Source: Bolinopsis microptera
Lineage: Eukaryota; Ctenophora; Tentaculata; Lobata; Bolinopsidae
Length of the DNA stretch: 60,000 nucleotides
Direction of reading: 5' to 3'
NCBI RefSeq assembly: GCF_026151205.1
Contig: NC_087081.1
Location: 8,057,246 to 8,117,245, forward strand
The translations under genes were made by a program, and so were the position numbers. This document shows, piece by piece, positions 1 through 60,000 of the stretch. Numbering within the stretch: the first letter of the stretch is position 1; every line of letters starts with the position of its first letter. A model generated the notes under the pieces. That model saw only the letters and a list, made by a program, of their open reading frames with translations. It did no database searches and was not told the origin of the DNA.

Positions 1-59
1 CAGTTCAAGGCCAGTATAAAATAAATCCTTGTATTTGACAAGACACCTAACCTCCACAG

Positions 60-153
60 GACCAGAGTTGAATGATACAAACCAAGTAACTCCTACCATG
101 TTCAGTATAGACCTTAGAGCAAAGCAACCTGTTAGTCAGGTTATCAAAGTCAG
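60..153 (+). CDS. ITGB: integrin beta exon: hybrid-domain strand leading into beta-I
   Basis: The exon opens after a CAG acceptor in phase 1 and ends at a GTATGT donor. It reads ...QVTPTMFSIDLRAKQP..., matching the conserved QVSPQ..xLxLRPG segment just before the beta-I domain. It is the most 5' exon I can support. The signal peptide and PSI exons must lie before base 1. Confidence 0.85.
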
Positions 154-3100
154 GTATGTTAATTAATCAGTTAGGTTAATTAATTGATTAGCCATTAGAG
201 CATTAGGTATGTCGAATCACAAACATCAAACCGGGTCTCTTTAGATATATATTATTTTTTGTAAGAAGTAGTAAAATATTCTATACCAGTTCAAGTACAA
301 ATGTAAAATATCATTCTCAGACCGGCTGAAGGTTATCCGATAGACTCCTACTACTTGATGGACTTTTCTTATTCTATGAAGGACGATCTGGAAAACTTAA
401 AACTTTTGGCGGGAAACCTGACCGAAGAGTTCAGGAAAGTCAGCGAAGATTTCACGATAGGTATTTACATTTTTAATAGCTCAGCTGTTAAAAGCTGTAT
501 ATAATACCATCATAATTGAGATATTCAAAGTACGAGCTATTGTTAATGTTATTAACTGATTAATATTCTGCGTAAAATAAAATCTTAATATACCAGGTTT
601 TGGAACATTCATCGACAAAAGGATAGCACCTTATTCCTACATGGACCCGGAGAGACTGAAGAACCCTTGCTTTACTGATGAAGTTGATATGCTTACTGGC
701 GAGGTAATGAGTAATGTATAACAGTATAACATTCTCCAGTTTATTAAAAAAACTTAAAGCCTGGTATCCCCGTGTAGGAAAAAACTGTGTTTATAAGATT
801 AAATTGGTGGGATAATTATTCAAAGACCAGAATATTGAAGGTGCTTCCTTATGTGTATGCTTCTTGAAAATACTTTTTACTTATTGTCTTTTTAAGCAGT
901 TGTTATATTTTTAATAGAAATACGTTTTTTTGGTTCTTTCAGTTTCACTATAATATTTTTCAGCCATTCTCGTGTCCGCCATCCTATTCGTTTAGAAATG
1001 AAATGAAGCTGGCAAACAGTCTGGAAACTTTTATAGATACACTTAATAATTTGGGGGTTTCTTCGAACATTGATTTTCCTGAGGGTGGCTTTGAAGCGCT
1101 TTTACAGGTTGCCGCGTGCTACAAAAAGTTAGGTAAGTTTATGAAGTAACTTTTGAATTTTGATTGACATGTGTTTGGACATGTGTTTTTTCTAATTAGT
1201 ATTGGCAATTGTAAAATAGTATTGGCAATTGTGAAAAAAAGACCGATAATAATTGCACTGATAACACACAATCAAACTTAGTTTGTGATCATAAATCATG
1301 TTTTTCCAGCTTATTTTAATAAAATTGCTTCAGCAGGAAAATTACTTTCTGAAAAACAAAAACAAACAAAAAAAACATTTGAAAGTTGAAATGATCGTTA
1401 ATTTTAATCTAAATATTATTGGCAGGATTCAGAGAAAAGTCACGTAAGATAGTAATATACGCGAGCGACGCGGGGATTCACATTGCAGGGGACGGTAAAT
1501 TGGCCGGGTTAGTTAACCCTAATAGTGGGAAATGTAGTCTTGATAAGGAGAATAGGTACTACGAGAAGGCGGAGCAGCAGGATTATCCTACTATTGAGCA
1601 GGTGAGATATATGTTAATTAAGTAATTAATATGTTAATTAAAGTGATTAATATGTTAATATATAATTAGATGGGTGCTACTGATATAATTAACTGATTAA
1701 GGGTCCTTATCCCCATCGGCGGTCTTCTTTTGTGAGTTTGTGCCTTTCCTTAAAATAACCATGATTTATTTATTCATAATATTAATTTATCAATAATATG
1801 CAAATGGTATCTCTATGGTAGAAACTGCATTATACATATGAATTCTGACTAACTAAACCTATGTCGGCCCCCGTTTGCAGTTTCTTCATTTAAATACTTT
1901 ATTCTACCCGGTTTTACTGTGGAACTATTAATAGATCATAAGCAAATTATTCAGGCATTTCAATCGTGTTATTGAAATGAAATGAGGTATTTATATCACG
2001 CTCATATGATTAACCAACATCACAACAAAGGTGGTTAACCATGTCAGATCGGCTGACTGTGAGTGATGTGAGCAAATGTGTAAATGTGAGCAAAAGTATA
2101 ACTCATTAAATTAAAGTATTAACAAGATTATCTTTTACCTTGGGACTCCAGGCTAATAGTTTTTATAAAAGTAAACACTATTGAAGCTGCGGCGGAATGA
2201 GTATGACAGATTGACAGCTGCCATGAGCGCCGCCCAGTAAAATATCTTTAGTACAACTGAAGAACCTGTTGCAGGTGAACCAGATGCTGATCAGAAACAA
2301 CATAATACCGATATTCGCTATAGAGACCGACTACGTAAACCTGTACGAACAGCTGAGTGACCACATGACCCAGCTATCTGATGTGGGGGTCTTGTCACCG
2401 GTAAGTCAGTAACTGACAGTAATTACTAGGGGCTTCTCAGTTAATTTGTAACTTCAGTGGTCAATAAAATCTAAATACCGAACGGCATTCAAAATTAAAA
2501 TATATATTTAGTGAAAAATCAATAAATTAAACATATACCTTACCTGGAGTTTTATGCAAGTTTTCCTAACAAAATCCTCTCATGGTCGGAGTGGAGAACC
2601 ACAGAAAAAACTTTAAGGTCCCTTTGCAAAACATAGAAGCCGTTACACTTACAGTTCACACCGACGCAATAGAAATTTAACAACCAGATTACCTAAATTA
2701 TTGACATTTTGACATTATCAACGCTACACTGTAACAAATGATGTAAGCAAACCAAGGAGCGTGAGAAAAAAGGATAAAAGTTCACACCACATCTGGCCAG
2801 CTAGACCGCTAGAAGACACATAACGGGTTGTTGTTCTAGCTAGACGGCACTTTCCTAATACGTGATGCGGGGATTTTGTTGTTTTGCAGTAGGTCCCCAG
2901 CTAGATAAAAGCTCACAAATATTGGGTTTCTTTTTTGTAAAATAAAGAGATGAAAAAAATCCCCAAATACCATGATTTAATTTGGGGTACGAAATTTGGC
3001 GGTTTTCGGGAAAAATTCCCACATTTTCGTTCCAAAATCATTTAGGTCACCGGAATTATGCCGAACATAAATATTTCTCGTATTATAGTCCGAGTAGTCC

Positions 3101-6100
3101 TCAGTAAGATAAAAGCTGGTCACACCATAAATAAACAATTCGTGATAGATATTGACATACTGGCTAGAGTAAAGAGAGATCTATATCAAAACTGCAACCA
3201 CGATGGTGGAAGCTGGAACGTTACTTTACAGTTGTAACTCCTGGCGCAACCATGAACACTGAATACAGAGACTAAGAACCCTGCTAGACGTTGCACGATT
3301 TCAAAATTACGAAATATAGCGAAATCTAGCTAGAAAATTACAAAATCTAGCTAGAACTACGACCACATCACGTACTCAGAAAGTGCCGTCTATAAGCTAT
3401 TCGTCTAGCTATTCAACGAACAAACCTAAAATTAATACCCTCTTCATGATACATTCTATACTACAAAATAACAAATAATGTAAGCAAACCATGGAGCCTA
3501 CAAAATAAGCCTAGGTTACATTTTTACTTTTTATAGGTTAGAGACCACTTAATAAATATTTCGTCATCCTCTCAAGACACAATTTTAGGTTATTTATACG
3601 TTTCCTAAAAAACATTTTTCATTTTATTAAAAATAAAATTAATTAGCATAATCTCCCAGGATTCCTCAAACATTGTAGACCTTGTCCGAACCGCCCTATA
3701 CCGTATCACATCAACCATCAACCTGGTTATCCTGGACGATCTGGGCTACGTTATCAACATTAAACCACTGTGTCCGGAGAGTGTTCCTAATGGCTGTACT
3801 AATGTTAAACATGGGGAGACGGTACAGTTTGAGGTGAGTAACCATAGTAACACTACCATAGTAACACTACCATGGAAGGTATTATTTACAGCTCGACTAC
3901 TGTTATAGGATTCCTCAATACATTTTTAGCAGTTTATCAAATTAAAGGCCTCTCTTGCTTGATCGGTGGATTTTAACAGTAACGTTTCTATGGTAACTAT
4001 TTCTCGTTACCCAGGTAACGTTCACGTTGGAAAAGTGTAACCCTGACGACCCCCCTGTCAGAGTTATCCCCATTATAATACCCGGTTTTGATACTGTCTT
4101 CGTCACTATTACTCACCAGTGTGACTGCGATTGTTATAGTAGCGTTCCAGGTGAGCTTAGTTTCTGTGATAAGTTGAGATTTGCGATTGCAATATTCTAT
4201 TCAATAATTTTAAATTTCCGCAATGATGAATTTTATCTCCCTGTTCTTATCTGATCGGTGATTGGACGACGTTTTCAGTATCTCTTTCATTATTGTCTTT
4301 ACTTTAGTGTTGATGATACAAATACAAATAACTAAACTGAGTTAGAATAGTGTGTTATATTATATACCCATAACTAAACTTATATATCCACAGTGGCAGG
4401 AGAGGATGTGTGCAGTAACCATGGCAGCAGAGTCTGTGGACCTTGTGAGTGCAGAGACCCTTACTTCGGAGAGGATTGCGAGTGTTCCCCTCGCTACCAG
4501 AAAAGTGATGAACTTTGTAAATCTGATCCTAATACCAACATGGTTAGTATTCACATATTAATATTACCTTATATGGTAATTGGTAGTGTTACCATAGTAA
4601 CAATACCATATTATAAAGTAATACTAACAACTCCCCTCTCTCTCCAGTACTGTTCCCAACAAGGAAGGTGTGAGTGTGGGTAGTGTGAGTGCAGACACCC
4701 GGCAACACCCCCTGGTGTGGAAACCCCTTATATACGGTACGGGGAGTTCTGTGAGTGTTCCAACTACGAGTGCCCTAAGGGGGGTAATGGTAAGGTGAGG
4801 TGATTCAAATTTTATATAGTTTCAATAAATATTTAAAAATTGTGTTTTCTTAAATACTGAATGTGTTTGATGGTTATTTTCGTTTTATTAGTATTACCCG
4901 TTATGTATTATGTTATCAAATACAATAGCGGATGTAAGATCACATTTGTTTTCTTGAAGTTGCATCTTCATCTATAAATCCAATACAATAAAAGTACATT
5001 TTAAGAAATAAGACCAAGCAACGAACTTATTTATCCCGATCAACGAAGATCTTTATTTACTTACAGTTACATCACGTGTAAATAAGTCAACTTATTCCCT
5101 CACCAGATCTGCAGTGGTTAACTTATTTCCTCACCAGATCTGCAGTGGTTAACTTATTCCCTCACCAGATCTGCAGTGGTTAACTTATTTCATCACCAGA
5201 TCTGCAGTGGTTAACTTATTTCATCACCAGATCTGTAGTGGTTAACTTATTCCCTCACCAGATCTGCAGTGGTTAACTTATTTCATCACCAGATCTGTAG
5301 TGGTTAACTTATTTCATCACCAGATCTGCAGTGGTTAACTTATTCCCTCACCAGATCTGCAGTGGGTTAGGAAACTGTAACTGCGGAGAGTGTATCTGCG
5401 AGCAAACAGAGCACGGGGTTCCTAAAGTAGCCACTACGGAGGGGGAAGCGTGTGATTGCGAGCTGGCTTCAGACAAGTGTTATAATCCTTACCCTGACCC
5501 AGGTAGGGGACATAGTGGTGTCAAACATAATTGGAATCTTGTATAAATAGCGTAAATTATTTTAGGATATTGTGAATTCAATAAAAGTAATAATCATTTT
5601 GGGACTTTGTATCCTTGCTAGTATCTGATCTAATGAATTGCTATTAGACTTTATAAATCGAAGATCAACTAATTACAACACTACACATTTGTTACATGTA
5701 TTATTATTGAGGACGTTACAGAATGGATTGATCTAGAGAAGTCCGAGGAGTTCTAACTCTCGGCCTCGCGTCCTAAAATGGTGTTTCTCATGTCTCAAAT
5801 ATGAATCATCACAAAATTTGTTTCTTTCGTCCAATCTGGAAACCATAAACTATACAACAAACACATGATGTAGATACTGTTTCAGAGTTGGAGTCAGGAG
5901 AGTTACCCTGCAGTGGACCTGAACAAGGGGACTGTCAGTGCAACAGGTGTATCTGCAAACCTAACTACAGGTAAACTAATGAACATAAATATAATCAATT
6001 AAATAAATTATATTTCCAAGTGCATTTGCTCCGAATTCCAATCTGCTTCACTTATAAAATCGGAAAAACGCTAAAATCCGGATATTAACTCCAAATTTTC

Positions 6101-9100
6101 GTCAAAATCCATAAATTAACACCTCATTTTTGTGCTCAGAGGTCGATACTGTGAGGAATGTATTTTCTGTGGACCCCTACAATGTAGTACTCATATCGAC
6201 TGTGTACTGTGTCTCTCTGTAAAGTAAGTCAAAACTTTAATATTCTTATATTGATATTATAATGTCCGTTCATTTGTTTGTTTGTTTGTTTGTTTATAGA
6301 ACCCGTCCCCAATCTCGTATCGGAAAATGACTAAACTCAGGTCTGAGTGTGAATACGGGTGGTACCTGCAAGAGTGTTCATTAAGCATTTAGAGTTCTGT
6401 AAAACTGCAGTTACAATTGTGCTAGAGTATTTTTAGTATATACGATTGGTATCAGATTTATATCCCTACATGCTTCCAAAATTTGTAAAGCCGTAGTACA
6501 TACATATCATATTACACCGGAGCCTACACAGTGCAATCTCCTCCAGTCGATCTGCGCCGCGTATGTTTATATAAGCGCGCGGCGCAGACTGGAGGAAACC
6601 ACACACAAGTTCGATCCAGTGCAATGCTACATGTACGTACTACGGCTTCATCTCCAACTTTCTGCACAATGTACTGGAATGTTTTGAATGAAAAGAAAGA
6701 ACAACAAAAATGATATATATAAATAAAATCAGCGATTTAATGTTAGCCTTAGGATGGTAACTTTAATTCCCTGGTTTCTAAAATCAGCTTTAAAAAAAAT
6801 AATAATAAAGTATGTAACGTCGATACCAAACCGATTATTGAGCGATAATAAATGAGTAGTTGATTCCTAAGTTGCGGAGTCATTCAGATGTTCCAGTTTT
6901 TTAATGTGGTTCTTGTTCAGTTCTTGACCAGAAGTGTCTAATGAAGTAAGTCAGACAAGCAAACTCTTCCTTAAATGCTGATATAAGTCGTCTCAATCCC
7001 AGAAATTATGAATGATGACCCAGTGTAAAAGTGCAGAAATCGGCCGAAAATAACAAAGACTAAATACATTTAAAAAGTGACAGGATTCAAACACAAGGAA
7101 AATTAATAACTTAGAGCATAATAAGGAATATCTCCAAACGGAGTTTTCTGAGAGGGTGAGAGGTTCTTTAATTAGAACTAATGATTAAAAGAGACCCACT
7201 AAAGGTACTAAATTAACCGGACTGCTAGCAAGGAATCGAGATTGGGAATAAAAATAAAAGCGGAATAAATTTTAAGATAATGAAACAGAAACTGAAAGCT
7301 AAAATATATACCGTTCTAGAATGCCTCCGCAAACTATTGCTCCTTTCTAATGCACACGTGTTAGTAAGTGTAGTAAAAAGATAAAAATAATAAAGCTATA
7401 AAAATGATCGGAGCGGTGAAAATCTGAGAGGGTGAGAGGTTCTTTAATTAGAACTAATGATTAAAAGAGACCCACTAAAGGTACTAAATTAACCGGACTG
7501 CTAGCAAGGAATCGAGATTGGGAATAAAAATAAAAGCGGAATAAATTTTAAGATAATGAAACAGAAACTGAAAGCTAAAATATATACCGTTCTAGAATGC
7601 CTCCGCAAACTATTGCTCCTTTCTAATGCACACGTGTTAGTAAGTGTAGTAAAAAGATAAAAATAATAAAGCTATAAAAATGATCGGAGCGGTGAAAATC
7701 TGAGAGGGTGAGAGGTTCTTTAATTAGAACTAATGATTAAAAGAGACCCACTAAAGGTACTAAATTAACCGGACTGCTAGCAAGGAATCGAGATTGGGAA
7801 TAAAAATAAAAGCGGAATAAATTTTAAGATAATGAAACAGAAACTGAAAGCTAAAATATATACCGTTCTAGAATGCCTCCGCAAACTATTGCTCCTTTCT
7901 AATGCACACGTGTTAGTAAGTGTAGTAAAAAGATAAAAATAATAAAGCTATAAAAATGATCGGAGCGGTGAAAATCTGAGAGGGTGAGAGGTTCTTTAAT
8001 TAGAACTAATGATTAAAAGAGACCCACTAAAGGTACTAAATTAACCGGACTGCTAGCAAGGAATCGAGATTGGGAATAAAAATAAAAGCGGAATAAATTT
8101 TAAGATAATGAAACAGAAACTGAAAGCTAAAATATATACCGTTCTAGAATGCCTCCGCAAACTATTGCTCCTTTCTAATGCACACGTGTTAGTAAGTGTA
8201 GTAAAAAGATAAAAATAATAAAGCTATAAAAATGATCGGAGCGGTGAAAATCTGAGAGGGTGAGAGGTTCTTTAATTAGAACTAATGATTAAAAGAGACC
8301 CACTAAAGGTACTAAACTAACCGGACTGCTAGCAAGGAATCGAGATTGGGAATAAAAATAAAAGCGGAATAAATTTTAAGATAATATGTCCGTTCATTTA
8401 ATGTCCGTCCAAATAAGGTCCGATAAGGTAATACCTAGTTTACATAACTTGATGCATAGTTTTAACATACTTTGATACCTAATTTACATACTTTTATACC
8501 TAGTTTTTACATACAGTGATACCTAGTTTACATACCGTGATACCTAATTTACATACCTTGATACCTAGTTTTTACATACCGTGATACCTAGTTTTTACAT
8601 ACCGTGATACCTAGTTTACATACCGTGATACCTAATTTACATACCTTGATACCTAGTTTTTACATACCGTGATACCTAGTTTTTACATACCGTGATACCT
8701 AGTTTACATACTTTGATATCTAGTTTACATACCGTGATACCTAGTTTACATACCTTTTTACCTATATTTCAATCTACAAATTCCATGATTCCTCGCCAGG
8801 TTTCCGAAAGCAGAACTTGGGAGGAATGTGGATATCGAACAATACTGTAAACAAGAGTGTGATAACAACGGGGTGAATTACCAGGAAATGGATAAAACTG
8901 TTGATGTAGAAAAATTGAAGAACATGGATTTAGAGGACATGGGCTACCATGAGGTTAGTTTTTAAACTGTTGATGTGGAATAATCGATGGTCATTGAGTA
9001 TCAGCTTTTTAACCGTTTATAATTTTCCTTCCTCTGAAGTGTTTTAGTTATGTGCATTGTAAACTGTAAAAATTTCTTGCACGGTTTTGGTGTTTATTCA

Positions 9101-11987
9101 GTCATTACCTTTTGCTTATACCAAACTTAGCGACGTTAATGTTTTTATTGTTCGGCCACAAAGTACGTTTCGACGATCTCCCTTTGAGAATGGGCACCAA
9201 TATTTTATATTTAAGTACTCCTTTATAATAATAACAGAGTATATTTGTCCCAGGTAGAAGCATGTGGACAGTACGATGATGACGAGTACAACTGCAGGGC
9301 TAATTTCTATATAGCTAAAAAATACATGTCCTCAACAAACTATGAACAGAGTTTGAATATTACGGTCTTCTACGACAAGGAAATCGAGTGCGATGAGTTC
9401 GTGAGTCACTAGTTTGCAAATAGCTTCATTACACCATATAGTCGTTATCGATACATTTATAAATATCGGATTTATTTTCATAGTGTTATTTATGGTGTTA
9501 TTGATGAGTACGTTTCCCGACTGAGTTTCTTTATTTGCTTATTTGAAATTAAAATGTTCGTAAACAACATGTCGCCCTTTTTACAGGCCCTGATATGGAT
9601 TATTTTACTAATCGTTGGAGCAATAGTTCTGTTGGGTCTCTTTATACTCCTGGCATGGAAGTGTTGGACCACATACGCCGTGAGTTACTTTATCGAACAT
9701 TATCTGACCGTACATTTTGTGAACGGACTTTATTTGAACGGACATTAAAATGAACGCTAGGGCCTCCAGCGTCCAATTAATGTCCGTTCAAGTAAAATCC
9801 GATAAGGTACTTAATTCGTGTTCATAGAAATGAATTAAAAACACGAAAGTGTGTGGTAAATATTGTTGAACAATTTGACTTTGTAAATATAATCATGTAC
9901 ATCTCGTAGCTTAATTTGGTCAGTGAAGTACCTTGATGTATACCTGTGTTCAGGACAAAAAACTCTATGCTAAGTTTGAAGAAGATATGGCAGCTGCGAA
10001 GTGGAATACCACCCAGAGGTAAGATTAACAAAAGTCACGCGATATAAAAGTCACGTGATATAACAGTAACGTGGTATAAAAGTCACGTGATATAAAAGTA
10101 ACGTGATATAAATGGCACGTGATATAACAGTAACGTGATATAAAAGTAACGTGATATAACAGTAACGTGGTATAAAAGTCGCGTGATATAAAAGTCACCT
10201 GATATAAATGGCACGTGATATAAAAGTCACATGGTATAAAAGTCACGTGATATAAAAGTCACGTGATTTAAAAGTCACGTGATATAAAAGTCACGTGATA
10301 TAAAAGTAACGTGATGTTGCTGATTTAGCTGTGATCGCTGTTGCTGATCTTACTATGTTACTATAAGTATAACACAAAACTCTTGATTATATGCTCATAT
10401 AAAAAACACGGGAAAAACATTTTCCAACAGCAATTATACCTACCAAAGTTAATTAACAAACAGTTTAACAGGTTCTTTCAGTGTTTGGCTGCAAATCAGC
10501 ATTCAGCATATTATAATCCTACGATGCTATTAATATGCTGAATATAATTTAATACTGCTGAAGTTTGTAATATTTTAAGGCTTTCTTCTCAACTGATGAG
10601 ATGTACATATTATTATTTTTAAGTGTATATTATGTTATAATATTATGTTATAATATTATGTTATAATATAATGTTACAATATTATGTTATAATATTATTT
10701 TATAATGTTATGTTATAATATTATATTTATACATACTATGTGTGTATTATTTTACAACTTTATTATATTTTTTATTATTGCTATAACCTTTTCAGTCCGA
10801 TCTATGAAAAACCCATTACAGTGCACACCAACCCTCTTTTCGTAAAGGACTGATAATTTTAGGTTAAACATTTTGAATGCACTTAATGTACGCATTATGG
10901 TTTGTGTTAATTATTGTGATAATGTACGGGATGATGATTAATCACTCTACACTCGACTGTAACTTTTTCAACCCGTTCTTTAGCTGGCCCTATCCTAACC
11001 TCCTCTAATTTGATCCCAACCCTAACCCTAACCCAATCCCTAACAAAAGCATTTGCTGAAACCCTAACCCTAACGAGAAATTATACCAACTTCCTTATAC
11101 GGTCATATCACGTGATCGAGACAATTGTTTGCCAATATCTCGCCAGGGGAGCATTTTAACCCTATGTCATGGCCTCATGGGGGTGATTCGGAATCAGCGT
11201 CCGAAAATACACCGATTCTAAATGGTTTCAACTGTCGGGGGTCCTTCTAGAAAAATCTCGAAGAACGAGTGTAGAGTGATTTAGCACGCTTGTAATGTAC
11301 GCACTATGGTTTGTGTTAATTATTGTAATTTTCCATCGTTATAAAAAATAAATTGTGTGGGTTGCATCCATTGTTTGGATTTTCAGGTTTTGGGTGTTTT
11401 ACTTAAATAGTGTTTCGATCAAGAGAAAAGAATCAGTCATATCTGTGATCATTTGATAAAGGATGGTTCAAAGAAGTGTCGTGCATTTTATTTCGTTGTG
11501 TTCACAATCAGTGGCGTAACGAAGAGTTCCACCGACCCCGCTGTGCGGGGGGCGCCAAATCGTCGTTTGAATGTGGGACAATTTTGAAAAACTTAACTAT
11601 GGTACTTGCAAAACTGCGTGTTTTGCTCTAGAAACACACTTTTTTAGAAACTTTACCGGCAACAGGCAACGTTACGCCACTGTTCACAATAATTCACAAA
11701 GCATTACTTACATTGTACTATTATTATAAATCGTGTGTAATTCAAAAATTCGAAGGATTGGGGCTTTCAACATCATTAAAAAAATTCATTGTGATTTTTA
11801 TACACGTCCGTTATAGTTTTCAGCACGTTGTAATTTAACATAAGGACAATTATGTTTTATGTAAAATGATGGATAATTAATTAAATTGTCAAAAATACTA
11901 ACAGCTCAACCTTTCAGTCCGATCTACAAAAAAGCTACAACAATTCATTCAAATCCTTTATTTCCAGTTCCGGAAACTGATTTATGA
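60..11987 (+). CDS. ITGB: integrin beta subunit gene, 5' partial, about 18 exons
   Basis: This encodes the beta chain of an integrin, the heterodimeric adhesion receptor that binds matrix ligands outside the cell and talin-type adaptors inside. Coding exons read on the plus strand: 60-153, 321-460, 597-703, 964-1132, 1426-1601, 2275-2400, 3660-3833, 4015-4150, 4394-4542, 4648-4794, 5355-5502, 5886-5970, 6140-6223, 8800-8953, 9254-9400, 9587-9679, 9954-10018, then either 10796-10853 or 11918-11987. All junctions are GT-AG and the phases match. The order is hybrid, beta-I, hybrid, four I-EGF, beta-tail, membrane helix, cytoplasmic tail. The start codon, signal peptide and PSI domain lie upstream of the window. 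Two oddities are an in-frame TAG at 4681-4683 and duplicated last exons. The family call is near certain. Whether this allele makes a full protein is not. Confidence 0.95.
321..2400 (+). CDS. ITGB: integrin beta exons: beta-I domain with MIDAS, ADMIDAS and SyMBS
   Basis: Five exons (321-460, 597-703, 964-1132, 1426-1601, 2275-2400) encode the ligand-binding beta-I domain. The first has YYLMDFSYSMKDD, which supplies the DxSxS MIDAS residues and the ADMIDAS acidic pair. The second begins GFGTFIDK and contains a cysteine of the specificity-determining loop. The third closes that loop and has NIDFPEGGFEA, the synergistic metal-site motif. The fourth has ASDAGIHIAGDGKLAG, the usual (T/S)DAGxHxAGDG block. 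The fifth has NNIIPIFAIE. All metal ligands I can see are intact, so this domain looks functional. Introns are 136-673 bp. Confidence 0.95.
2733..3500. mobile_element. putative MITE with imperfect inverted repeats in integrin intron
   Basis: A segment near 2838-2868 (agacggcactttc...acgtgatg) recurs inverted near 3360-3393. Direct repeats of about 30 bp (aatgatgtaagcaaaccaag and aataatgtaagcaaaccatg) flank the whole at 2736 and 3473. No ORF is inside. This resembles a non-autonomous DNA element or a segmental duplication in the 1.26-kb intron. The ends are uncertain. Confidence 0.45.
3660..4150 (+). CDS. ITGB: integrin beta exons: end of beta-I and second hybrid segment
   Basis: Exons 3660-3833 and 4015-4150. 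The first begins DSSNIVDLVRTAL, the conserved DSSNIVxLI helix at the end of beta-I. The second encodes VTFTLEKCNPDD...PGFDTVFVTITHQCDCDC, the hybrid strand ending in the CxCxC that starts the I-EGF stalk. Both have clean GT-AG borders (donors GTGAGT and GTGAGC). Confidence 0.92.
4394..4542 (+). CDS. ITGB: integrin beta exon: I-EGF module 1
   Basis: A cysteine-rich exon reading CSNHGSRVCGPCECRDPYFG..., the CSxxGxxxCGxCxC signature of an integrin EGF module. It joins the previous exon in phase 1 and ends in phase 0 before GTTAGT. Other reading frames are also open here but have no homology pattern. Confidence 0.92.
4648..4794 (+). CDS. ITGB: integrin beta exon: I-EGF module 2 with in-frame TAG
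   Basis: The exon reads CSQQGRCECG, then TAG, then CECRHPATPPGVE...YGEFCECSNYECP. Both sides of the stop match the I-EGF pattern CSGxGxCxCGxCxC, and both acceptor (CTCCAG) and donor (AAG|GTGAGG) are good. The stop (4681-4683) sits at the variable residue between two conserved cysteines. A single C-to-T change from CAG would explain it. Taken at face value the protein would end in the stalk, before the membrane. Explanations are a null allele, a pseudogene in early decay, or a base error. Confidence 0.88.
5086..5366 (+). repeat. 31-bp minisatellite of the intron/exon 3' splice junction, nine copies
   Basis: The segment tcaccagatctgcagtggtt recurs with a period of 31 bp. ACCAG falls at 5102, 5133, 5164, 5195, 5226, 5257, 5288, 5319 and 5350. 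Each unit has a pyrimidine tract, the CAG acceptor and the first 11 bases of the I-EGF3 exon. The last copy is the true exon start. Some copies carry CTGTAG instead of CTGCAG. Confidence 0.95.
5355..5502 (+). CDS. ITGB: integrin beta exon: I-EGF module 3
   Basis: It encodes ICSGLGNCNCGECICEQTE..., the third I-EGF module. The acceptor CAG at 5352-5354 is the last of nine tandem copies of the same junction. Only after this ninth copy does the reading frame continue into the rest of the exon. The donor is GTAGGG in phase 1. Confidence 0.92.
5886..6223 (+). CDS. ITGB: integrin beta exons: I-EGF module 4
   Basis: Exons 5886-5970 and 6140-6223 encode LPCSGPEQGDCQCNRCICKPNY and RGRYCEECIFCG. This is the fourth stalk module leading into the beta-tail. 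The second exon ends in phase 2 at a GTAAGT donor. The next exon is 2.6 kb away because a satellite array occupies the intron. Confidence 0.9.
6535..6600. other. GC-rich hairpin in integrin intron
   Basis: ctccagtcgatctgcgccgcg is followed after about 16 bases by cgcggcgcagactggag. The arms pair over about 17 bp with a three-base bulge. It stands out in AT-rich intron sequence and may be a fragment of a small transposon. Confidence 0.5.
7147..8384. repeat. 276-bp satellite, 4 full copies plus a partial
   Basis: Units start at 7147, 7423, 7699, 7975 and 8251 with tctgagagggtgagaggttc. The fifth breaks off at 8384. Copies are virtually identical (I see one C/T difference, in the fifth), so the amplification is recent. 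The array lies in the integrin intron between 6223 and 8800. It abuts a transposon end at 8385. Confidence 0.95.
8385..8432. mobile_element. half copy of the ACCTTATCGGAC MITE family
   Basis: atgtccgttcatttaatgtc...aaggtccgataaggta is the right end of the MITE family seen at 9688, 19318, 24509, 26031 and 53892. It starts exactly where the 276-bp satellite stops. Confidence 0.6.
8436..8760. repeat. 21-23-bp minisatellite in integrin intron
   Basis: About 15 imperfect copies of tacctagtttacataccgtga, varying in the number of T residues. The array ends about 40 bp before the exon acceptor at 8799. Confidence 0.85.
8800..9400 (+). CDS. ITGB: integrin beta exons: beta-tail domain
   Basis: Exons 8800-8953 and 9254-9400 encode the membrane-proximal beta-tail region. 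It holds paired cysteines (EQYCKQECDNNG, EACGQYDDDEYNC) and ends ...NITVFYDKEIECDEF just before the membrane. Phases are 2-0 and 0-0. The order and spacing relative to the membrane exon fit the family, although sequence identity is modest, as is usual for this domain. Confidence 0.88.
9587..10018 (+). CDS. ITGB: integrin beta exons: transmembrane helix and membrane-proximal tail
   Basis: Exon 9587-9679 encodes a hydrophobic helix of about 23 residues followed by WKCWTTYA. Exon 9954-10018 encodes DKKLYAKFEEDMAAAKWNTT, close to the family consensus DRREFAKFExExxxAKWDT that binds alpha-chain tails and talin. The second exon ends in phase 2 (AG), which either of two downstream last exons can complete. 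Confidence 0.93.
9688..9809. mobile_element. MITE of the ACCTTATCGGAC family
   Basis: The left half is a degraded ctttatcgaacattatctga with gaacggacttt, the centre is gaacgctagggcctccagcg, and the right half ends gtaaaatccgataaggta. The halves are inverted relative to each other. It lies 9 bases after the splice donor of the membrane exon. Confidence 0.65.
10033..10316. repeat. 17-bp CACGTG minisatellite
   Basis: About 17 copies of aaagtcacgtgatataa or close variants (aacgtg, cacctg). Most units hold a CACGTG E-box palindrome. The array begins 15 bases after the splice donor of the last shared integrin exon. Open frames across it are by-products of the period. Confidence 0.92.
10620..10735. 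repeat. AT-rich ttataatattatg microsatellite
   Basis: Tandem, slightly irregular copies of a 12-13-bp AT-only unit, upstream of alternative last exon A. No coding signal. Confidence 0.85.
10796..10853 (+). CDS. ITGB: integrin beta alternative last exon A
   Basis: After TTTTCAG the exon completes a serine codon and reads SPIYEKPITVHTNPLFVKD, then TGA. It has the two phospho-acceptor motifs of integrin tails, here SPIY and NPLF in place of NPxY. A possible polyadenylation signal AATAAA lies at 11347-11352, before exon B. Confidence 0.88.
10941..11282. mobile_element. small TIR element with telomere-like repeats inside
   Basis: The ends aatcactctacactcg and cgagtgtagagtgatt are perfect inverted repeats. 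Inside at about 11017-11075 are several ccctaa hexamers, the metazoan telomere motif. The element lies between direct repeats of about 33 bp (aatgtacgcattatggtttg... at 10884 and 11292). No ORF. Confidence 0.6.
11509..11682. mobile_element. hAT-type MITE with 8-bp target duplication
   Basis: A 174-bp element with perfect 13-bp terminal inverted repeats, cagtggcgtaacg and cgttacgccactg. The direct repeats ttcacaat at 11501-11508 and 11683-11690 are an exact 8-bp target duplication. Both features are diagnostic of the hAT superfamily. It is non-autonomous and lies between the two alternative last exons. Confidence 0.93.
11918..11987 (+). CDS. ITGB: integrin beta alternative last exon B
   Basis: After CCTTTCAG the exon joins in the same phase and reads SPIYKKATTIHSNPLF followed by PVPETDL and TGA. 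It is clearly a duplicate of exon A, with the same two motifs and four extra C-terminal residues. Alternative splicing or polyadenylation would give tails differing in the residues around the kindlin/PTB-binding motif. Confidence 0.87.
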
Positions 11988-12880
11988 AAATCTCAGCAGT
12001 GTTAACCGGACATCATGTTATGATAAAAATTAATTTGTTTGATTGATTTCTTTAATTTGTTTAATTGTTTTCGAATATACATGTAAATACAGATAAATAT
12101 AAAAATGCACAATATCATAAATGTTTTTCGTGGTACTTTTTGAATAATATAACAAGTGATTATCTGCATCGAAACGATTATTATTTTTCACAGGATTAGT
12201 TATATTCCACTCTTACAAGAACATTTCATGTTATAATTTAATTATATTATCAGACATATTTGTTATTGAACATCGGCGCGGTATAAATATACTTCTTTTG
12301 CAAAATGATGCAATGAGAGATTAATTAATTTTGCATTAAGGTTTGACATGTTGAAGTTATTTATTGTATTTGTAAATTTGTATCATATCATATTGTATTA
12401 ATATGCATTTGAACCTTGTTATATTCATATTTTAGCGGAATTCGAATTAAAAGATTTTAGTAGTAAGATTGATCTTAATTTATAGTCCAATTTGAATTCC
12501 GGCTTATTAAGAAGGAACACGTTAAACAACTCATTCTTTTGCACGTGTGAGCAATGACATTCGTTATAGAACCGGCCTCCTCAAGGTAAATGTAAGCAGT
12601 AAGGGTCACGAAGTAAGCGTAGACACCTGGGTCGGAGGAAGTGAAAGAGTGTGAAGTAGGGGTAGAAGTGGAGAGTGGAGATCATATTCATAATACATAT
12701 AATGGAGAAGTCCTTCAACAACGATTTTAAGATTAACTTCACTTCAAGACATTGAACTGCCATTAAAGCAGTTGTCCCCTCACTACCACTAGGGGTTTTG
12801 ACTGTTGCTGCCTACCCCCAGAGCCTCTATACTTCTATAGTTAGTTGCAGCGCGATAAACCCTAAAAAAGTATGGCCATT
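11988..12880. other. AT-rich 3' flank of integrin gene
   Basis: I see no gene here. It should contain the 3' UTR that follows last exon B. Short open frames have no recognisable features. Confidence 0.4.
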
Positions 12881-13340
12881 CCGATGAAAAATGTGTAAAA
12901 TTGTCAAAGTTGTGTTTGTGTGTACGAAGGAACAGCGTTTTGTGCTGTGTCTGTATGATACATTAGGAACGACTATACTAATACACCTGCGTCCTGCAAA
13001 TGTTAATAGTGACATTAAACCATAAAACCCTGGATTGTTGAGAGAAACTCAAATATGAATTTTGTTTCTCCCCTCATCAAAGCTCATGTAAATTCAAAAT
13101 CACAGATAAAAATACTTTATGCTAATGCCCCCCTTTCTGCTGGTGTCCCATCACATGTAAATTCTTATCCTGTGGATTTGAGAATGGTTGTGATACAAAA
13201 TTTTAATCAGCAGAAATATCCCAACATTAAATCGTTGCAGTGACACAAGGCTAATAGCTAAGTACTGCAATACGCACAATCATTCGATCAAAAGTTTGTG
13301 ATTTACCATCAACAAATTCTAAATATTTTTTGGCGCTTCA
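12880..13340 (-). pseudogene. dispersed copy of the region-4 gene-fragment module
   Basis: The segment around cgaaggaacagcgttttgtg, the following ctgtatgatacattaggaac and ctcatgtaaattcaaaatca match modules at 35050, 36430, 37510 and 43590. On the minus strand it encodes a short VPNVSYRHSTKRCSFV stretch like the exon near 35035-35131, after which the similarity stops. It is a relic copy outside the tandem cluster. Confidence 0.5.
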
Positions 13341-14776
13341 CGCCACAGCCTGAATTTTTTGGCGCTTCGCGACAAAGCCTGCATTTCAAACACTTTCAGG
13401 GTAAAGACAAAAGGAAATTGCGGCATGTGCGGAATCACGATTTTTCACGTTTGCCGGTTTGCCGCAACAAATCGCGATTTTTTCAGATCCTGACTTCGCG
13501 ACAAATCGCGATTTTTTCAGTTCTCCGCGACAAATTGCGCACTTTCCTTTAAATCTGAAGACCAAATTCGCATATTTTCCTTCGAATCTGCGGGCCAAGT
13601 ACTCACTTCAAAGGTTGGACTCTTTCTTTCTCTCTCTCTCTCTCTCTCTCTCTAAGATGTTATCATTCGTCTCCCATCAGTGAAAAAATCTCAAAAATCA
13701 CATTTTGCAATTTTGTTAACCTCATATTTCAAGAACAAAGGCAAAAATCAAAATTCTAAAACATAAGTTTTTTGCGCAACAATCCAAGGAACACCTGTGC
13801 CAAGTTCCAGCTCCTGGATGTGGCCAGTCTTCTGATCAACTTAGGACGTTTTAACTTTTTACAGTTTAAGTTAAAGTTTTACATGTAATTACATGTAAAC
13901 CTCAATATTTGGTGCGCGATATTTTAAAAACGCAAAGTCAGATTTCGGTCCGGTTTTTTTCTTCTAGTTTGTCTCCAGCAGTTCTGATCAAATATGTAAA
14001 AACTGGAAACTCGACTTTAACCCCCCCCCTCTCTGGCCTTAACTGTGCTTTAAACGTGCCTTAACCGTGACTTTACCGTGCGTAGCTGCATTAGCCATTA
14101 CCGAATTGCCGAAACTTACTTCAAATTAATTAATTAAATTTATAAATTAAAATACTTCAGCTCCGAGGTTTCAAGATTTTTTTTTAAAACTGCGTCCTTA
14201 TACACGTTGAAGTTAAATAACTGCAATTAGAAACATTATCTAATCGAAAAACTTTCAAAATATTTCCGTTCAACTCAGTACGAATAACCTTATCAGTTAT
14301 TGCATGGAAAATTTGCACTTTTCTGCAGTGCTATAACAGTTTGGTCTGATCAGTCGGTATTGAAAAAGTTCGACAAGTGTAATGCGCAATCGATCCACGT
14401 TAGTCAAACACGATACTAAAAAGAAAATATAATTATCCCTCGAACAAAGTCGATCATGGATTGTACCTGCTTCATTACAAGATATCTGTCTTTAAGGAAA
14501 AGTTTAACTCTGAAGTTAATATCTTGGAGAGACTTGAATAACATTACAAAAAACAAACAAGCACATCAATTGGACTGGTCGTCGATAAAGACAAAAATGT
14601 TATCTGATAACATTATCACCACATTCCAACAATAAAACATGAATGTGGAAATGGTGAGTGATTGTGAGTGATAATGAGTCAGGTTACTCTTTCGTCATAT
14701 TTATGATAAACCTATAATTAAAATGAAACTATTAAATCATTCAATACGATACGATAATATCAGCTAATCTATTGGT
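13341..14776. other. intergenic: short repeats, no gene seen
   Basis: The segment lies between two genes that converge. It contains two or three copies of cgacaaatcgcgattttttc near 13460-13530 and a TC microsatellite at about 13625-13653. The rest is AT-rich with no ORF pattern I can support. Confidence 0.5.
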
Positions 14777-17327
14777 TCATTCACCTGAGTTAACACATTT
14801 AGGACGTGAAGACTGGTGAGAGTATACAATCCCTTTCTCACATGTTATCACTTTACTGCCCGTCAGCGAGTACTCAGGATCACAGACTACTGTGATCGCA
14901 GTTCCGTATGTGATAGGAAATGTAGCGTCAGTTGAAAGGTAGTTTTCAATCATCATACCGGTGCAGCGATCTGTAGAGTAAGGTTAAAATTAAGTATCTT
15001 GAACTTATTATACACATTTATAGTATAGTTATATACATTTCTTCATTATTCTGATCTCATAGGTGGGACTACATTTTTTAATTAATGATTTTCAAACCTA
15101 TGGTGCAGGTAGGACGTTGACTGATTATGAAGGAAAAATCTCTGATACAAGTGATGCTGTTGTCTCCGGCGAGAGTGTGACCCGGCTTACAGTTCACCTC
15201 CACCACAGTTCCTACTATCACGGGGAAGGTGCTGGTTGTTGTCATGTCTGAAACAGCTGATGGTAGTTCTGGACACGCATCTGAGATGATTGGGTAACAG
15301 TTTGTTGCTACGATATTATAAATCAGGGAAAGTGAGTAACGAATTTCAGGTGAATATGGAAAAATTGATTCAATTTAACCAATTTTTATTTTTCCTGATA
15401 TCACCCGTGCCAATATGATGAAAATATCATTTTGGATATAATAAATTAATATAAGTGCTCTTAAATTGCTCTTTCTCACAATGTAACTCTCATGTCACTG
15501 CTGCAGTGTCTCAATTCTTTGATCATAATTCCTTTTTAGAAAGTACGACAAAAACCTACCTAAAATACACTGAGGAGAATCCAAGAAACCCCAATTCTTG
15601 TCCTTAATACAGGTGATGAGTCTGCTCCCTGACAGACTGTACCCCGGGATACAGTCCATTTCCACTATTGTTCCGTGGTCCACTGGAAGTGAGGTGCTGG
15701 TCTTCAAGTCAAAGATATTCGGCAATTTTGTGCACTTTTCTGAAGAAAAAAAAACACAATATTTACAAAGAGTTCTGATTGTCTTTCTTATTAAGATGAT
15801 TTTTGGAGTTCAGATTCATGTCGTTCAAACATTGTACAATTAGACATTTGGAATCAGTTTGGTAGTGCAGACATCACAATTTTTCACCTTTTGAAAAATA
15901 TATTCTTACCAATGATACAAGTTGGAAGTTGAGTCGATGAGGTATAGTCAGCGTCTTGTACACAGGTTATCGTTCTGTCTCCTGAAGTGAGGGTGAACCC
16001 CTCAACACAGTTCACGAATATCTCAGCTCCTTTCTTCACCGGGAATACAGAGTCTGTTTTTAAGTGTCCTCCTATCGGCAACTCCGTACAAGTTCCTATA
16101 GAATCTAATGCTACATCCAGTCTTCTTATACGAATTGTTTTGTTGCTTATGTTAAACAAATAATAAACATTTGCACGTATTAACTATACATACAATTAAA
16201 TTTTTGTGAACTGTTTTTGCGGAAAGGATTTTAATTTCTAACCAGTCGGTTAAAGAAACAAATTTATAAAATTGAAAGAGATTTAGATGTCACTTCAAGA
16301 TTGCACATACCGACATCATTGCATTTAGGTTTTTCCTGGAAAACAAAACGAACACCCTGGTTACAGGTGATCACTTCGTCGCCCCTTAATTCGTTGTCTT
16401 CCGAACAGCTCACTGACACAACTATCCCGTAACTCACAGGGAAAATCGTGCTCGACTTTAGATGTGAAATATCAGGAGGTACGCCGGAACAGAAATCTGG
16501 TTGTTATGACTTTATGACAATTTCTATAATAATGCAGTAGATCAACACTCAACAGTTATATTCTTATATTGTGCTATTGTAGTATTGTGTTATTTACGTT
16601 GCAAAGTAACAATTTTTTTCATCTCTAAAAACATAAAAAACGTTAATGACAGAAGTTAAAATGATAAACTCACTTTCTTCGCAAGAAGGAAGTTGACCAT
16701 CAATACTTTGATAGTTATCATCCTGGATACATGTGATGATGTCACCACCTACAAGAGAGTACCCAGCATCACAATGCACTGTTACCCGGGTATCGTAGGG
16801 AACAGGAAATTGGGTGGTTGTTCCTAGGTTCTGGATGTTCGGCAGTTTGCTGCATTCGTCTGTGTGTACAAATTGTTTACTAAGCTAGAAGTCAAGGTAC
16901 GACGATTAAAATGACTTAGGAAACAGAAGGGAAAGAAAAAACATGATTAAAACCAGCCCACTTATGTGCGAAAAATATTCTGTTTAAAAGTAACTTAATA
17001 AAGATAAACGAAACAAAGCCTTAAAGGCGCAAAAAGTAAACAGAAACAGGTTTATTAATTATAATGTGCTCGATCAAATAACAAATTACAAATTACAAAT
17101 TTGTCGGGAAAAAATTGCATATTTTATACATTGTATGTTCAAACCTAACACACAAGAAGGCTCTTCGTTGAAGGAGAAATCATCTTCCTCAATACACGTG
17201 ACAGTGCTGGCTCCAGTCAGAGTGTGTCCAGTGCTACACGTCAAGGATACTTCACTCCCAGGTGCGAGGGGGAACTGTGACTCTGTCATTATTTGTCCCC
17301 AGCTTGAGGGCAAGCTCTCACATGAAA
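14777..17327 (-). CDS. seven CCP (sushi) module exons
   Basis: Exons 17145-17327, 16674-16859, 16311-16496, 15910-16095, 15560-15739, 15098-15280 and 14777-14970 each encode one module of about 60 residues. The shared pattern is Cys...FPV..G..V.V.C..G(Y/H)(S/T)L.G...ITC......P.C, for example VTVHCDAGYSLVGGDIITC. This is the four-cysteine CCP fold, although the usual late tryptophan is mostly missing (it appears as NWG in the 15560 exon). One exon per module with symmetric phase 1 fits growth by exon duplication. Confidence 0.88.
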
Positions 17328-20300
17328 CTGAAAATGAATTACATAATTTTTATTGTGGTGCAATCAAACTTAGTTTATTGGTTCAAATATGTATTTTTTC
17401 AATGATGTTTGTGCAAGTTTACAGACACTTAATTTACGTCGTAAGTCCTATCTAGTCTACCTGCCGAAACCATAGAACATGTATTACAAAAAGCATTGCA
17501 ATGCTTCGAATAAGGTGATAAATTGACATATTTACCGCATTTTGTTCGATCTTCGTTTGCTTGAGATCCTTGAGGACAAGCAGTACACAATCCCGAACTC
17601 TCTGTACTGTATGTGTTAAGAGGACATTGTTGACACTCTGCCATAGAACTGTCTTTGTAGGTACCCGCCGGACAGGAAACTAAAAAGGTTATCAACAATA
17701 AGGCAGTTGCCTGCAGTTGGTTCTATTTTTATTGTAAAATAAATCATTACCCTGATTATGAATGACTCTTCTTGTTACTGAGTAATTAATCAATTAATTA
17801 ATTAATTAATTACTTAATCATCGAATCTGGACGTTGCCGTTAAAGTTAGGATTTGATATTTGATCGATAAAATCCTACAAATAAGTAACAACTACTAGGT
17901 AACAGTTCAAATCCCAATACTCACCACAATCGGTTTTATCAGAGTTAGTGTCTTTTCCTATCCCGCAAGTGCTGCAAGAATCATATCCTGCAGCACTGAA
18001 TGTTCCTACTTTACATTTGGAACAGGTTGCAGATCCACCAGCACTATATTTCCCAGCTTCGCATTCAGAACAGGTTGCAGATCCAGCAGCACTATATTTC
18101 CCAGCTTCGCATTCAGAACAGGTTGCGGATTCTGCAGCACTATATTTCCCAGCTTCGCATTCAGAACAGGTTGCAGATCCAGCAGCACTATATTTCCCAG
18201 CTTCGCATTCAGAACAGCTTGCAGATCCACCAGCACTATATTTCCCAGCTTCGCATTCAGAACAGGTTGCAGATCGTGCAGCACTATATTTCCCAGCTTC
18301 GCATTCAGAACAGGTTGCAGATCCCGCAGCACTATATTTCCCAGCTTCGCATTCAGAACAGGTTGCAAATCCCGCGGCACTAAATTTCCCAGCTTCGCAT
18401 TCCGAACAGGTTGCAAATCCTGCAGCACTATATTTCCCAGCTTCGCATTCAGAACAGGTTGCAAATCCCGCGGCACTAAATTTCCCAGCTTCGCATTCAG
18501 AACAGGTTGCAGATCCCGCAGCACTATATTTCCCAGCTTCGCATTCAGAACAGGTTGCAGATCCAGCGGCACTATATTTCCCTGCTTCGCATTTGGAACA
18601 GGTTGCAGATCCCGCTGCACTGAATTTCCCAGCTTCGCATTCAGAACAGGTTGCAGATCCATTACTGAATTTTCCAGCTTGACATTCTGCAACAGCTGAA
18701 AAAATGAAGTATAAAGATTATATCATTTTCCAATGGGAAATAGTTCACAATTTTTTAAATCTTCTCCGATAGGTATATGTTGCACAGGTTGCTTTAAAAG
18801 TCTTGCAAGGATTTACTTTTTGTATAAGTATAACTCCTTAAGACGTGAACAACGGTGAAAGAAGTTTCATTGGGTATGGGTGGTTATGGTGAATTTGAGT
18901 ATAAGAGGTTGCGTTGCTATGACTGTGTATAGCTAAAGAACCAGTTATGGTTGCTATTATATTTAGAAATATAAATTGGACCTTATTAGTCACGTGCTAT
19001 ACCAATGCGCGTTTTAAACTTTGACAGTCTATAACTCTTAGGCCAATAAAGTAATTATGTTCATATTTTGTCAGCAATATGAGTTATGGCTGTTTGAAAT
19101 ATACGATGAACACGCGGGTGCCCATTGTCTCTACGTTTTTCCAGGTCAAACCAAGGGTATGCATATTTTCTCTGAAAGAAAAATATCGTACTTGATCAAA
19201 CTTGCCGAGTGACTTTTTAAAGGGCTGTGTTTTTAAGCAATATATAATTGTCAATTTTGACGATAACTTTACAATTCAATATTTTACAAATACAATGACT
19301 ACTGTGTAGTATAATGATTACCTTATCGGACTTTCTTTGAACGGAAACAAGTTGAACGCTTGAGGCCCTAGCGTTCATTGTAATGTCCGTTCAAAATAAT
19401 GTCCGTTAACGCAATGTCTGGTCAAATAACGTCCGATAAGGTAAGTTATAATTATTCTAATGTACATAATTATTAAAACAATGTTTATTATTACATGTTT
19501 AATAACGGCAAATGAATAATATCCCCGCTTCATGGTTAGGTGTGTTTTCACACATATTTCACTATATAGCAAACAGTGTAAATATCATACCTGCCAATAA
19601 TAAAACAAAAGTTAATAAAACAAAAGTTAAATTTATTACCAATTATTCAATCAATACATATCATAAATTCTAATATTGGAAACACAATGCAAAATGGGTG
19701 TCTTAAACTATAATTTTGTTGTGACTAATAATCTATTGACTTTCAAAGTTGAATTTTAGTTAAGTATGAAATGCCACCACATCATAGTTAGGGTAAAATG
19801 TTATTTTTAAGTTTTAAAATTGAGAAGATTGCTCTATGGCTTAAAATTTAAAATTCTAGCAAAAGATATCTTATTTTTAAATAGTTGGTTACAGTTTATG
19901 ACAGTACTGGCATGACTAGTTTTATTGTGGCTGGTAAAAGGACCCAGTTGCCTGTAAGGGCTTTACCGAACCCCAGGGGACCACAATGTGATAAGATCAG
20001 GCCAGATGTTTCTATGTAGAGCAATTTATTTATTTTGGAGCTATGGTTATATGATATTGCTGGTGGTCATGTTTAAAGGTCAGTTTATCCTTGTGTGCTA
20101 ATTATCCATCCAGATGCTTAGTGATGTGGGTAAATCATGCCCTTCTACGATATATAATGTTTGACCATAAATTTGTTTTTACCACATAAACTGTGGCACT
20201 AATGTCAATTAACAATATTTACATTCATTGATATTTAAAGCGTGTTTTTTCCCCAGCACTACTACACAACAAAAACCTGTCGGCCCACCGAGGAAACACG

Positions 20301-23300
20301 GTCGCAGAACAAAGAGCCCAATTGTGCTCTTCTATTCTGTGATCGTGTGTATCTACTATAAACTAGCTAAATGTACTAAGAAAATTTAATGGAATCATTA
20401 CAGTCGTTTGATAAGTTCACGTGTCAAAGTAATGTTCATGGTGATCATATTTTTGGATCCCCAGTGGGCAAACACTCGTCCCAAAGGTTAAGGCAAACCT
20501 GTCGATGTTTCACCATACGAAGTAAGGCGATTTGAACATATACTCAGCTTACAACTTAACCCATGGGACGAGACGTCGTGAGCCTCAAAATTCTTCAAAA
20601 TATATCACAGTGCTGGCAAGCACGAGCGGTGTCTTTATTGGGGGTATACTATGTACCCCCTTTACTATTGTACCCCCTTTACTATTATACCCCCTTTACT
20701 ATTATAACCCCTTTGGTACTCGTCGGAAGCCTCTTTCGTGCACGCGAAGCGTGCACTCCGGCCGGAGGCGGCGGCCGAAGGCCGCCGCCTCCGGCAGGAG
20801 TTTTTCAGGCATTAAGACTCATCGGAAGTCGTTCAGCAGATTTATTTTTAGTTCAAAACATTCTAATTTGATGTCAAAGATGACAGGAATAAAAATAGTT
20901 ATGTTGAGATTTTTAAGAAATTTGCATAAAATAGTAAAAATACTCGCCAGCACTGTTATACGAAATTCGGTAAAAAACCCAAAATCGCCATATTCAGGTG
21001 CCTTAAAAACCATGTTAAAATTGAGTTAGAGATCTGAAATTTTTCAGGGCGTCTAGACGTTGACCAAATCGACTGCAAAAAAAGTTTCAGGTTTCAGGAG
21101 CATCGGGAAGTGGGTTTTCTAGAACCCCTGTTTTACGATAGATTGTCGTGATACATATATACATATATTCAGGGATAGACGCTTTGCCAGTCAATTGTAG
21201 CCTGTATTTAATTGTCCATAGATTCAAAAGTATAAAAGATACAGCCATTTCCGACCACAGGTCTTGCAAATAATTGTTTATACTTTAGTTTACATTGTAT
21301 AAAAAAATTATATGACGTCATAAACACCCCTTGATGACGTCATCAAGTTAACCGTTTTTAAAACTTGATTTTTGACAAAGTAATAACTTTTAAAATTAAT
21401 TTTAAACCATTAAGGAGTAATTTTATTCAAAATCTGAGGAAATTTTTATCTTAGATAATTGTTCAAGCATTCTGAAAATCTACCGGAAAGTTTTTCTAGC
21501 TTGCTCCTTCATAAAGATATTCGTCATTGAAGTTTGTGCTTTTTTGAAGAATTATTTTATAAAAACGTCAATTTTGCGATTTAGTATTCTCTGGTGTTGG
21601 GCCATGCCTTGGGTTGTGGAGCTCAGTTCTGCTTCCTATAGGTATAAATTGTGTATTAGGCTAGTTTTAAAGTTGAAAATCGAAAAGTTGCACACGTGGG
21701 GACACGCCCAAATTGATAGAAAATTGCTAAAATCACTGAAAATTGCTGTTTTCGTCATTTTCTGTCAACTTTAGAGTGCCGTTGTGATTACAGTTCTTCT
21801 TAAAATACTTTGAAACTTTGCATGCATATCAAACTATATATAAAGCAATTACATGCAAAAATTTACGGCGATTCAATATTGTATGCGCACGCAACGTCTG
21901 CTCAAAGTTTGCACGTGCGAAAGGTGCGAAATTTGCTCATTCGTGATTTCCAACAAATTCTGCTTTGCCACGACAGTTTAATGTCATTATATATGAATTT
22001 AATGCCAACTTGAATGAGTATTAAGTGGCATATTCAGTCAGTGATCGACCGATATGCTTCCCTAAACACAAGGAAATGTTTTTAAAGGATAGATTTCGAA
22101 ATCGTTAAAACTTCCTCCTTATTAATGAAGACATCAGTTTATATTTCGACTTTATAAAGTACCCTGACATTATAATCAAAAAGAGATGATATTTGACCAA
22201 AACCCATAATCATGGGTAGAGTGGACCGCTGCCAGTGTCTCTCTTTCCCAAACAAAAGGAAATGATATTAATTTGATTGACCGTTCTCAAATGCAAAATG
22301 ATACCGAGAATGAAATCGGTCGCTCGCTTTTCCCATTCATTTACAATTGTAATAGATTAAGAAAAACTACCCAAAGGCAGCTGTACTCGGCAATGAAGAT
22401 TCAATAAACTTCAGCTAATTCAATAAGTAATACTAATAACTACCACCCTTACCCCGAAATACTAGGTATCGACCCGAACGCAACCCAAAGAGATTTTTAC
22501 AGCATCTGATTGATGTAATCAATCGAAACTTATTACAATTCGTAAGCCGTGAATGAATGGGAAAAGCGAGCGACCGATTTCATTCTCGGTATCATTTTGC
22601 ATTTGAGAACGGTCAATCAAATTAATATCATTTCCTTTTGTTTGGGAAAGAGAGACACTGGCAGCGGTCCACTCTACCCATGATTATGGGTTTTGGTCAA
22701 ATAGCACATACCTAGTTAGCAAACACTAAACACAACATACATACGATACCAAATAATGTATAATGCCATTACTACATTCGAAAGAAAATATATCTGCTAT
22801 CTAATTTAAAAAATTGAAGAATAAACCTGAAGAAAGGAGAAGGAGAGAGGGGTTTGGGAGAGGCAGAGTAGGAAAACAACAGGTTCCTGTGCCACAGGAT
22901 TTTAAAATTTGTTGTATGATGATTCGTTTTGTTTCGTCTCTTAGATTAATATAGGTCTGATACCCTTGTCATGGTTCTTTGCAATAACACCGTGGTTTAC
23001 TCATATGATTAAGTTTAGTTAATTAACCTATTTCAATGATGATATATAGTAAGTTTTATAATAAGTTACCTCACCTTGTCCCCCGATTATCACTATCTCG
23101 GCCAGAGCATAGTTACCAATCGCCTCTATCTTCACCGTATCTCCGTATTTGCAGCTGGGTTCAGGTGATAGGTTATCAGGTGCTGCTCCCTCTGTGTACA
23201 CTGTGAGGGTGTACAAGTTACAGTGGCCACCCTCACAGGTACTACAGTCTGTGTCAGAGCAGGTCCAGTTGAGGAAAGGATCGCCATTTTTCATAAGGAT

Positions 23301-23796
23301 TATCACTTGTTCCACACAATAAACCTGGTCTAGTGTTATCTTTAACCAGCTTTTATTGTCAGAACCAGGTACTGTGTAGGAGTAAGTCTCCAGGTCTAGG
23401 TCTATAGCGCGGTGAGCACCTTCCTTCTCCTCTCTAGTTCGGGACTGTGCAGCACTGACTGGGACTATTTCACCATCCAGTCTTTTTCTCTTAGCTGCAA
23501 CAACACAAAATATTACTTATACAGTACCTTTAAATACAACTTATTTAGATTTTTAAGTAGCTATACTACGAACACCTAAGTTGATGTTACATGCAAAGGT
23601 TTATACAAGATGTATTGAAAAAACGTATCAATACAATCCATATAACTATAATAATTGGCATTGCTAAATTTCGTTACTAATACATTCTTACAAGTAAGAA
23701 ATTGATAATTGAAGACAGCAATAACTTTATATGATACTTACCACAGTGAGCAGGAGAGAAAATTAGGTGAAGCATTAATAGGAGAAATATCGACAT
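14777..23796 (-). CDS. secreted lectin-like / ephrin-like-repeat / CCP protein gene
   Basis: Minus-strand gene assembled from exons with GT-AG borders, almost all phase 1-1: 23742-23796 signal peptide, 23075-23494 lectin-like domain, 17935-18695 about 15 ephrin-receptor-like repeats, 17536-17679 GCC2/GCC3-like module, then seven one-exon CCP modules 17145-17327, 16674-16859, 16311-16496, 15910-16095, 15560-15739, 15098-15280 and 14777-14970. The last exon runs into TGA at 14777-14779 after NSGE. If a GTGAAT donor at 14784 is used instead, there are further exons that I did not find. The architecture suggests an extracellular recognition or complement-like adhesion protein. Joining exon 2 to the 18-kb exon across a 4.4-kb intron is inferred from phase and strand, so extra exons may exist. 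Confidence 0.75.
17536..17679 (-). CDS. GCC2/GCC3 ephrin-receptor-like module exon
   Basis: It reads SCPAGTYKDSSMAECQQCPL, then NTYSTESSGLCTACPQGSQA and DRTKCG, two cysteine-paired repeats of the GCC2/GCC3 type. Phase 1-1, with donor GTAAAT. Confidence 0.9.
17935..18695 (-). CDS. exon of about 15 ephrin-receptor-like 16-residue repeats
   Basis: One exon made of near-identical 48-bp units, each encoding C-S-E-C-E-A-G-K-Y-S-A-A-G-S-A-T or a variant, ending in a more diverged unit (CGIGKDTNSDKTDCG). The CxxCxxGxxSxxG pattern is that of the GCC2/GCC3 (ephrin-receptor-like) repeat. It starts in phase 1 after TTCAG and ends TGTG|GTGAGT. High DNA identity implies recent growth of the array. A 244-residue open frame on the opposite strand is only a shadow. 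Confidence 0.88.
19318..19444. mobile_element. MITE of the ACCTTATCGGAC family, complete copy
   Basis: It starts ttaccttatcggactt and ends gtccgataaggtaa, so the ends are inverted repeats. The interior has gaacgcttgaggccctagcg and repeats of gtccgttcaa/ttgaacggac. It is 127 bp long with no ORF and is the cleanest copy of the family. Confidence 0.82.
20731..20804. other. two adjacent GC-rich hairpins with GAA loops
   Basis: gtgcacgcgaagcgtgcac forms an 8-bp stem closed by a GAA loop. About 10 bases on, ccggaggcggcggcc-GAA-ggccgccgcctccgg forms a perfect 15-bp stem with the same loop. They form a sharp GC island in AT-rich DNA, preceded by repeats of accccctttactattataac. Confidence 0.8.
22190..22703. 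mobile_element. foldback MITE with about 150-bp inverted repeats
   Basis: Both arms are about 150 bp and nearly perfect, starting tttgaccaaaacccataatc and ending gattatgggttttggtcaaa. The flanking TA at each end could be a TA target duplication, as in Tc1/mariner-type elements. The spacer is about 200 bp with no ORF. Confidence 0.88.
23075..23494 (-). CDS. lectin-like (F5/8-type galactose-binding-like) domain exon
   Basis: About 140 residues: KRKRLDGEIVP, then AIDLDLETYSYTVPGSDNKS, WLKITLDQVYCVEQVIILMK, a cysteine cluster CSDTDCSTCEGGHCN and EIVIIGGQG before GTGAGG. The pattern of an AxDxDxxT turn followed by WLKxxLxxxxCVxxV is that of F5/8-type or fucolectin-like domains. The family is inferred from pattern alone. 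It has a close paralogue at 46804-47232. Confidence 0.72.
23742..23796 (-). CDS. signal peptide exon of the lectin-like/CCP gene
   Basis: ATG at 23794-23796 on the minus strand starts MSIFLLLMLHLIFSPAHC, a typical signal peptide, and the exon ends TGTG|GTAAGT. The 55-base length and the sequence match the paralogous exon at 51580-51634, which supports the start codon. Confidence 0.88.
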
Positions 23797-23799
23797 TTT

Positions 23800-24330
23800 T
23801 CTTCAGAAGGAATTATTTTCAGTTAGCTTCAAGTTTAAATTATAGAAACCAATTTTTCCCCTACAATTGTCGAATGCAAAAAGATCGAAGAAAATAACTA
23901 ATAAGTTATCTATCGGGTCTGGATATATGAAGGACTGGAAACCAAGGACGATCTTAAGAAGCTTTATTAGATTTTATGTGTAAATGTTGTTTGATATTGA
24001 TTTTATTTTATTCTTAAACATAAACTGATGTTAAGGTCATCAGACCTTATTAAAAGTGATCGGTGACCCTGTCAGTGACGAGCTATGAAGGAATTATTGG
24101 ACCTCATCGATGCTGATCCTATCAGTGACGAGTTATGAAGAAATAAGAGATCCTAGTTTGACGAAAATATTCCTCTGGCAACGAAGATTAGAGAGCTTGC
24201 TTGTGAAGGCATGGCGATCCGAAAACCAGGGTATCTAGATTATAACCTGCTGACTTCTTTAAATTATTTTAAAGGATCAGTTCCACTTTTACAGGCAATG
24301 TGTTTAGAGCTCTGAAACTGTGATACACAA
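23800..24330. other. upstream region of the lectin-like/CCP gene
   Basis: The first 130 bases (ttattttcagttagcttcaa...) resemble those upstream of the paralogue start at 51635-51760, so they probably carry the 5' UTR and promoter. Further on there are two copies of tatcagtgacgagttatgaag about 60 bp apart (24075, 24120). No gene seen. Confidence 0.45.
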
Positions 24331-24505
24331 ATAGTAATGGTAGAAAAAGGTTAACTTTAGTCGAAGTCTCATGTCTCTACGACCTTTAGTTTTGGCGCAA
24401 CAAATCTCGCGGCGAAGGCGCGAGACGCGAGATCCGGTGCGCCTAAACCAAGCGCTGTGGAGACTTGAGACTTAAACTAAAGTTAGTCTTTTTCTACTAT
24501 TATAA
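24331..24505. mobile_element. MITE with about 60-bp inverted repeats
   Basis: Arms start aatggtagaaaaaggttaac and end agttagtctttttctactat, inverted with some mismatches. The centre is a GC-rich hairpin (atctcgcg...cgcgagat). A copy of another MITE begins right after it at 24509. Confidence 0.75.
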
Positions 24506-24508
24506 CTA

Positions 24509-24578
24509 TTACCTTATTTAAACGGACATTACTTGAACGGACATAATTATGAACGGACATTAATATGAACGCTAGAAG
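24509..24578. mobile_element. left half of an ACCTTATCGGAC-family MITE
   Basis: ttaccttatttaaacggaca followed by repeats of gaacggacat and gaacgctagaagg. The right half is absent, replaced by AT-rich sequence. Confidence 0.6.
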
Positions 24579-24768
24579 GCAATCAAAAATCCGAATTTTT
24601 TTCAACTTTTTTTTGACTTTTTTTAAAAATTTTAGCAAATGATTTTTAAATCCATTTTCATACACTAAGCAAGAACAGCAGTCTATAATAAGTAAAAATG
24701 TTAAAATATGTGTACATGATCATTATCTAATATCACATATCATCTTCATCAAATGGGTTTTCGTGCAG

Positions 24769-24973
24769 GGAGATATCCCGGTTTGTCTTCTACTTTATCG
24801 AGATGGGTGGTATGGTAGAAGGTATCGTAGCTGACATAAGCCACCGAAGGTCGCCTATAAGTATAACAAGTGGGGAGCTAGAGATAAAGCTTAAGCTGTA
24901 CTTTAGGCATTCAAGTATCTCTCTAGTAGAGCAGTTGGGATCGTTCATTGCCCGGTACGACTACGAGTTGTAA
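24769..24973 (+). CDS. candidate terminal coding exon of unknown function
   Basis: After a possible acceptor (tttcgtgcag) a frame of about 67 codons runs to TAA: REISRFVFYFIEMGGMVEGI, then VADISHRRSPISITSGELEI, ending FIARYDYEL. The composition is protein-like and free of stops in AT-rich sequence. No start codon is needed if it is an internal or last exon. I do not recognise the family. The opposite strand also has a frame of about 56 codons over the same bases, so the coding strand is uncertain. Confidence 0.3.
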
Positions 24974-25079
24974 GACAACCAGTTGTAAGACAAAATGAGG
25001 TAGAAGAAGCCGAAGATCAACTTCAAGATAGTGATCATGCAATAATGTGATATTTACAATTCAGATTGTTAAAATTTTA

Positions 25080-25260
25080 TAAATATCTCCGGGATTTCGA
25101 CGCGGGATCATATTATCACTCAGCCCGGCCCGCTGTTAGATAAACATCTCAAGGTGATATCATCCCGCCCCGGAAATTTGTATAAACCCGGCCCGCTTTT
25201 TAGTCGTAACTGATGTTTATCATTCAATTCTCCGACTTACAATAATCAATTATACTGCTG
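25080..25260. other. hairpin-prone GC-richer segment
   Basis: It contains gcgggatcatattatcac and, about 50 bases on, gtgatatcatcccgc as its inverted partner, plus two direct copies of cccggcccgctt/g. It resembles the segment at 25720-25895 and may be the other end of the same element. Confidence 0.45.
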
Positions 25261-25284
25261 ATTAGAACTCGATAATAGTAGAAC

Positions 25285-25395
25285 AGTTAGACGCGCGATC
25301 ACGTGGGCGCGTCACGTGCGTACCACGTGCCACCAATAGCATACGCCGAGTCTATACCACGTGACACGAAAGCGCACCACGTGATATGAAACATC
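25285..25395. promoter_or_regulatory. cluster of CACGTG E-box palindromes
   Basis: Five CACGTG sites fall within about 110 bp (gatcacgtgggc, gtcacgtgcg, accacgtgcc, accacgtgac, accacgtgat). They precede a short ORF at 25590-25728. Such clusters can be bHLH-binding promoter elements. Regulation is inference. Confidence 0.5.
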
Positions 25396-25589
25396 GTAAC
25401 CGTCCACTTCTTTTACACGCAAATTCCTGGGAACGTTGCCAAAGCAGCTAATTCTTGGAATTTCTCCAACGCGTGGCGTGAGAAGTTGGCGACTAGCCAG
25501 CTACCCTTGTCCGTGCCCTAAAAATAGTATTGTTTTGCTTGCTCTCCTTCCAGCTCTTGTTCCTGCTAACGTTCAAGCTATTGCTCCAC

Positions 25590-25728
25590 TATGACAGATC
25601 GGTTTGACATTCAGATTGATGAACTGCTTTCCAATCGTGTTCCGGACAGTACAGTTAGAGTCAACAACTGGGCTCTTCTAAAGTATAAATCCCTTGTCGA
25701 AATCGCCGGAGATAATTATAATCCATAA
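25590..25728 (+). CDS. short ORF, 45 codons, possible truncated gene start
   Basis: ATGACAGATCGG starts MTDRFDIQIDELLSNRVPDS, then TVRVNNWALLKYKSLVEIAG and a TAA. The VxxSTxRVNNWALxKY pattern loosely recalls the N-terminal arm of tyrosine recombinases of Crypton type, but it is too short to assign. The upstream region is GC-richer with CACGTG sites, and hairpins follow. It may be the 5' end of a broken mobile gene. Confidence 0.35.
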
Positions 25729-25895
25729 ACACTTCACGCTCAGGGCTAAATAAATATAATCCCTCAGCTGGCGCTTCGGGATTACATATTAACACAAAAC
25801 TCGTGCGCTGCGCGCACTCGTATGTGTTTATCAGATCATCCCGCTAGCGCGGGATGATCTGTTATATAAACCCTTTGCGTGGCGGGTTTATGTTA
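25720..25895. other. run of consecutive hairpins
   Basis: At least three inverted repeats follow each other: taatccc...gggatta, an imperfect aacacaaaactcgtgcgc pair, and cagatcatcccgc-tagc-gcgggatgatctg with a perfect 13-bp stem. ataaaccc...gggtttat closes the row. The compact series is unlike its AT-rich surroundings. Confidence 0.7.
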
Positions 25896-26030
25896 TTATA
25901 ATACCTTGTTTTTATTGATTCAACGATATAGTTTAGTTTAATGATAGCAATTGAAATTGACTGAAATTAAAAAGTTGTCATATTGCATATTCTGGACAAA
26001 AAGTTCGAAATGGAAAAATTTTTGAAAAAA

Positions 26031-26154
26031 GATTTAACGGACTTTAACTTGGACGGACATTAATTGAACGGACTTTATTTGAACGGACATTAACGTGAAC
26101 GCTAGGGCCTCCAGCGTTCAAGTAATGTCCGTCCAAATAAGGTCCGATAAGGTA
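26031..26154. mobile_element. MITE of the ACCTTATCGGAC family
   Basis: It contains gaacggactttatttgaacg, the centre gaacgctagggcctccagcg and the right end aaggtccgataaggta. The left terminus is degraded (atttaacggactttaacttg). Confidence 0.78.
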
Positions 26155-26930
26155 GACCCCAAACTGTTGGAGCACTAAAAGCACTCAAAATGCCTAAATT
26201 GATGATATGAAGATTTTTACCTGTTAAAAATTGATGAAAAAAATGGGCGTGGCATGTGGGGGTGGTTCCGGTTGGAATTGAAGCTTCAAAATTTTTTTGG
26301 TAGTTATTTGGCCTAAGGAACAACAGATAAGCCTATTACCGCAATTATTTGACAATATTTTTGTTTTATGAACCAGGCTAACCCATAATGACATACTGCA
26401 TGGCATAGTTACCATTTTAGTGGAGTAGTGGGTGACAACTTGTTGTGTACTAGTCTTTAAGTCTTAGCACAGTATTTTAGCGTAGTATTTTAGGGCATAT
26501 ATTAGTGTACTACATTTAGTACAGCAGGGTAGAGCAGAGTTTAATCTTGTGTGAGTTTTAAATTTTAATTGATAACACTTATTATATATATCTTTTTTAA
26601 AGTAAACATTGGCTGGTACTTCAGCCCGGTCCCCTGAAAACAGGTAGACTGAGGCCATGGCTGAGGCACACAAAGATGTATGGATTTGTTCTGATAGATC
26701 CAGAAGAAGAAGAGGGCAGAACAGACTCAGCTCGACCACTACATCCGGTACGAAATGGTCTGTAGCCGTGATATTAAGAAGCCACCATGAAGTAAATCTT
26801 GCAAAGACGTCGAGAACGCTTTACACTACACCATCATACATCTGTGGAAAGTTTTTCTGGGTATATGTTCGAATGACCTAGATGCACAGTTAAGAGAATG
26901 CCAGACTGGGAGTTAAAGTTATACTCCCTT
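26155..26930. other. no gene supported
   Basis: Several overlapping short frames exist on both strands, but none shows a domain, a splice pattern or biased composition. The sequence just upstream of 26931 may belong to the decayed retroelement. Confidence 0.4.
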
Positions 26931-27090
26931 GATCTCTCACAAAAAAAGCATCAGCCTCTGCACGCTCCACCTACGACCGCTCATTCGCAGTGAGAGTTGG
27001 AAGACTCTGGAATGTTCTCCCCAAAATTGTCAATAGTCGAAAGACTTTGGCAAGATTTTATAAAGATATAAGAATAAATTTCCATGAATA
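26931..27090 (+). pseudogene. C-terminal relic of a non-LTR retrotransposon polymerase
   Basis: A frame ending TAG reads RSTYDRSFAVRVGRLWNVLP followed by KIVNSRKTLARFYKDI. The T(Y)xxSFxxRxxRLWNxLP..I pattern is the conserved tail of CR1/L2-like LINE polymerases. Upstream of it the frame closes at a TGA, so only the 3' end of the element is left. Confidence 0.7.
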
Positions 27091-27200
27091 GCTATAAAAA
27101 CTGTAAAATTGCAAGGACCTTTTAAAGTTTTAAAGTTATGCTCGTTAAAATTATTTTAATGAGACTAACTAAGTTGACAACCATGGATCATGAAGATTTG
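27090..27200. repeat. dispersed repeat, left copy
   Basis: gtaaaattgcaaggaccttt...aaccatggatcatgaagattt recurs at 30350-30425. It is probably the 3' UTR of the LINE relic just upstream. Confidence 0.6.
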
Positions 27201-27528
27201 ATTTTAAAACAGTAAAACCTTTAAAAACAGATTACAACACTCATGTCACTGCCACATACCTCATCCTGATGATTCTAACGAGAAAAACGTGGAGAAAAAA
27301 CAATTCTATCTAAATAATAGTAATATTCGCTTAGCTAAAGCAACTGATTTTGCCAATATCTCTACCGATAAGCATTTTAGGGCATAATATGATCCTTCAT
27401 AACTCATAAGTCGTATATGAGTGCAGTTATTAGGAGCAGTTTCCATCTCAAAGCAATGCATACTCAACTACAATCTGCTGCTAGTCGAAAGTGCCCTAAA
27501 TAGTGTCTTAAAGACACTAGGTCTTCGC

Positions 27529-27772
27529 TAAACTGATTAGCCAATCATCGTTTAAGAAAGAAAATTATGAATAATAATTGATAAAGCATTGTTAGCGAAT
27601 TGCCAATGATTTATTTAAAGCTCCATCGGACAGAGGCAAATTAGGTTTCTTTCTCCCATTCGAAATCTCATGGGGTCTCTGGGTCTGACAGCTAACAATA
27701 CTTTATCAATTATCATTCATGGTGCTCCCCCTTAAACAGTTAAACGATAATTGGCTGATCAGCTTAACAAAT
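27529..27772. mobile_element. MITE with about 65-bp inverted repeats
   Basis: The left arm gattagccaatcatcgttta...ataaagcattgttagc pairs with the right arm gctaacaatactttat...aaacgataattggctgatca. No ORF inside. Confidence 0.72.
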
Positions 27773-27879
27773 TGTATACATAGAGGGGGATTGTTTAAAA
27801 CATATAAATTCTTAAATTGTATACAATCTACTACAGGCTACTTTTAACTGGGTACACGTATTATACAGTTAGACCAACC

Positions 27880-28012
27880 CTAAAGTTAGACTCTGCCGAA
27901 CTTTAGTGCGCTACCTGAACTTTAGTTCGACACGCACCGAAGTTCGACAAGGGTGATTTTTTGTGAATTTTAGTTGTCGAACTTCTTTGCGTGTCGAACT
28001 ACAGTATGTGAA
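27880..28012. other. inverted-repeat region
   Basis: Copies of gaactttagttcgacacgca and their inverse (tgcgtgtcgaactacag) lie about 80 bp apart. Probably another small transposon remnant. Confidence 0.5.
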
Positions 28013-28509
28013 TCTTTTAACTGTTTTAAGACATCTTTACTGAGGTGTAACCATTTCACCAGTGGAAAGGGGTGCAAGAATCATCTGCAGGAGTATTAAA
28101 TTAACTTGTTCGGTAAATACATCCCACTGGACAAAGATCTGAACAAAATGAACTCGTCCCCCAAACCTCTAAAAAGAGAAGCTACTACTAAAGCTGCTGT
28201 AAGAATTGCTGATTTCCTGAACATATTTTTTTGATGATATTGATGTTATATTAAAATATTATCGGGTTCACAAACAAATACTTATCCGTTCCCGTAAAAT
28301 ATCGGAATTTCACATCATATCCTGTATTTATTCTTTTTGATAACTTGATTATTTATCTAGAAATTTGTTACAGTGGAATTATATGTGCCATTAAACCCCT
28401 CCCCTTAAGACGTCTCAGCATGACCCCGCACCACTCCCTGAACCCCACCCAATAATCTGTTTTAGCTTTCCTCCACTAACAGTCTAACTCAGACATCACA
28501 ACCTAAAGT

Positions 28510-29010
28510 TTAGTCACTTGATGGGGAGTTAAAGGACGCGTTTGCTGATCTTCTGAGTCTACATCCTCCGGAAGAGGATGCTGTTGCAGAAATTAACGGT
28601 GGAGCTAATGGCGATGTATCATGATATTGATCCAATTTTACGTTTTGATGCCACTTATATATGGGATTATAATCACGAAAATCTATGATCTTATCAATTA
28701 TTTCAAACCTCAGCCTCGGATTCTGGAGAAGATTTTTCAAACAGAGACCCAAACTGAGACTCAATGTCATCTGCTGCAAATTTGGAAAGTTCGAGATCAG
28801 CCTCAAATTACATACTTCACTCTCGGAGTGGCTCGGAGATTGTTGACCTGTCTCAGATGATATCGAGCTAGATGGTGAGTGGAAATTGACATGTGATAAT
28901 GACACTTGATCTGTCGTGATGTTTTGAGGGCGAGTGTAACGGGGCATGATGACAAAGTGGGAGTTCATTATATGTATTGACAAAAATAAATTATTCGGGT
29001 TTTTATTCAT
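28510..29010 (-). CDS. uncharacterised ORF of 166 codons
   Basis: An ATG-started frame with no stop for 166 codons in AT-rich DNA, longer than chance would readily give. Residues about 23-65 include MPRYTRPQNITTDQ and a Ser-rich stretch (SPSSSISSETGQQSPSHSES). A leucine-rich part (LSLSLGLCLKNLLQNPRLRF) follows at about 80-100. The end is a small-residue tail. There is no recognised domain, signal peptide or membrane helix. It could be a single-exon gene, an exon, or a retroelement ORF1. I cannot choose between these. Confidence 0.35.
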   Translation of the reverse strand: MNKNPNNLFLSIHIMNSHFVIMPRYTRPQNITTDQVSLSHVNFHSPSSSISSETGQQSPSHSESEVCNLRLISNFPNLQQMTLSLSLGLCLKNLLQNPRLRFEIIDKIIDFRDYNPIYKWHQNVKLDQYHDTSPLAPPLISATASSSGGCRLRRSANASFNSPSSD

Positions 29011-29059
29011 TGTTAGATTATTATTTCTTGTGGTATTTTCACGTCATCATTTTCACGTC

Positions 29060-29085
29060 ATCTGGGTGCGCGCACCCAGATTTGG
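29060..29085. other. perfect 20-bp palindrome
   Basis: tctgggtgcgcgcacccaga reads the same on both strands. It follows two copies of tttcacgtcatc. Nearby at 29200-29285 is a run of gtgttctagtgtgttctagt units with CACGTG. Confidence 0.7.
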
Positions 29086-29189
29086 GTTAAGATGCATGTG
29101 TCAGGTTGTGGGTTGAAAATATGAAACGCCCACGTGGTAAGCACGTGACAGGTGGTAAAAGTGAGTTTAAATCACTGCATGGTTAGTTC

Positions 29190-29290
29190 AGATTGTGTGT
29201 TCTAGCGTGTTCTAGTGTGTTCTAGTCACGTGTTCTAGTCACGTGTTCTTTTCACGTGTTCTAGTGTGTTATAGTGTGTGATGGTGACCT
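29190..29290. repeat. gtgttctagt short tandem repeat
   Basis: About eight imperfect units of gtgttctag(t/tca), some containing CACGTG. Confidence 0.7.
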
Positions 29291-30480
29291 TTTTTTGTAT
29301 GCTAGCCTTTCCCTTGAATTTTGGCTCTGAAAATTATTGAATCTCGCAGTATGACTTGCAAATCTTTACAAATACACTTACTCACTCACATAACTTAAAC
29401 ATCAGTCCAATATGCATGCTACTGTGCATTCTTTTCAGCAGCTTTATCTTAATTAAAACACTTAATCTCAATTTATTTATGGCCATAGTTGATAAAGCTC
29501 CCTATAATTTCTAAATTTTTAATAAATTGCTCTTCTGGAAATTCAGAAAAAAATAAAAGCGTTAACGAGATTTGACTGGAAATAATTTCTACCCGTCACA
29601 TACAAAATATGTCACGTGACTAATCCCATATCTCAGGGAGTGATACTCTGCGAAGGAAACGTCACACGGGAGGAAGTCTAAAGGGAACTATAAACGAGTG
29701 TTTGGAAAAATGAAATCAGAATTCAGATCCTATAAAATTATGAATGTTGTACCAAGCATCTGCTATTGGACCTTAGGATCCGATACAAAAGCCCTGGCAT
29801 GTTACTTAACTATCCGAGATAGGGGTTTCAATGGTTAAAAAAAACTTGTAATGGGCATACTGTAAGTCAAAGTGAGTAACGGGCAGTACAACCCATCATC
29901 CAGTGTCTCCTAAATACACAATACTCAACGTCCAGGGGAGTCAGAAGGATGTCACTTTGAATGTTTTATTCAGTAACCAGGTCGAATTGGGCAATTAAAA
30001 CCGTCAAGGATATTTAAAGTATTATGACGTTTTGGCATGAATTTTAACTGGGGGAGGTTGCCCATCTCGGAATTGAATTATTAAGAATATATATCCAATA
30101 AAACCTTATCACTGAATCACGTGACTTGATTCTATGTCCGTTATTGGCCCTCAGGAGGCTGAGTACTATGCTCCATATTCATGATAACCAGGTTTTGTGC
30201 GAGCAAATTTTATTTCGGGACTAGAGATTTGTTTAATAACGAGCAAAGAATCTAGTCCTTTAATATGCATGGAGCCTAGAGGATGTTTTTGCAGGGATAC
30301 CTTTAGTGTCGCTAAAATATCCGAATCAAATTTGCGTGAATAGACCGGGGTAAATTGCAAGGACCTTTTAAAATTATGTTCGGCAAATTTCATGTATTGA
30401 AACCATGGATCATGAAGATTTGACAAAACTCCTGGCTCCTCTCCTCTCTGCAGACTCAAGAGTCAGTATGACAAGGTAGC
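29291..30480. other. no gene supported; dispersed repeat at the end
   Basis: A minus-strand frame of 97 codons (30166-30459) overlaps the dispersed repeat shared with 27100-27200, so I do not call it a gene. The rest shows no pattern. Confidence 0.45.
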
Positions 30481-30482
30481 TT

Positions 30483-31892
30483 GCCCCACGAAAAACCTCA
30501 CCGAACCTCCACGCGGTGTGGGGTGGGTGGCTCGAACGGGAGGTGCATGGGTGTTTCTAACCTATGCAAAGGAAGGGACTAGACTTCTCTACAACAAGGT
30601 AAGGCTCTAATAACCTCTACTAACCTTAGAACCGCAGCATAACCGCTTTTCCCACAGGCAAATAACACCTTCCGCAGGGAACTAACACGCTCACAGGCCC
30701 CCACATGACGTGTAACCCCAGGATTTGGTTATGGATCGGACACTGAAAACAACGATAGAGGAGCGGTCTACACGCTCACCAGGCTACCATGTCTCGTGTA
30801 ACCCCAGGATTTGACACGTTCACAGGCTACCATGTCTCGTGTAACCCCAGGATTTAGCACGCTCACAGACTACCACGTCTCGTGTAACCCTAGGACTCAC
30901 TTAACAGACTCTAACACGCTCACAGGCTTCCACGTCTCGTGTACCCTAGGATTTGGTTTTGGATCGGACACTCAAAACAACGATAGAGGAGCGGTCTACA
31001 CGCTCACAGGCTACCATGTCTCGTGTAACCCCAGGATTTTACACGCTCACAGGCTTCCACGTCTCGTGTACCCTAGGATTTGGTTTTGGATCGGACACTC
31101 AAAACAACGATAGAGGAGCGGACTACACGCGGTCTACACGCTCACAGACTACCACGTCTCGTCACTCGTGTAACCCCAGGATTTAACACGCTCACAGGCT
31201 ACCAAATCTCGTGTAACCTTAGGATTTAGCACGCTCACAGGCTACCACGTCTCGTGTACCCTAGGATTTGGTTTTGGATCGGACACTCAAAACAAACTAG
31301 GACTCACTTAACAGACTCTAACACGCTCACAGGCTTCCACGTCTCGTGTACCCTAGGATTTGGTTTTGGATCGGACACTCAAAACAACGATAGAAGAGCG
31401 GACTACACGCTCACAGGCTACCATGTCTCGTGTAACCCTAGGATTTAAAACGCTCACAGGCTACGACGTCTCGTGTAGCCCTAGGACTCTAACACTTAAC
31501 AGACTCTAACACGCTCACAGGCTTCCACGTCTCGTGTACCCTAGGATTTGGTTTTTGGATCGGACACTCAAAACAACGACAGAGGAGTGGTCGACAGTGA
31601 CGTTACAGGAACAATGAACATTGCATACTCCTACGAGTTACATGTAGCAGGCCATGACTTTCCCTGGAAGTCCCTGTCTCCTCATCGTTAACCCGTAAGG
31701 GGTTGCACCAGGGGCGGTGATAACAGAACTTCAAGACTCTCGGAGTCTGTTGTCGATATCTATGTATAATATAATTATGTTATATAACTTGGGAGTCTCT
31801 CACTCTAGCAGCAGGAGTTGGAGAATGGGGACGCGTTGTGAAAGCCACCGCAAGGAAGGCTTACAGTCGACGCCGACCAATCAAAAGAAGAA
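30483..31892 (+). mobile_element. non-autonomous retroelement with 13-bp target duplication
   Basis: It begins gccccacgaaaaacctcacc and ends gaccaatcaaaagaagaa, the same ends as the polymerase-bearing element at 47491-51436. gacaaggtagctt at 30470-30482 and 31893-31905 is the target duplication. The 5' two thirds are tandem units (ggatttggttttggatcgga, caacgatagaggagcggtct, acgctcacaggctaccacgt). The polymerase ORF is missing: sequence jumps from tctatgtataatataatt directly to the 3' end. Open frames inside are repeat by-products. Confidence 0.85.
30715..31590. repeat. tandem repeats of the retroelement 5' region
   Basis: Mixed short and long units built from acgctcacaggctaccatgt, ctcgtgtaaccccaggattt and ggttttggatcggacactca. 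Unit order is rearranged relative to the array at 47700-48790. Confidence 0.9.
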
Positions 31893-31905
31893 GACAAGGT
31901 AGCTT

Positions 31906-32285
31906 CCGCATTACGATGCAGTCAGTGTAGGAAGTACGTTTTTTCACACAGTAAAAGAAGTGGTAAAAAGTGGTAAGTGGTAAAAACTTAAGTGGTAATG
32001 GTATGAATATCGGGCGGAAAAGGTGTTAGACAACGATCAAGTCAATATATTGTGGGACTTCCATATCAAGACAGACCATGTTATAAAATATTGTAGGACA
32101 TGTCGACATGATCTTTTGAAAATACCTGGACTCAGCTCACTGCAATTTAAGCATCTCCAATATGCAGAAAACTGATCTTAGGTATGTTATAGATTTAATA
32201 TTCATAGGTAATCGAGACCTCTTACTGTAACCATGTATAATAGATATATCCTTTTGTTATGTGGATACAAAACAGTTCGACCTTT
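31906..32285. other. no gene supported
   Basis: Unique-looking AT-rich sequence between the retroelement and the large repeat unit. A short agtggtaaaaagtggtaagt tract lies near 31965. Confidence 0.4.
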
Positions 32286-34300
32286 AACAGAGAGGCGTGT
32301 TATGTATCAATAATCCGTTGCGCCATTATTTGGGGGTGTTATTGTTTGATACTCCGCATCAGATTACCGTAGTACTGTAGTAGTAGATTCGGGTCACCAA
32401 ATGCATTATCTCCGCTCTTTATTATGAGTTTTATATGAGTTTATGAAGCTTTTATTTTTAGTCGATTTGTGTTCAGATGAAGTGCTCGAATGGTTAACTT
32501 TCATTAGTTGCAGCACTGACCACTGATTCATCATTTCAGTGATTTCTTTCTATTGTTATCATTTTATTTTAGCCATTTATAAATTTTAGTCCACACTCTC
32601 TGGTTCGTAGGACTAACCCCCTACAGCTAGTATAGTGCCTCGGCACAGAGTGGCTTAGGGTTACTGAAAAGGAGATAAGCACCTCAGGCCATCCCAACGT
32701 TCGGGAGAGACCTGCCCTTGTATCTTGTGTTGTATAAATTTATAAAGTTATGAATTTATGAATTAACGAATTTATAAATTTATGAATTTATGAATTTATG
32801 AATTTATGAATTTATGAATTTATGAATTTATTAATTTATGAATTTATGAATATATGAATTTAGGAACTTATGAATTTAAGAATTACGAATGTATAAATTT
32901 ACGAAATTACGAATTTAAGGATTTATGAATTTATGAATTTATGAATTTATAAATTTATGAATTTACGAATTTATGAATTTATGAATTTATGAATTTATGA
33001 ATTTATGAATTTATGAATTTATGAATTTATGAATTTATGAATTTATGAATTTATGAATTTATGAATTTATGAATTTATGAATTTATGAATTTATGAATTT
33101 ATGAATTTATGAATTTATGAATTTATGAATTTATGAATTTATGAATTTATGAATTTATGAATTTATGAATTTATGAATTTATGAATTTATGAATTTATGA
33201 ATTTATGAATTTATGAATTTATGAATTTATGAATTTATGAATTTATGAATTTATGAATTTATGAATTTATGAATTTATGAATTTATGAATTTATGAATTT
33301 ATGAATTTATGAATTTATGAATTTATGAATTTATGAATTTATGAATTTATGAATTTATGAATTTATGAATTTATGAATTATGAATTTATGAATTTATGAA
33401 TTTATGAATTTATGAATTTATGAATTTATGAATTTACGAATTTACGAATTTACGAATTTATGAATTTATGAATTTATGAATTTATGAATTTATGAATTTA
33501 TGAATTTATGAATTTATGAATTTATGAATTTATGAATTTACGAATTTATGAATTTATGAATTTATGAATTTATGAATTTATGAATTTATGAATTTATGAA
33601 TTTATGAATTTATGAATTTACGAATTTATGAATTTATGAATTTATGAATTTATGAATTTATGAATTTATGAATTTATGAATTTATGAATTTATGAATTTA
33701 TGAATTTATGAATTTATGAATTTATGAATTTATGAATTTATGAATTTATGAATTTATGAATTTATGAATTTATGAATTTATGAATTTATGAATTTATGAA
33801 TTTATGAATTTATGAATTTATGAATTTATGAATTTATGAATTTATGAATTTATGAATTTATGAATTTATGAATTTATGAATTTATGAATTTATGAATTTA
33901 TGAATTTACGAATTTATGAATTTACGAATTTATAAATTTATGAATTTATGAATTTATGAATTTATGAATTTATGAATTTATGAATTTATGAATTTATGAA
34001 TTTAAAATTTCGATACTCATAATTCTCGAATGGAAGCCCAATGATAAATAAAATGTACATTGTTTGGTACTGGGTCAAGAAATAAGTCGTCTCTCCTAGA
34101 AAACAAATACTCCGTCACAGTCGACTTTAGAGTGTATAACATATTGTATGTTAATACCTATAATATACCCTCAAAAATAAAAATAAACATAGTAATTACG
34201 TATAAACGGATTCACGATTCTAGGAACTTACAATTCATTTAGTTTAAAGAATTAAAAAAAAAATACTTCCCCAAATTAAAATAATAACAATAAGGTTATT
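32286..34300. repeat. large repeat unit, copy 1, with 8-bp satellite core
   Basis: The left flank (gtatcaataatccgttgcgc ... ttattttagccatttataaa) matches 54278-55108. The right flank (ccaatgataaataaaatgta ... aaaactatttttgatcgaaa) matches 59670-60000. Between them is the satellite. A piece at 32600-32735 (cctcggcacagagtggctta ... gggagagacctgcccttgta) is absent from copy 2 and looks like a LINE 3' end inserted here. Confidence 0.82.
32742..34003. repeat. 8-bp satellite (atgaattt)n, array 1
   Basis: About 1.26 kb of atgaattt units with scattered variants (acgaattt, ataaattt, one 7-bp unit near 33376). The edges are more diverged than the middle. Confidence 0.97.
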
Positions 34301-34639
34301 CACAATTTCAATATTTCAAAATTTTGTTTTCAATCTAAAATGTGGCTTTAAAACTATTTTTGATCGAAAGCCTCAAATTGTCTCAAAATTGTCTCAAACT
34401 TTGGCTCAAAATAGTCCGCTCCATCGCTGCTCAAACATATAAGTTCCTTATTGAGTTATTGATTGTGGTGATTGCAAGATTGTGGTGACAGAGTCTTTCT
34501 AGCTCATCATGATGCTTCATTGCTTCGGGAATACAGTCTTTTTACAGCTGCTGAGCTGTTCTTTGTAAGTCAGAAACTCAATTATAGGTGCCCTGAAATT
34601 ATAAATGTACAAATTTGTTCGGCTACAACAAATACTTGA

Positions 34640-34726
34640 TTAGCAATGTCACAAGATTAATTACTAGTGTCACAGGTTTAATTACCATTGTAACAAAGTT
34701 AATTACCAGTGTAACAAAATCAATTG
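34640..34726. repeat. short seed of the ttaattaccagtgt minisatellite
   Basis: Three or four units like gtcacaggtttaattaccat and gtaacaaagttaattaccag. It is the small version of the large array at 38888-39612 in the equivalent place of another module copy. Confidence 0.75.
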
Positions 34727-34850
34727 ATTATATAGTTATATAATACATTATTTGTTTTTTCGTGCTGATTTCCAACCTGTTTTTAAAAACTCAATTTTTA
34801 TTCTACAATCACTGTGCTTTTCCAAATTCCCCGTAAAGCTGTACGGATTT

Positions 34851-34934
34851 GAAAAAAATTGGATTCTATTAGTAATGTTTGATCATGAGCCGCGGCTCAT
34901 GATCAAACATTACTAATAGAATCCAATTTTTTTC
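34851..34934. repeat. perfect 84-bp palindrome without spacer
   Basis: Two 42-bp arms meet at gagccg|cggctc (34892/34893) with no mismatch and no loop. One arm matches the single-copy sequence in the sister modules (gattctaatataagtaatgt...catgagccgtttaac near 36275, 37335 and 43455). The palindrome is therefore an inverted duplication specific to this copy. Confidence 0.97.
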
Positions 34935-35034
34935 CGTTGAATTTGAGAAAAGCCCCCGTTGGTTTGTAATATTTAAATATTCATGTTTTAGGGTGCCATA
35001 ACCTGATAAGCGTTGGTTACTTTGTCTTACCTGG

Positions 35035-35131
35035 TGTAGTCGTGTGGACGAAGGATGATCAGCTCTTTCTTGCGGTGTCTGTATGATACATTAGGATCGT
35101 TTACAGGTTTACAACAATTATACACCTGCGA
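35035..35131 (-). CDS. open copy of exon piece 4
   Basis: After cattcgcag the exon reads VYNCCKPVNDPNVSYRHRKK then ELIILRPHDYT, ending AG|GTAAGA. The sister copies have frameshifts. This one is fully open, so it may belong to the least damaged member of the cluster together with 35866-36090. Confidence 0.4.
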
Positions 35132-35865
35132 ATGTACATGTTAAGTGTGACATTAAACCCTACCCTGGATTGTTCTGGGATATTAAGATTATAACTTCAG
35201 TCTCTTCCCTCAGATAAGTATAGATAAAAGTACCCTCTCTGCTGGAAAATGTCCCCAACATTAAATATGTGCAGTGACACAAGGCTAATTGCTAAGTACT
35301 ACAATACGCACAGTCATCAGTTTGCGTTTTACCATCAACTTACACTTAATAGGTCCGTATTAGTACGCTTGTTGTCGTCGAGATAAATCGAATCCGCTTC
35401 ATGACGAGGGTTGGTAATCAGCTCCGAACAATCTTGTCTGCTTTTAAAGGAGTGGACCTCAAATCCTGCGAGTGAAAAAAGTGTTGGGAATTTTACTCGA
35501 ACATGGGGAGAAATGGCTGATATCAAGAAAATCGCAGGAAAACGAAAAAAAAGTCGAGAAGTAACGTTAAAATATTGTCATGGGCTCAGCTGCAAAAAGT
35601 GATACTGCGCCCAAATAAATTTGTTCAATAATTCTCCTTTGTTCAATATTCCATTGACTTACGTTTTCTTGTTCATAACTTGTTCGCAATCCAGGATTGC
35701 AATCTTTTACTCTACTCTGTAAAATGCATCTTGGAAAGAATTAAACAATGTTACACTAATAAGTAATCAGTTTCTGTGAATGTTAAATATCGATTGAAAT
35801 AGAAAGACATACTGCGAGAAGATCTCAAAAAGTAAATAAACACTTTTCTCAGGTGGTTAACTTAC

Positions 35866-36090
35866 TATATGGATTTTGATGACTGCAAGATCATAGTCTC
35901 GTGCATTCCGGTTACATTGGTCTGGAACAGGAATCTTCTTGCTTCTCATTATCTTCATTTCGTCGTCTATAAGCTTATTAGGTATCCTAAAAAGCGTGTT
36001 GTTGTCTTCAAGAAGAATCTGATCCGCTTCATGACGAGGGTTTCTAATAAGCTTCAGGAACTCTCGTCTGCTTTTATAAAAGGAGTGGAC
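35866..36090 (-). CDS. longest open exon of the tandem cluster, 75 codons
   Basis: The exon runs from an acceptor (catcacag) to a GTAAGT donor in phase 0. It reads VHSFYKSRREFLKLIRNPRH, EADQILLEDNN, RIPNKLIDDEMKIMRSKKIP and ends CNRNARDYDLAVIKIHI. It joins pieces 3 and 2, which are separate in the sister copies. The DYDLAVIKIH end resembles the catalytic-Asp motif of S1 serine proteases (DxALIxL), but no AAHC or GDSGG motif is visible. That link is weak. An open frame on the opposite strand is a shadow. Confidence 0.4.
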
Positions 36091-38769
36091 CTGTGATGTT
36101 GAAAATTGTTATGAATTTAAACTATAAAGCTCTAACTCTCTAACATATAAAGTGAGCAGGGTACAATTTATCAAACCCTACTGATTTCCTCCCTATTTCT
36201 AACGACCCAATTGTTATCCTGCAATCACTTTACTTTTCCAGATGCACCATAATAAAGATTTGAAGTAGTCAGATTCTAATATAAGTAATGTTGGATCATG
36301 AGCCGTTTAACTTTAATTTGAGAATGCCCCCGTTGGTCTATAGTATTTAAATATTCATGTTTTAGTGTGTCATTACCTGACCTGATCATAAACGTTGGTT
36401 TCTTTGCCTTACCTTGCATGGACGAAGGAACAGCTTCTTCTTGCGGTGTCTGTATGATACATTATAAGGATCGTTTACAAGAATAAACCTGCAAATGTCC
36501 TTGTTAAATGTAACATTAAACTATATTCTGGATTGTTGGGAGATATTAAGGTTAGAATTTCGTCGCTCCCATAGAAAAGCTAGTGTAAATTCAAAATCAC
36601 AGATTAGTTAAGATAAAGATACTTTAAAGGATCAATTCTTGTGTTGGGTATTTGAGAATGATCGTGAACAAACTCAGAAATAGCAGAAAAATTCCACAAC
36701 ATTAAATTGTCAGGGACACAATATAAGGCTAATCGCTAGTACTATACAACACACAATCATTCGATCAAAAGCTTGTGTGTCTTACCATCAACTTACAATA
36801 GGTCCGTGTAAGAACACTTGAAGAGAAGAATCTGATCCGCTTCATGACGAGAGTTGCTAATAAGCTCCGAGGAATCTCGTCTGCTTTTATCTTTTTATGA
36901 TATATAAGGAGTCTACGTCAACACCTGTGATGGTGAATTGTTGTGAATTTTTACTCGACCATTTGAAGAAATCGCTGATAACAAGAGAAACTCAAGAAAA
37001 CGATAGCTAATCGAGATATAACATTCAAATTATGTTATGGGTTCAGCTGCAAAAATTTTCCTTCGTTCAATATTCTGTTGACTTACGTTTTCATGTTTTT
37101 AACTTAGGTTGCCATCTTAACCTAGGATCGTACGCTTCTTTTTAACTGGATTAACTGCGTCTCGGAAAGAATTGAACATTGTTACACTAATACAATTTTG
37201 TTATTAGTGTAACAATATTATATATACCAACATACTATTTCTGCTGATTTCCTCCTAGTTTCTAACTACCCATTTGTTATCCTGTAATCACTTTGCTTTT
37301 CCAGATGCACCATGATATAGATTTGAAGTAGTCGGATTCTAGTATAAGTAATGTTGGATCATGAGCCGTTTAACTTTATTTTGAGAAAGCTCCCGTCGGA
37401 TAGTAATCGAATATTTATATTTAAAGGTTATTACCTTTATTATTAGTACATTACCTGGTCTAATAAACGTTGGTAACTTTGTCTTACCTTGCATGGACGA
37501 TGGAACGTTTCTTTTGTGCGGTGTCTGGTGATACCTTATGAGTTAGGACCCACTATAACAATTCACCTGCAAATGTTCATGTTTAAAAGTGACATTAATT
37601 ACCATACCCTGCATTGTTGAGAGATAATAAGATTAGAATTTCGTATATCCCTTCAGCAAAGATCATGTAAATTCAAAATCACAGGCTAGCTAAGATAAAG
37701 ATACTTTATGCTAATGCGATTGCACTCTCTCTGCTGGTGCATCAAATGTAAATTATTTTCATGGGTATTTGAAAATGATTGTGGTACAAAATAACAATAA
37801 AGAAACAGAAAAATTTCGCCAACATTCAATCGTCATTGGCACAAAGCTAATCGCCGAATACTAATACACACAATCATTCGATCAAAAGCTTGTGTATCTT
37901 ATCTTAACTTTAAGCTTGTAATTGTCTTCGAGAAGAATCTGATCCGCTTCATGACCAGTGTTGCTAATCAGTTCCAGGAACTCTCGTCTGCTTTTATCTA
38001 GGAGTGGACCTCAAAACCTGTGACGTTTAAAAGTGTTTGGAATTTATACTAGAACTATAAAGAAATTGATGATATCAAGAAAAACGCAGGAAAACAAAAA
38101 AAATATTATTGTGGGCTCAGCTGCAAAAAATTGTTTTCCTTTATTCCATATTCCGTCGACTTACATTTTCATGTACATAAATTCTTTGCAATCCAAGATT
38201 GTAAACTTCTATTTCACTAGGTTAACTGCATCTTGAAAAGATTGAACTATGTTACATTAATAAGTTTTTGTGTATGTTAAACATCGATTTATGTCTAAAA
38301 ATATGTTGCTAAAAGTTGTAAAGAAGTAAGAAAACAAATTTTTCAAGTAACTTACTAGTTTATGGATTCTGGTGACTGCAAAGTTATAGTCCCGTGTTTT
38401 CGTGCATCCCGATTATAGTGGTCTGGTACTACTCCAGGGATCTTCGTGCTTCTCAGTCGAATAGTTAGTAGATTTATTCATGACTATGTCCATTAGTTAT
38501 CCTGAAAAACAGATCAGTTAAAACATTGACATTCAGTTCTTTCTTTTGACACGTGCAAATATACCAAACAAGTAGGGGTATGTAATATAATGCATTACAT
38601 TTCAGTTTTATATTTTTAAAAAGTTGTTTACAATTATTATGAAATCGATAGAAATACCTAAACATTTGAAAGTTCAACTAAGCCATCAAAATAATTGTAG
38701 GATAGACGTACATTGTTTATGTGAGCAGATTAATATTTGTAAATTAATGCTGATAATTTAAGAACATAC

Positions 38770-38845
38770 CAAATCAAGAGCTCAGTTGAGTTCCGTCTGA
38801 TAAAGTCTGGCTCATTGTCAGTCGTGATAAAGTGCAGGGCTCTGC
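38770..38845 (-). CDS. exon piece 1 of the cluster, copy A
   Basis: A 76-base exon between tgcag and GTATGT, reading RALHFITTDNEPDFIRRNST then ELLI. Copy B at 45273-45348 has the same length, splice sites and phase and the shared RRNSTELL end. Conserved length, splice sites and frame argue that it was coding. Confidence 0.5.
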
Positions 38846-38887
38846 CTGCACTTGTTATTTTTATCAAGTTATCAACCTAAAATACGA

Positions 38888-39612
38888 AATTACCAGTGTC
38901 ACAGCGTTAATTACCAGTGTTACAGCGTTAATTACCAGTGTCACAGCGTTAATAACCAGTGTCACAGCGTTAATAACCAGTGTCACAGCGTTAATTACCA
39001 GTTCACAGCGTTAATTACCAGTGTTACAGCGTTAATTACCAGTGTCACAGCGTTAATTACCAGTGTCACAACGTTGAATACCAGTGTCACAGCGTTAATT
39101 ACCAGTGTCACAGCGCTGAATACCAGTGTCACAGTGTTAATTGCCAGTGTTACAGCGTTAATTACCAGTGTCACAGCGTTAATAACCAGTGTCACAGCGT
39201 TAATAACCAGTGTCACAGCGTTAATTACCAGTTCACAGCGTTAATTACCAGTGTTACAGCGTTAATTACCAGTGTCACAGCGTTAATTACCAGTGTCACA
39301 ACGTTGAATACCAGTGTCACAGCGTTAATTACCAGTGTCACAGCGCTGAATACCAGTGTCACAGTGTTAATTGCCAGTGTTACAGCGTTAATTACCAGTG
39401 TCACAGCGTTAATTGCCAGTGTCACAGCGTTAATTACCAGTGTCAAAGAGTTAATTACCAGCGCAAGTGTCACAGCGTTAATTACCAGTGTCACAACGTT
39501 GAATACTGCAGTGTCACAGCGTTAATTGCCAGTGTTACAGCGTTAATTACCAGTGTCACAGTGTTAATTGCCAGTGTCACAGCCTTAATTACCAGTGTTA
39601 CAGCGTTAATTG
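38888..39612. repeat. 21-bp minisatellite with 230-bp higher-order repeat
   Basis: About 34 units of gttaattaccagtgtcacag-c type. The block starting near 39001 (agttcacagcgttaattacc ...) repeats from 39231 with the same pattern of variant units, so a stretch of about 230 bp was duplicated as a whole. Open frames on both strands (VTALITS... / VTLVINA...) are by-products of a period divisible by 3. Confidence 0.95.
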
Positions 39613-39697
39613 ATCGTATAATAACCTGTCCCTGCTGATAACAATCCTGTTTCGAAACGACCCAATTTTTATTTGATATAGTCTGGGACGAAACGGA

Positions 39698-42600
39698 ATC
39701 TCGTTAGCTTTTCGTGTTAAAAGCGATTTCTCAACGGTTATCACCTCTCTAGATGATTCTTAAAACATTTGGACTTCATTGCATTTTTGAAATAAATGCA
39801 ATGAGGGCGTTTTCGGCCACACCCTTTTTCAGTGTTTCGCGGTCACTCGAATTTTTGTATTTCGGCCCAGGAAGGTCTTAAAGACTATTCCGATACACCA
39901 AAATGTGCCTAATAGCCCCATTTATTTACAACTTATGAAGCAACTTATACCTTAAAATGTTTTGTTTCGGAAATATGGCCGAAAAATGGTTTTTGGCTTG
40001 ACGCAGTTCATAATTTCCGTGATTTTTGGCATTTCCGCCTAGGAAGGTCGTAGAGACTATTCTGATACACTAAAATGTACATAATGGCCACATTTATATA
40101 CAACTTATGAAGCAACATATACCCTAAAAGGCTTATTTTCGGAAACGTGGCTGAAAAACGGATTTTTGCCTAGCGAACAATGACAGTATTCACAAATATG
40201 GGCTATTGGACTGTTAACTAGAAAGGTCTTAAAGACTCATGAGCAACATAACATTTGTCAGAAGATGTAAGATGACTCACTTTGTGTCCAGAAACACCTA
40301 CAAAAATTGGAGAATGATCTACTTTATTGGGCATCTCTCATAATGGGCAGGCCAGCAGCATACTTGTGTCTTACGAAAGGGTAATTTTTCAAAATTACGG
40401 TTTCTTTAGTAAAGGTCAAAGTAAAGGTGAAAGGGTCAGTTGCTAACAGCAAATTGTTTGCAATTGCCGACTCATGAACATCATATACTCAAAAACGTTC
40501 ACTTTAGGAGTGATTAGTAAATAAGTTTAACTACTGCATGATTTGTGAAAACTCCAACAATTTTTCATTGGCATCAATTTAGCCAAAATGTAATGACAAA
40601 AATTCAACTTTTAATTTATTCATTCCATAAAACCATGATATGTACTAAGACTCTTAGAATACCGGACCTAAAATAATTCGGCACTGGATCCGGACCCCAC
40701 TTTATAATTATAATTGACTTCACTGCCTCGACCAATATTGATCTGTAATCGCTGGATTGAGATATGTTGGCTGCAGTTTAATTTAGCTCATTTACCATAA
40801 TAGTAATACCGCAGTGGTTTGGTTCGCATAGATTTTCCCATCGTATGATAATGTGTGTCATTCCCTCGTTTTTTAATCAAGTGATTACTTATAGCTAGTT
40901 TTTTTGTTATTACAGCTGCCTCAAGATCTTATCTAGGGCACTAATACATTAGTACTAGAACATTAGAACTGTAATTCTAGAACTTCAGATTAAGATTACT
41001 TGGCTGAATGGCAGGGTTCGAGATTCGACTCTAAAACGCTCAGTTTAGGAGTGATTGGTAGATTTTACTACTGCATAACTGCATGATATGCGAAAACTCC
41101 AACTAGACAAGGATAATGCTTAATCAAAGTGTTCCTCGACTTGAACTTAAGTCTTTTAACCTACTGGAGTTTGGGCCACTGAATCGAATACGACCTGATA
41201 TTAATTTTAGGATGTCGGGAAATCCATTAAGGTTTTTATTCTTTGGTTTTTCAATTGTGCTACGAATCCGAGTTTGAGTTGATAACACCGAATTTCCTGT
41301 TTGACTCTCAAAGAGAGGAACCAAGGCTTAGGTTCCCTCTTTTTGGCTCTGAGATCCAACTTTAAGATCGGACTTCGGAGATCCTCGCGTCGGAGATCAT
41401 GTAAGTGTAACATCAGTACCGGAGATCAGACTTTTTTGCTTGATATTGGACCTATAAATCTAATTATATATTCGAAACAGCACGGGATGTAACCAAGGTT
41501 AATTTAGATAAGATATACCAGCTTTCGGGGTTGCAAGACCCCATGAAAGGCAGGCAGAGCATCCTAAATCCTCATGCTATCCTCACGTTGACCATCTAGG
41601 TCCATACCCCAGCCTCTCATTAAAAAACAGCTATTGGGCCTGATATCCGTCCCTTGTCCCGTAGTGCCCCGTAAGTAAGAGATCGTTCAGATTTTGGTCA
41701 TTTAGACCCCCTCCTCGATCTAAAATCCACTTTACCCAAAGCTGGAAAAATGTCACATGTGAAACCTAAATAGCTAAATCAGCATCTCGAGACCTTCTAT
41801 TATATAAACCCCGTGATCCTACTATAAGCTTATAACTTATTAGGCATTGCATGCCGAAATTAAGATTCACCTCAACTGGTGACATGAACCTGGTATGTTA
41901 CCTGAATACCCTCAGTCAAATCTCGAACCCTGCTAATGCTATTCTGCCAAGTAACCTTAATCTAAGGTTCTAGAATTACAGTTCTAATGTTCTAGTATAA
42001 GTGCCCATGCCCCAGATAAGATCTCGAGGCAGCTCACAGCTGTAATAACAGAAGAACTAGCCAGTCACCACTTGATTAAAAAACGAGGGAATGGCACGCA
42101 TTATCATACGATGGGAAAATCTATGCGACTGAAAAAAAGAATATGGGGTCATTCTGAAGTGGGAACCAAACCACTGCGGTATTATAGGAAATTAGCTAAA
42201 TTAAACTGCGGCCAACAGATCTCAATCCAGGGATTACAGATCAATATTGGTCGAGGCAGCGAAATCAATCATAATTATAAAGTGGGGTATTGGTCAGCGG
42301 TCAAGGAACAATCTGGCCCGGATCCAGTGCCGATTTATTTGAGGTCCGGTATTATTGGTACATATATCATGGTTTCATGGCATGAATAAATAAAAAGTTT
42401 GAAGTTGAATTTTGGTCAACACATTTTATTTAAGTTGGTGCCAAGGAAAAATTTTTGGAGTTGTCACAAATCATGTAGTAGTTATTTACTAATGACTCCT
42501 AAAGTGAGCGTTTTTGGGTATATGATGTGCATGAGTCGGCAATTGGGAACAATTTGCTGTTAGCAGCCGATCCTTTGACCTTAAGAAACCGTAATTTTAA

Positions 42601-43380
42601 AAATTGCCCTTTCGTAAGACACAAATATGCTGCTGTCCTGGCCTTGTAGGTTTACAACCTACCAGGACGCGCGCCGAGTTGGACTCGTCAATATGGAACA
42701 GATATTTTACGAGTATCACCCGTTAATCCTGGCCCATTAAGAGAGATGCCCAATAAAGTAGACCATTCTCCAATTTTTGTAGGTGTTTCTGGACACAAAG
42801 TGAGTCATCTTACATCTTGTGACAAATGTTATGTTGCTCATGAGTCTTTAAGACCTTTCTAGTTAACAGCCCAATAGCCTATTTGTGAATACTGTCATTG
42901 TTCGCTCGGCAAAAATTCGTTTTTCAGCCACATTTCCGAAAGTAAGCCTTTTAGGGTATATGTTGCTTCATAAGTTGTATATAAATGTGGCCATTATGTA
43001 CATTTTAGTGTATCAGAATAGTCTCTACGACCTTCCTAGACGGAAATGCCAAAAATCACGGAAATTATGAACTGCGTCAAGCCAAAAACCATTTTTCGGC
43101 CATATTTCCGAAACGAAGCATTTTAAGGTATATGTTGCTTCATAAGTTGTAAATAAATGGGGCTATTAGGCACATTTTGGTGTATCGGAATAGTCTTTAA
43201 GACCTTCCTGAGCCGAAATACAAAAATTCGAGTGACCGCGAAACACTGAAAAAGGGTGTGGCCGAAAACGCCCTCATTGCATTTATTTCAAAAATGCAAT
43301 GAAGTCCAAATGTTTTAAGAATCATCTAGAGAGGTGATAACCGTTGAGAAATCGCTTTTAACACGAAAAGCTAACGAGAT
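39698..43380. mobile_element. 3.7-kb foldback element with arms of about 1.3-1.4 kb
   Basis: The ends atctcgttagcttttcgtgt and acacgaaaagctaacgagat are inverted. The arms continue to about 41030 and from about 41930, for example through cctcattgcatttatttcaa and gaggcagctcacagctgtaa. Identity is high but with indels. The central 0.9 kb has no transposase pattern. No target duplication was found. It has been inserted into the tandem gene-fragment cluster. Confidence 0.9.
42636..42740. mobile_element. insertion of about 95 bp in the right foldback arm
   Basis: The left arm lacks this stretch (tgtaggtttacaacctaccaggacgcgcg ... shortened here to its start tgtaggtttacaacctacca). tcctggcc lies at both edges and may be an 8-bp target duplication. 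A relative lies at 52603-52665 (gttgtaggcttaaaacctac ... gacgcgcgagtatcacgcgt). Confidence 0.6.
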
Positions 43381-45272
43381 AGCCTTTTAGAACGGTTGGG
43401 ATCCGACTAATAATCAGTGTGCTCAAGATTCACCATGAAGATTTGAAAAAGTTGGATTCTAAGAAATGTTGGATCATGAGCAGTTTAATTTGAGATGACC
43501 TTCGTTGGTTAGTATTCGAATATTCATGTTTAAGGGTGTCATTACCTGCTTACCAGGCCTGCTTCTTTGTCTTCCCTAAGTACCTAGTGTGGACGAAGGA
43601 ACAGCTATATTTTGCTGTGTCTGTTTGATACATCAGGTCCGACTATAACAATTCACCTGCAAATGTCCATGTTAAGAGTGACATTAATTACCCTACCCTG
43701 CATTGTTGAGAAATAATAAAATTAAAATTTCGTGTCTCCTCTCAGCAAAGCTCATGTAAATTCAAAATCAAAGATTAGCTAAGATTAAGATACTTAATGC
43801 TAACGCAACCCCTTTGCATGCTGGTGCCGCATCAAATGTAAATTCCTATCCTGGGAATTTGATATTGATTGTAATACAAACTAAGAAAAGCAGATGTCCC
43901 CTTAACATTAAATCTCCAATGACACAAGGCTAGTTGCCAGTTTCATGATACGCACAATCATTTGATGACCAAATATTGATCACACGATACAATATTAGAT
44001 GATATTCACGATTGGGATCAAATATTGTGTATATTATCTACAACTTACACTAGTTAAGCTTGTTGTCATCGAGAGATAATATCCTGATCTTCTTTAATAT
44101 GACGAGGGTTGCTAATAACTTATCAAGCTACGAGAAATCTCGTCTGCTTTTGTAGCAGTGGACTTCAGAACCTGTGATAGAGAAAATTGTTGTGAATTTT
44201 GCTCGAACATGTGGAAAAATTGCTGATATCAAGCAAAAACCCAGGCAAACTTTAAAATATCGTAAGTAACTTTAAGATACTGTTATAATGGGCTGGGCTA
44301 AACATGAATTCCTTCAATCATTATCTTTTGTTCAATAATCTTTTGTTCAATAATCCGTTAACTTACGTTTAAATGCTCAAAACTTGGTCGTAATCCAGGA
44401 TCACAGATTTTCACACAGCGCCGTGTTTCAGGATATTCAGGGGTGTAGAAATGATTTTCCTCGTGCACTGTGCAACTCAGCCATTATTTCAAAAATTTCA
44501 TGTCATACCTTGAAAAAAGTTTAATGTGCAGGCATTATAAAATTTTGTGCAGTTAAGAATCTGGCGTAAGATTCAGTATGGCAGGATGACTTAAAAATGC
44601 AATTTGTTGTGCCAACTTCGGAGTTTTGGTACGAAGTTCTAGAAAGTTTTGAATTATACTAATTATAGTAGTTGATCTCGAAAATGCAGTGCAAGCAGAG
44701 TGAACCTGAAACACATTTGGGGGGGGGGGCAGCTTCCTTCTCCCTGAAGAAATTGGTTTATTGGCAATAAATTCGGCTATATGTATCTTGGAGAGAATTC
44801 AAATATGTTATACACTATTAAAATATGTTTCTGAATGATAATCAACGATTTACGTCTAAAAGATACTTTTTAAAGATCTCAAGAAGTAAGAAAACAAGTT
44901 CTCAGGTGACTTACTTTGTGGATTCTGGTGACTCCAAGATTTTAGTCTCGTGTCTTCGTGCATTCTGGACTTCAGTGGTCTGGTACTACAGGGATCATCT
45001 AACTGCTTCTCAGTTGATTAGGTAATAGCTTTCTTCATGCCCTCGTCTATTTATAGAGTTATAGTTATCCTGCAAAACAGATCAATTGAAATAATGATCT
45101 TCAGCCATTTTATCTTGACACGTGAAAATATGGTTTATTTAATGGATAAATTCAATTGGAATACATAAATAATTGAACAACTAGCCCTCAAAACCATAGT
45201 AGATCAGAAAAGTGTATTGTTTGTGTGAGCAGATCAGTATTTATAAATAATGTTGATAATTTAAGAACATAC

Positions 45273-45348
45273 CAAACCAAGAGCTCAGTTGAGTTCCGTC
45301 TGAAGGGGTCTGACTCAGTACTGTCCGTTTTGATAGAGTGGGCTCTGA
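45273..45348 (-). CDS. exon piece 1 of the cluster, copy B
   Basis: A 76-base exon reading RAHSIKTDSTESDPFRRNST then ELLV between ttgcag and GTATGT. It is the counterpart of 38770-38845. The next exon in this copy (44915-45069) has stops, so this copy is probably dead. Confidence 0.45.
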
Positions 45349-45355
45349 CTGCAAC

Positions 45356-46316
45356 GATGTAATTAAGCTAAAATTTGACATATTATTGGGTTGTGACTTT
45401 GTGATAAGGAGAGATTTCAGATTTGAAGCGAAAAATAACTATACCTAGGATATTTGCCTTGCTAAAATAACACAGATATTTAGCAGATTTACCAACACAA
45501 AATGAGTTTCAAACCTGAGAGATAGTTCTAAGCAGGTTAAGTTATTTTCGTTTAACTGTGGGGATGAGAACAAAACATTAAACAAAAACAATTGATAGAA
45601 ATTATCAATGTTTATAATTGATCAGTATGTGAATGTAATCTCAGTTTAAACATGTGTGGTTATTTGTCCGCTTTTATAGCTTTATAGACAAGAGAGAGAG
45701 AGAGAGCTTTGACTTTAATGATGCGTTTAAACTGAAATATAAAGTGTAGCTTCTTAATCCAACAATAATGCTGCACTAAAACAATAAAACGTTTCACGAC
45801 TAAATATGCAGATTGTTTTTCGAAAACTGTAATTAAATAGCTGAAGGATTCAACTCAGCTGCAATATCCAAATATAAAATCTTAAATTAAACTGTGAGAA
45901 AACCTGGTTGGAAGCTGATTGAGATCCATTATTTATCGCCATCTGTTAATCTTTAAGTCTTGATAAAATGGGTATTTTCGGTCTGAAATATAAGAATATA
46001 ATAAATGCAATTGATCGATATCATGGTCACCCTATAAATAAATTATAAATTACTATTATTTTTCTATATTTTATGTAAAATTTGATTTCGATATGTTATA
46101 TATATTTCGAGCTATCATATGAAAACGTGCAACTTATAAATTAAGTTATCTCTTTTTTTTTGTTAATTTGCCAATTAGGAGTTGGGTTCCTGCAATGAGG
46201 TGCAATCATGACTTCACTTACTTTTACTAATTTCGGCGATCCTCGGTAGAAATTTCTTTGATATCTTCCGCAAAACTTTACGGTTGAGTATAGTTGTTCG
46301 TTTAAAACTTACCTGA
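45356..46316. other. no gene supported
   Basis: AT-rich unique sequence with a short AG microsatellite at about 45690-45706. No ORF or repeat I can define. Confidence 0.45.
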
Positions 46317-46395
46317 GGACCCCAGGCTATTATGTTCATTAACATATATAGATTTGGCGGAATGACAGGCTGAGCGCGGCCCAGTAATTTAAAAC
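46317..46395. repeat. short dispersed repeat shared with the integrin intron
   Basis: gaccccaggctattatgttc ... ggcggaatgacaggctgagcgcggcccagtaa (quoted in part) resembles 2145-2240 (gggactccaggctaatagtt ... ggcggaatgag ... gcgccgcccagtaa). A small transposon or SINE-like piece. Confidence 0.5.
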
Positions 46396-46803
46396 CAGCG
46401 TACTTATAGTTCATAATAAATTCTACAGTGTTCATCCTACTGGCTTTATATAGGGAAACAAAAGATATCTTAGTTAAAAATTATTATATTTGGTTATAAC
46501 TCCGAGATCATATCATGTCCAAGTTTGCAGTGCGCGCGGGGTGCAATGTGTATGGATATTGGATACGCACAAAGTTTGCTCTGCAACCGAAAGTTTTAAA
46601 CATCCTGAAATAAAGACGGTTGGTTAGGGTTATCATATGATAAAAATTAAAACTTTTTTAAATTACTCTAATGAATCAGTTGTGGGATATAAAGAAACTT
46701 AAAAAGCTTTATGGTGTGTTTTCACACATATTTTACTCGAATGTACACCGTGAACATATCCTACCTGCCAATATATAGTAAGTTGTATAATAAGTTGTCT
46801 CAC

Positions 46804-47232
46804 CTTGTCTCCTGATTATCACTATCTCCCTCACAGGAAAGCGACCAGATGGAATCTTTTCTAGTTTTACCTTATCTCCGTATTTGCAGCGGTATTGAGA
46901 TGATAGGTTATCAGGTGCTGCTCCCTCTGTGTACACTGTGAGGATGAACCTGCTACAATAGGTACCTTCACAGGTACTACAGTCTCTAATAGAGCAGGTC
47001 CAGGTGTAGAGAGGACCATTAGTACTAAGCCACATCACTTGTTCCACACAGTGAACCTGGTCTAGTGTTACCTTTAGCCAGCTTTTACCGTCAGAACCAG
47101 GTTCTGTGTAGGAGTGAGTGTTCAGGTCAAGGTCTATAGTTTGGTGAGCACCATACCTCTCCATATCATTACTCGAGCGGGAGTGTTCGGCAATGAGTGG
47201 GACTATTTCACCGGCCAGTCTTTCTCTCTTAG
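46804..47232 (-). CDS. lectin-like domain exon of the paralogue
   Basis: Open for 142 codons between ttgcag and CAAG|GTGAGA. All eight or so cysteines of the sister domain are kept, as is the AxDLDLxTxSYT motif (with T for A). Conservation of frame and cysteines suggests the duplicate was kept under selection for some time. Confidence 0.78.
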
Positions 47233-50200
47233 CTGCAATAACACGTATTACCTATACAGTACTTTTATAATATGCAACTAACGATATTTTTAACTGGCTA
47301 CCGTACGAACACTAAAGTTGATGTTACAAAACAGTTTTAATAATTTCAATTATTATATTGCAAATAATTTGAGCTAGCCTGATGGTATTCAGAGAGCATT
47401 AATGTAATGTGCTTCGAGCTGGTCACAAGTCCAAACGCCATCAATTCATTTTCATTTTAATAACCCTATGTAGTTATTGACTACTGATGCCCCACGAAAA
47501 ACCTCACCGAACCTCCACGCGGTGTGGGGTGGGTGGCTCGAACGGGAGGTGCATGGGTGTTTCTAACCTATGCAAAGGAAGGGACTAGCCATCTCTACAA
47601 CAAGGAAAGGCTCTAATAGCCTCTATTAACCTTAGAACCGCAGCATAACAGCTTCCCACAGGCAAATAACACCTTCTGCAGGAAACTAACACGCTCACAG
47701 GCCCCCACATGACGTGTAACCCCAGGATTTGGTTTTCGATCGGACACTGAAAACAACGATAGAGGAGCGGTCTACACGCTCACAAGCTACCACGTCTCGT
47801 GTAACCCCAGGATTTGACACGTTCACAGGCTACCATGTCTCGTGTAACCCCAGGATTTGGTTTTGGATCGCACACTCAAAACAACGATAGAGGAGCGGTC
47901 TACACGTTCACAGACTACCACGTCTCGTGTATCCCCAGGATTTAACACGCTCACAGGCTACCAAGTCTCGTGTAACCTTAGGATTTAACACGCTCACAGG
48001 CTACCACGTCTCGTGTAACCCTAGGACTCTAACACTTAACAGACTCTAACACGCTCACAGGCTTCCACGTCTCGTGTACCCTAGGATTTGGTTTTGGATC
48101 GGACACTCAAAACAACGATAGAGGAGCGGTCTACACGTTCACAGACTACCACGTCTCGTGTAACCCCAGGATTTAACACGCTCACAGGCTACCATGCCTC
48201 GTGTACCCTAGGATTTTGTTTTGGATCGGACACTCAAAACAACGATAGAGGAGCGGTCTACACGCTCACAGACTACCACGTCTCGTGTAACCCCAGGATT
48301 TAACACGCTCACAGGCTACCAAGTCTCGTGTAACCTTAGGATTTAACACGCTCACAGGCTACCACGTCTCGTGTAACCCTAGGACTCTAACACTTAACAG
48401 ACTCTAACACGCTCACAGGCTTCCACGTCTCGTGTACCCTAGGATTTGGTTTTGGATCGGACACTCAAAACAACGATAGAGGAGCGGTCTACACGCTCAC
48501 AGGCTACCATGTCTCGTGTAACCCCAGGATTTTACACGTTCAAAGGCTACCACGCCTCGTGTACCCTAGGATTTGGTTTTGGATCGGACACTCAAAACAA
48601 CGATAGAGGAGCGGTCTACACGCTCACAGGCTACCATGTCTCGTGGAACCCTAGGATTTAACACGCTCACAGGCTACGACGTCTCGTGTAGCCCTAGGAC
48701 TCTAACACTTAACAGACTCTAACACGCTCACAGGCTTCCACGTCTCGTGTACCCTAGGATTTGGTTTTTGGATCGGACACTCAAAACAACGACATAGGAG
48801 TGGTCTACAGTTACAGGAACATTGCATACTCCTACGAGTTGCATGTAGCAGGCCATGACCGTCCCTGGAAGTCCCTGTCTCCTCATTGTTAACCCGTAAG
48901 GGGTTGCACCAGGGGCGGTGGTAACAGAACTTCAAGACTCTCCGAGTCTGTTGTCGATATCTATGTATAATATAATCATAATTCATACGGAGGAGCCCTA
49001 CTCAAATCAGATCACAAGCCTGTAGTCGCTCGCGTCACACTCCACCAGAAGTACCTTGTCCATAAGAAGCACAAGACGTCCAGAAAGCTTGATCTCAAGA
49101 AACTACAAGATCATGGAGTTAAGAAGAAGATGCTGAGTACGTTTGAGAAGAAAGTAAGAATGAGACCCAAGACAGGCAACCCCAACGATGACCTCAACAA
49201 CCTGATAACAGATGCCTATAACACTGCTGACGAGGTGCTAGGAACTATACCTCCAAAAAAGCACAAATCCTTCAGTACTGATCCTGAGATCGCTGAACTG
49301 TCACTTGAACGCAAGCAGCTGATGATTGCGAATATGCAGAACAAATTCCCGACCAACAGGAAGCATGTCAAGACCAACATCAACCAGCTAAGACGTAAGA
49401 TCACAAAGAGACTCAGAGATATCAACAACCGCAGTGCTGACACACTCGTCGAAGAGATAAACAACACAGATGACGCCCGGAGATACTTTGGAGCCTCTAA
49501 GATACTCGCCAAAGGATATGTTAGACCAGCTCTAACCGTCCACAACTCTGCTGGGAATATCGCAGGTACTAATGAGGAGAAAGCGAGGATTATTAAGGAG
49601 TACTTTGAAGCTGAGTTCAACGACGCTGATGAGCCTACCCTTCCTGCCTTCCTTGACCCCCCATCTAGCCTTAACAGTCCCATCACCGTTACAGAGATAG
49701 AGAGAGCCATCAGTAAACTCAAGTCTGGTAAAGCAGTGGGTATTGATAAAGTTCCAGGCGAGGTCATGAAAGCCCTGAACAACCCCCTCCTTCATGAAGA
49801 GCTAGCTAAAGTGTTCAACGAGTCTTTCGAGAAAAACATTCACATCGAAGCAATAGGAGCAGGCATCCTCACACCACTGGCTAAGCCTGGTAAAACTCGT
49901 GGCCCAGTTAAGTCGATACGACCATTGACCCTGCTGAATGTTTCTAGAAAGATCCTGTCACTGATAGTGCTAAACAGAATAGAGAGAGCTGTGGACAACT
50001 TCACCGGACCGTTCCAAGCTGCCTACAAAGCTGGCAGGAGCTGTGCCGACCTAGTTTGGGCACAGAGCATGCTCATATCTGTAGTAATGAAGAAGAAGTT
50101 TGAATGGAACAAAGTGAGTATCGACATGTCAGCTGCCTTCAATACCATCCGCAGAGGTACAACAATCAGACTACTAGAAGCTGCAGGATGCTCCAGAGAC

Positions 50201-51634
50201 GACCTAAGGCTTGTACAATACCTCATGGCTAACACCACTCTAGTAGTCAGAGTGTGTTCTACTGACTCAGAGATGTTCTCTTTCAACATAGGAGCCTCCC
50301 AAGGAGACAGCACAGCTGGTAAATTGTTTACCCTCAATCTAGCTGGAGCTGTAGTGCACATAAGAGCAGTCCTCCCCTCAAGACCCAACCCTCCGATAGC
50401 CGATAACCACACGCCTCTTGAGTCCGGCTATTCAGACGATGTAGAGGAGATTGGTGAAGACATGGAGGAGTTACAGGATATCTTTCAGATCTCCAAGAAT
50501 ATTCTCAGTGAATGGAGTCTCTTTGTCAATGACACAAAGACAAAGTTTACCAGAGTGTACTTGGAAGAAGTTGGTGCCTGTGACGAGTGGGGTAATGAAC
50601 TAAGAGGAAAAGAGGAGTGGAGAAACGAGACGCTTCTTGGTACTAAGCTTGGATCAGAGCAGGATGTTACTAATAGAATAAATAAAGCTAACTCTGCCTT
50701 CTGGTCATTTGACAAGCTGTGGTGCCAGGGATCAGAGAGGAGTCAGATAACTGAGAAGATAAAGATCAAACTCTACGACTCACTAGTAGTATCAGTGCTC
50801 CTGTACAACTGCTGCTGCTGGGCCGTACCTCAGCATGTTCTAGAGTCTGTAGATGTTGTTCAGAGGAAGCACCTCAAGCGCATCCTACACATCTATTGGC
50901 CTAGCTCAATATCTAACAAGGCCCTCTACGCTCGTACCCAGACCAGGCCCCTTTCCGAGAGAGTGGAAAAGGCACGGTGGACAATGCTAGGTCATGTTCT
51001 ACGCAGTGACAACGACACGCCTGCCTACCAGTCTCTGTTATTTGCTACACTAGGATGTCAAACACTAAAGGGACGAGTGGGTAGACACAGGACTAATTTA
51101 TATGATATTATTGTGAAAAAGGACCTATTTAAGAGACAAATTTATTTGAAAAATGAAGATGATTTTACCAACTTAGTGAACTTAGCAAGAGATAGAGTAG
51201 GATGGAGGAGTTTATTTACTTTGAGACATATTGAACGAATGAGTCTTCGTAAGCGTAAATAGGCCAGCACTTTGCTGAGCCTCTTTATGTGCTCTTTTGT
51301 TTATAGATGTTATTATATATATAATATATAACTTGGGAGTCTCTCTCTCTAGTGCAGCAGGAGTTGGAGAATGGGGACGCGTTGTGAAAGCCACCGCAAG
51401 GAAGGCTTACAGTCGACGCCGACCAATCAAAAGAAAGACTACTGATGCATAGGTTTATAAAAGTATAAAACAAGATTTATTGAAGAAACGCGTCAATATT
51501 CATTACTAATCTGCGTTACTCAAACATTATTAAAGTGAGAAAGTAATCATTTAAGAGCAATCATTTATATGAAACCTACCACATTGAGCAGAAGAGAAGA
51601 GTAGGTGAAGCGTTAGTAGAAGAAATATCGACAT
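46804..51634 (-). CDS. partial paralogue of the lectin-like/CCP gene
   Basis: Two exons remain: 51580-51634 encodes the signal peptide MSIFLLLTLHLLFSSAQC, and 46804-47232 encodes the lectin-like domain (KRERLAGEIVP, TIDLDLNTHSYTEPGSDGKS, WLKVTLDQVHCVEQVMWL, CSIRDCSTCEGTYC). Exon lengths, phases and splice sites match those at 23742 and 23075. Intron 1 carries a 3.9-kb retroelement on the opposite strand. I see no ephrin-like or CCP exons downstream, so this is a truncated duplicate or it encodes a short secreted lectin-like protein. Confidence 0.72.
47700..48790. repeat. tandem repeats of the retroelement 5' region, second copy
   Basis: Built from the same building blocks as 30715-31590, with blocks of about 360 bp repeated (compare 48058-48180 with 48416-48540). 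Open frames here are by-products. Confidence 0.9.
49130..51262 (+). CDS. non-LTR reverse transcriptase ORF, 710 residues
   Basis: Polymerase of a LINE-type element, which copies element RNA at a nicked target. Palm motif A is SIDMSAAFNTI with D332, motif B is GASQGDSTAGKLF, and motif C is YSDD (D436-D437) instead of the common YADD. The thumb region has WSLFVNDTKTKFTRVY and the tail has RKHLKRILHIYWPSSISNKA then MLGHVLR. The same frame is open upstream from about 48960 and includes LKSDHKPVVARV, the SDH end of an APE endonuclease, but the rest of the endonuclease is missing. No stop or frameshift interrupts the polymerase. I do not assign a clade. Confidence 0.92.
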   Translation: MLSTFEKKVRMRPKTGNPNDDLNNLITDAYNTADEVLGTIPPKKHKSFSTDPEIAELSLERKQLMIANMQNKFPTNRKHVKTNINQLRRKITKRLRDINNRSADTLVEEINNTDDARRYFGASKILAKGYVRPALTVHNSAGNIAGTNEEKARIIKEYFEAEFNDADEPTLPAFLDPPSSLNSPITVTEIERAISKLKSGKAVGIDKVPGEVMKALNNPLLHEELAKVFNESFEKNIHIEAIGAGILTPLAKPGKTRGPVKSIRPLTLLNVSRKILSLIVLNRIERAVDNFTGPFQAAYKAGRSCADLVWAQSMLISVVMKKKFEWNKVSIDMSAAFNTIRRGTTIRLLEAAGCSRDDLRLVQYLMANTTLVVRVCSTDSEMFSFNIGASQGDSTAGKLFTLNLAGAVVHIRAVLPSRPNPPIADNHTPLESGYSDDVEEIGEDMEELQDIFQISKNILSEWSLFVNDTKTKFTRVYLEEVGACDEWGNELRGKEEWRNETLLGTKLGSEQDVTNRINKANSAFWSFDKLWCQGSERSQITEKIKIKLYDSLVVSVLLYNCCCWAVPQHVLESVDVVQRKHLKRILHIYWPSSISNKALYARTQTRPLSERVEKARWTMLGHVLRSDNDTPAYQSLLFATLGCQTLKGRVGRHRTNLYDIIVKKDLFKRQIYLKNEDDFTNLVNLARDRVGWRSLFTLRHIERMSLRKRK

Positions 51635-51639
51635 TTCTC

Positions 51640-52600
51640 TGTAGAAATAATTATTTTCAGTTTGAGTTAGCTTAAAGTTTAAATTTCATGAAGAAATTTT
51701 TAAATGATTCGTTCAAGAGACACAGCTCACATTCTACTCATAACAACTATATCTAGACATTAATTTGAATAACTTTTTAGTTAATTCAGTTAGTTTCATT
51801 CCATTCAGTTGTTTTCAGTGAAGTTTATTTCAGTAAATTTTCATTATAACAATTATACCATTTAACAAAAATCGTCCTCTTATGGAATGGGAATAACATC
51901 AAATTGAATAACTGTCGGTACCACTTGGTCGAAAACTTTTTCACTGTGCCCTGTGGTTTTTACTTTTACATCATTAAAATACAACTGGAACTTTCTTGAT
52001 AGGATCCAATGTAAAAATCTGCATAGCTTCTGAGACGATGACCTTTTTTTTCAAAAACCTTAAATGTGGTCAGTTGGAAGATATAAAAGTGTTAAATTAA
52101 AGGGAAGCTGATTTCGCCAAATCGATGGTGGCATTATTGCTACCATGATGTAATCATTGTAATCATAGTAAGGAAGCTAACAGTAACAAAATTAGATTTA
52201 AGATAGAAAACGTAAGAATTTAGAATTATAACTTTTATCAAAATGAATGAAAATGTCGAATATTACTTTCGTGGAAAATAAATACCAGCATCAGAATTAT
52301 GAAACTGGATAAGGAATATTACTGAAGTATAATAGTAGGAGAGTTGCACTTAACTATACAACTCCTGGCCAACAATGTTCCAAAATGGTTTTGAGGTTGC
52401 AGGTACGCTTATTTGTGCCTCAGTTAATTGGTTTTTCTAAAAACGAATTGAGGAAATTCGGCCAAAAAAACGTTTTGGTGTTTTAGTTTCTACAGTAAAT
52501 AGATATTAGACCACAATATGACATGGTATTGCTAACAGAGAAGGAGGGAGGGAGAGAGAGCAGCAAATTTTATGTGACCGCTGAGAAACTGAGCTCATCT
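51640..52600. other. upstream region of the paralogue; no other gene seen
   Basis: The first 120 bases resemble the region upstream of 23796. Beyond that it is AT-rich, with a short gagggagggagagagag tract near 52545. Confidence 0.4.
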
Positions 52601-53390
52601 GCGTCAGGTTGTAGGCTTAAAACCTACCTAGACGCGCGAGTATCACGCGTTAAATTACCTGGGCACTCACTGGTACCCTCAAGCCACGTGACCTAGCGAA
52701 GCTAACCAGCTGTCAAACTGACTAAACAAGACCAATCCTGAGTCAGGATTGGTTTAGGTCAGAATTCTTAACGATTTCAGTGTTGTTGTTATACTCGATC
52801 ACAACGTGACTCCGCGTGACAGATCATTATTCTTGGGCATGGCATGGCATCATTTTATTCACTGCAGTCGGCCCATTTAGAGATCAGAACGTGGCGTCGA
52901 GAATATTGATTGCCTCTCCCACGGATCCTCAATTCTAAGTCAGCGCCCCACCGGAGGTATTATGATTCCTCGAGGAAGAGGCTGACATTTTCCAAGTGTA
53001 GTAAAGAAGACCGATTAAAAAGAATAGACCTGTCTGGACAAAAGAACACACAGTGCTCTTACTCTCAGGAAATATCGAACTGCAGTGTTTTACACAGAGA
53101 GCTTTTGTTTTACAAAAGATTGCAAGGATTTCAAAATGTAATCACCTATGTAATATTGCAGTATTATGGAAAAAGTATCGAGCTGTAGAGCAGCTGTAGA
53201 GCAGTATCAAACTTAAACATTAAGTTGTGGATTGAAAGTTGAATCGAAATCTTAAAAAGTTATAATGATCAATATTCAATATACATGTATATTGTATCAC
53301 TATCTATGAATACAAATTCATATGAAAATATATTATATAGAATATAGGGTTAAACGGTCTGAATCAAATCTCAAGAAACCAAAACGGTCT
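52601..53390. other. no gene supported; a hairpin and a dispersed repeat
   Basis: gaccaatcctgagtcaggattggt at about 52730-52755 forms a strong hairpin. 52603-52665 is related to the insertion at 42636. A 92-codon frame at 52910-53188 has no recognisable feature, so I do not call it. Confidence 0.45.
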
Positions 53391-53392
53391 GA

Positions 53393-53691
53393 ATGAGGGT
53401 GAACCTGCTATAACAGGCATAACCCTGACAGGTACTACAGTCTCTAATAGAGCAGGTCCAGGATCACCACTACTAATATCACTTGTTCCACACAGTAAAC
53501 CTGGTATAGTGTTACCATTGACCAGTTTTTACCGTCAGAACCAGCTATATACTGTGTAGGTGTAAGTCTCCAGGTTAAGGTCTATAACGTGGTGAGCAGC
53601 TCCTTCTTATCATCTCTCGTGCGGGACTGTTCAGCAATGAATGGGACTATTTCACCAGTCAGTCTTTCTCTCTTAGCTGTAATAACACGTA
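53393..53691 (-). pseudogene. broken third copy of the lectin-like exon
   Basis: After ttacag the minus strand reads KRERLTGEIVPFIAEQSRTR like the other two copies. The frame then breaks: the GAHxxIDLDLET block survives only in a shifted frame, and CSIRDCSTCEG-type sequence is frameshifted and cut short near 53393. No signal-peptide exon was seen nearby. Confidence 0.82.
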
Positions 53692-53891
53692 TTACTTATA
53701 GTTATACAGTTCCTATAAATACAACTTATTTAGATTGTTATTTTTTACTGCTCAATCATAGACACTGATCTATAGATATTTTGACATTTTTTACTACTTA
53801 TTGTATGAAAAATTAATTTACAAATTATCTGCAAAAATTTTTAAAACGCAAAAAAAAAGATTACAAAATTTTGATTTTTGATGGTTTTGAA

Positions 53892-53973
53892 TGCCTTCGA
53901 GCGTTCATTTTAATGTCCGCTCATAATTATGTCCGTTCATTTAATGCCCGGTCAAATAAGGGCCGATAAGGTA
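53892..53973. mobile_element. right half of an ACCTTATCGGAC-family MITE
   Basis: gagcgttcattttaatgtcc followed by gtccgttcatttaatgcccg and ending gggccgataaggta. Confidence 0.62.
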
Positions 53974-54274
53974 TCTTACTTATAATTCAGAGAATTATTT
54001 TTGTTTGTTTGTACGACCGCCCACGTGCAAATAAGATGAGAAATATGAAGTTGCATAATAACCATGGTAATTGTATTCAAAAGCGCACGTGAACGTGCAA
54101 AGATTTGCGAGCGACATTTTGATCGGTTTTGTGGTAATTACGTTGTGTTCAGTGCGAGCTACCTTTTAATCGGCTGTATCTTCGGTTGTGACGGATATTT
54201 GTTGATGCTATAAAAACTGACTACCAAAGAATACTATTAGTATTACTATTAGCTTCCTCCCTGTGACCACGGGC
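53974..54274. other. no gene supported
   Basis: Short unique sequence with one cccacgtgca and several cacgtgaacgtgc-type motifs near 54020-54100. Confidence 0.4.
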
Positions 54275-54501
54275 TTTCTAGTGTATCAATAATCCGTTGT
54301 GCCATTATTTGGGAGTGTTATTGTTTGATAATCCGCATCAGATTACCGTACGTAGTATAGTAGTACTACTTTTTTCAAACAGATCTGTCTGTACTATTAT
54401 TAGTAGATTTGGGTCACCAAATGCATTATCTCCACTCTTTATACTTATAGTGAATTTTATTTGAGTTTATGAAGCTTTTATTTTTAGTCGATTTGTGTTA
54501 A

Positions 54502-54522
54502 GGGGGGGGGGGGGGGGGGGGG
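54502..54522. repeat. run of 21 G
   Basis: An uninterrupted G homopolymer, unusual in this AT-rich DNA, at the left edge of the block missing from copy 1. The length may be inexact because such runs sequence poorly. Confidence 0.9.
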
Positions 54523-55103
54523 CCAATGGGTATTTTTTTGTGAAAATTGATTTCGAGATAGTAATCGCCAACCGCCAAACGGTGCCCGCGGGGCAGCCAC
54601 GCCCATATTTGGTCCAAATTAGGCCCAATTTGGCCAAATACCCTGAACATGCCCAAAACCCAGGTTTAAAAACATTTTCGTGCAAAAATTTTGAAAACTG
54701 ATAGAGTTATTTCCAAATTAATGAAATCAATTCCGCGAATATCGCTAAATACGGGCTAAATACGGGCAATTTAGTTCATTTTTGGGGTATTTTCGCCTTA
54801 GTGTCCACATTTAAACAGATGTAAAGCAATAACTTACAGAGAATATGTAGTTTAGGTTTACCTTTCATATAAAGTAAGTCTCATTCAAAAATATTGATAT
54901 TTGACTAATTTATGGGACGAAATCTACCAAATTTGATGCGTATGCCCAAATATGGACATATGGTTTTTGGCTCACAACTCAGTCATTTTTAAGATTTTAA
55001 GATGAATTAGTGCTCGAATGTTAACTTTCATTAGTTGCAGCACTGACCACTGATTCATCATTTCAGTGATTTCTTTCTTTTGTTATCATTTTATTTTAGC
55101 CAT

Positions 55104-55318
55104 TTATAAATTTATGAATTTATGAATTTATGAATATATGAATATATGAATTTATGAATTTATGAATTTATGAATTTATGAATTTATGAATTTATGAATT
55201 TATGAATTTATGAATTTATGAATTTATGAATTTATGAATTTATGAATTTATGAATTTATGAATTTATGAATTTATGAATTTATGAATTTATGAATTTATG
55301 AATTTATGAATTTATGAA
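55104..55318. repeat. 8-bp satellite (atgaattt)n, left part of array 2
   Basis: About 215 bp of atgaattt units with two atgaatat variants at the left, ending exactly where the LINE sequence begins. Confidence 0.95.
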
Positions 55319-55375
55319 TGTCAATCGCCTTAATGATTCTGATATTAAGTCTAAATTTTTTGATTCCTTTAAAAG

Positions 55376-56496
55376 CTTAGTTGTAGTGAACGTACGGAAC
55401 GTTCACTAGAAATAGTTTGTGAACGCGTTTGCTAAAAGATTTTAACGTTCAGAACATAAGGAACGTTAATTGCTATTATGAAATTAAAATACCGGACATA
55501 GCCCAATTATCCGGCAAAGTACTAGCGTTTCCATTGCCAGGCCTTCAGGGCCTTGAGGTATGTTACAAATACAATTAATGTTGTTTGATCTTGAGCCCCA
55601 TTTCTGGATAGAAGTCGACTATTTATGCTCAATTCTCGAGCCGATAATAGTCTTGCTTAGATTTTCAGACAATAGTCTTAAGATTCCTGTTGGTTTCATC
55701 GGTGTAATTTATTACAAATATTATCTGTTCACCTTAAAGTTAGCAAATTTTGCTTTCCGCAATAGAAACCATAAAAGTGATATGGTTAGTCTTGCCAACA
55801 AAAGGTGGCTCGAGCTCCATTCCCCCCTACATTCAGTAGGGTTTTGTGTTCACCCGGCTTATCAGGGATATGATCAGTACACGAATCAGGATGTCTGGAA
55901 GGAGTTTCTAGATGTCATGGACACGTGATGTGACGGCGCAACAAAGAAGAAGATACTTTCGCAGCACACGTTCTACCGAGAGAAAAGAGGCTCATTCTCT
56001 ACTGACGCTGCTTCAAGTTTTAGCCAAGATTCTGACGATCCAGTCTCTTGGTGGAGCAACTTCGGTTGCGAGGTACCCGAACTACAGAGTTTTGCAATGA
56101 AAGCGCTGTCGCAATCGACATCAGCCTCACCCTGTGAGACGAATTGGAGCTTGTACGACTGGGTGTTAAACAAAAAAGAAACCGCCTCACAGTTGACAAG
56201 CAGCGAGACCTTATTTATGTTAACGCAAGTTTGCGTCTTATGAACAATTCACGAATTAAAGAGCAATAATTTCATTACTATTTGCTATACTAGTGACTTA
56301 TTTTTATTCATTATTGTTTATTTACTGTCTAATTCCGACAACATGGTTTTATCTCATTGTATCCATCTAAAGTTAAAAACTATCGGAAAAATTATCAAAA
56401 TATTGACTAACGTTCACTAACGTTCACAAACGTTCACTACAAAATGATTGGAACGTACGTTCAGTACGACTAAGTTCAGCGTTCACTACAACTAAG
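55376..56496 (+). mobile_element. hAT transposon remnant with 8-bp target duplication
   Basis: Terminal inverted repeats cttagttgtagtgaacg and cgttcactacaactaag are perfect over 17 bp. tttaaaag at 55368-55375 and 56497-56504 is the 8-bp target duplication. The element is 1,121 bp and keeps only the C-terminal part of a transposase, so it cannot move on its own. It interrupts the LINE ORF. Confidence 0.93.
55560..56245 (+). pseudogene. C-terminal part of a hAT transposase, disrupted
   Basis: A 122-codon frame ends at TGA (55926-55928), and the same frame continues after it with SQDSDDPVSWWSNFGCEVPE, MKALSQSTSASPCETNWSLY and a frameshift at a run of A near 56170. It finishes NRLTVDKQRDLIYVNASLRL. 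The S.(P)C..NWS.YDW...NRL......LIYV...LR series is the hAT dimerisation domain. One stop and one frameshift make it non-functional, and the N-terminal BED and catalytic parts are absent. Confidence 0.85.
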
Positions 56497-56568
56497 TTTA
56501 AAAGTAATATTGATTGTAGAGTTTTAACTAATAATGCTATTTCTGAAAATTCTGATATATTTGGTATA

Positions 56569-58334
56569 TTGAGTAAATGTGCCGTCCAGGTGGTTGGTAA
56601 AGTGCCCCCGGGGAAGCCTCATCAGTACAGCGACGATCCAACTGTCGTTAAACTTTCAGCAGAGAGAAAGTCCCTTCAGCAAGAATGTAGTCTCACAGGG
56701 ATAAGCGACAGGAGTGACCTCAGAAAAAGAATCAACCATCTCAAACGTACCATCAAAAAGAGGTTGAAATCCATCAACGAGGCCACTGCTAACGCCCTAG
56801 TTATAGATGTCATCAACAACACCGACAGCTGCAGAAGCATGTTTGAAGCGAATAGAACTTTGGCCAAGTGTAGGATGAAGAAAGACGGAGTGACTGTCCA
56901 CGATGCAGACGGGAACACCTTAGGTTCTGACTCATTAAAAGCAGAAGCTATTAAAGAATACTTTAATAATGAGTTCAATGACAAAGATGAACCCCACCTC
57001 CCAGCATTCATAGACCCTCCTGGAAGCCTCCTCTGTCCCATAACACCTGAAGAAGTTGGCCGTGCTGTTATGAAGCTGAAATCCGGTAGAGCGTATGGCC
57101 CTGACGGTATACCTAATGAGCTAATGAAAGCTGCTGGATATCCCCTCCACTGTGAGTTGGCTAGGATCTACAATCTCTCCTTTGAGACCAACACATACAT
57201 CCCAGCTATTGGAGAAGGTATCGGGGTATCCTGACACCCCTTCAGAAGCCAGGAAAACCCCGAGGTCCGATAAAGTCTATCCGGCCCCTCACATTGCTAA
57301 ATGGAACTAGAAAAGTCCTATCCCTCGTAGCCTTGAACAGAATCAATTACCACGTTGATATGTACACTGGACCTTGGCAGGCGGCATACAAGCAGGGTCG
57401 CAGTTGTGCTGACCTGGTATGGTCTCAGAGAATGTTGACATCAGTGGTTACCAGGCGCGAGTTTGAGTATAGTAAAATCAACATTGACATGACCGCTGCG
57501 TTTAATACTATCCGCAGACAGACCATCATCAACCTCCTCATTGATGCAGGATGCTCTAGAGACGACATTCGCCTAGTTCAGTACCTCCTCTCAAATACAA
57601 AGCTCAAGGTGACAGTCAACAGATCTGAGTCTGGTGAATTTGTGATTAATATTGGCGCTTACCAGGGAGACAGTCTGGCAGGTAAAGTGTTTACATTGAC
57701 CCTCGCCGGTGCCCTGAATCACATCAGAGCCGTGATCAGTGTCACGATTCCTAGACCAAACCCCCCAGTCTCTGATAGAGGCCTCCCGTTAGAGTCCGCC
57801 TATGCTGACGATGCTGAGCTTCTGAGTGAAGATGGTCAGAGCCTGGTGAAGATACTAGAGATTGCCAGTGATATACTAAAGGATTGGAGTCTCTTTGTTA
57901 ACGAATCAAAGACGGTGTTTACAAGAGTGTATTTGGCAGATACAGATGCTTTAGATGCCCATGGCAATAAAATTAGAGGAGATGAAGAGTGGCGAGAGTC
58001 AGTGCTATTAGGATCAAAGCTCTGTTCAGAAAGAGATATTGTCAACAGACGCAACAAAGCCAATGTTGCCTTCTACACCTACAAGAAAGTCTGGTTGAAT
58101 AGTTCTGTTCAGATCAGTGAGAGTAGAAAGCTGAAGCTGTACGAAGCTCTTGTCACTTCAGTGTTGTTGTATAACTGTAGCAGCTGGGCTGCTCCTGAAA
58201 CCGTAATGGCATCTGTCGACGTTCTTCAAAGGAAGCATCTGAGACAGATAATCAACACCTATTGGCCTACGGTTATCAGTAACGATTTAGTGTACAAAGC
58301 TCATGATAGACGTCTATGGAGAAGCTATGGGTGA
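56569..58334 (+). pseudogene. frameshifted LINE reverse transcriptase
   Basis: The first open part (56569-57234, 221 codons) covers the fingers, including LKSGRAYGPDGIPNELMKAA. It breaks where ggtatc is duplicated (ggtatcggggtatcctgac, about 57218). The second part (57294-58334, 346 codons) has motif A NIDMTAAFNTI, motif B GAYQGDSLAGKVF, motif C YADD and WSLFVNESKTVFTRVY. The end is cut after VISNDLVYKAHD, and the conserved LGHVLR tail is missing. An 8-base duplication and a 3' deletion therefore disable it. Confidence 0.9.
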
Positions 58335-58406
58335 GTCGAGACTACTCAGCCACTCGATTTTATGAATTAATTTCTATTATCTTGTGTTTGCTGTATATAG
58401 TTGATT

Positions 58407-59660
58407 AATAATGAATTTATGAATTTATGAATTTATGAATTTATGAATTTATGAATTTATGAATTTATGAATTTATGAATTTATGAATTTATGAATTTAT
58501 GAATTTATGAATTTATGAATTTATGAATTTATGAATTTATGAATTTATGAATTTATGAATTTATGAATTTATGAATTTATGAATTTATGAATTTATGAAT
58601 TTATGAATTTATGAATTTATGAATTTATGAATTTATGAATTTATGAATTTATGAATTTATGAATTTATGAATTTATGAATTTATGAATTTATGAATTTAT
58701 GAATTTATGAATTTATGAATTTATGAATTTATGAACTTATGAATTTATGAATTTATGAATTTATGAATTTATGAACTTATGAACTTATGAATTTATGAAC
58801 TTATGAACTTATGAACTTATGAATTTATGAATTTATGAATTTATGAATTTATGAACTTATGAATTTATGAATTTATGAACTTATGAATTTATGAATTTAT
58901 GAATTTATGAATTTATGAATTTATGAATTTATGAATTTATGAATTTATGAATTTATGAATTTATGAATTTATGAATTTATGAATTTATGAATTTATGAAT
59001 TTATGAATTTATGAATTTATGAATTTATGAATTTATGAATTTATGAATTTATGAATTTATGAATTTATGAATTTATGAATTTATGAATTTATGAATTTAT
59101 GAATTTATGAATTTATGAATTTATGAATTTATGAATTTATGAATTTATGAATTTATGAATTTATGAATTTATGAATTTATGAATTTATGAATTTATGAAT
59201 TTATGAATTTATGAATTTATGAATTTATGAATTTATGAATTTATGAATTTATGAATTTATGAATTTATGAATTTATGAATTTATGAATTTATGAATTTAT
59301 GAATTTATGAATTTATGAATTTATGAATTTATGAATTTATGAATTTATGAATTTATGAATTTATGAATTTATGAATTTATGAATTTATGAATTTATGAAT
59401 TTATGAATTTATGAATTTATGAATTTATGAATTTATGAATTTATGAATTTATGAATTTATGAATTTATGAATTTATGAATTTATGAATTTATGAATTTAT
59501 GAATTTATGAATTTATGAATTTATGAATTTATGAATTTATGAATTTATGAATTTATGAATTTATGAATTTATGAATTTATGAATTTATGAATTTATGAAT
59601 TTATGAATTTATGAATTTATGAATTTATGAATTTATGAATTTATGAACTTATGAATTTAT
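58407..59660. repeat. 8-bp satellite (atgaattt)n, right part of array 2
   Basis: About 1.25 kb of atgaattt units. atgaactt variants cluster at 58735-58880 and recur at about 59646. It is flanked on the right by the same sequence as array 1. Confidence 0.97.
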
Positions 59661-60000
59661 CTATGGAAGTCCAATGATAAATAAAAGTACATTGTTTGGT
59701 ACTGGGTCAAGAAATACGTCGTCTCTCCTAGAAAACAAATACTTCGTCACAGTCGACTTTAGAGTGTAGAACATATTGTATGTTAATATAATATACTCTC
59801 AAAAATAAAAATAAACATAGTAATTACGTATAAACGAATTCACGATTCTAGGAACTTACAATTCATTTAGTTTAAAGAATTAAAAAAAATACTTCCCCAA
59901 ATTAAAATAATAACAATAAGGTTATCACAATTTCAATATTTCAAAATTTCGTTTTCAATCTAAAATGTAGCTTTAAAACTATTTTTGATCGAAAGCCTCA

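Follow-up and report, generated by a model that had tools for sequence, protein, structure and literature searches.

The window analysed here, a stretch of 60,000 nucleotides from the ctenophore Bolinopsis microptera, contains 18 exons of an integrin beta gene and, across one of the gene's 3' splice junctions, a minisatellite that repeats the junction nine times. The main features are listed below; in motifs, a slash marks a splice junction or the join between two repeat units.

60..10852, plus strand: integrin beta gene; the window holds 18 of its exons, the stop codon finishing at 10853, and its earlier exons must be upstream, outside the window
4648..4794, plus strand: preceding exon (I-EGF2), 147 nt, symmetric (phase 0-0); in-frame TAG at 4681-4683
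4795..5354, plus strand: intron with the array, donor AAG/GTGAGG
5089..5367, plus strand: junction-spanning minisatellite of the mirage type (see below), nine 31-bp units, the last merging into the exon
5355..5502, plus strand: I-EGF3 exon, coding for ICSGLGNCNCGECICE..., phase 0 in and phase 1 out

The 18 exons were picked by homology and by their AG and GT edges and then joined by a script. Together they form a single integrin-beta frame across 17 GT-AG introns, with the TAG as its one interruption; the residue aligned there in ITGB2 is Gln. The product has a VWA domain, I-EGF modules, a transmembrane segment (exon 9587-9679, judged by eye) and an NPxY-type tail, as expected of an integrin beta. 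Pfam matches include the Integrin_beta VWA domain (PF00362, 2e-85), the cytoplasmic domain (PF08725, 2.3e-11) and integrin EGF (PF23105, 4.2e-9), and the EGF region can be aligned with ITGB2 (5.4e-13), placing NGK/ICSG opposite NGQVCGG. A first-pass annotation of the window had assigned the repeated junction to an integrin acceptor, which the VWA match and the ITGB2 alignment bear out. The module at 5355-5502 is one that we take to be I-EGF3, by analogy with ITGB2.

The TAG may be a polymorphism, an erroneous base or the mark of a null allele. Because the exon that carries it is 147 nt long with phase 0-0, it could be skipped in frame.

Other parts of the gene and window can be described briefly. 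Two alternative-looking terminal exons with related tails, 10796-10853 (SPIYEKPITVHTNPLFVKD-stop, acceptor score 9.18) and 11918-11987 (SPIYKKATTIHSNPLFPVPETDL-stop, 8.1), point to a possible choice of cytoplasmic tails. An intron of the gene holds a 276-bp unit in 4.5 copies with 99% matches (7147-8385), by appearance a very recent expansion. Just upstream of the window, a 76-bp array of 11.7 copies (positions 1-887 of locus L008) ends close to CTTCAG/GTGCGCTGACTCC, possibly the acceptor of a further exon at the 5' side of this integrin gene; if so, the array may cover that acceptor. The candidate exon has no Pfam match. Three separate arrays of one 8-mer (rotations of TATGAATT) lie at 32733-34004, 55102-55319 and 58411-59660, two of them over 1.2 kb, and a 48-bp repeat of 13.4 copies at 18020-18661 falls in an open minus-strand frame and encodes a Cys-rich CSECEAGKYSAAGSAT repeat. 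The long frames at 48971-51262 and 56407-58334 resemble LINE-type reverse transcriptases, going by motif.

The 31-bp array and its acceptors

TRF places the array at 5089-5365, with period 31, 8.9 copies, 94% matches and a score of 484. The units start at 5089, 5120 and so on to 5337, at a spacing of exactly 31, and each contains a pyrimidine tract, a CAG and the first 11 bases of the integrin-beta I-EGF3 exon. The CAG ends lie at 5106+31k, up to 5354, and ATCTG(C or T)AGTGG then follows in every unit. Between any two units, 0-4 of 31 positions differ (mean 5.6%); four types occur among the first eight. When the pattern is sought in the 265-Mb assembly, outside its N-masked stretches and allowing 3 mismatches at most, 8 matches are returned, all within the array, and a reversed control returns 0; the locus is a single match in the assembly, and one haplotype is sampled. 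The TRF result and the array-only matches rule out a chance or dispersed repeat. The extent agrees within 3 bp with that given in the first-pass annotation (5086-5366, nine 31-bp units), and the composition of the unit that it described, with eight decoys ahead of the real acceptor, is confirmed by the periodicity and the reading frames.

In Adh3 and globin genes of amphioxus, intron/exon boundaries that are duplicated in the manner of minisatellites are described as ‘mirages’ (PMC3087553). In the integrin array, too, the intron and exon sides of the junction, as placed by homology and frame, both lie inside the unit, and the genic copy is the one at the exon edge (copy 9; the other eight CAGs lead to a stop after four codons). 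By these sequence features, the array is a real example of a mirage-type minisatellite. Its acceptors are the following:

5104..5323, plus strand: eight decoy acceptors, CAG ends at 5106, 5137, 5168, 5199, 5230, 5261, 5292 and 5323
5299..5300, plus strand: only frame-preserving upstream AG, exon from 5301, +54 nt = 18 aa; score -0.23, very weak
5352..5354, plus strand: expected authentic CAG acceptor, copy 9, sole CAG of the nine that continues the integrin frame; score 8.29

For a functional protein, splicing is expected at the CAG at 5352-5354, because the continuous integrin frame and the ITGB2-homologous junction need copy 9. Sites were scored with matrices built on 64 acceptors and 66 donors of integrin genes in the B. 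microptera genome. From upstream to downstream the decoys score 8.82, 8.41, 8.29, 6.8, 6.8, 8.29, 6.8 and 6.8; four of the eight thus equal or exceed the real site, which itself falls at the 45th percentile of the 64 integrin acceptors. The real site is not singled out by local motif strength.

Joined to the phase-0 donor at 4794, every one of the eight CAG decoys reads ATC, TGC or TGT, AGT, GGT and TAA (Ile-Cys-Ser-Gly-stop), with the stop arising at the repeat join, where GTGG/TTAA takes the place of GTGGGTTAG at the true exon. Each decoy would therefore, on paper, produce the premature stop from an alternative splice choice that characterizes a poison exon. The intron has 28 upstream AGs (exon starts 4815 to 5354), and for just one of them, the weak site at 5299-5300, does the frame stay open to 5502. 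The first-pass annotation had reasoned that most decoys would shift the frame, 31 not being a multiple of 3; the arithmetic is right (two of the eight CAG decoys do keep the register) but irrelevant, since all eight meet the TAA. Its suggestion of length variants is not borne out, every CAG decoy ending in ICSG-stop and the sole open alternative being so weak, and we reject length variants via CAG decoys. Its other suggestion is that the array could tune splicing efficiency; the amphioxus precedents report normal splicing in spite of their arrays. The in-frame TAG and the recurrence of junction arrays elsewhere in the genome are absent from that annotation. The score of the best GT within the repeated unit is 4.37 and that of the true donor 8.61 (one exon-edge GT, at 5366, has 5.81), so that new exons made from units look unlikely here.

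Arrays at other splice junctions

The window protein was aligned, with splicing, to four of five paralogous integrin loci (L014 was left out), and eight doubtful exons were removed before the counts (one in L011, three in L012 and four in L013); the remaining paralogue boundaries may be partly off. Two other families, Sushi and LDLa, were not chosen for arrays, and their junctions were predicted by the integrin-derived matrices, not from transcripts. The Sushi set has 60 predicted junctions, of which 59 were counted, a threshold excluding the L034 acceptor (score below 0, one copy); some Sushi loci may have no junction (for example L042, with an open frame of 979 aa), and some loci overlap or look like recent duplicates, so the rates are rough. 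The LDLa set uses 21 of 30 loci, the 9 with frames of at least 400 aa having been skipped. Arrays were measured by how many times the 24-mer spanning a junction occurs in its surroundings, and the comparison sites are positions 60 nt into the introns and positions on the exon side.

At least three copies are found at 5 of 133 integrin junctions, one in the window gene and four in a single paralogue, L010 (C7). The arrays of L010 (175-657, 737-2607, 2731-3045 and 4510-9450) include both ends of one exon, and its junctions are as follows:

L010 donor 210: 7 copies
L010 acceptor 2576: 33 copies
L010 donor 2755: 6 copies
L010 acceptor 9399: 76 copies of a 65-bp unit over 4.9 kb

The same threshold is reached at 3 of 59 Sushi junctions (L029 donor, L039 acceptor and L041 donor; L037 has two copies) and 1 of 42 LDLa junctions (L065 acceptor, 18 copies). 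The pooled count is 9 of 234 (95% interval 1.8-7.2%), or 8 of 199 without the window gene and 4 of 101 for Sushi and LDLa alone. Positions 60 nt into the intron carry such arrays in 27 of 233 cases, and exon-side positions in 5 of 234. The difference between junction and intron has a Fisher p of 0.0017 (0.04 for Sushi and LDLa alone), values that are optimistic given that four of the nine cases cluster in L010 and that Sushi loci overlap. With a threshold of at least two copies, the counts become 10/234 (junction), 34/233 (intron) and 7/234 (exon side). Arrays are rarer at the sampled junctions than in the neighbouring intron, and the idea that they seek out splice junctions is rejected on that ground. 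We read junction arrays as chance overlap in a repeat-rich genome, partly removed by purifying selection; within the window, TRF arrays of period at least 7 cover 9,002 of the 60,000 bases.

Use of the decoys in the other arrays would mostly lead to stops as well (acceptors 31/32, 75/75, 5/5 and 17/17; donors 6/6, 2/2 and 1/2), the exception being L010 donor 2755, where all five decoys are open and in frame. Because this is what reading into an intron predicts, the stops at the window array are no evidence of design. A few per cent of all junctions in this ctenophore might lie inside minisatellites, each with up to dozens of decoys, in which case the genome would be a natural experiment, and variation in copy number would feed splicing noise and the birth of introns on a wide scale; we put this at somewhat below an even chance.

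Two further observations come from the same loci. In L016, a 13-bp, 29-copy array (1110-1486) ends 6 nt before a predicted Sushi exon (from 1493) and resembles a repeated branch-point and pyrimidine region that lacks an AG. Of the 150 LDLa matches that were scored, many, frequently to model positions 5-37, fall within frames some 1,000 aa long that are spread over many contigs; such frames may be a transposon family with an LDLa-like stretch.

Origin, alternatives and known systems

We consider it probable that the array is a tandem-duplicated, mirage-type minisatellite in which copy 9 works and the decoys are tolerated. A 31-bp segment over the 3' splice junction would have been duplicated in tandem, and the array would then have expanded by slippage or unequal exchange. 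The ninth copy, as the only one contiguous with the body of the exon, would be the working acceptor, and the upstream copies would be competent-looking decoys, a transcript spliced to one of their CAGs stopping after four codons to give a truncation or NMD product, not a protein variant. Exon definition and NMD would hide such decoy use, with splicing running mainly via copy 9, and the array would be tolerated rather than selected. The structure, the reading frames, the comparable motif strength and the similar arrays at other homology- or motif-defined junctions are what we observe; we read the array as a tolerated mirage because its periodicity is exact, because the continuous frame needs copy 9 and because other junctions carry arrays. 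In the amphioxus precedents, splicing is reported to be normal. From the DNA, it is most likely that the array is largely neutral and the exon-adjacent copy used. Some decoy use is plausible, since the real acceptor is matched or outscored by four decoys, and the normal output of this allele, judged by its codons, is not to be taken for granted, given the in-frame TAG one exon upstream.

A regulatory function would make the decoys poison acceptors, used appreciably and perhaps according to copy number, so that early stops set the integrin dose, as in a splicing VNTR. The scores of half of the decoys and the immediate in-frame stop that follows all eight would suit such a regulator; however, decoy stops are common in the other arrays too, as expected from intron, and the amphioxus Adh and TnC mirages are reported to generate no aberrant mRNAs (PMC3902484). 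We regard this regulator as unlikely. Another candidate is relaxed constraint, in which the TAG one exon upstream inactivated the gene or allele, and a gene that is dying gathered the array by drift. The TAG is indeed the one break in the frame, at a position that is Gln in ITGB2, but GT-AG is kept at all 17 introns and no stop interrupts the remaining 17 exons, the cytoplasmic tail included, so that any gene loss would be recent, polymorphic or a base error. Moreover, the TAG exon is skippable in frame and similar arrays lie at predicted junctions of other genes, and such drift seems quite improbable.

The RNA itself might also mask the decoys, an 8-nt palindrome, CAGATCTG, across each junction pairing them with one another and leaving the last acceptor exposed. 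The array is predicted to fold more stably than 100 dinucleotide shuffles (z -3.98), and under each of three settings the last AG ranks first of the nine in predicted accessibility. The pattern is absent, however, from four other acceptor arrays, where the last copy ranks 4-19 of 33, 17-31 of 76, 5-6 of 6 and 7-18 of 18 across the three settings; when the downstream exon is shuffled, the last copy ranks first in just 19 of 40 cases, and 21% of 150 arrays made from a shuffled unit fold as stably. Self-masking as a general rule is rejected by its absence from those four arrays, and for the integrin array we judge it very improbable.

Classical experiments on splice-site competition duplicated one or two sites in plasmids. 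Here a single genome contains natural 3- to 76-fold junction duplications, of which five belong to one gene family, and ordinary RNA-seq could reveal their outcome. If the rate holds, the B. microptera genome would contain many natural tests of splice-site competition, and if a few per cent of junctions truly lie in arrays, a large natural experiment on how the spliceosome chooses the exon-adjacent copy. Mirages would also be extended from amphioxus to a ctenophore, which bears on whether they are a general by-product of minisatellite-rich genomes and whether they offer a route to intron gain. New here are the presence in a ctenophore, the finding of such arrays at about 4% of the junctions sampled, the 76-copy extreme and, at this locus, the stop after every CAG decoy. 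Among the matches listed in the literature searched (titles and abstract openings), no report of mirages in ctenophores was found.

In tandem alternative acceptors of the NAGNAG type, several nearby AGs compete. The integrin array shares this competition, but its alternatives are whole units with their own pyrimidine tracts, and whereas NAGNAG choices make small changes to the protein, the CAG alternatives here lead to stops.

The closest relatives of the array are the amphioxus mirages in Adh3, BflGb6, BflGb9 and TnC, with similar repeats in lancelet PGBD5; TnC and PGBD5 are added by PMC3902484. All are short tandem repeats across an intron/exon boundary, on the acceptor or the donor side, often with duplicated AG or GT signals, and the genic copy adjoins the exon body, as in the integrin gene. 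The unit differs in length, with 31 bp here, 10-72 bp in Adh3 and about 150-160 bp in the globins (PMC3087553). The BflGb6 mirage has 6 units in one haplotype and 3 in another, Adh3 is somatically unstable, and splicing is said to appear regular (PMC3087553); the integrin array, known from the DNA of one haplotype, differs in its ctenophore host, where a paralogue reaches 76 copies. It is a real array of the kind already described in amphioxus, and likely near-neutral. In a Rogers-type model of intron gain by tandem AG/GT duplication, as cited in PMC3087553, a duplicated acceptor could in principle become an exon or intron; the low score of the best GT in the integrin unit, set against that of the true donor, makes such new exons look unlikely at this junction.
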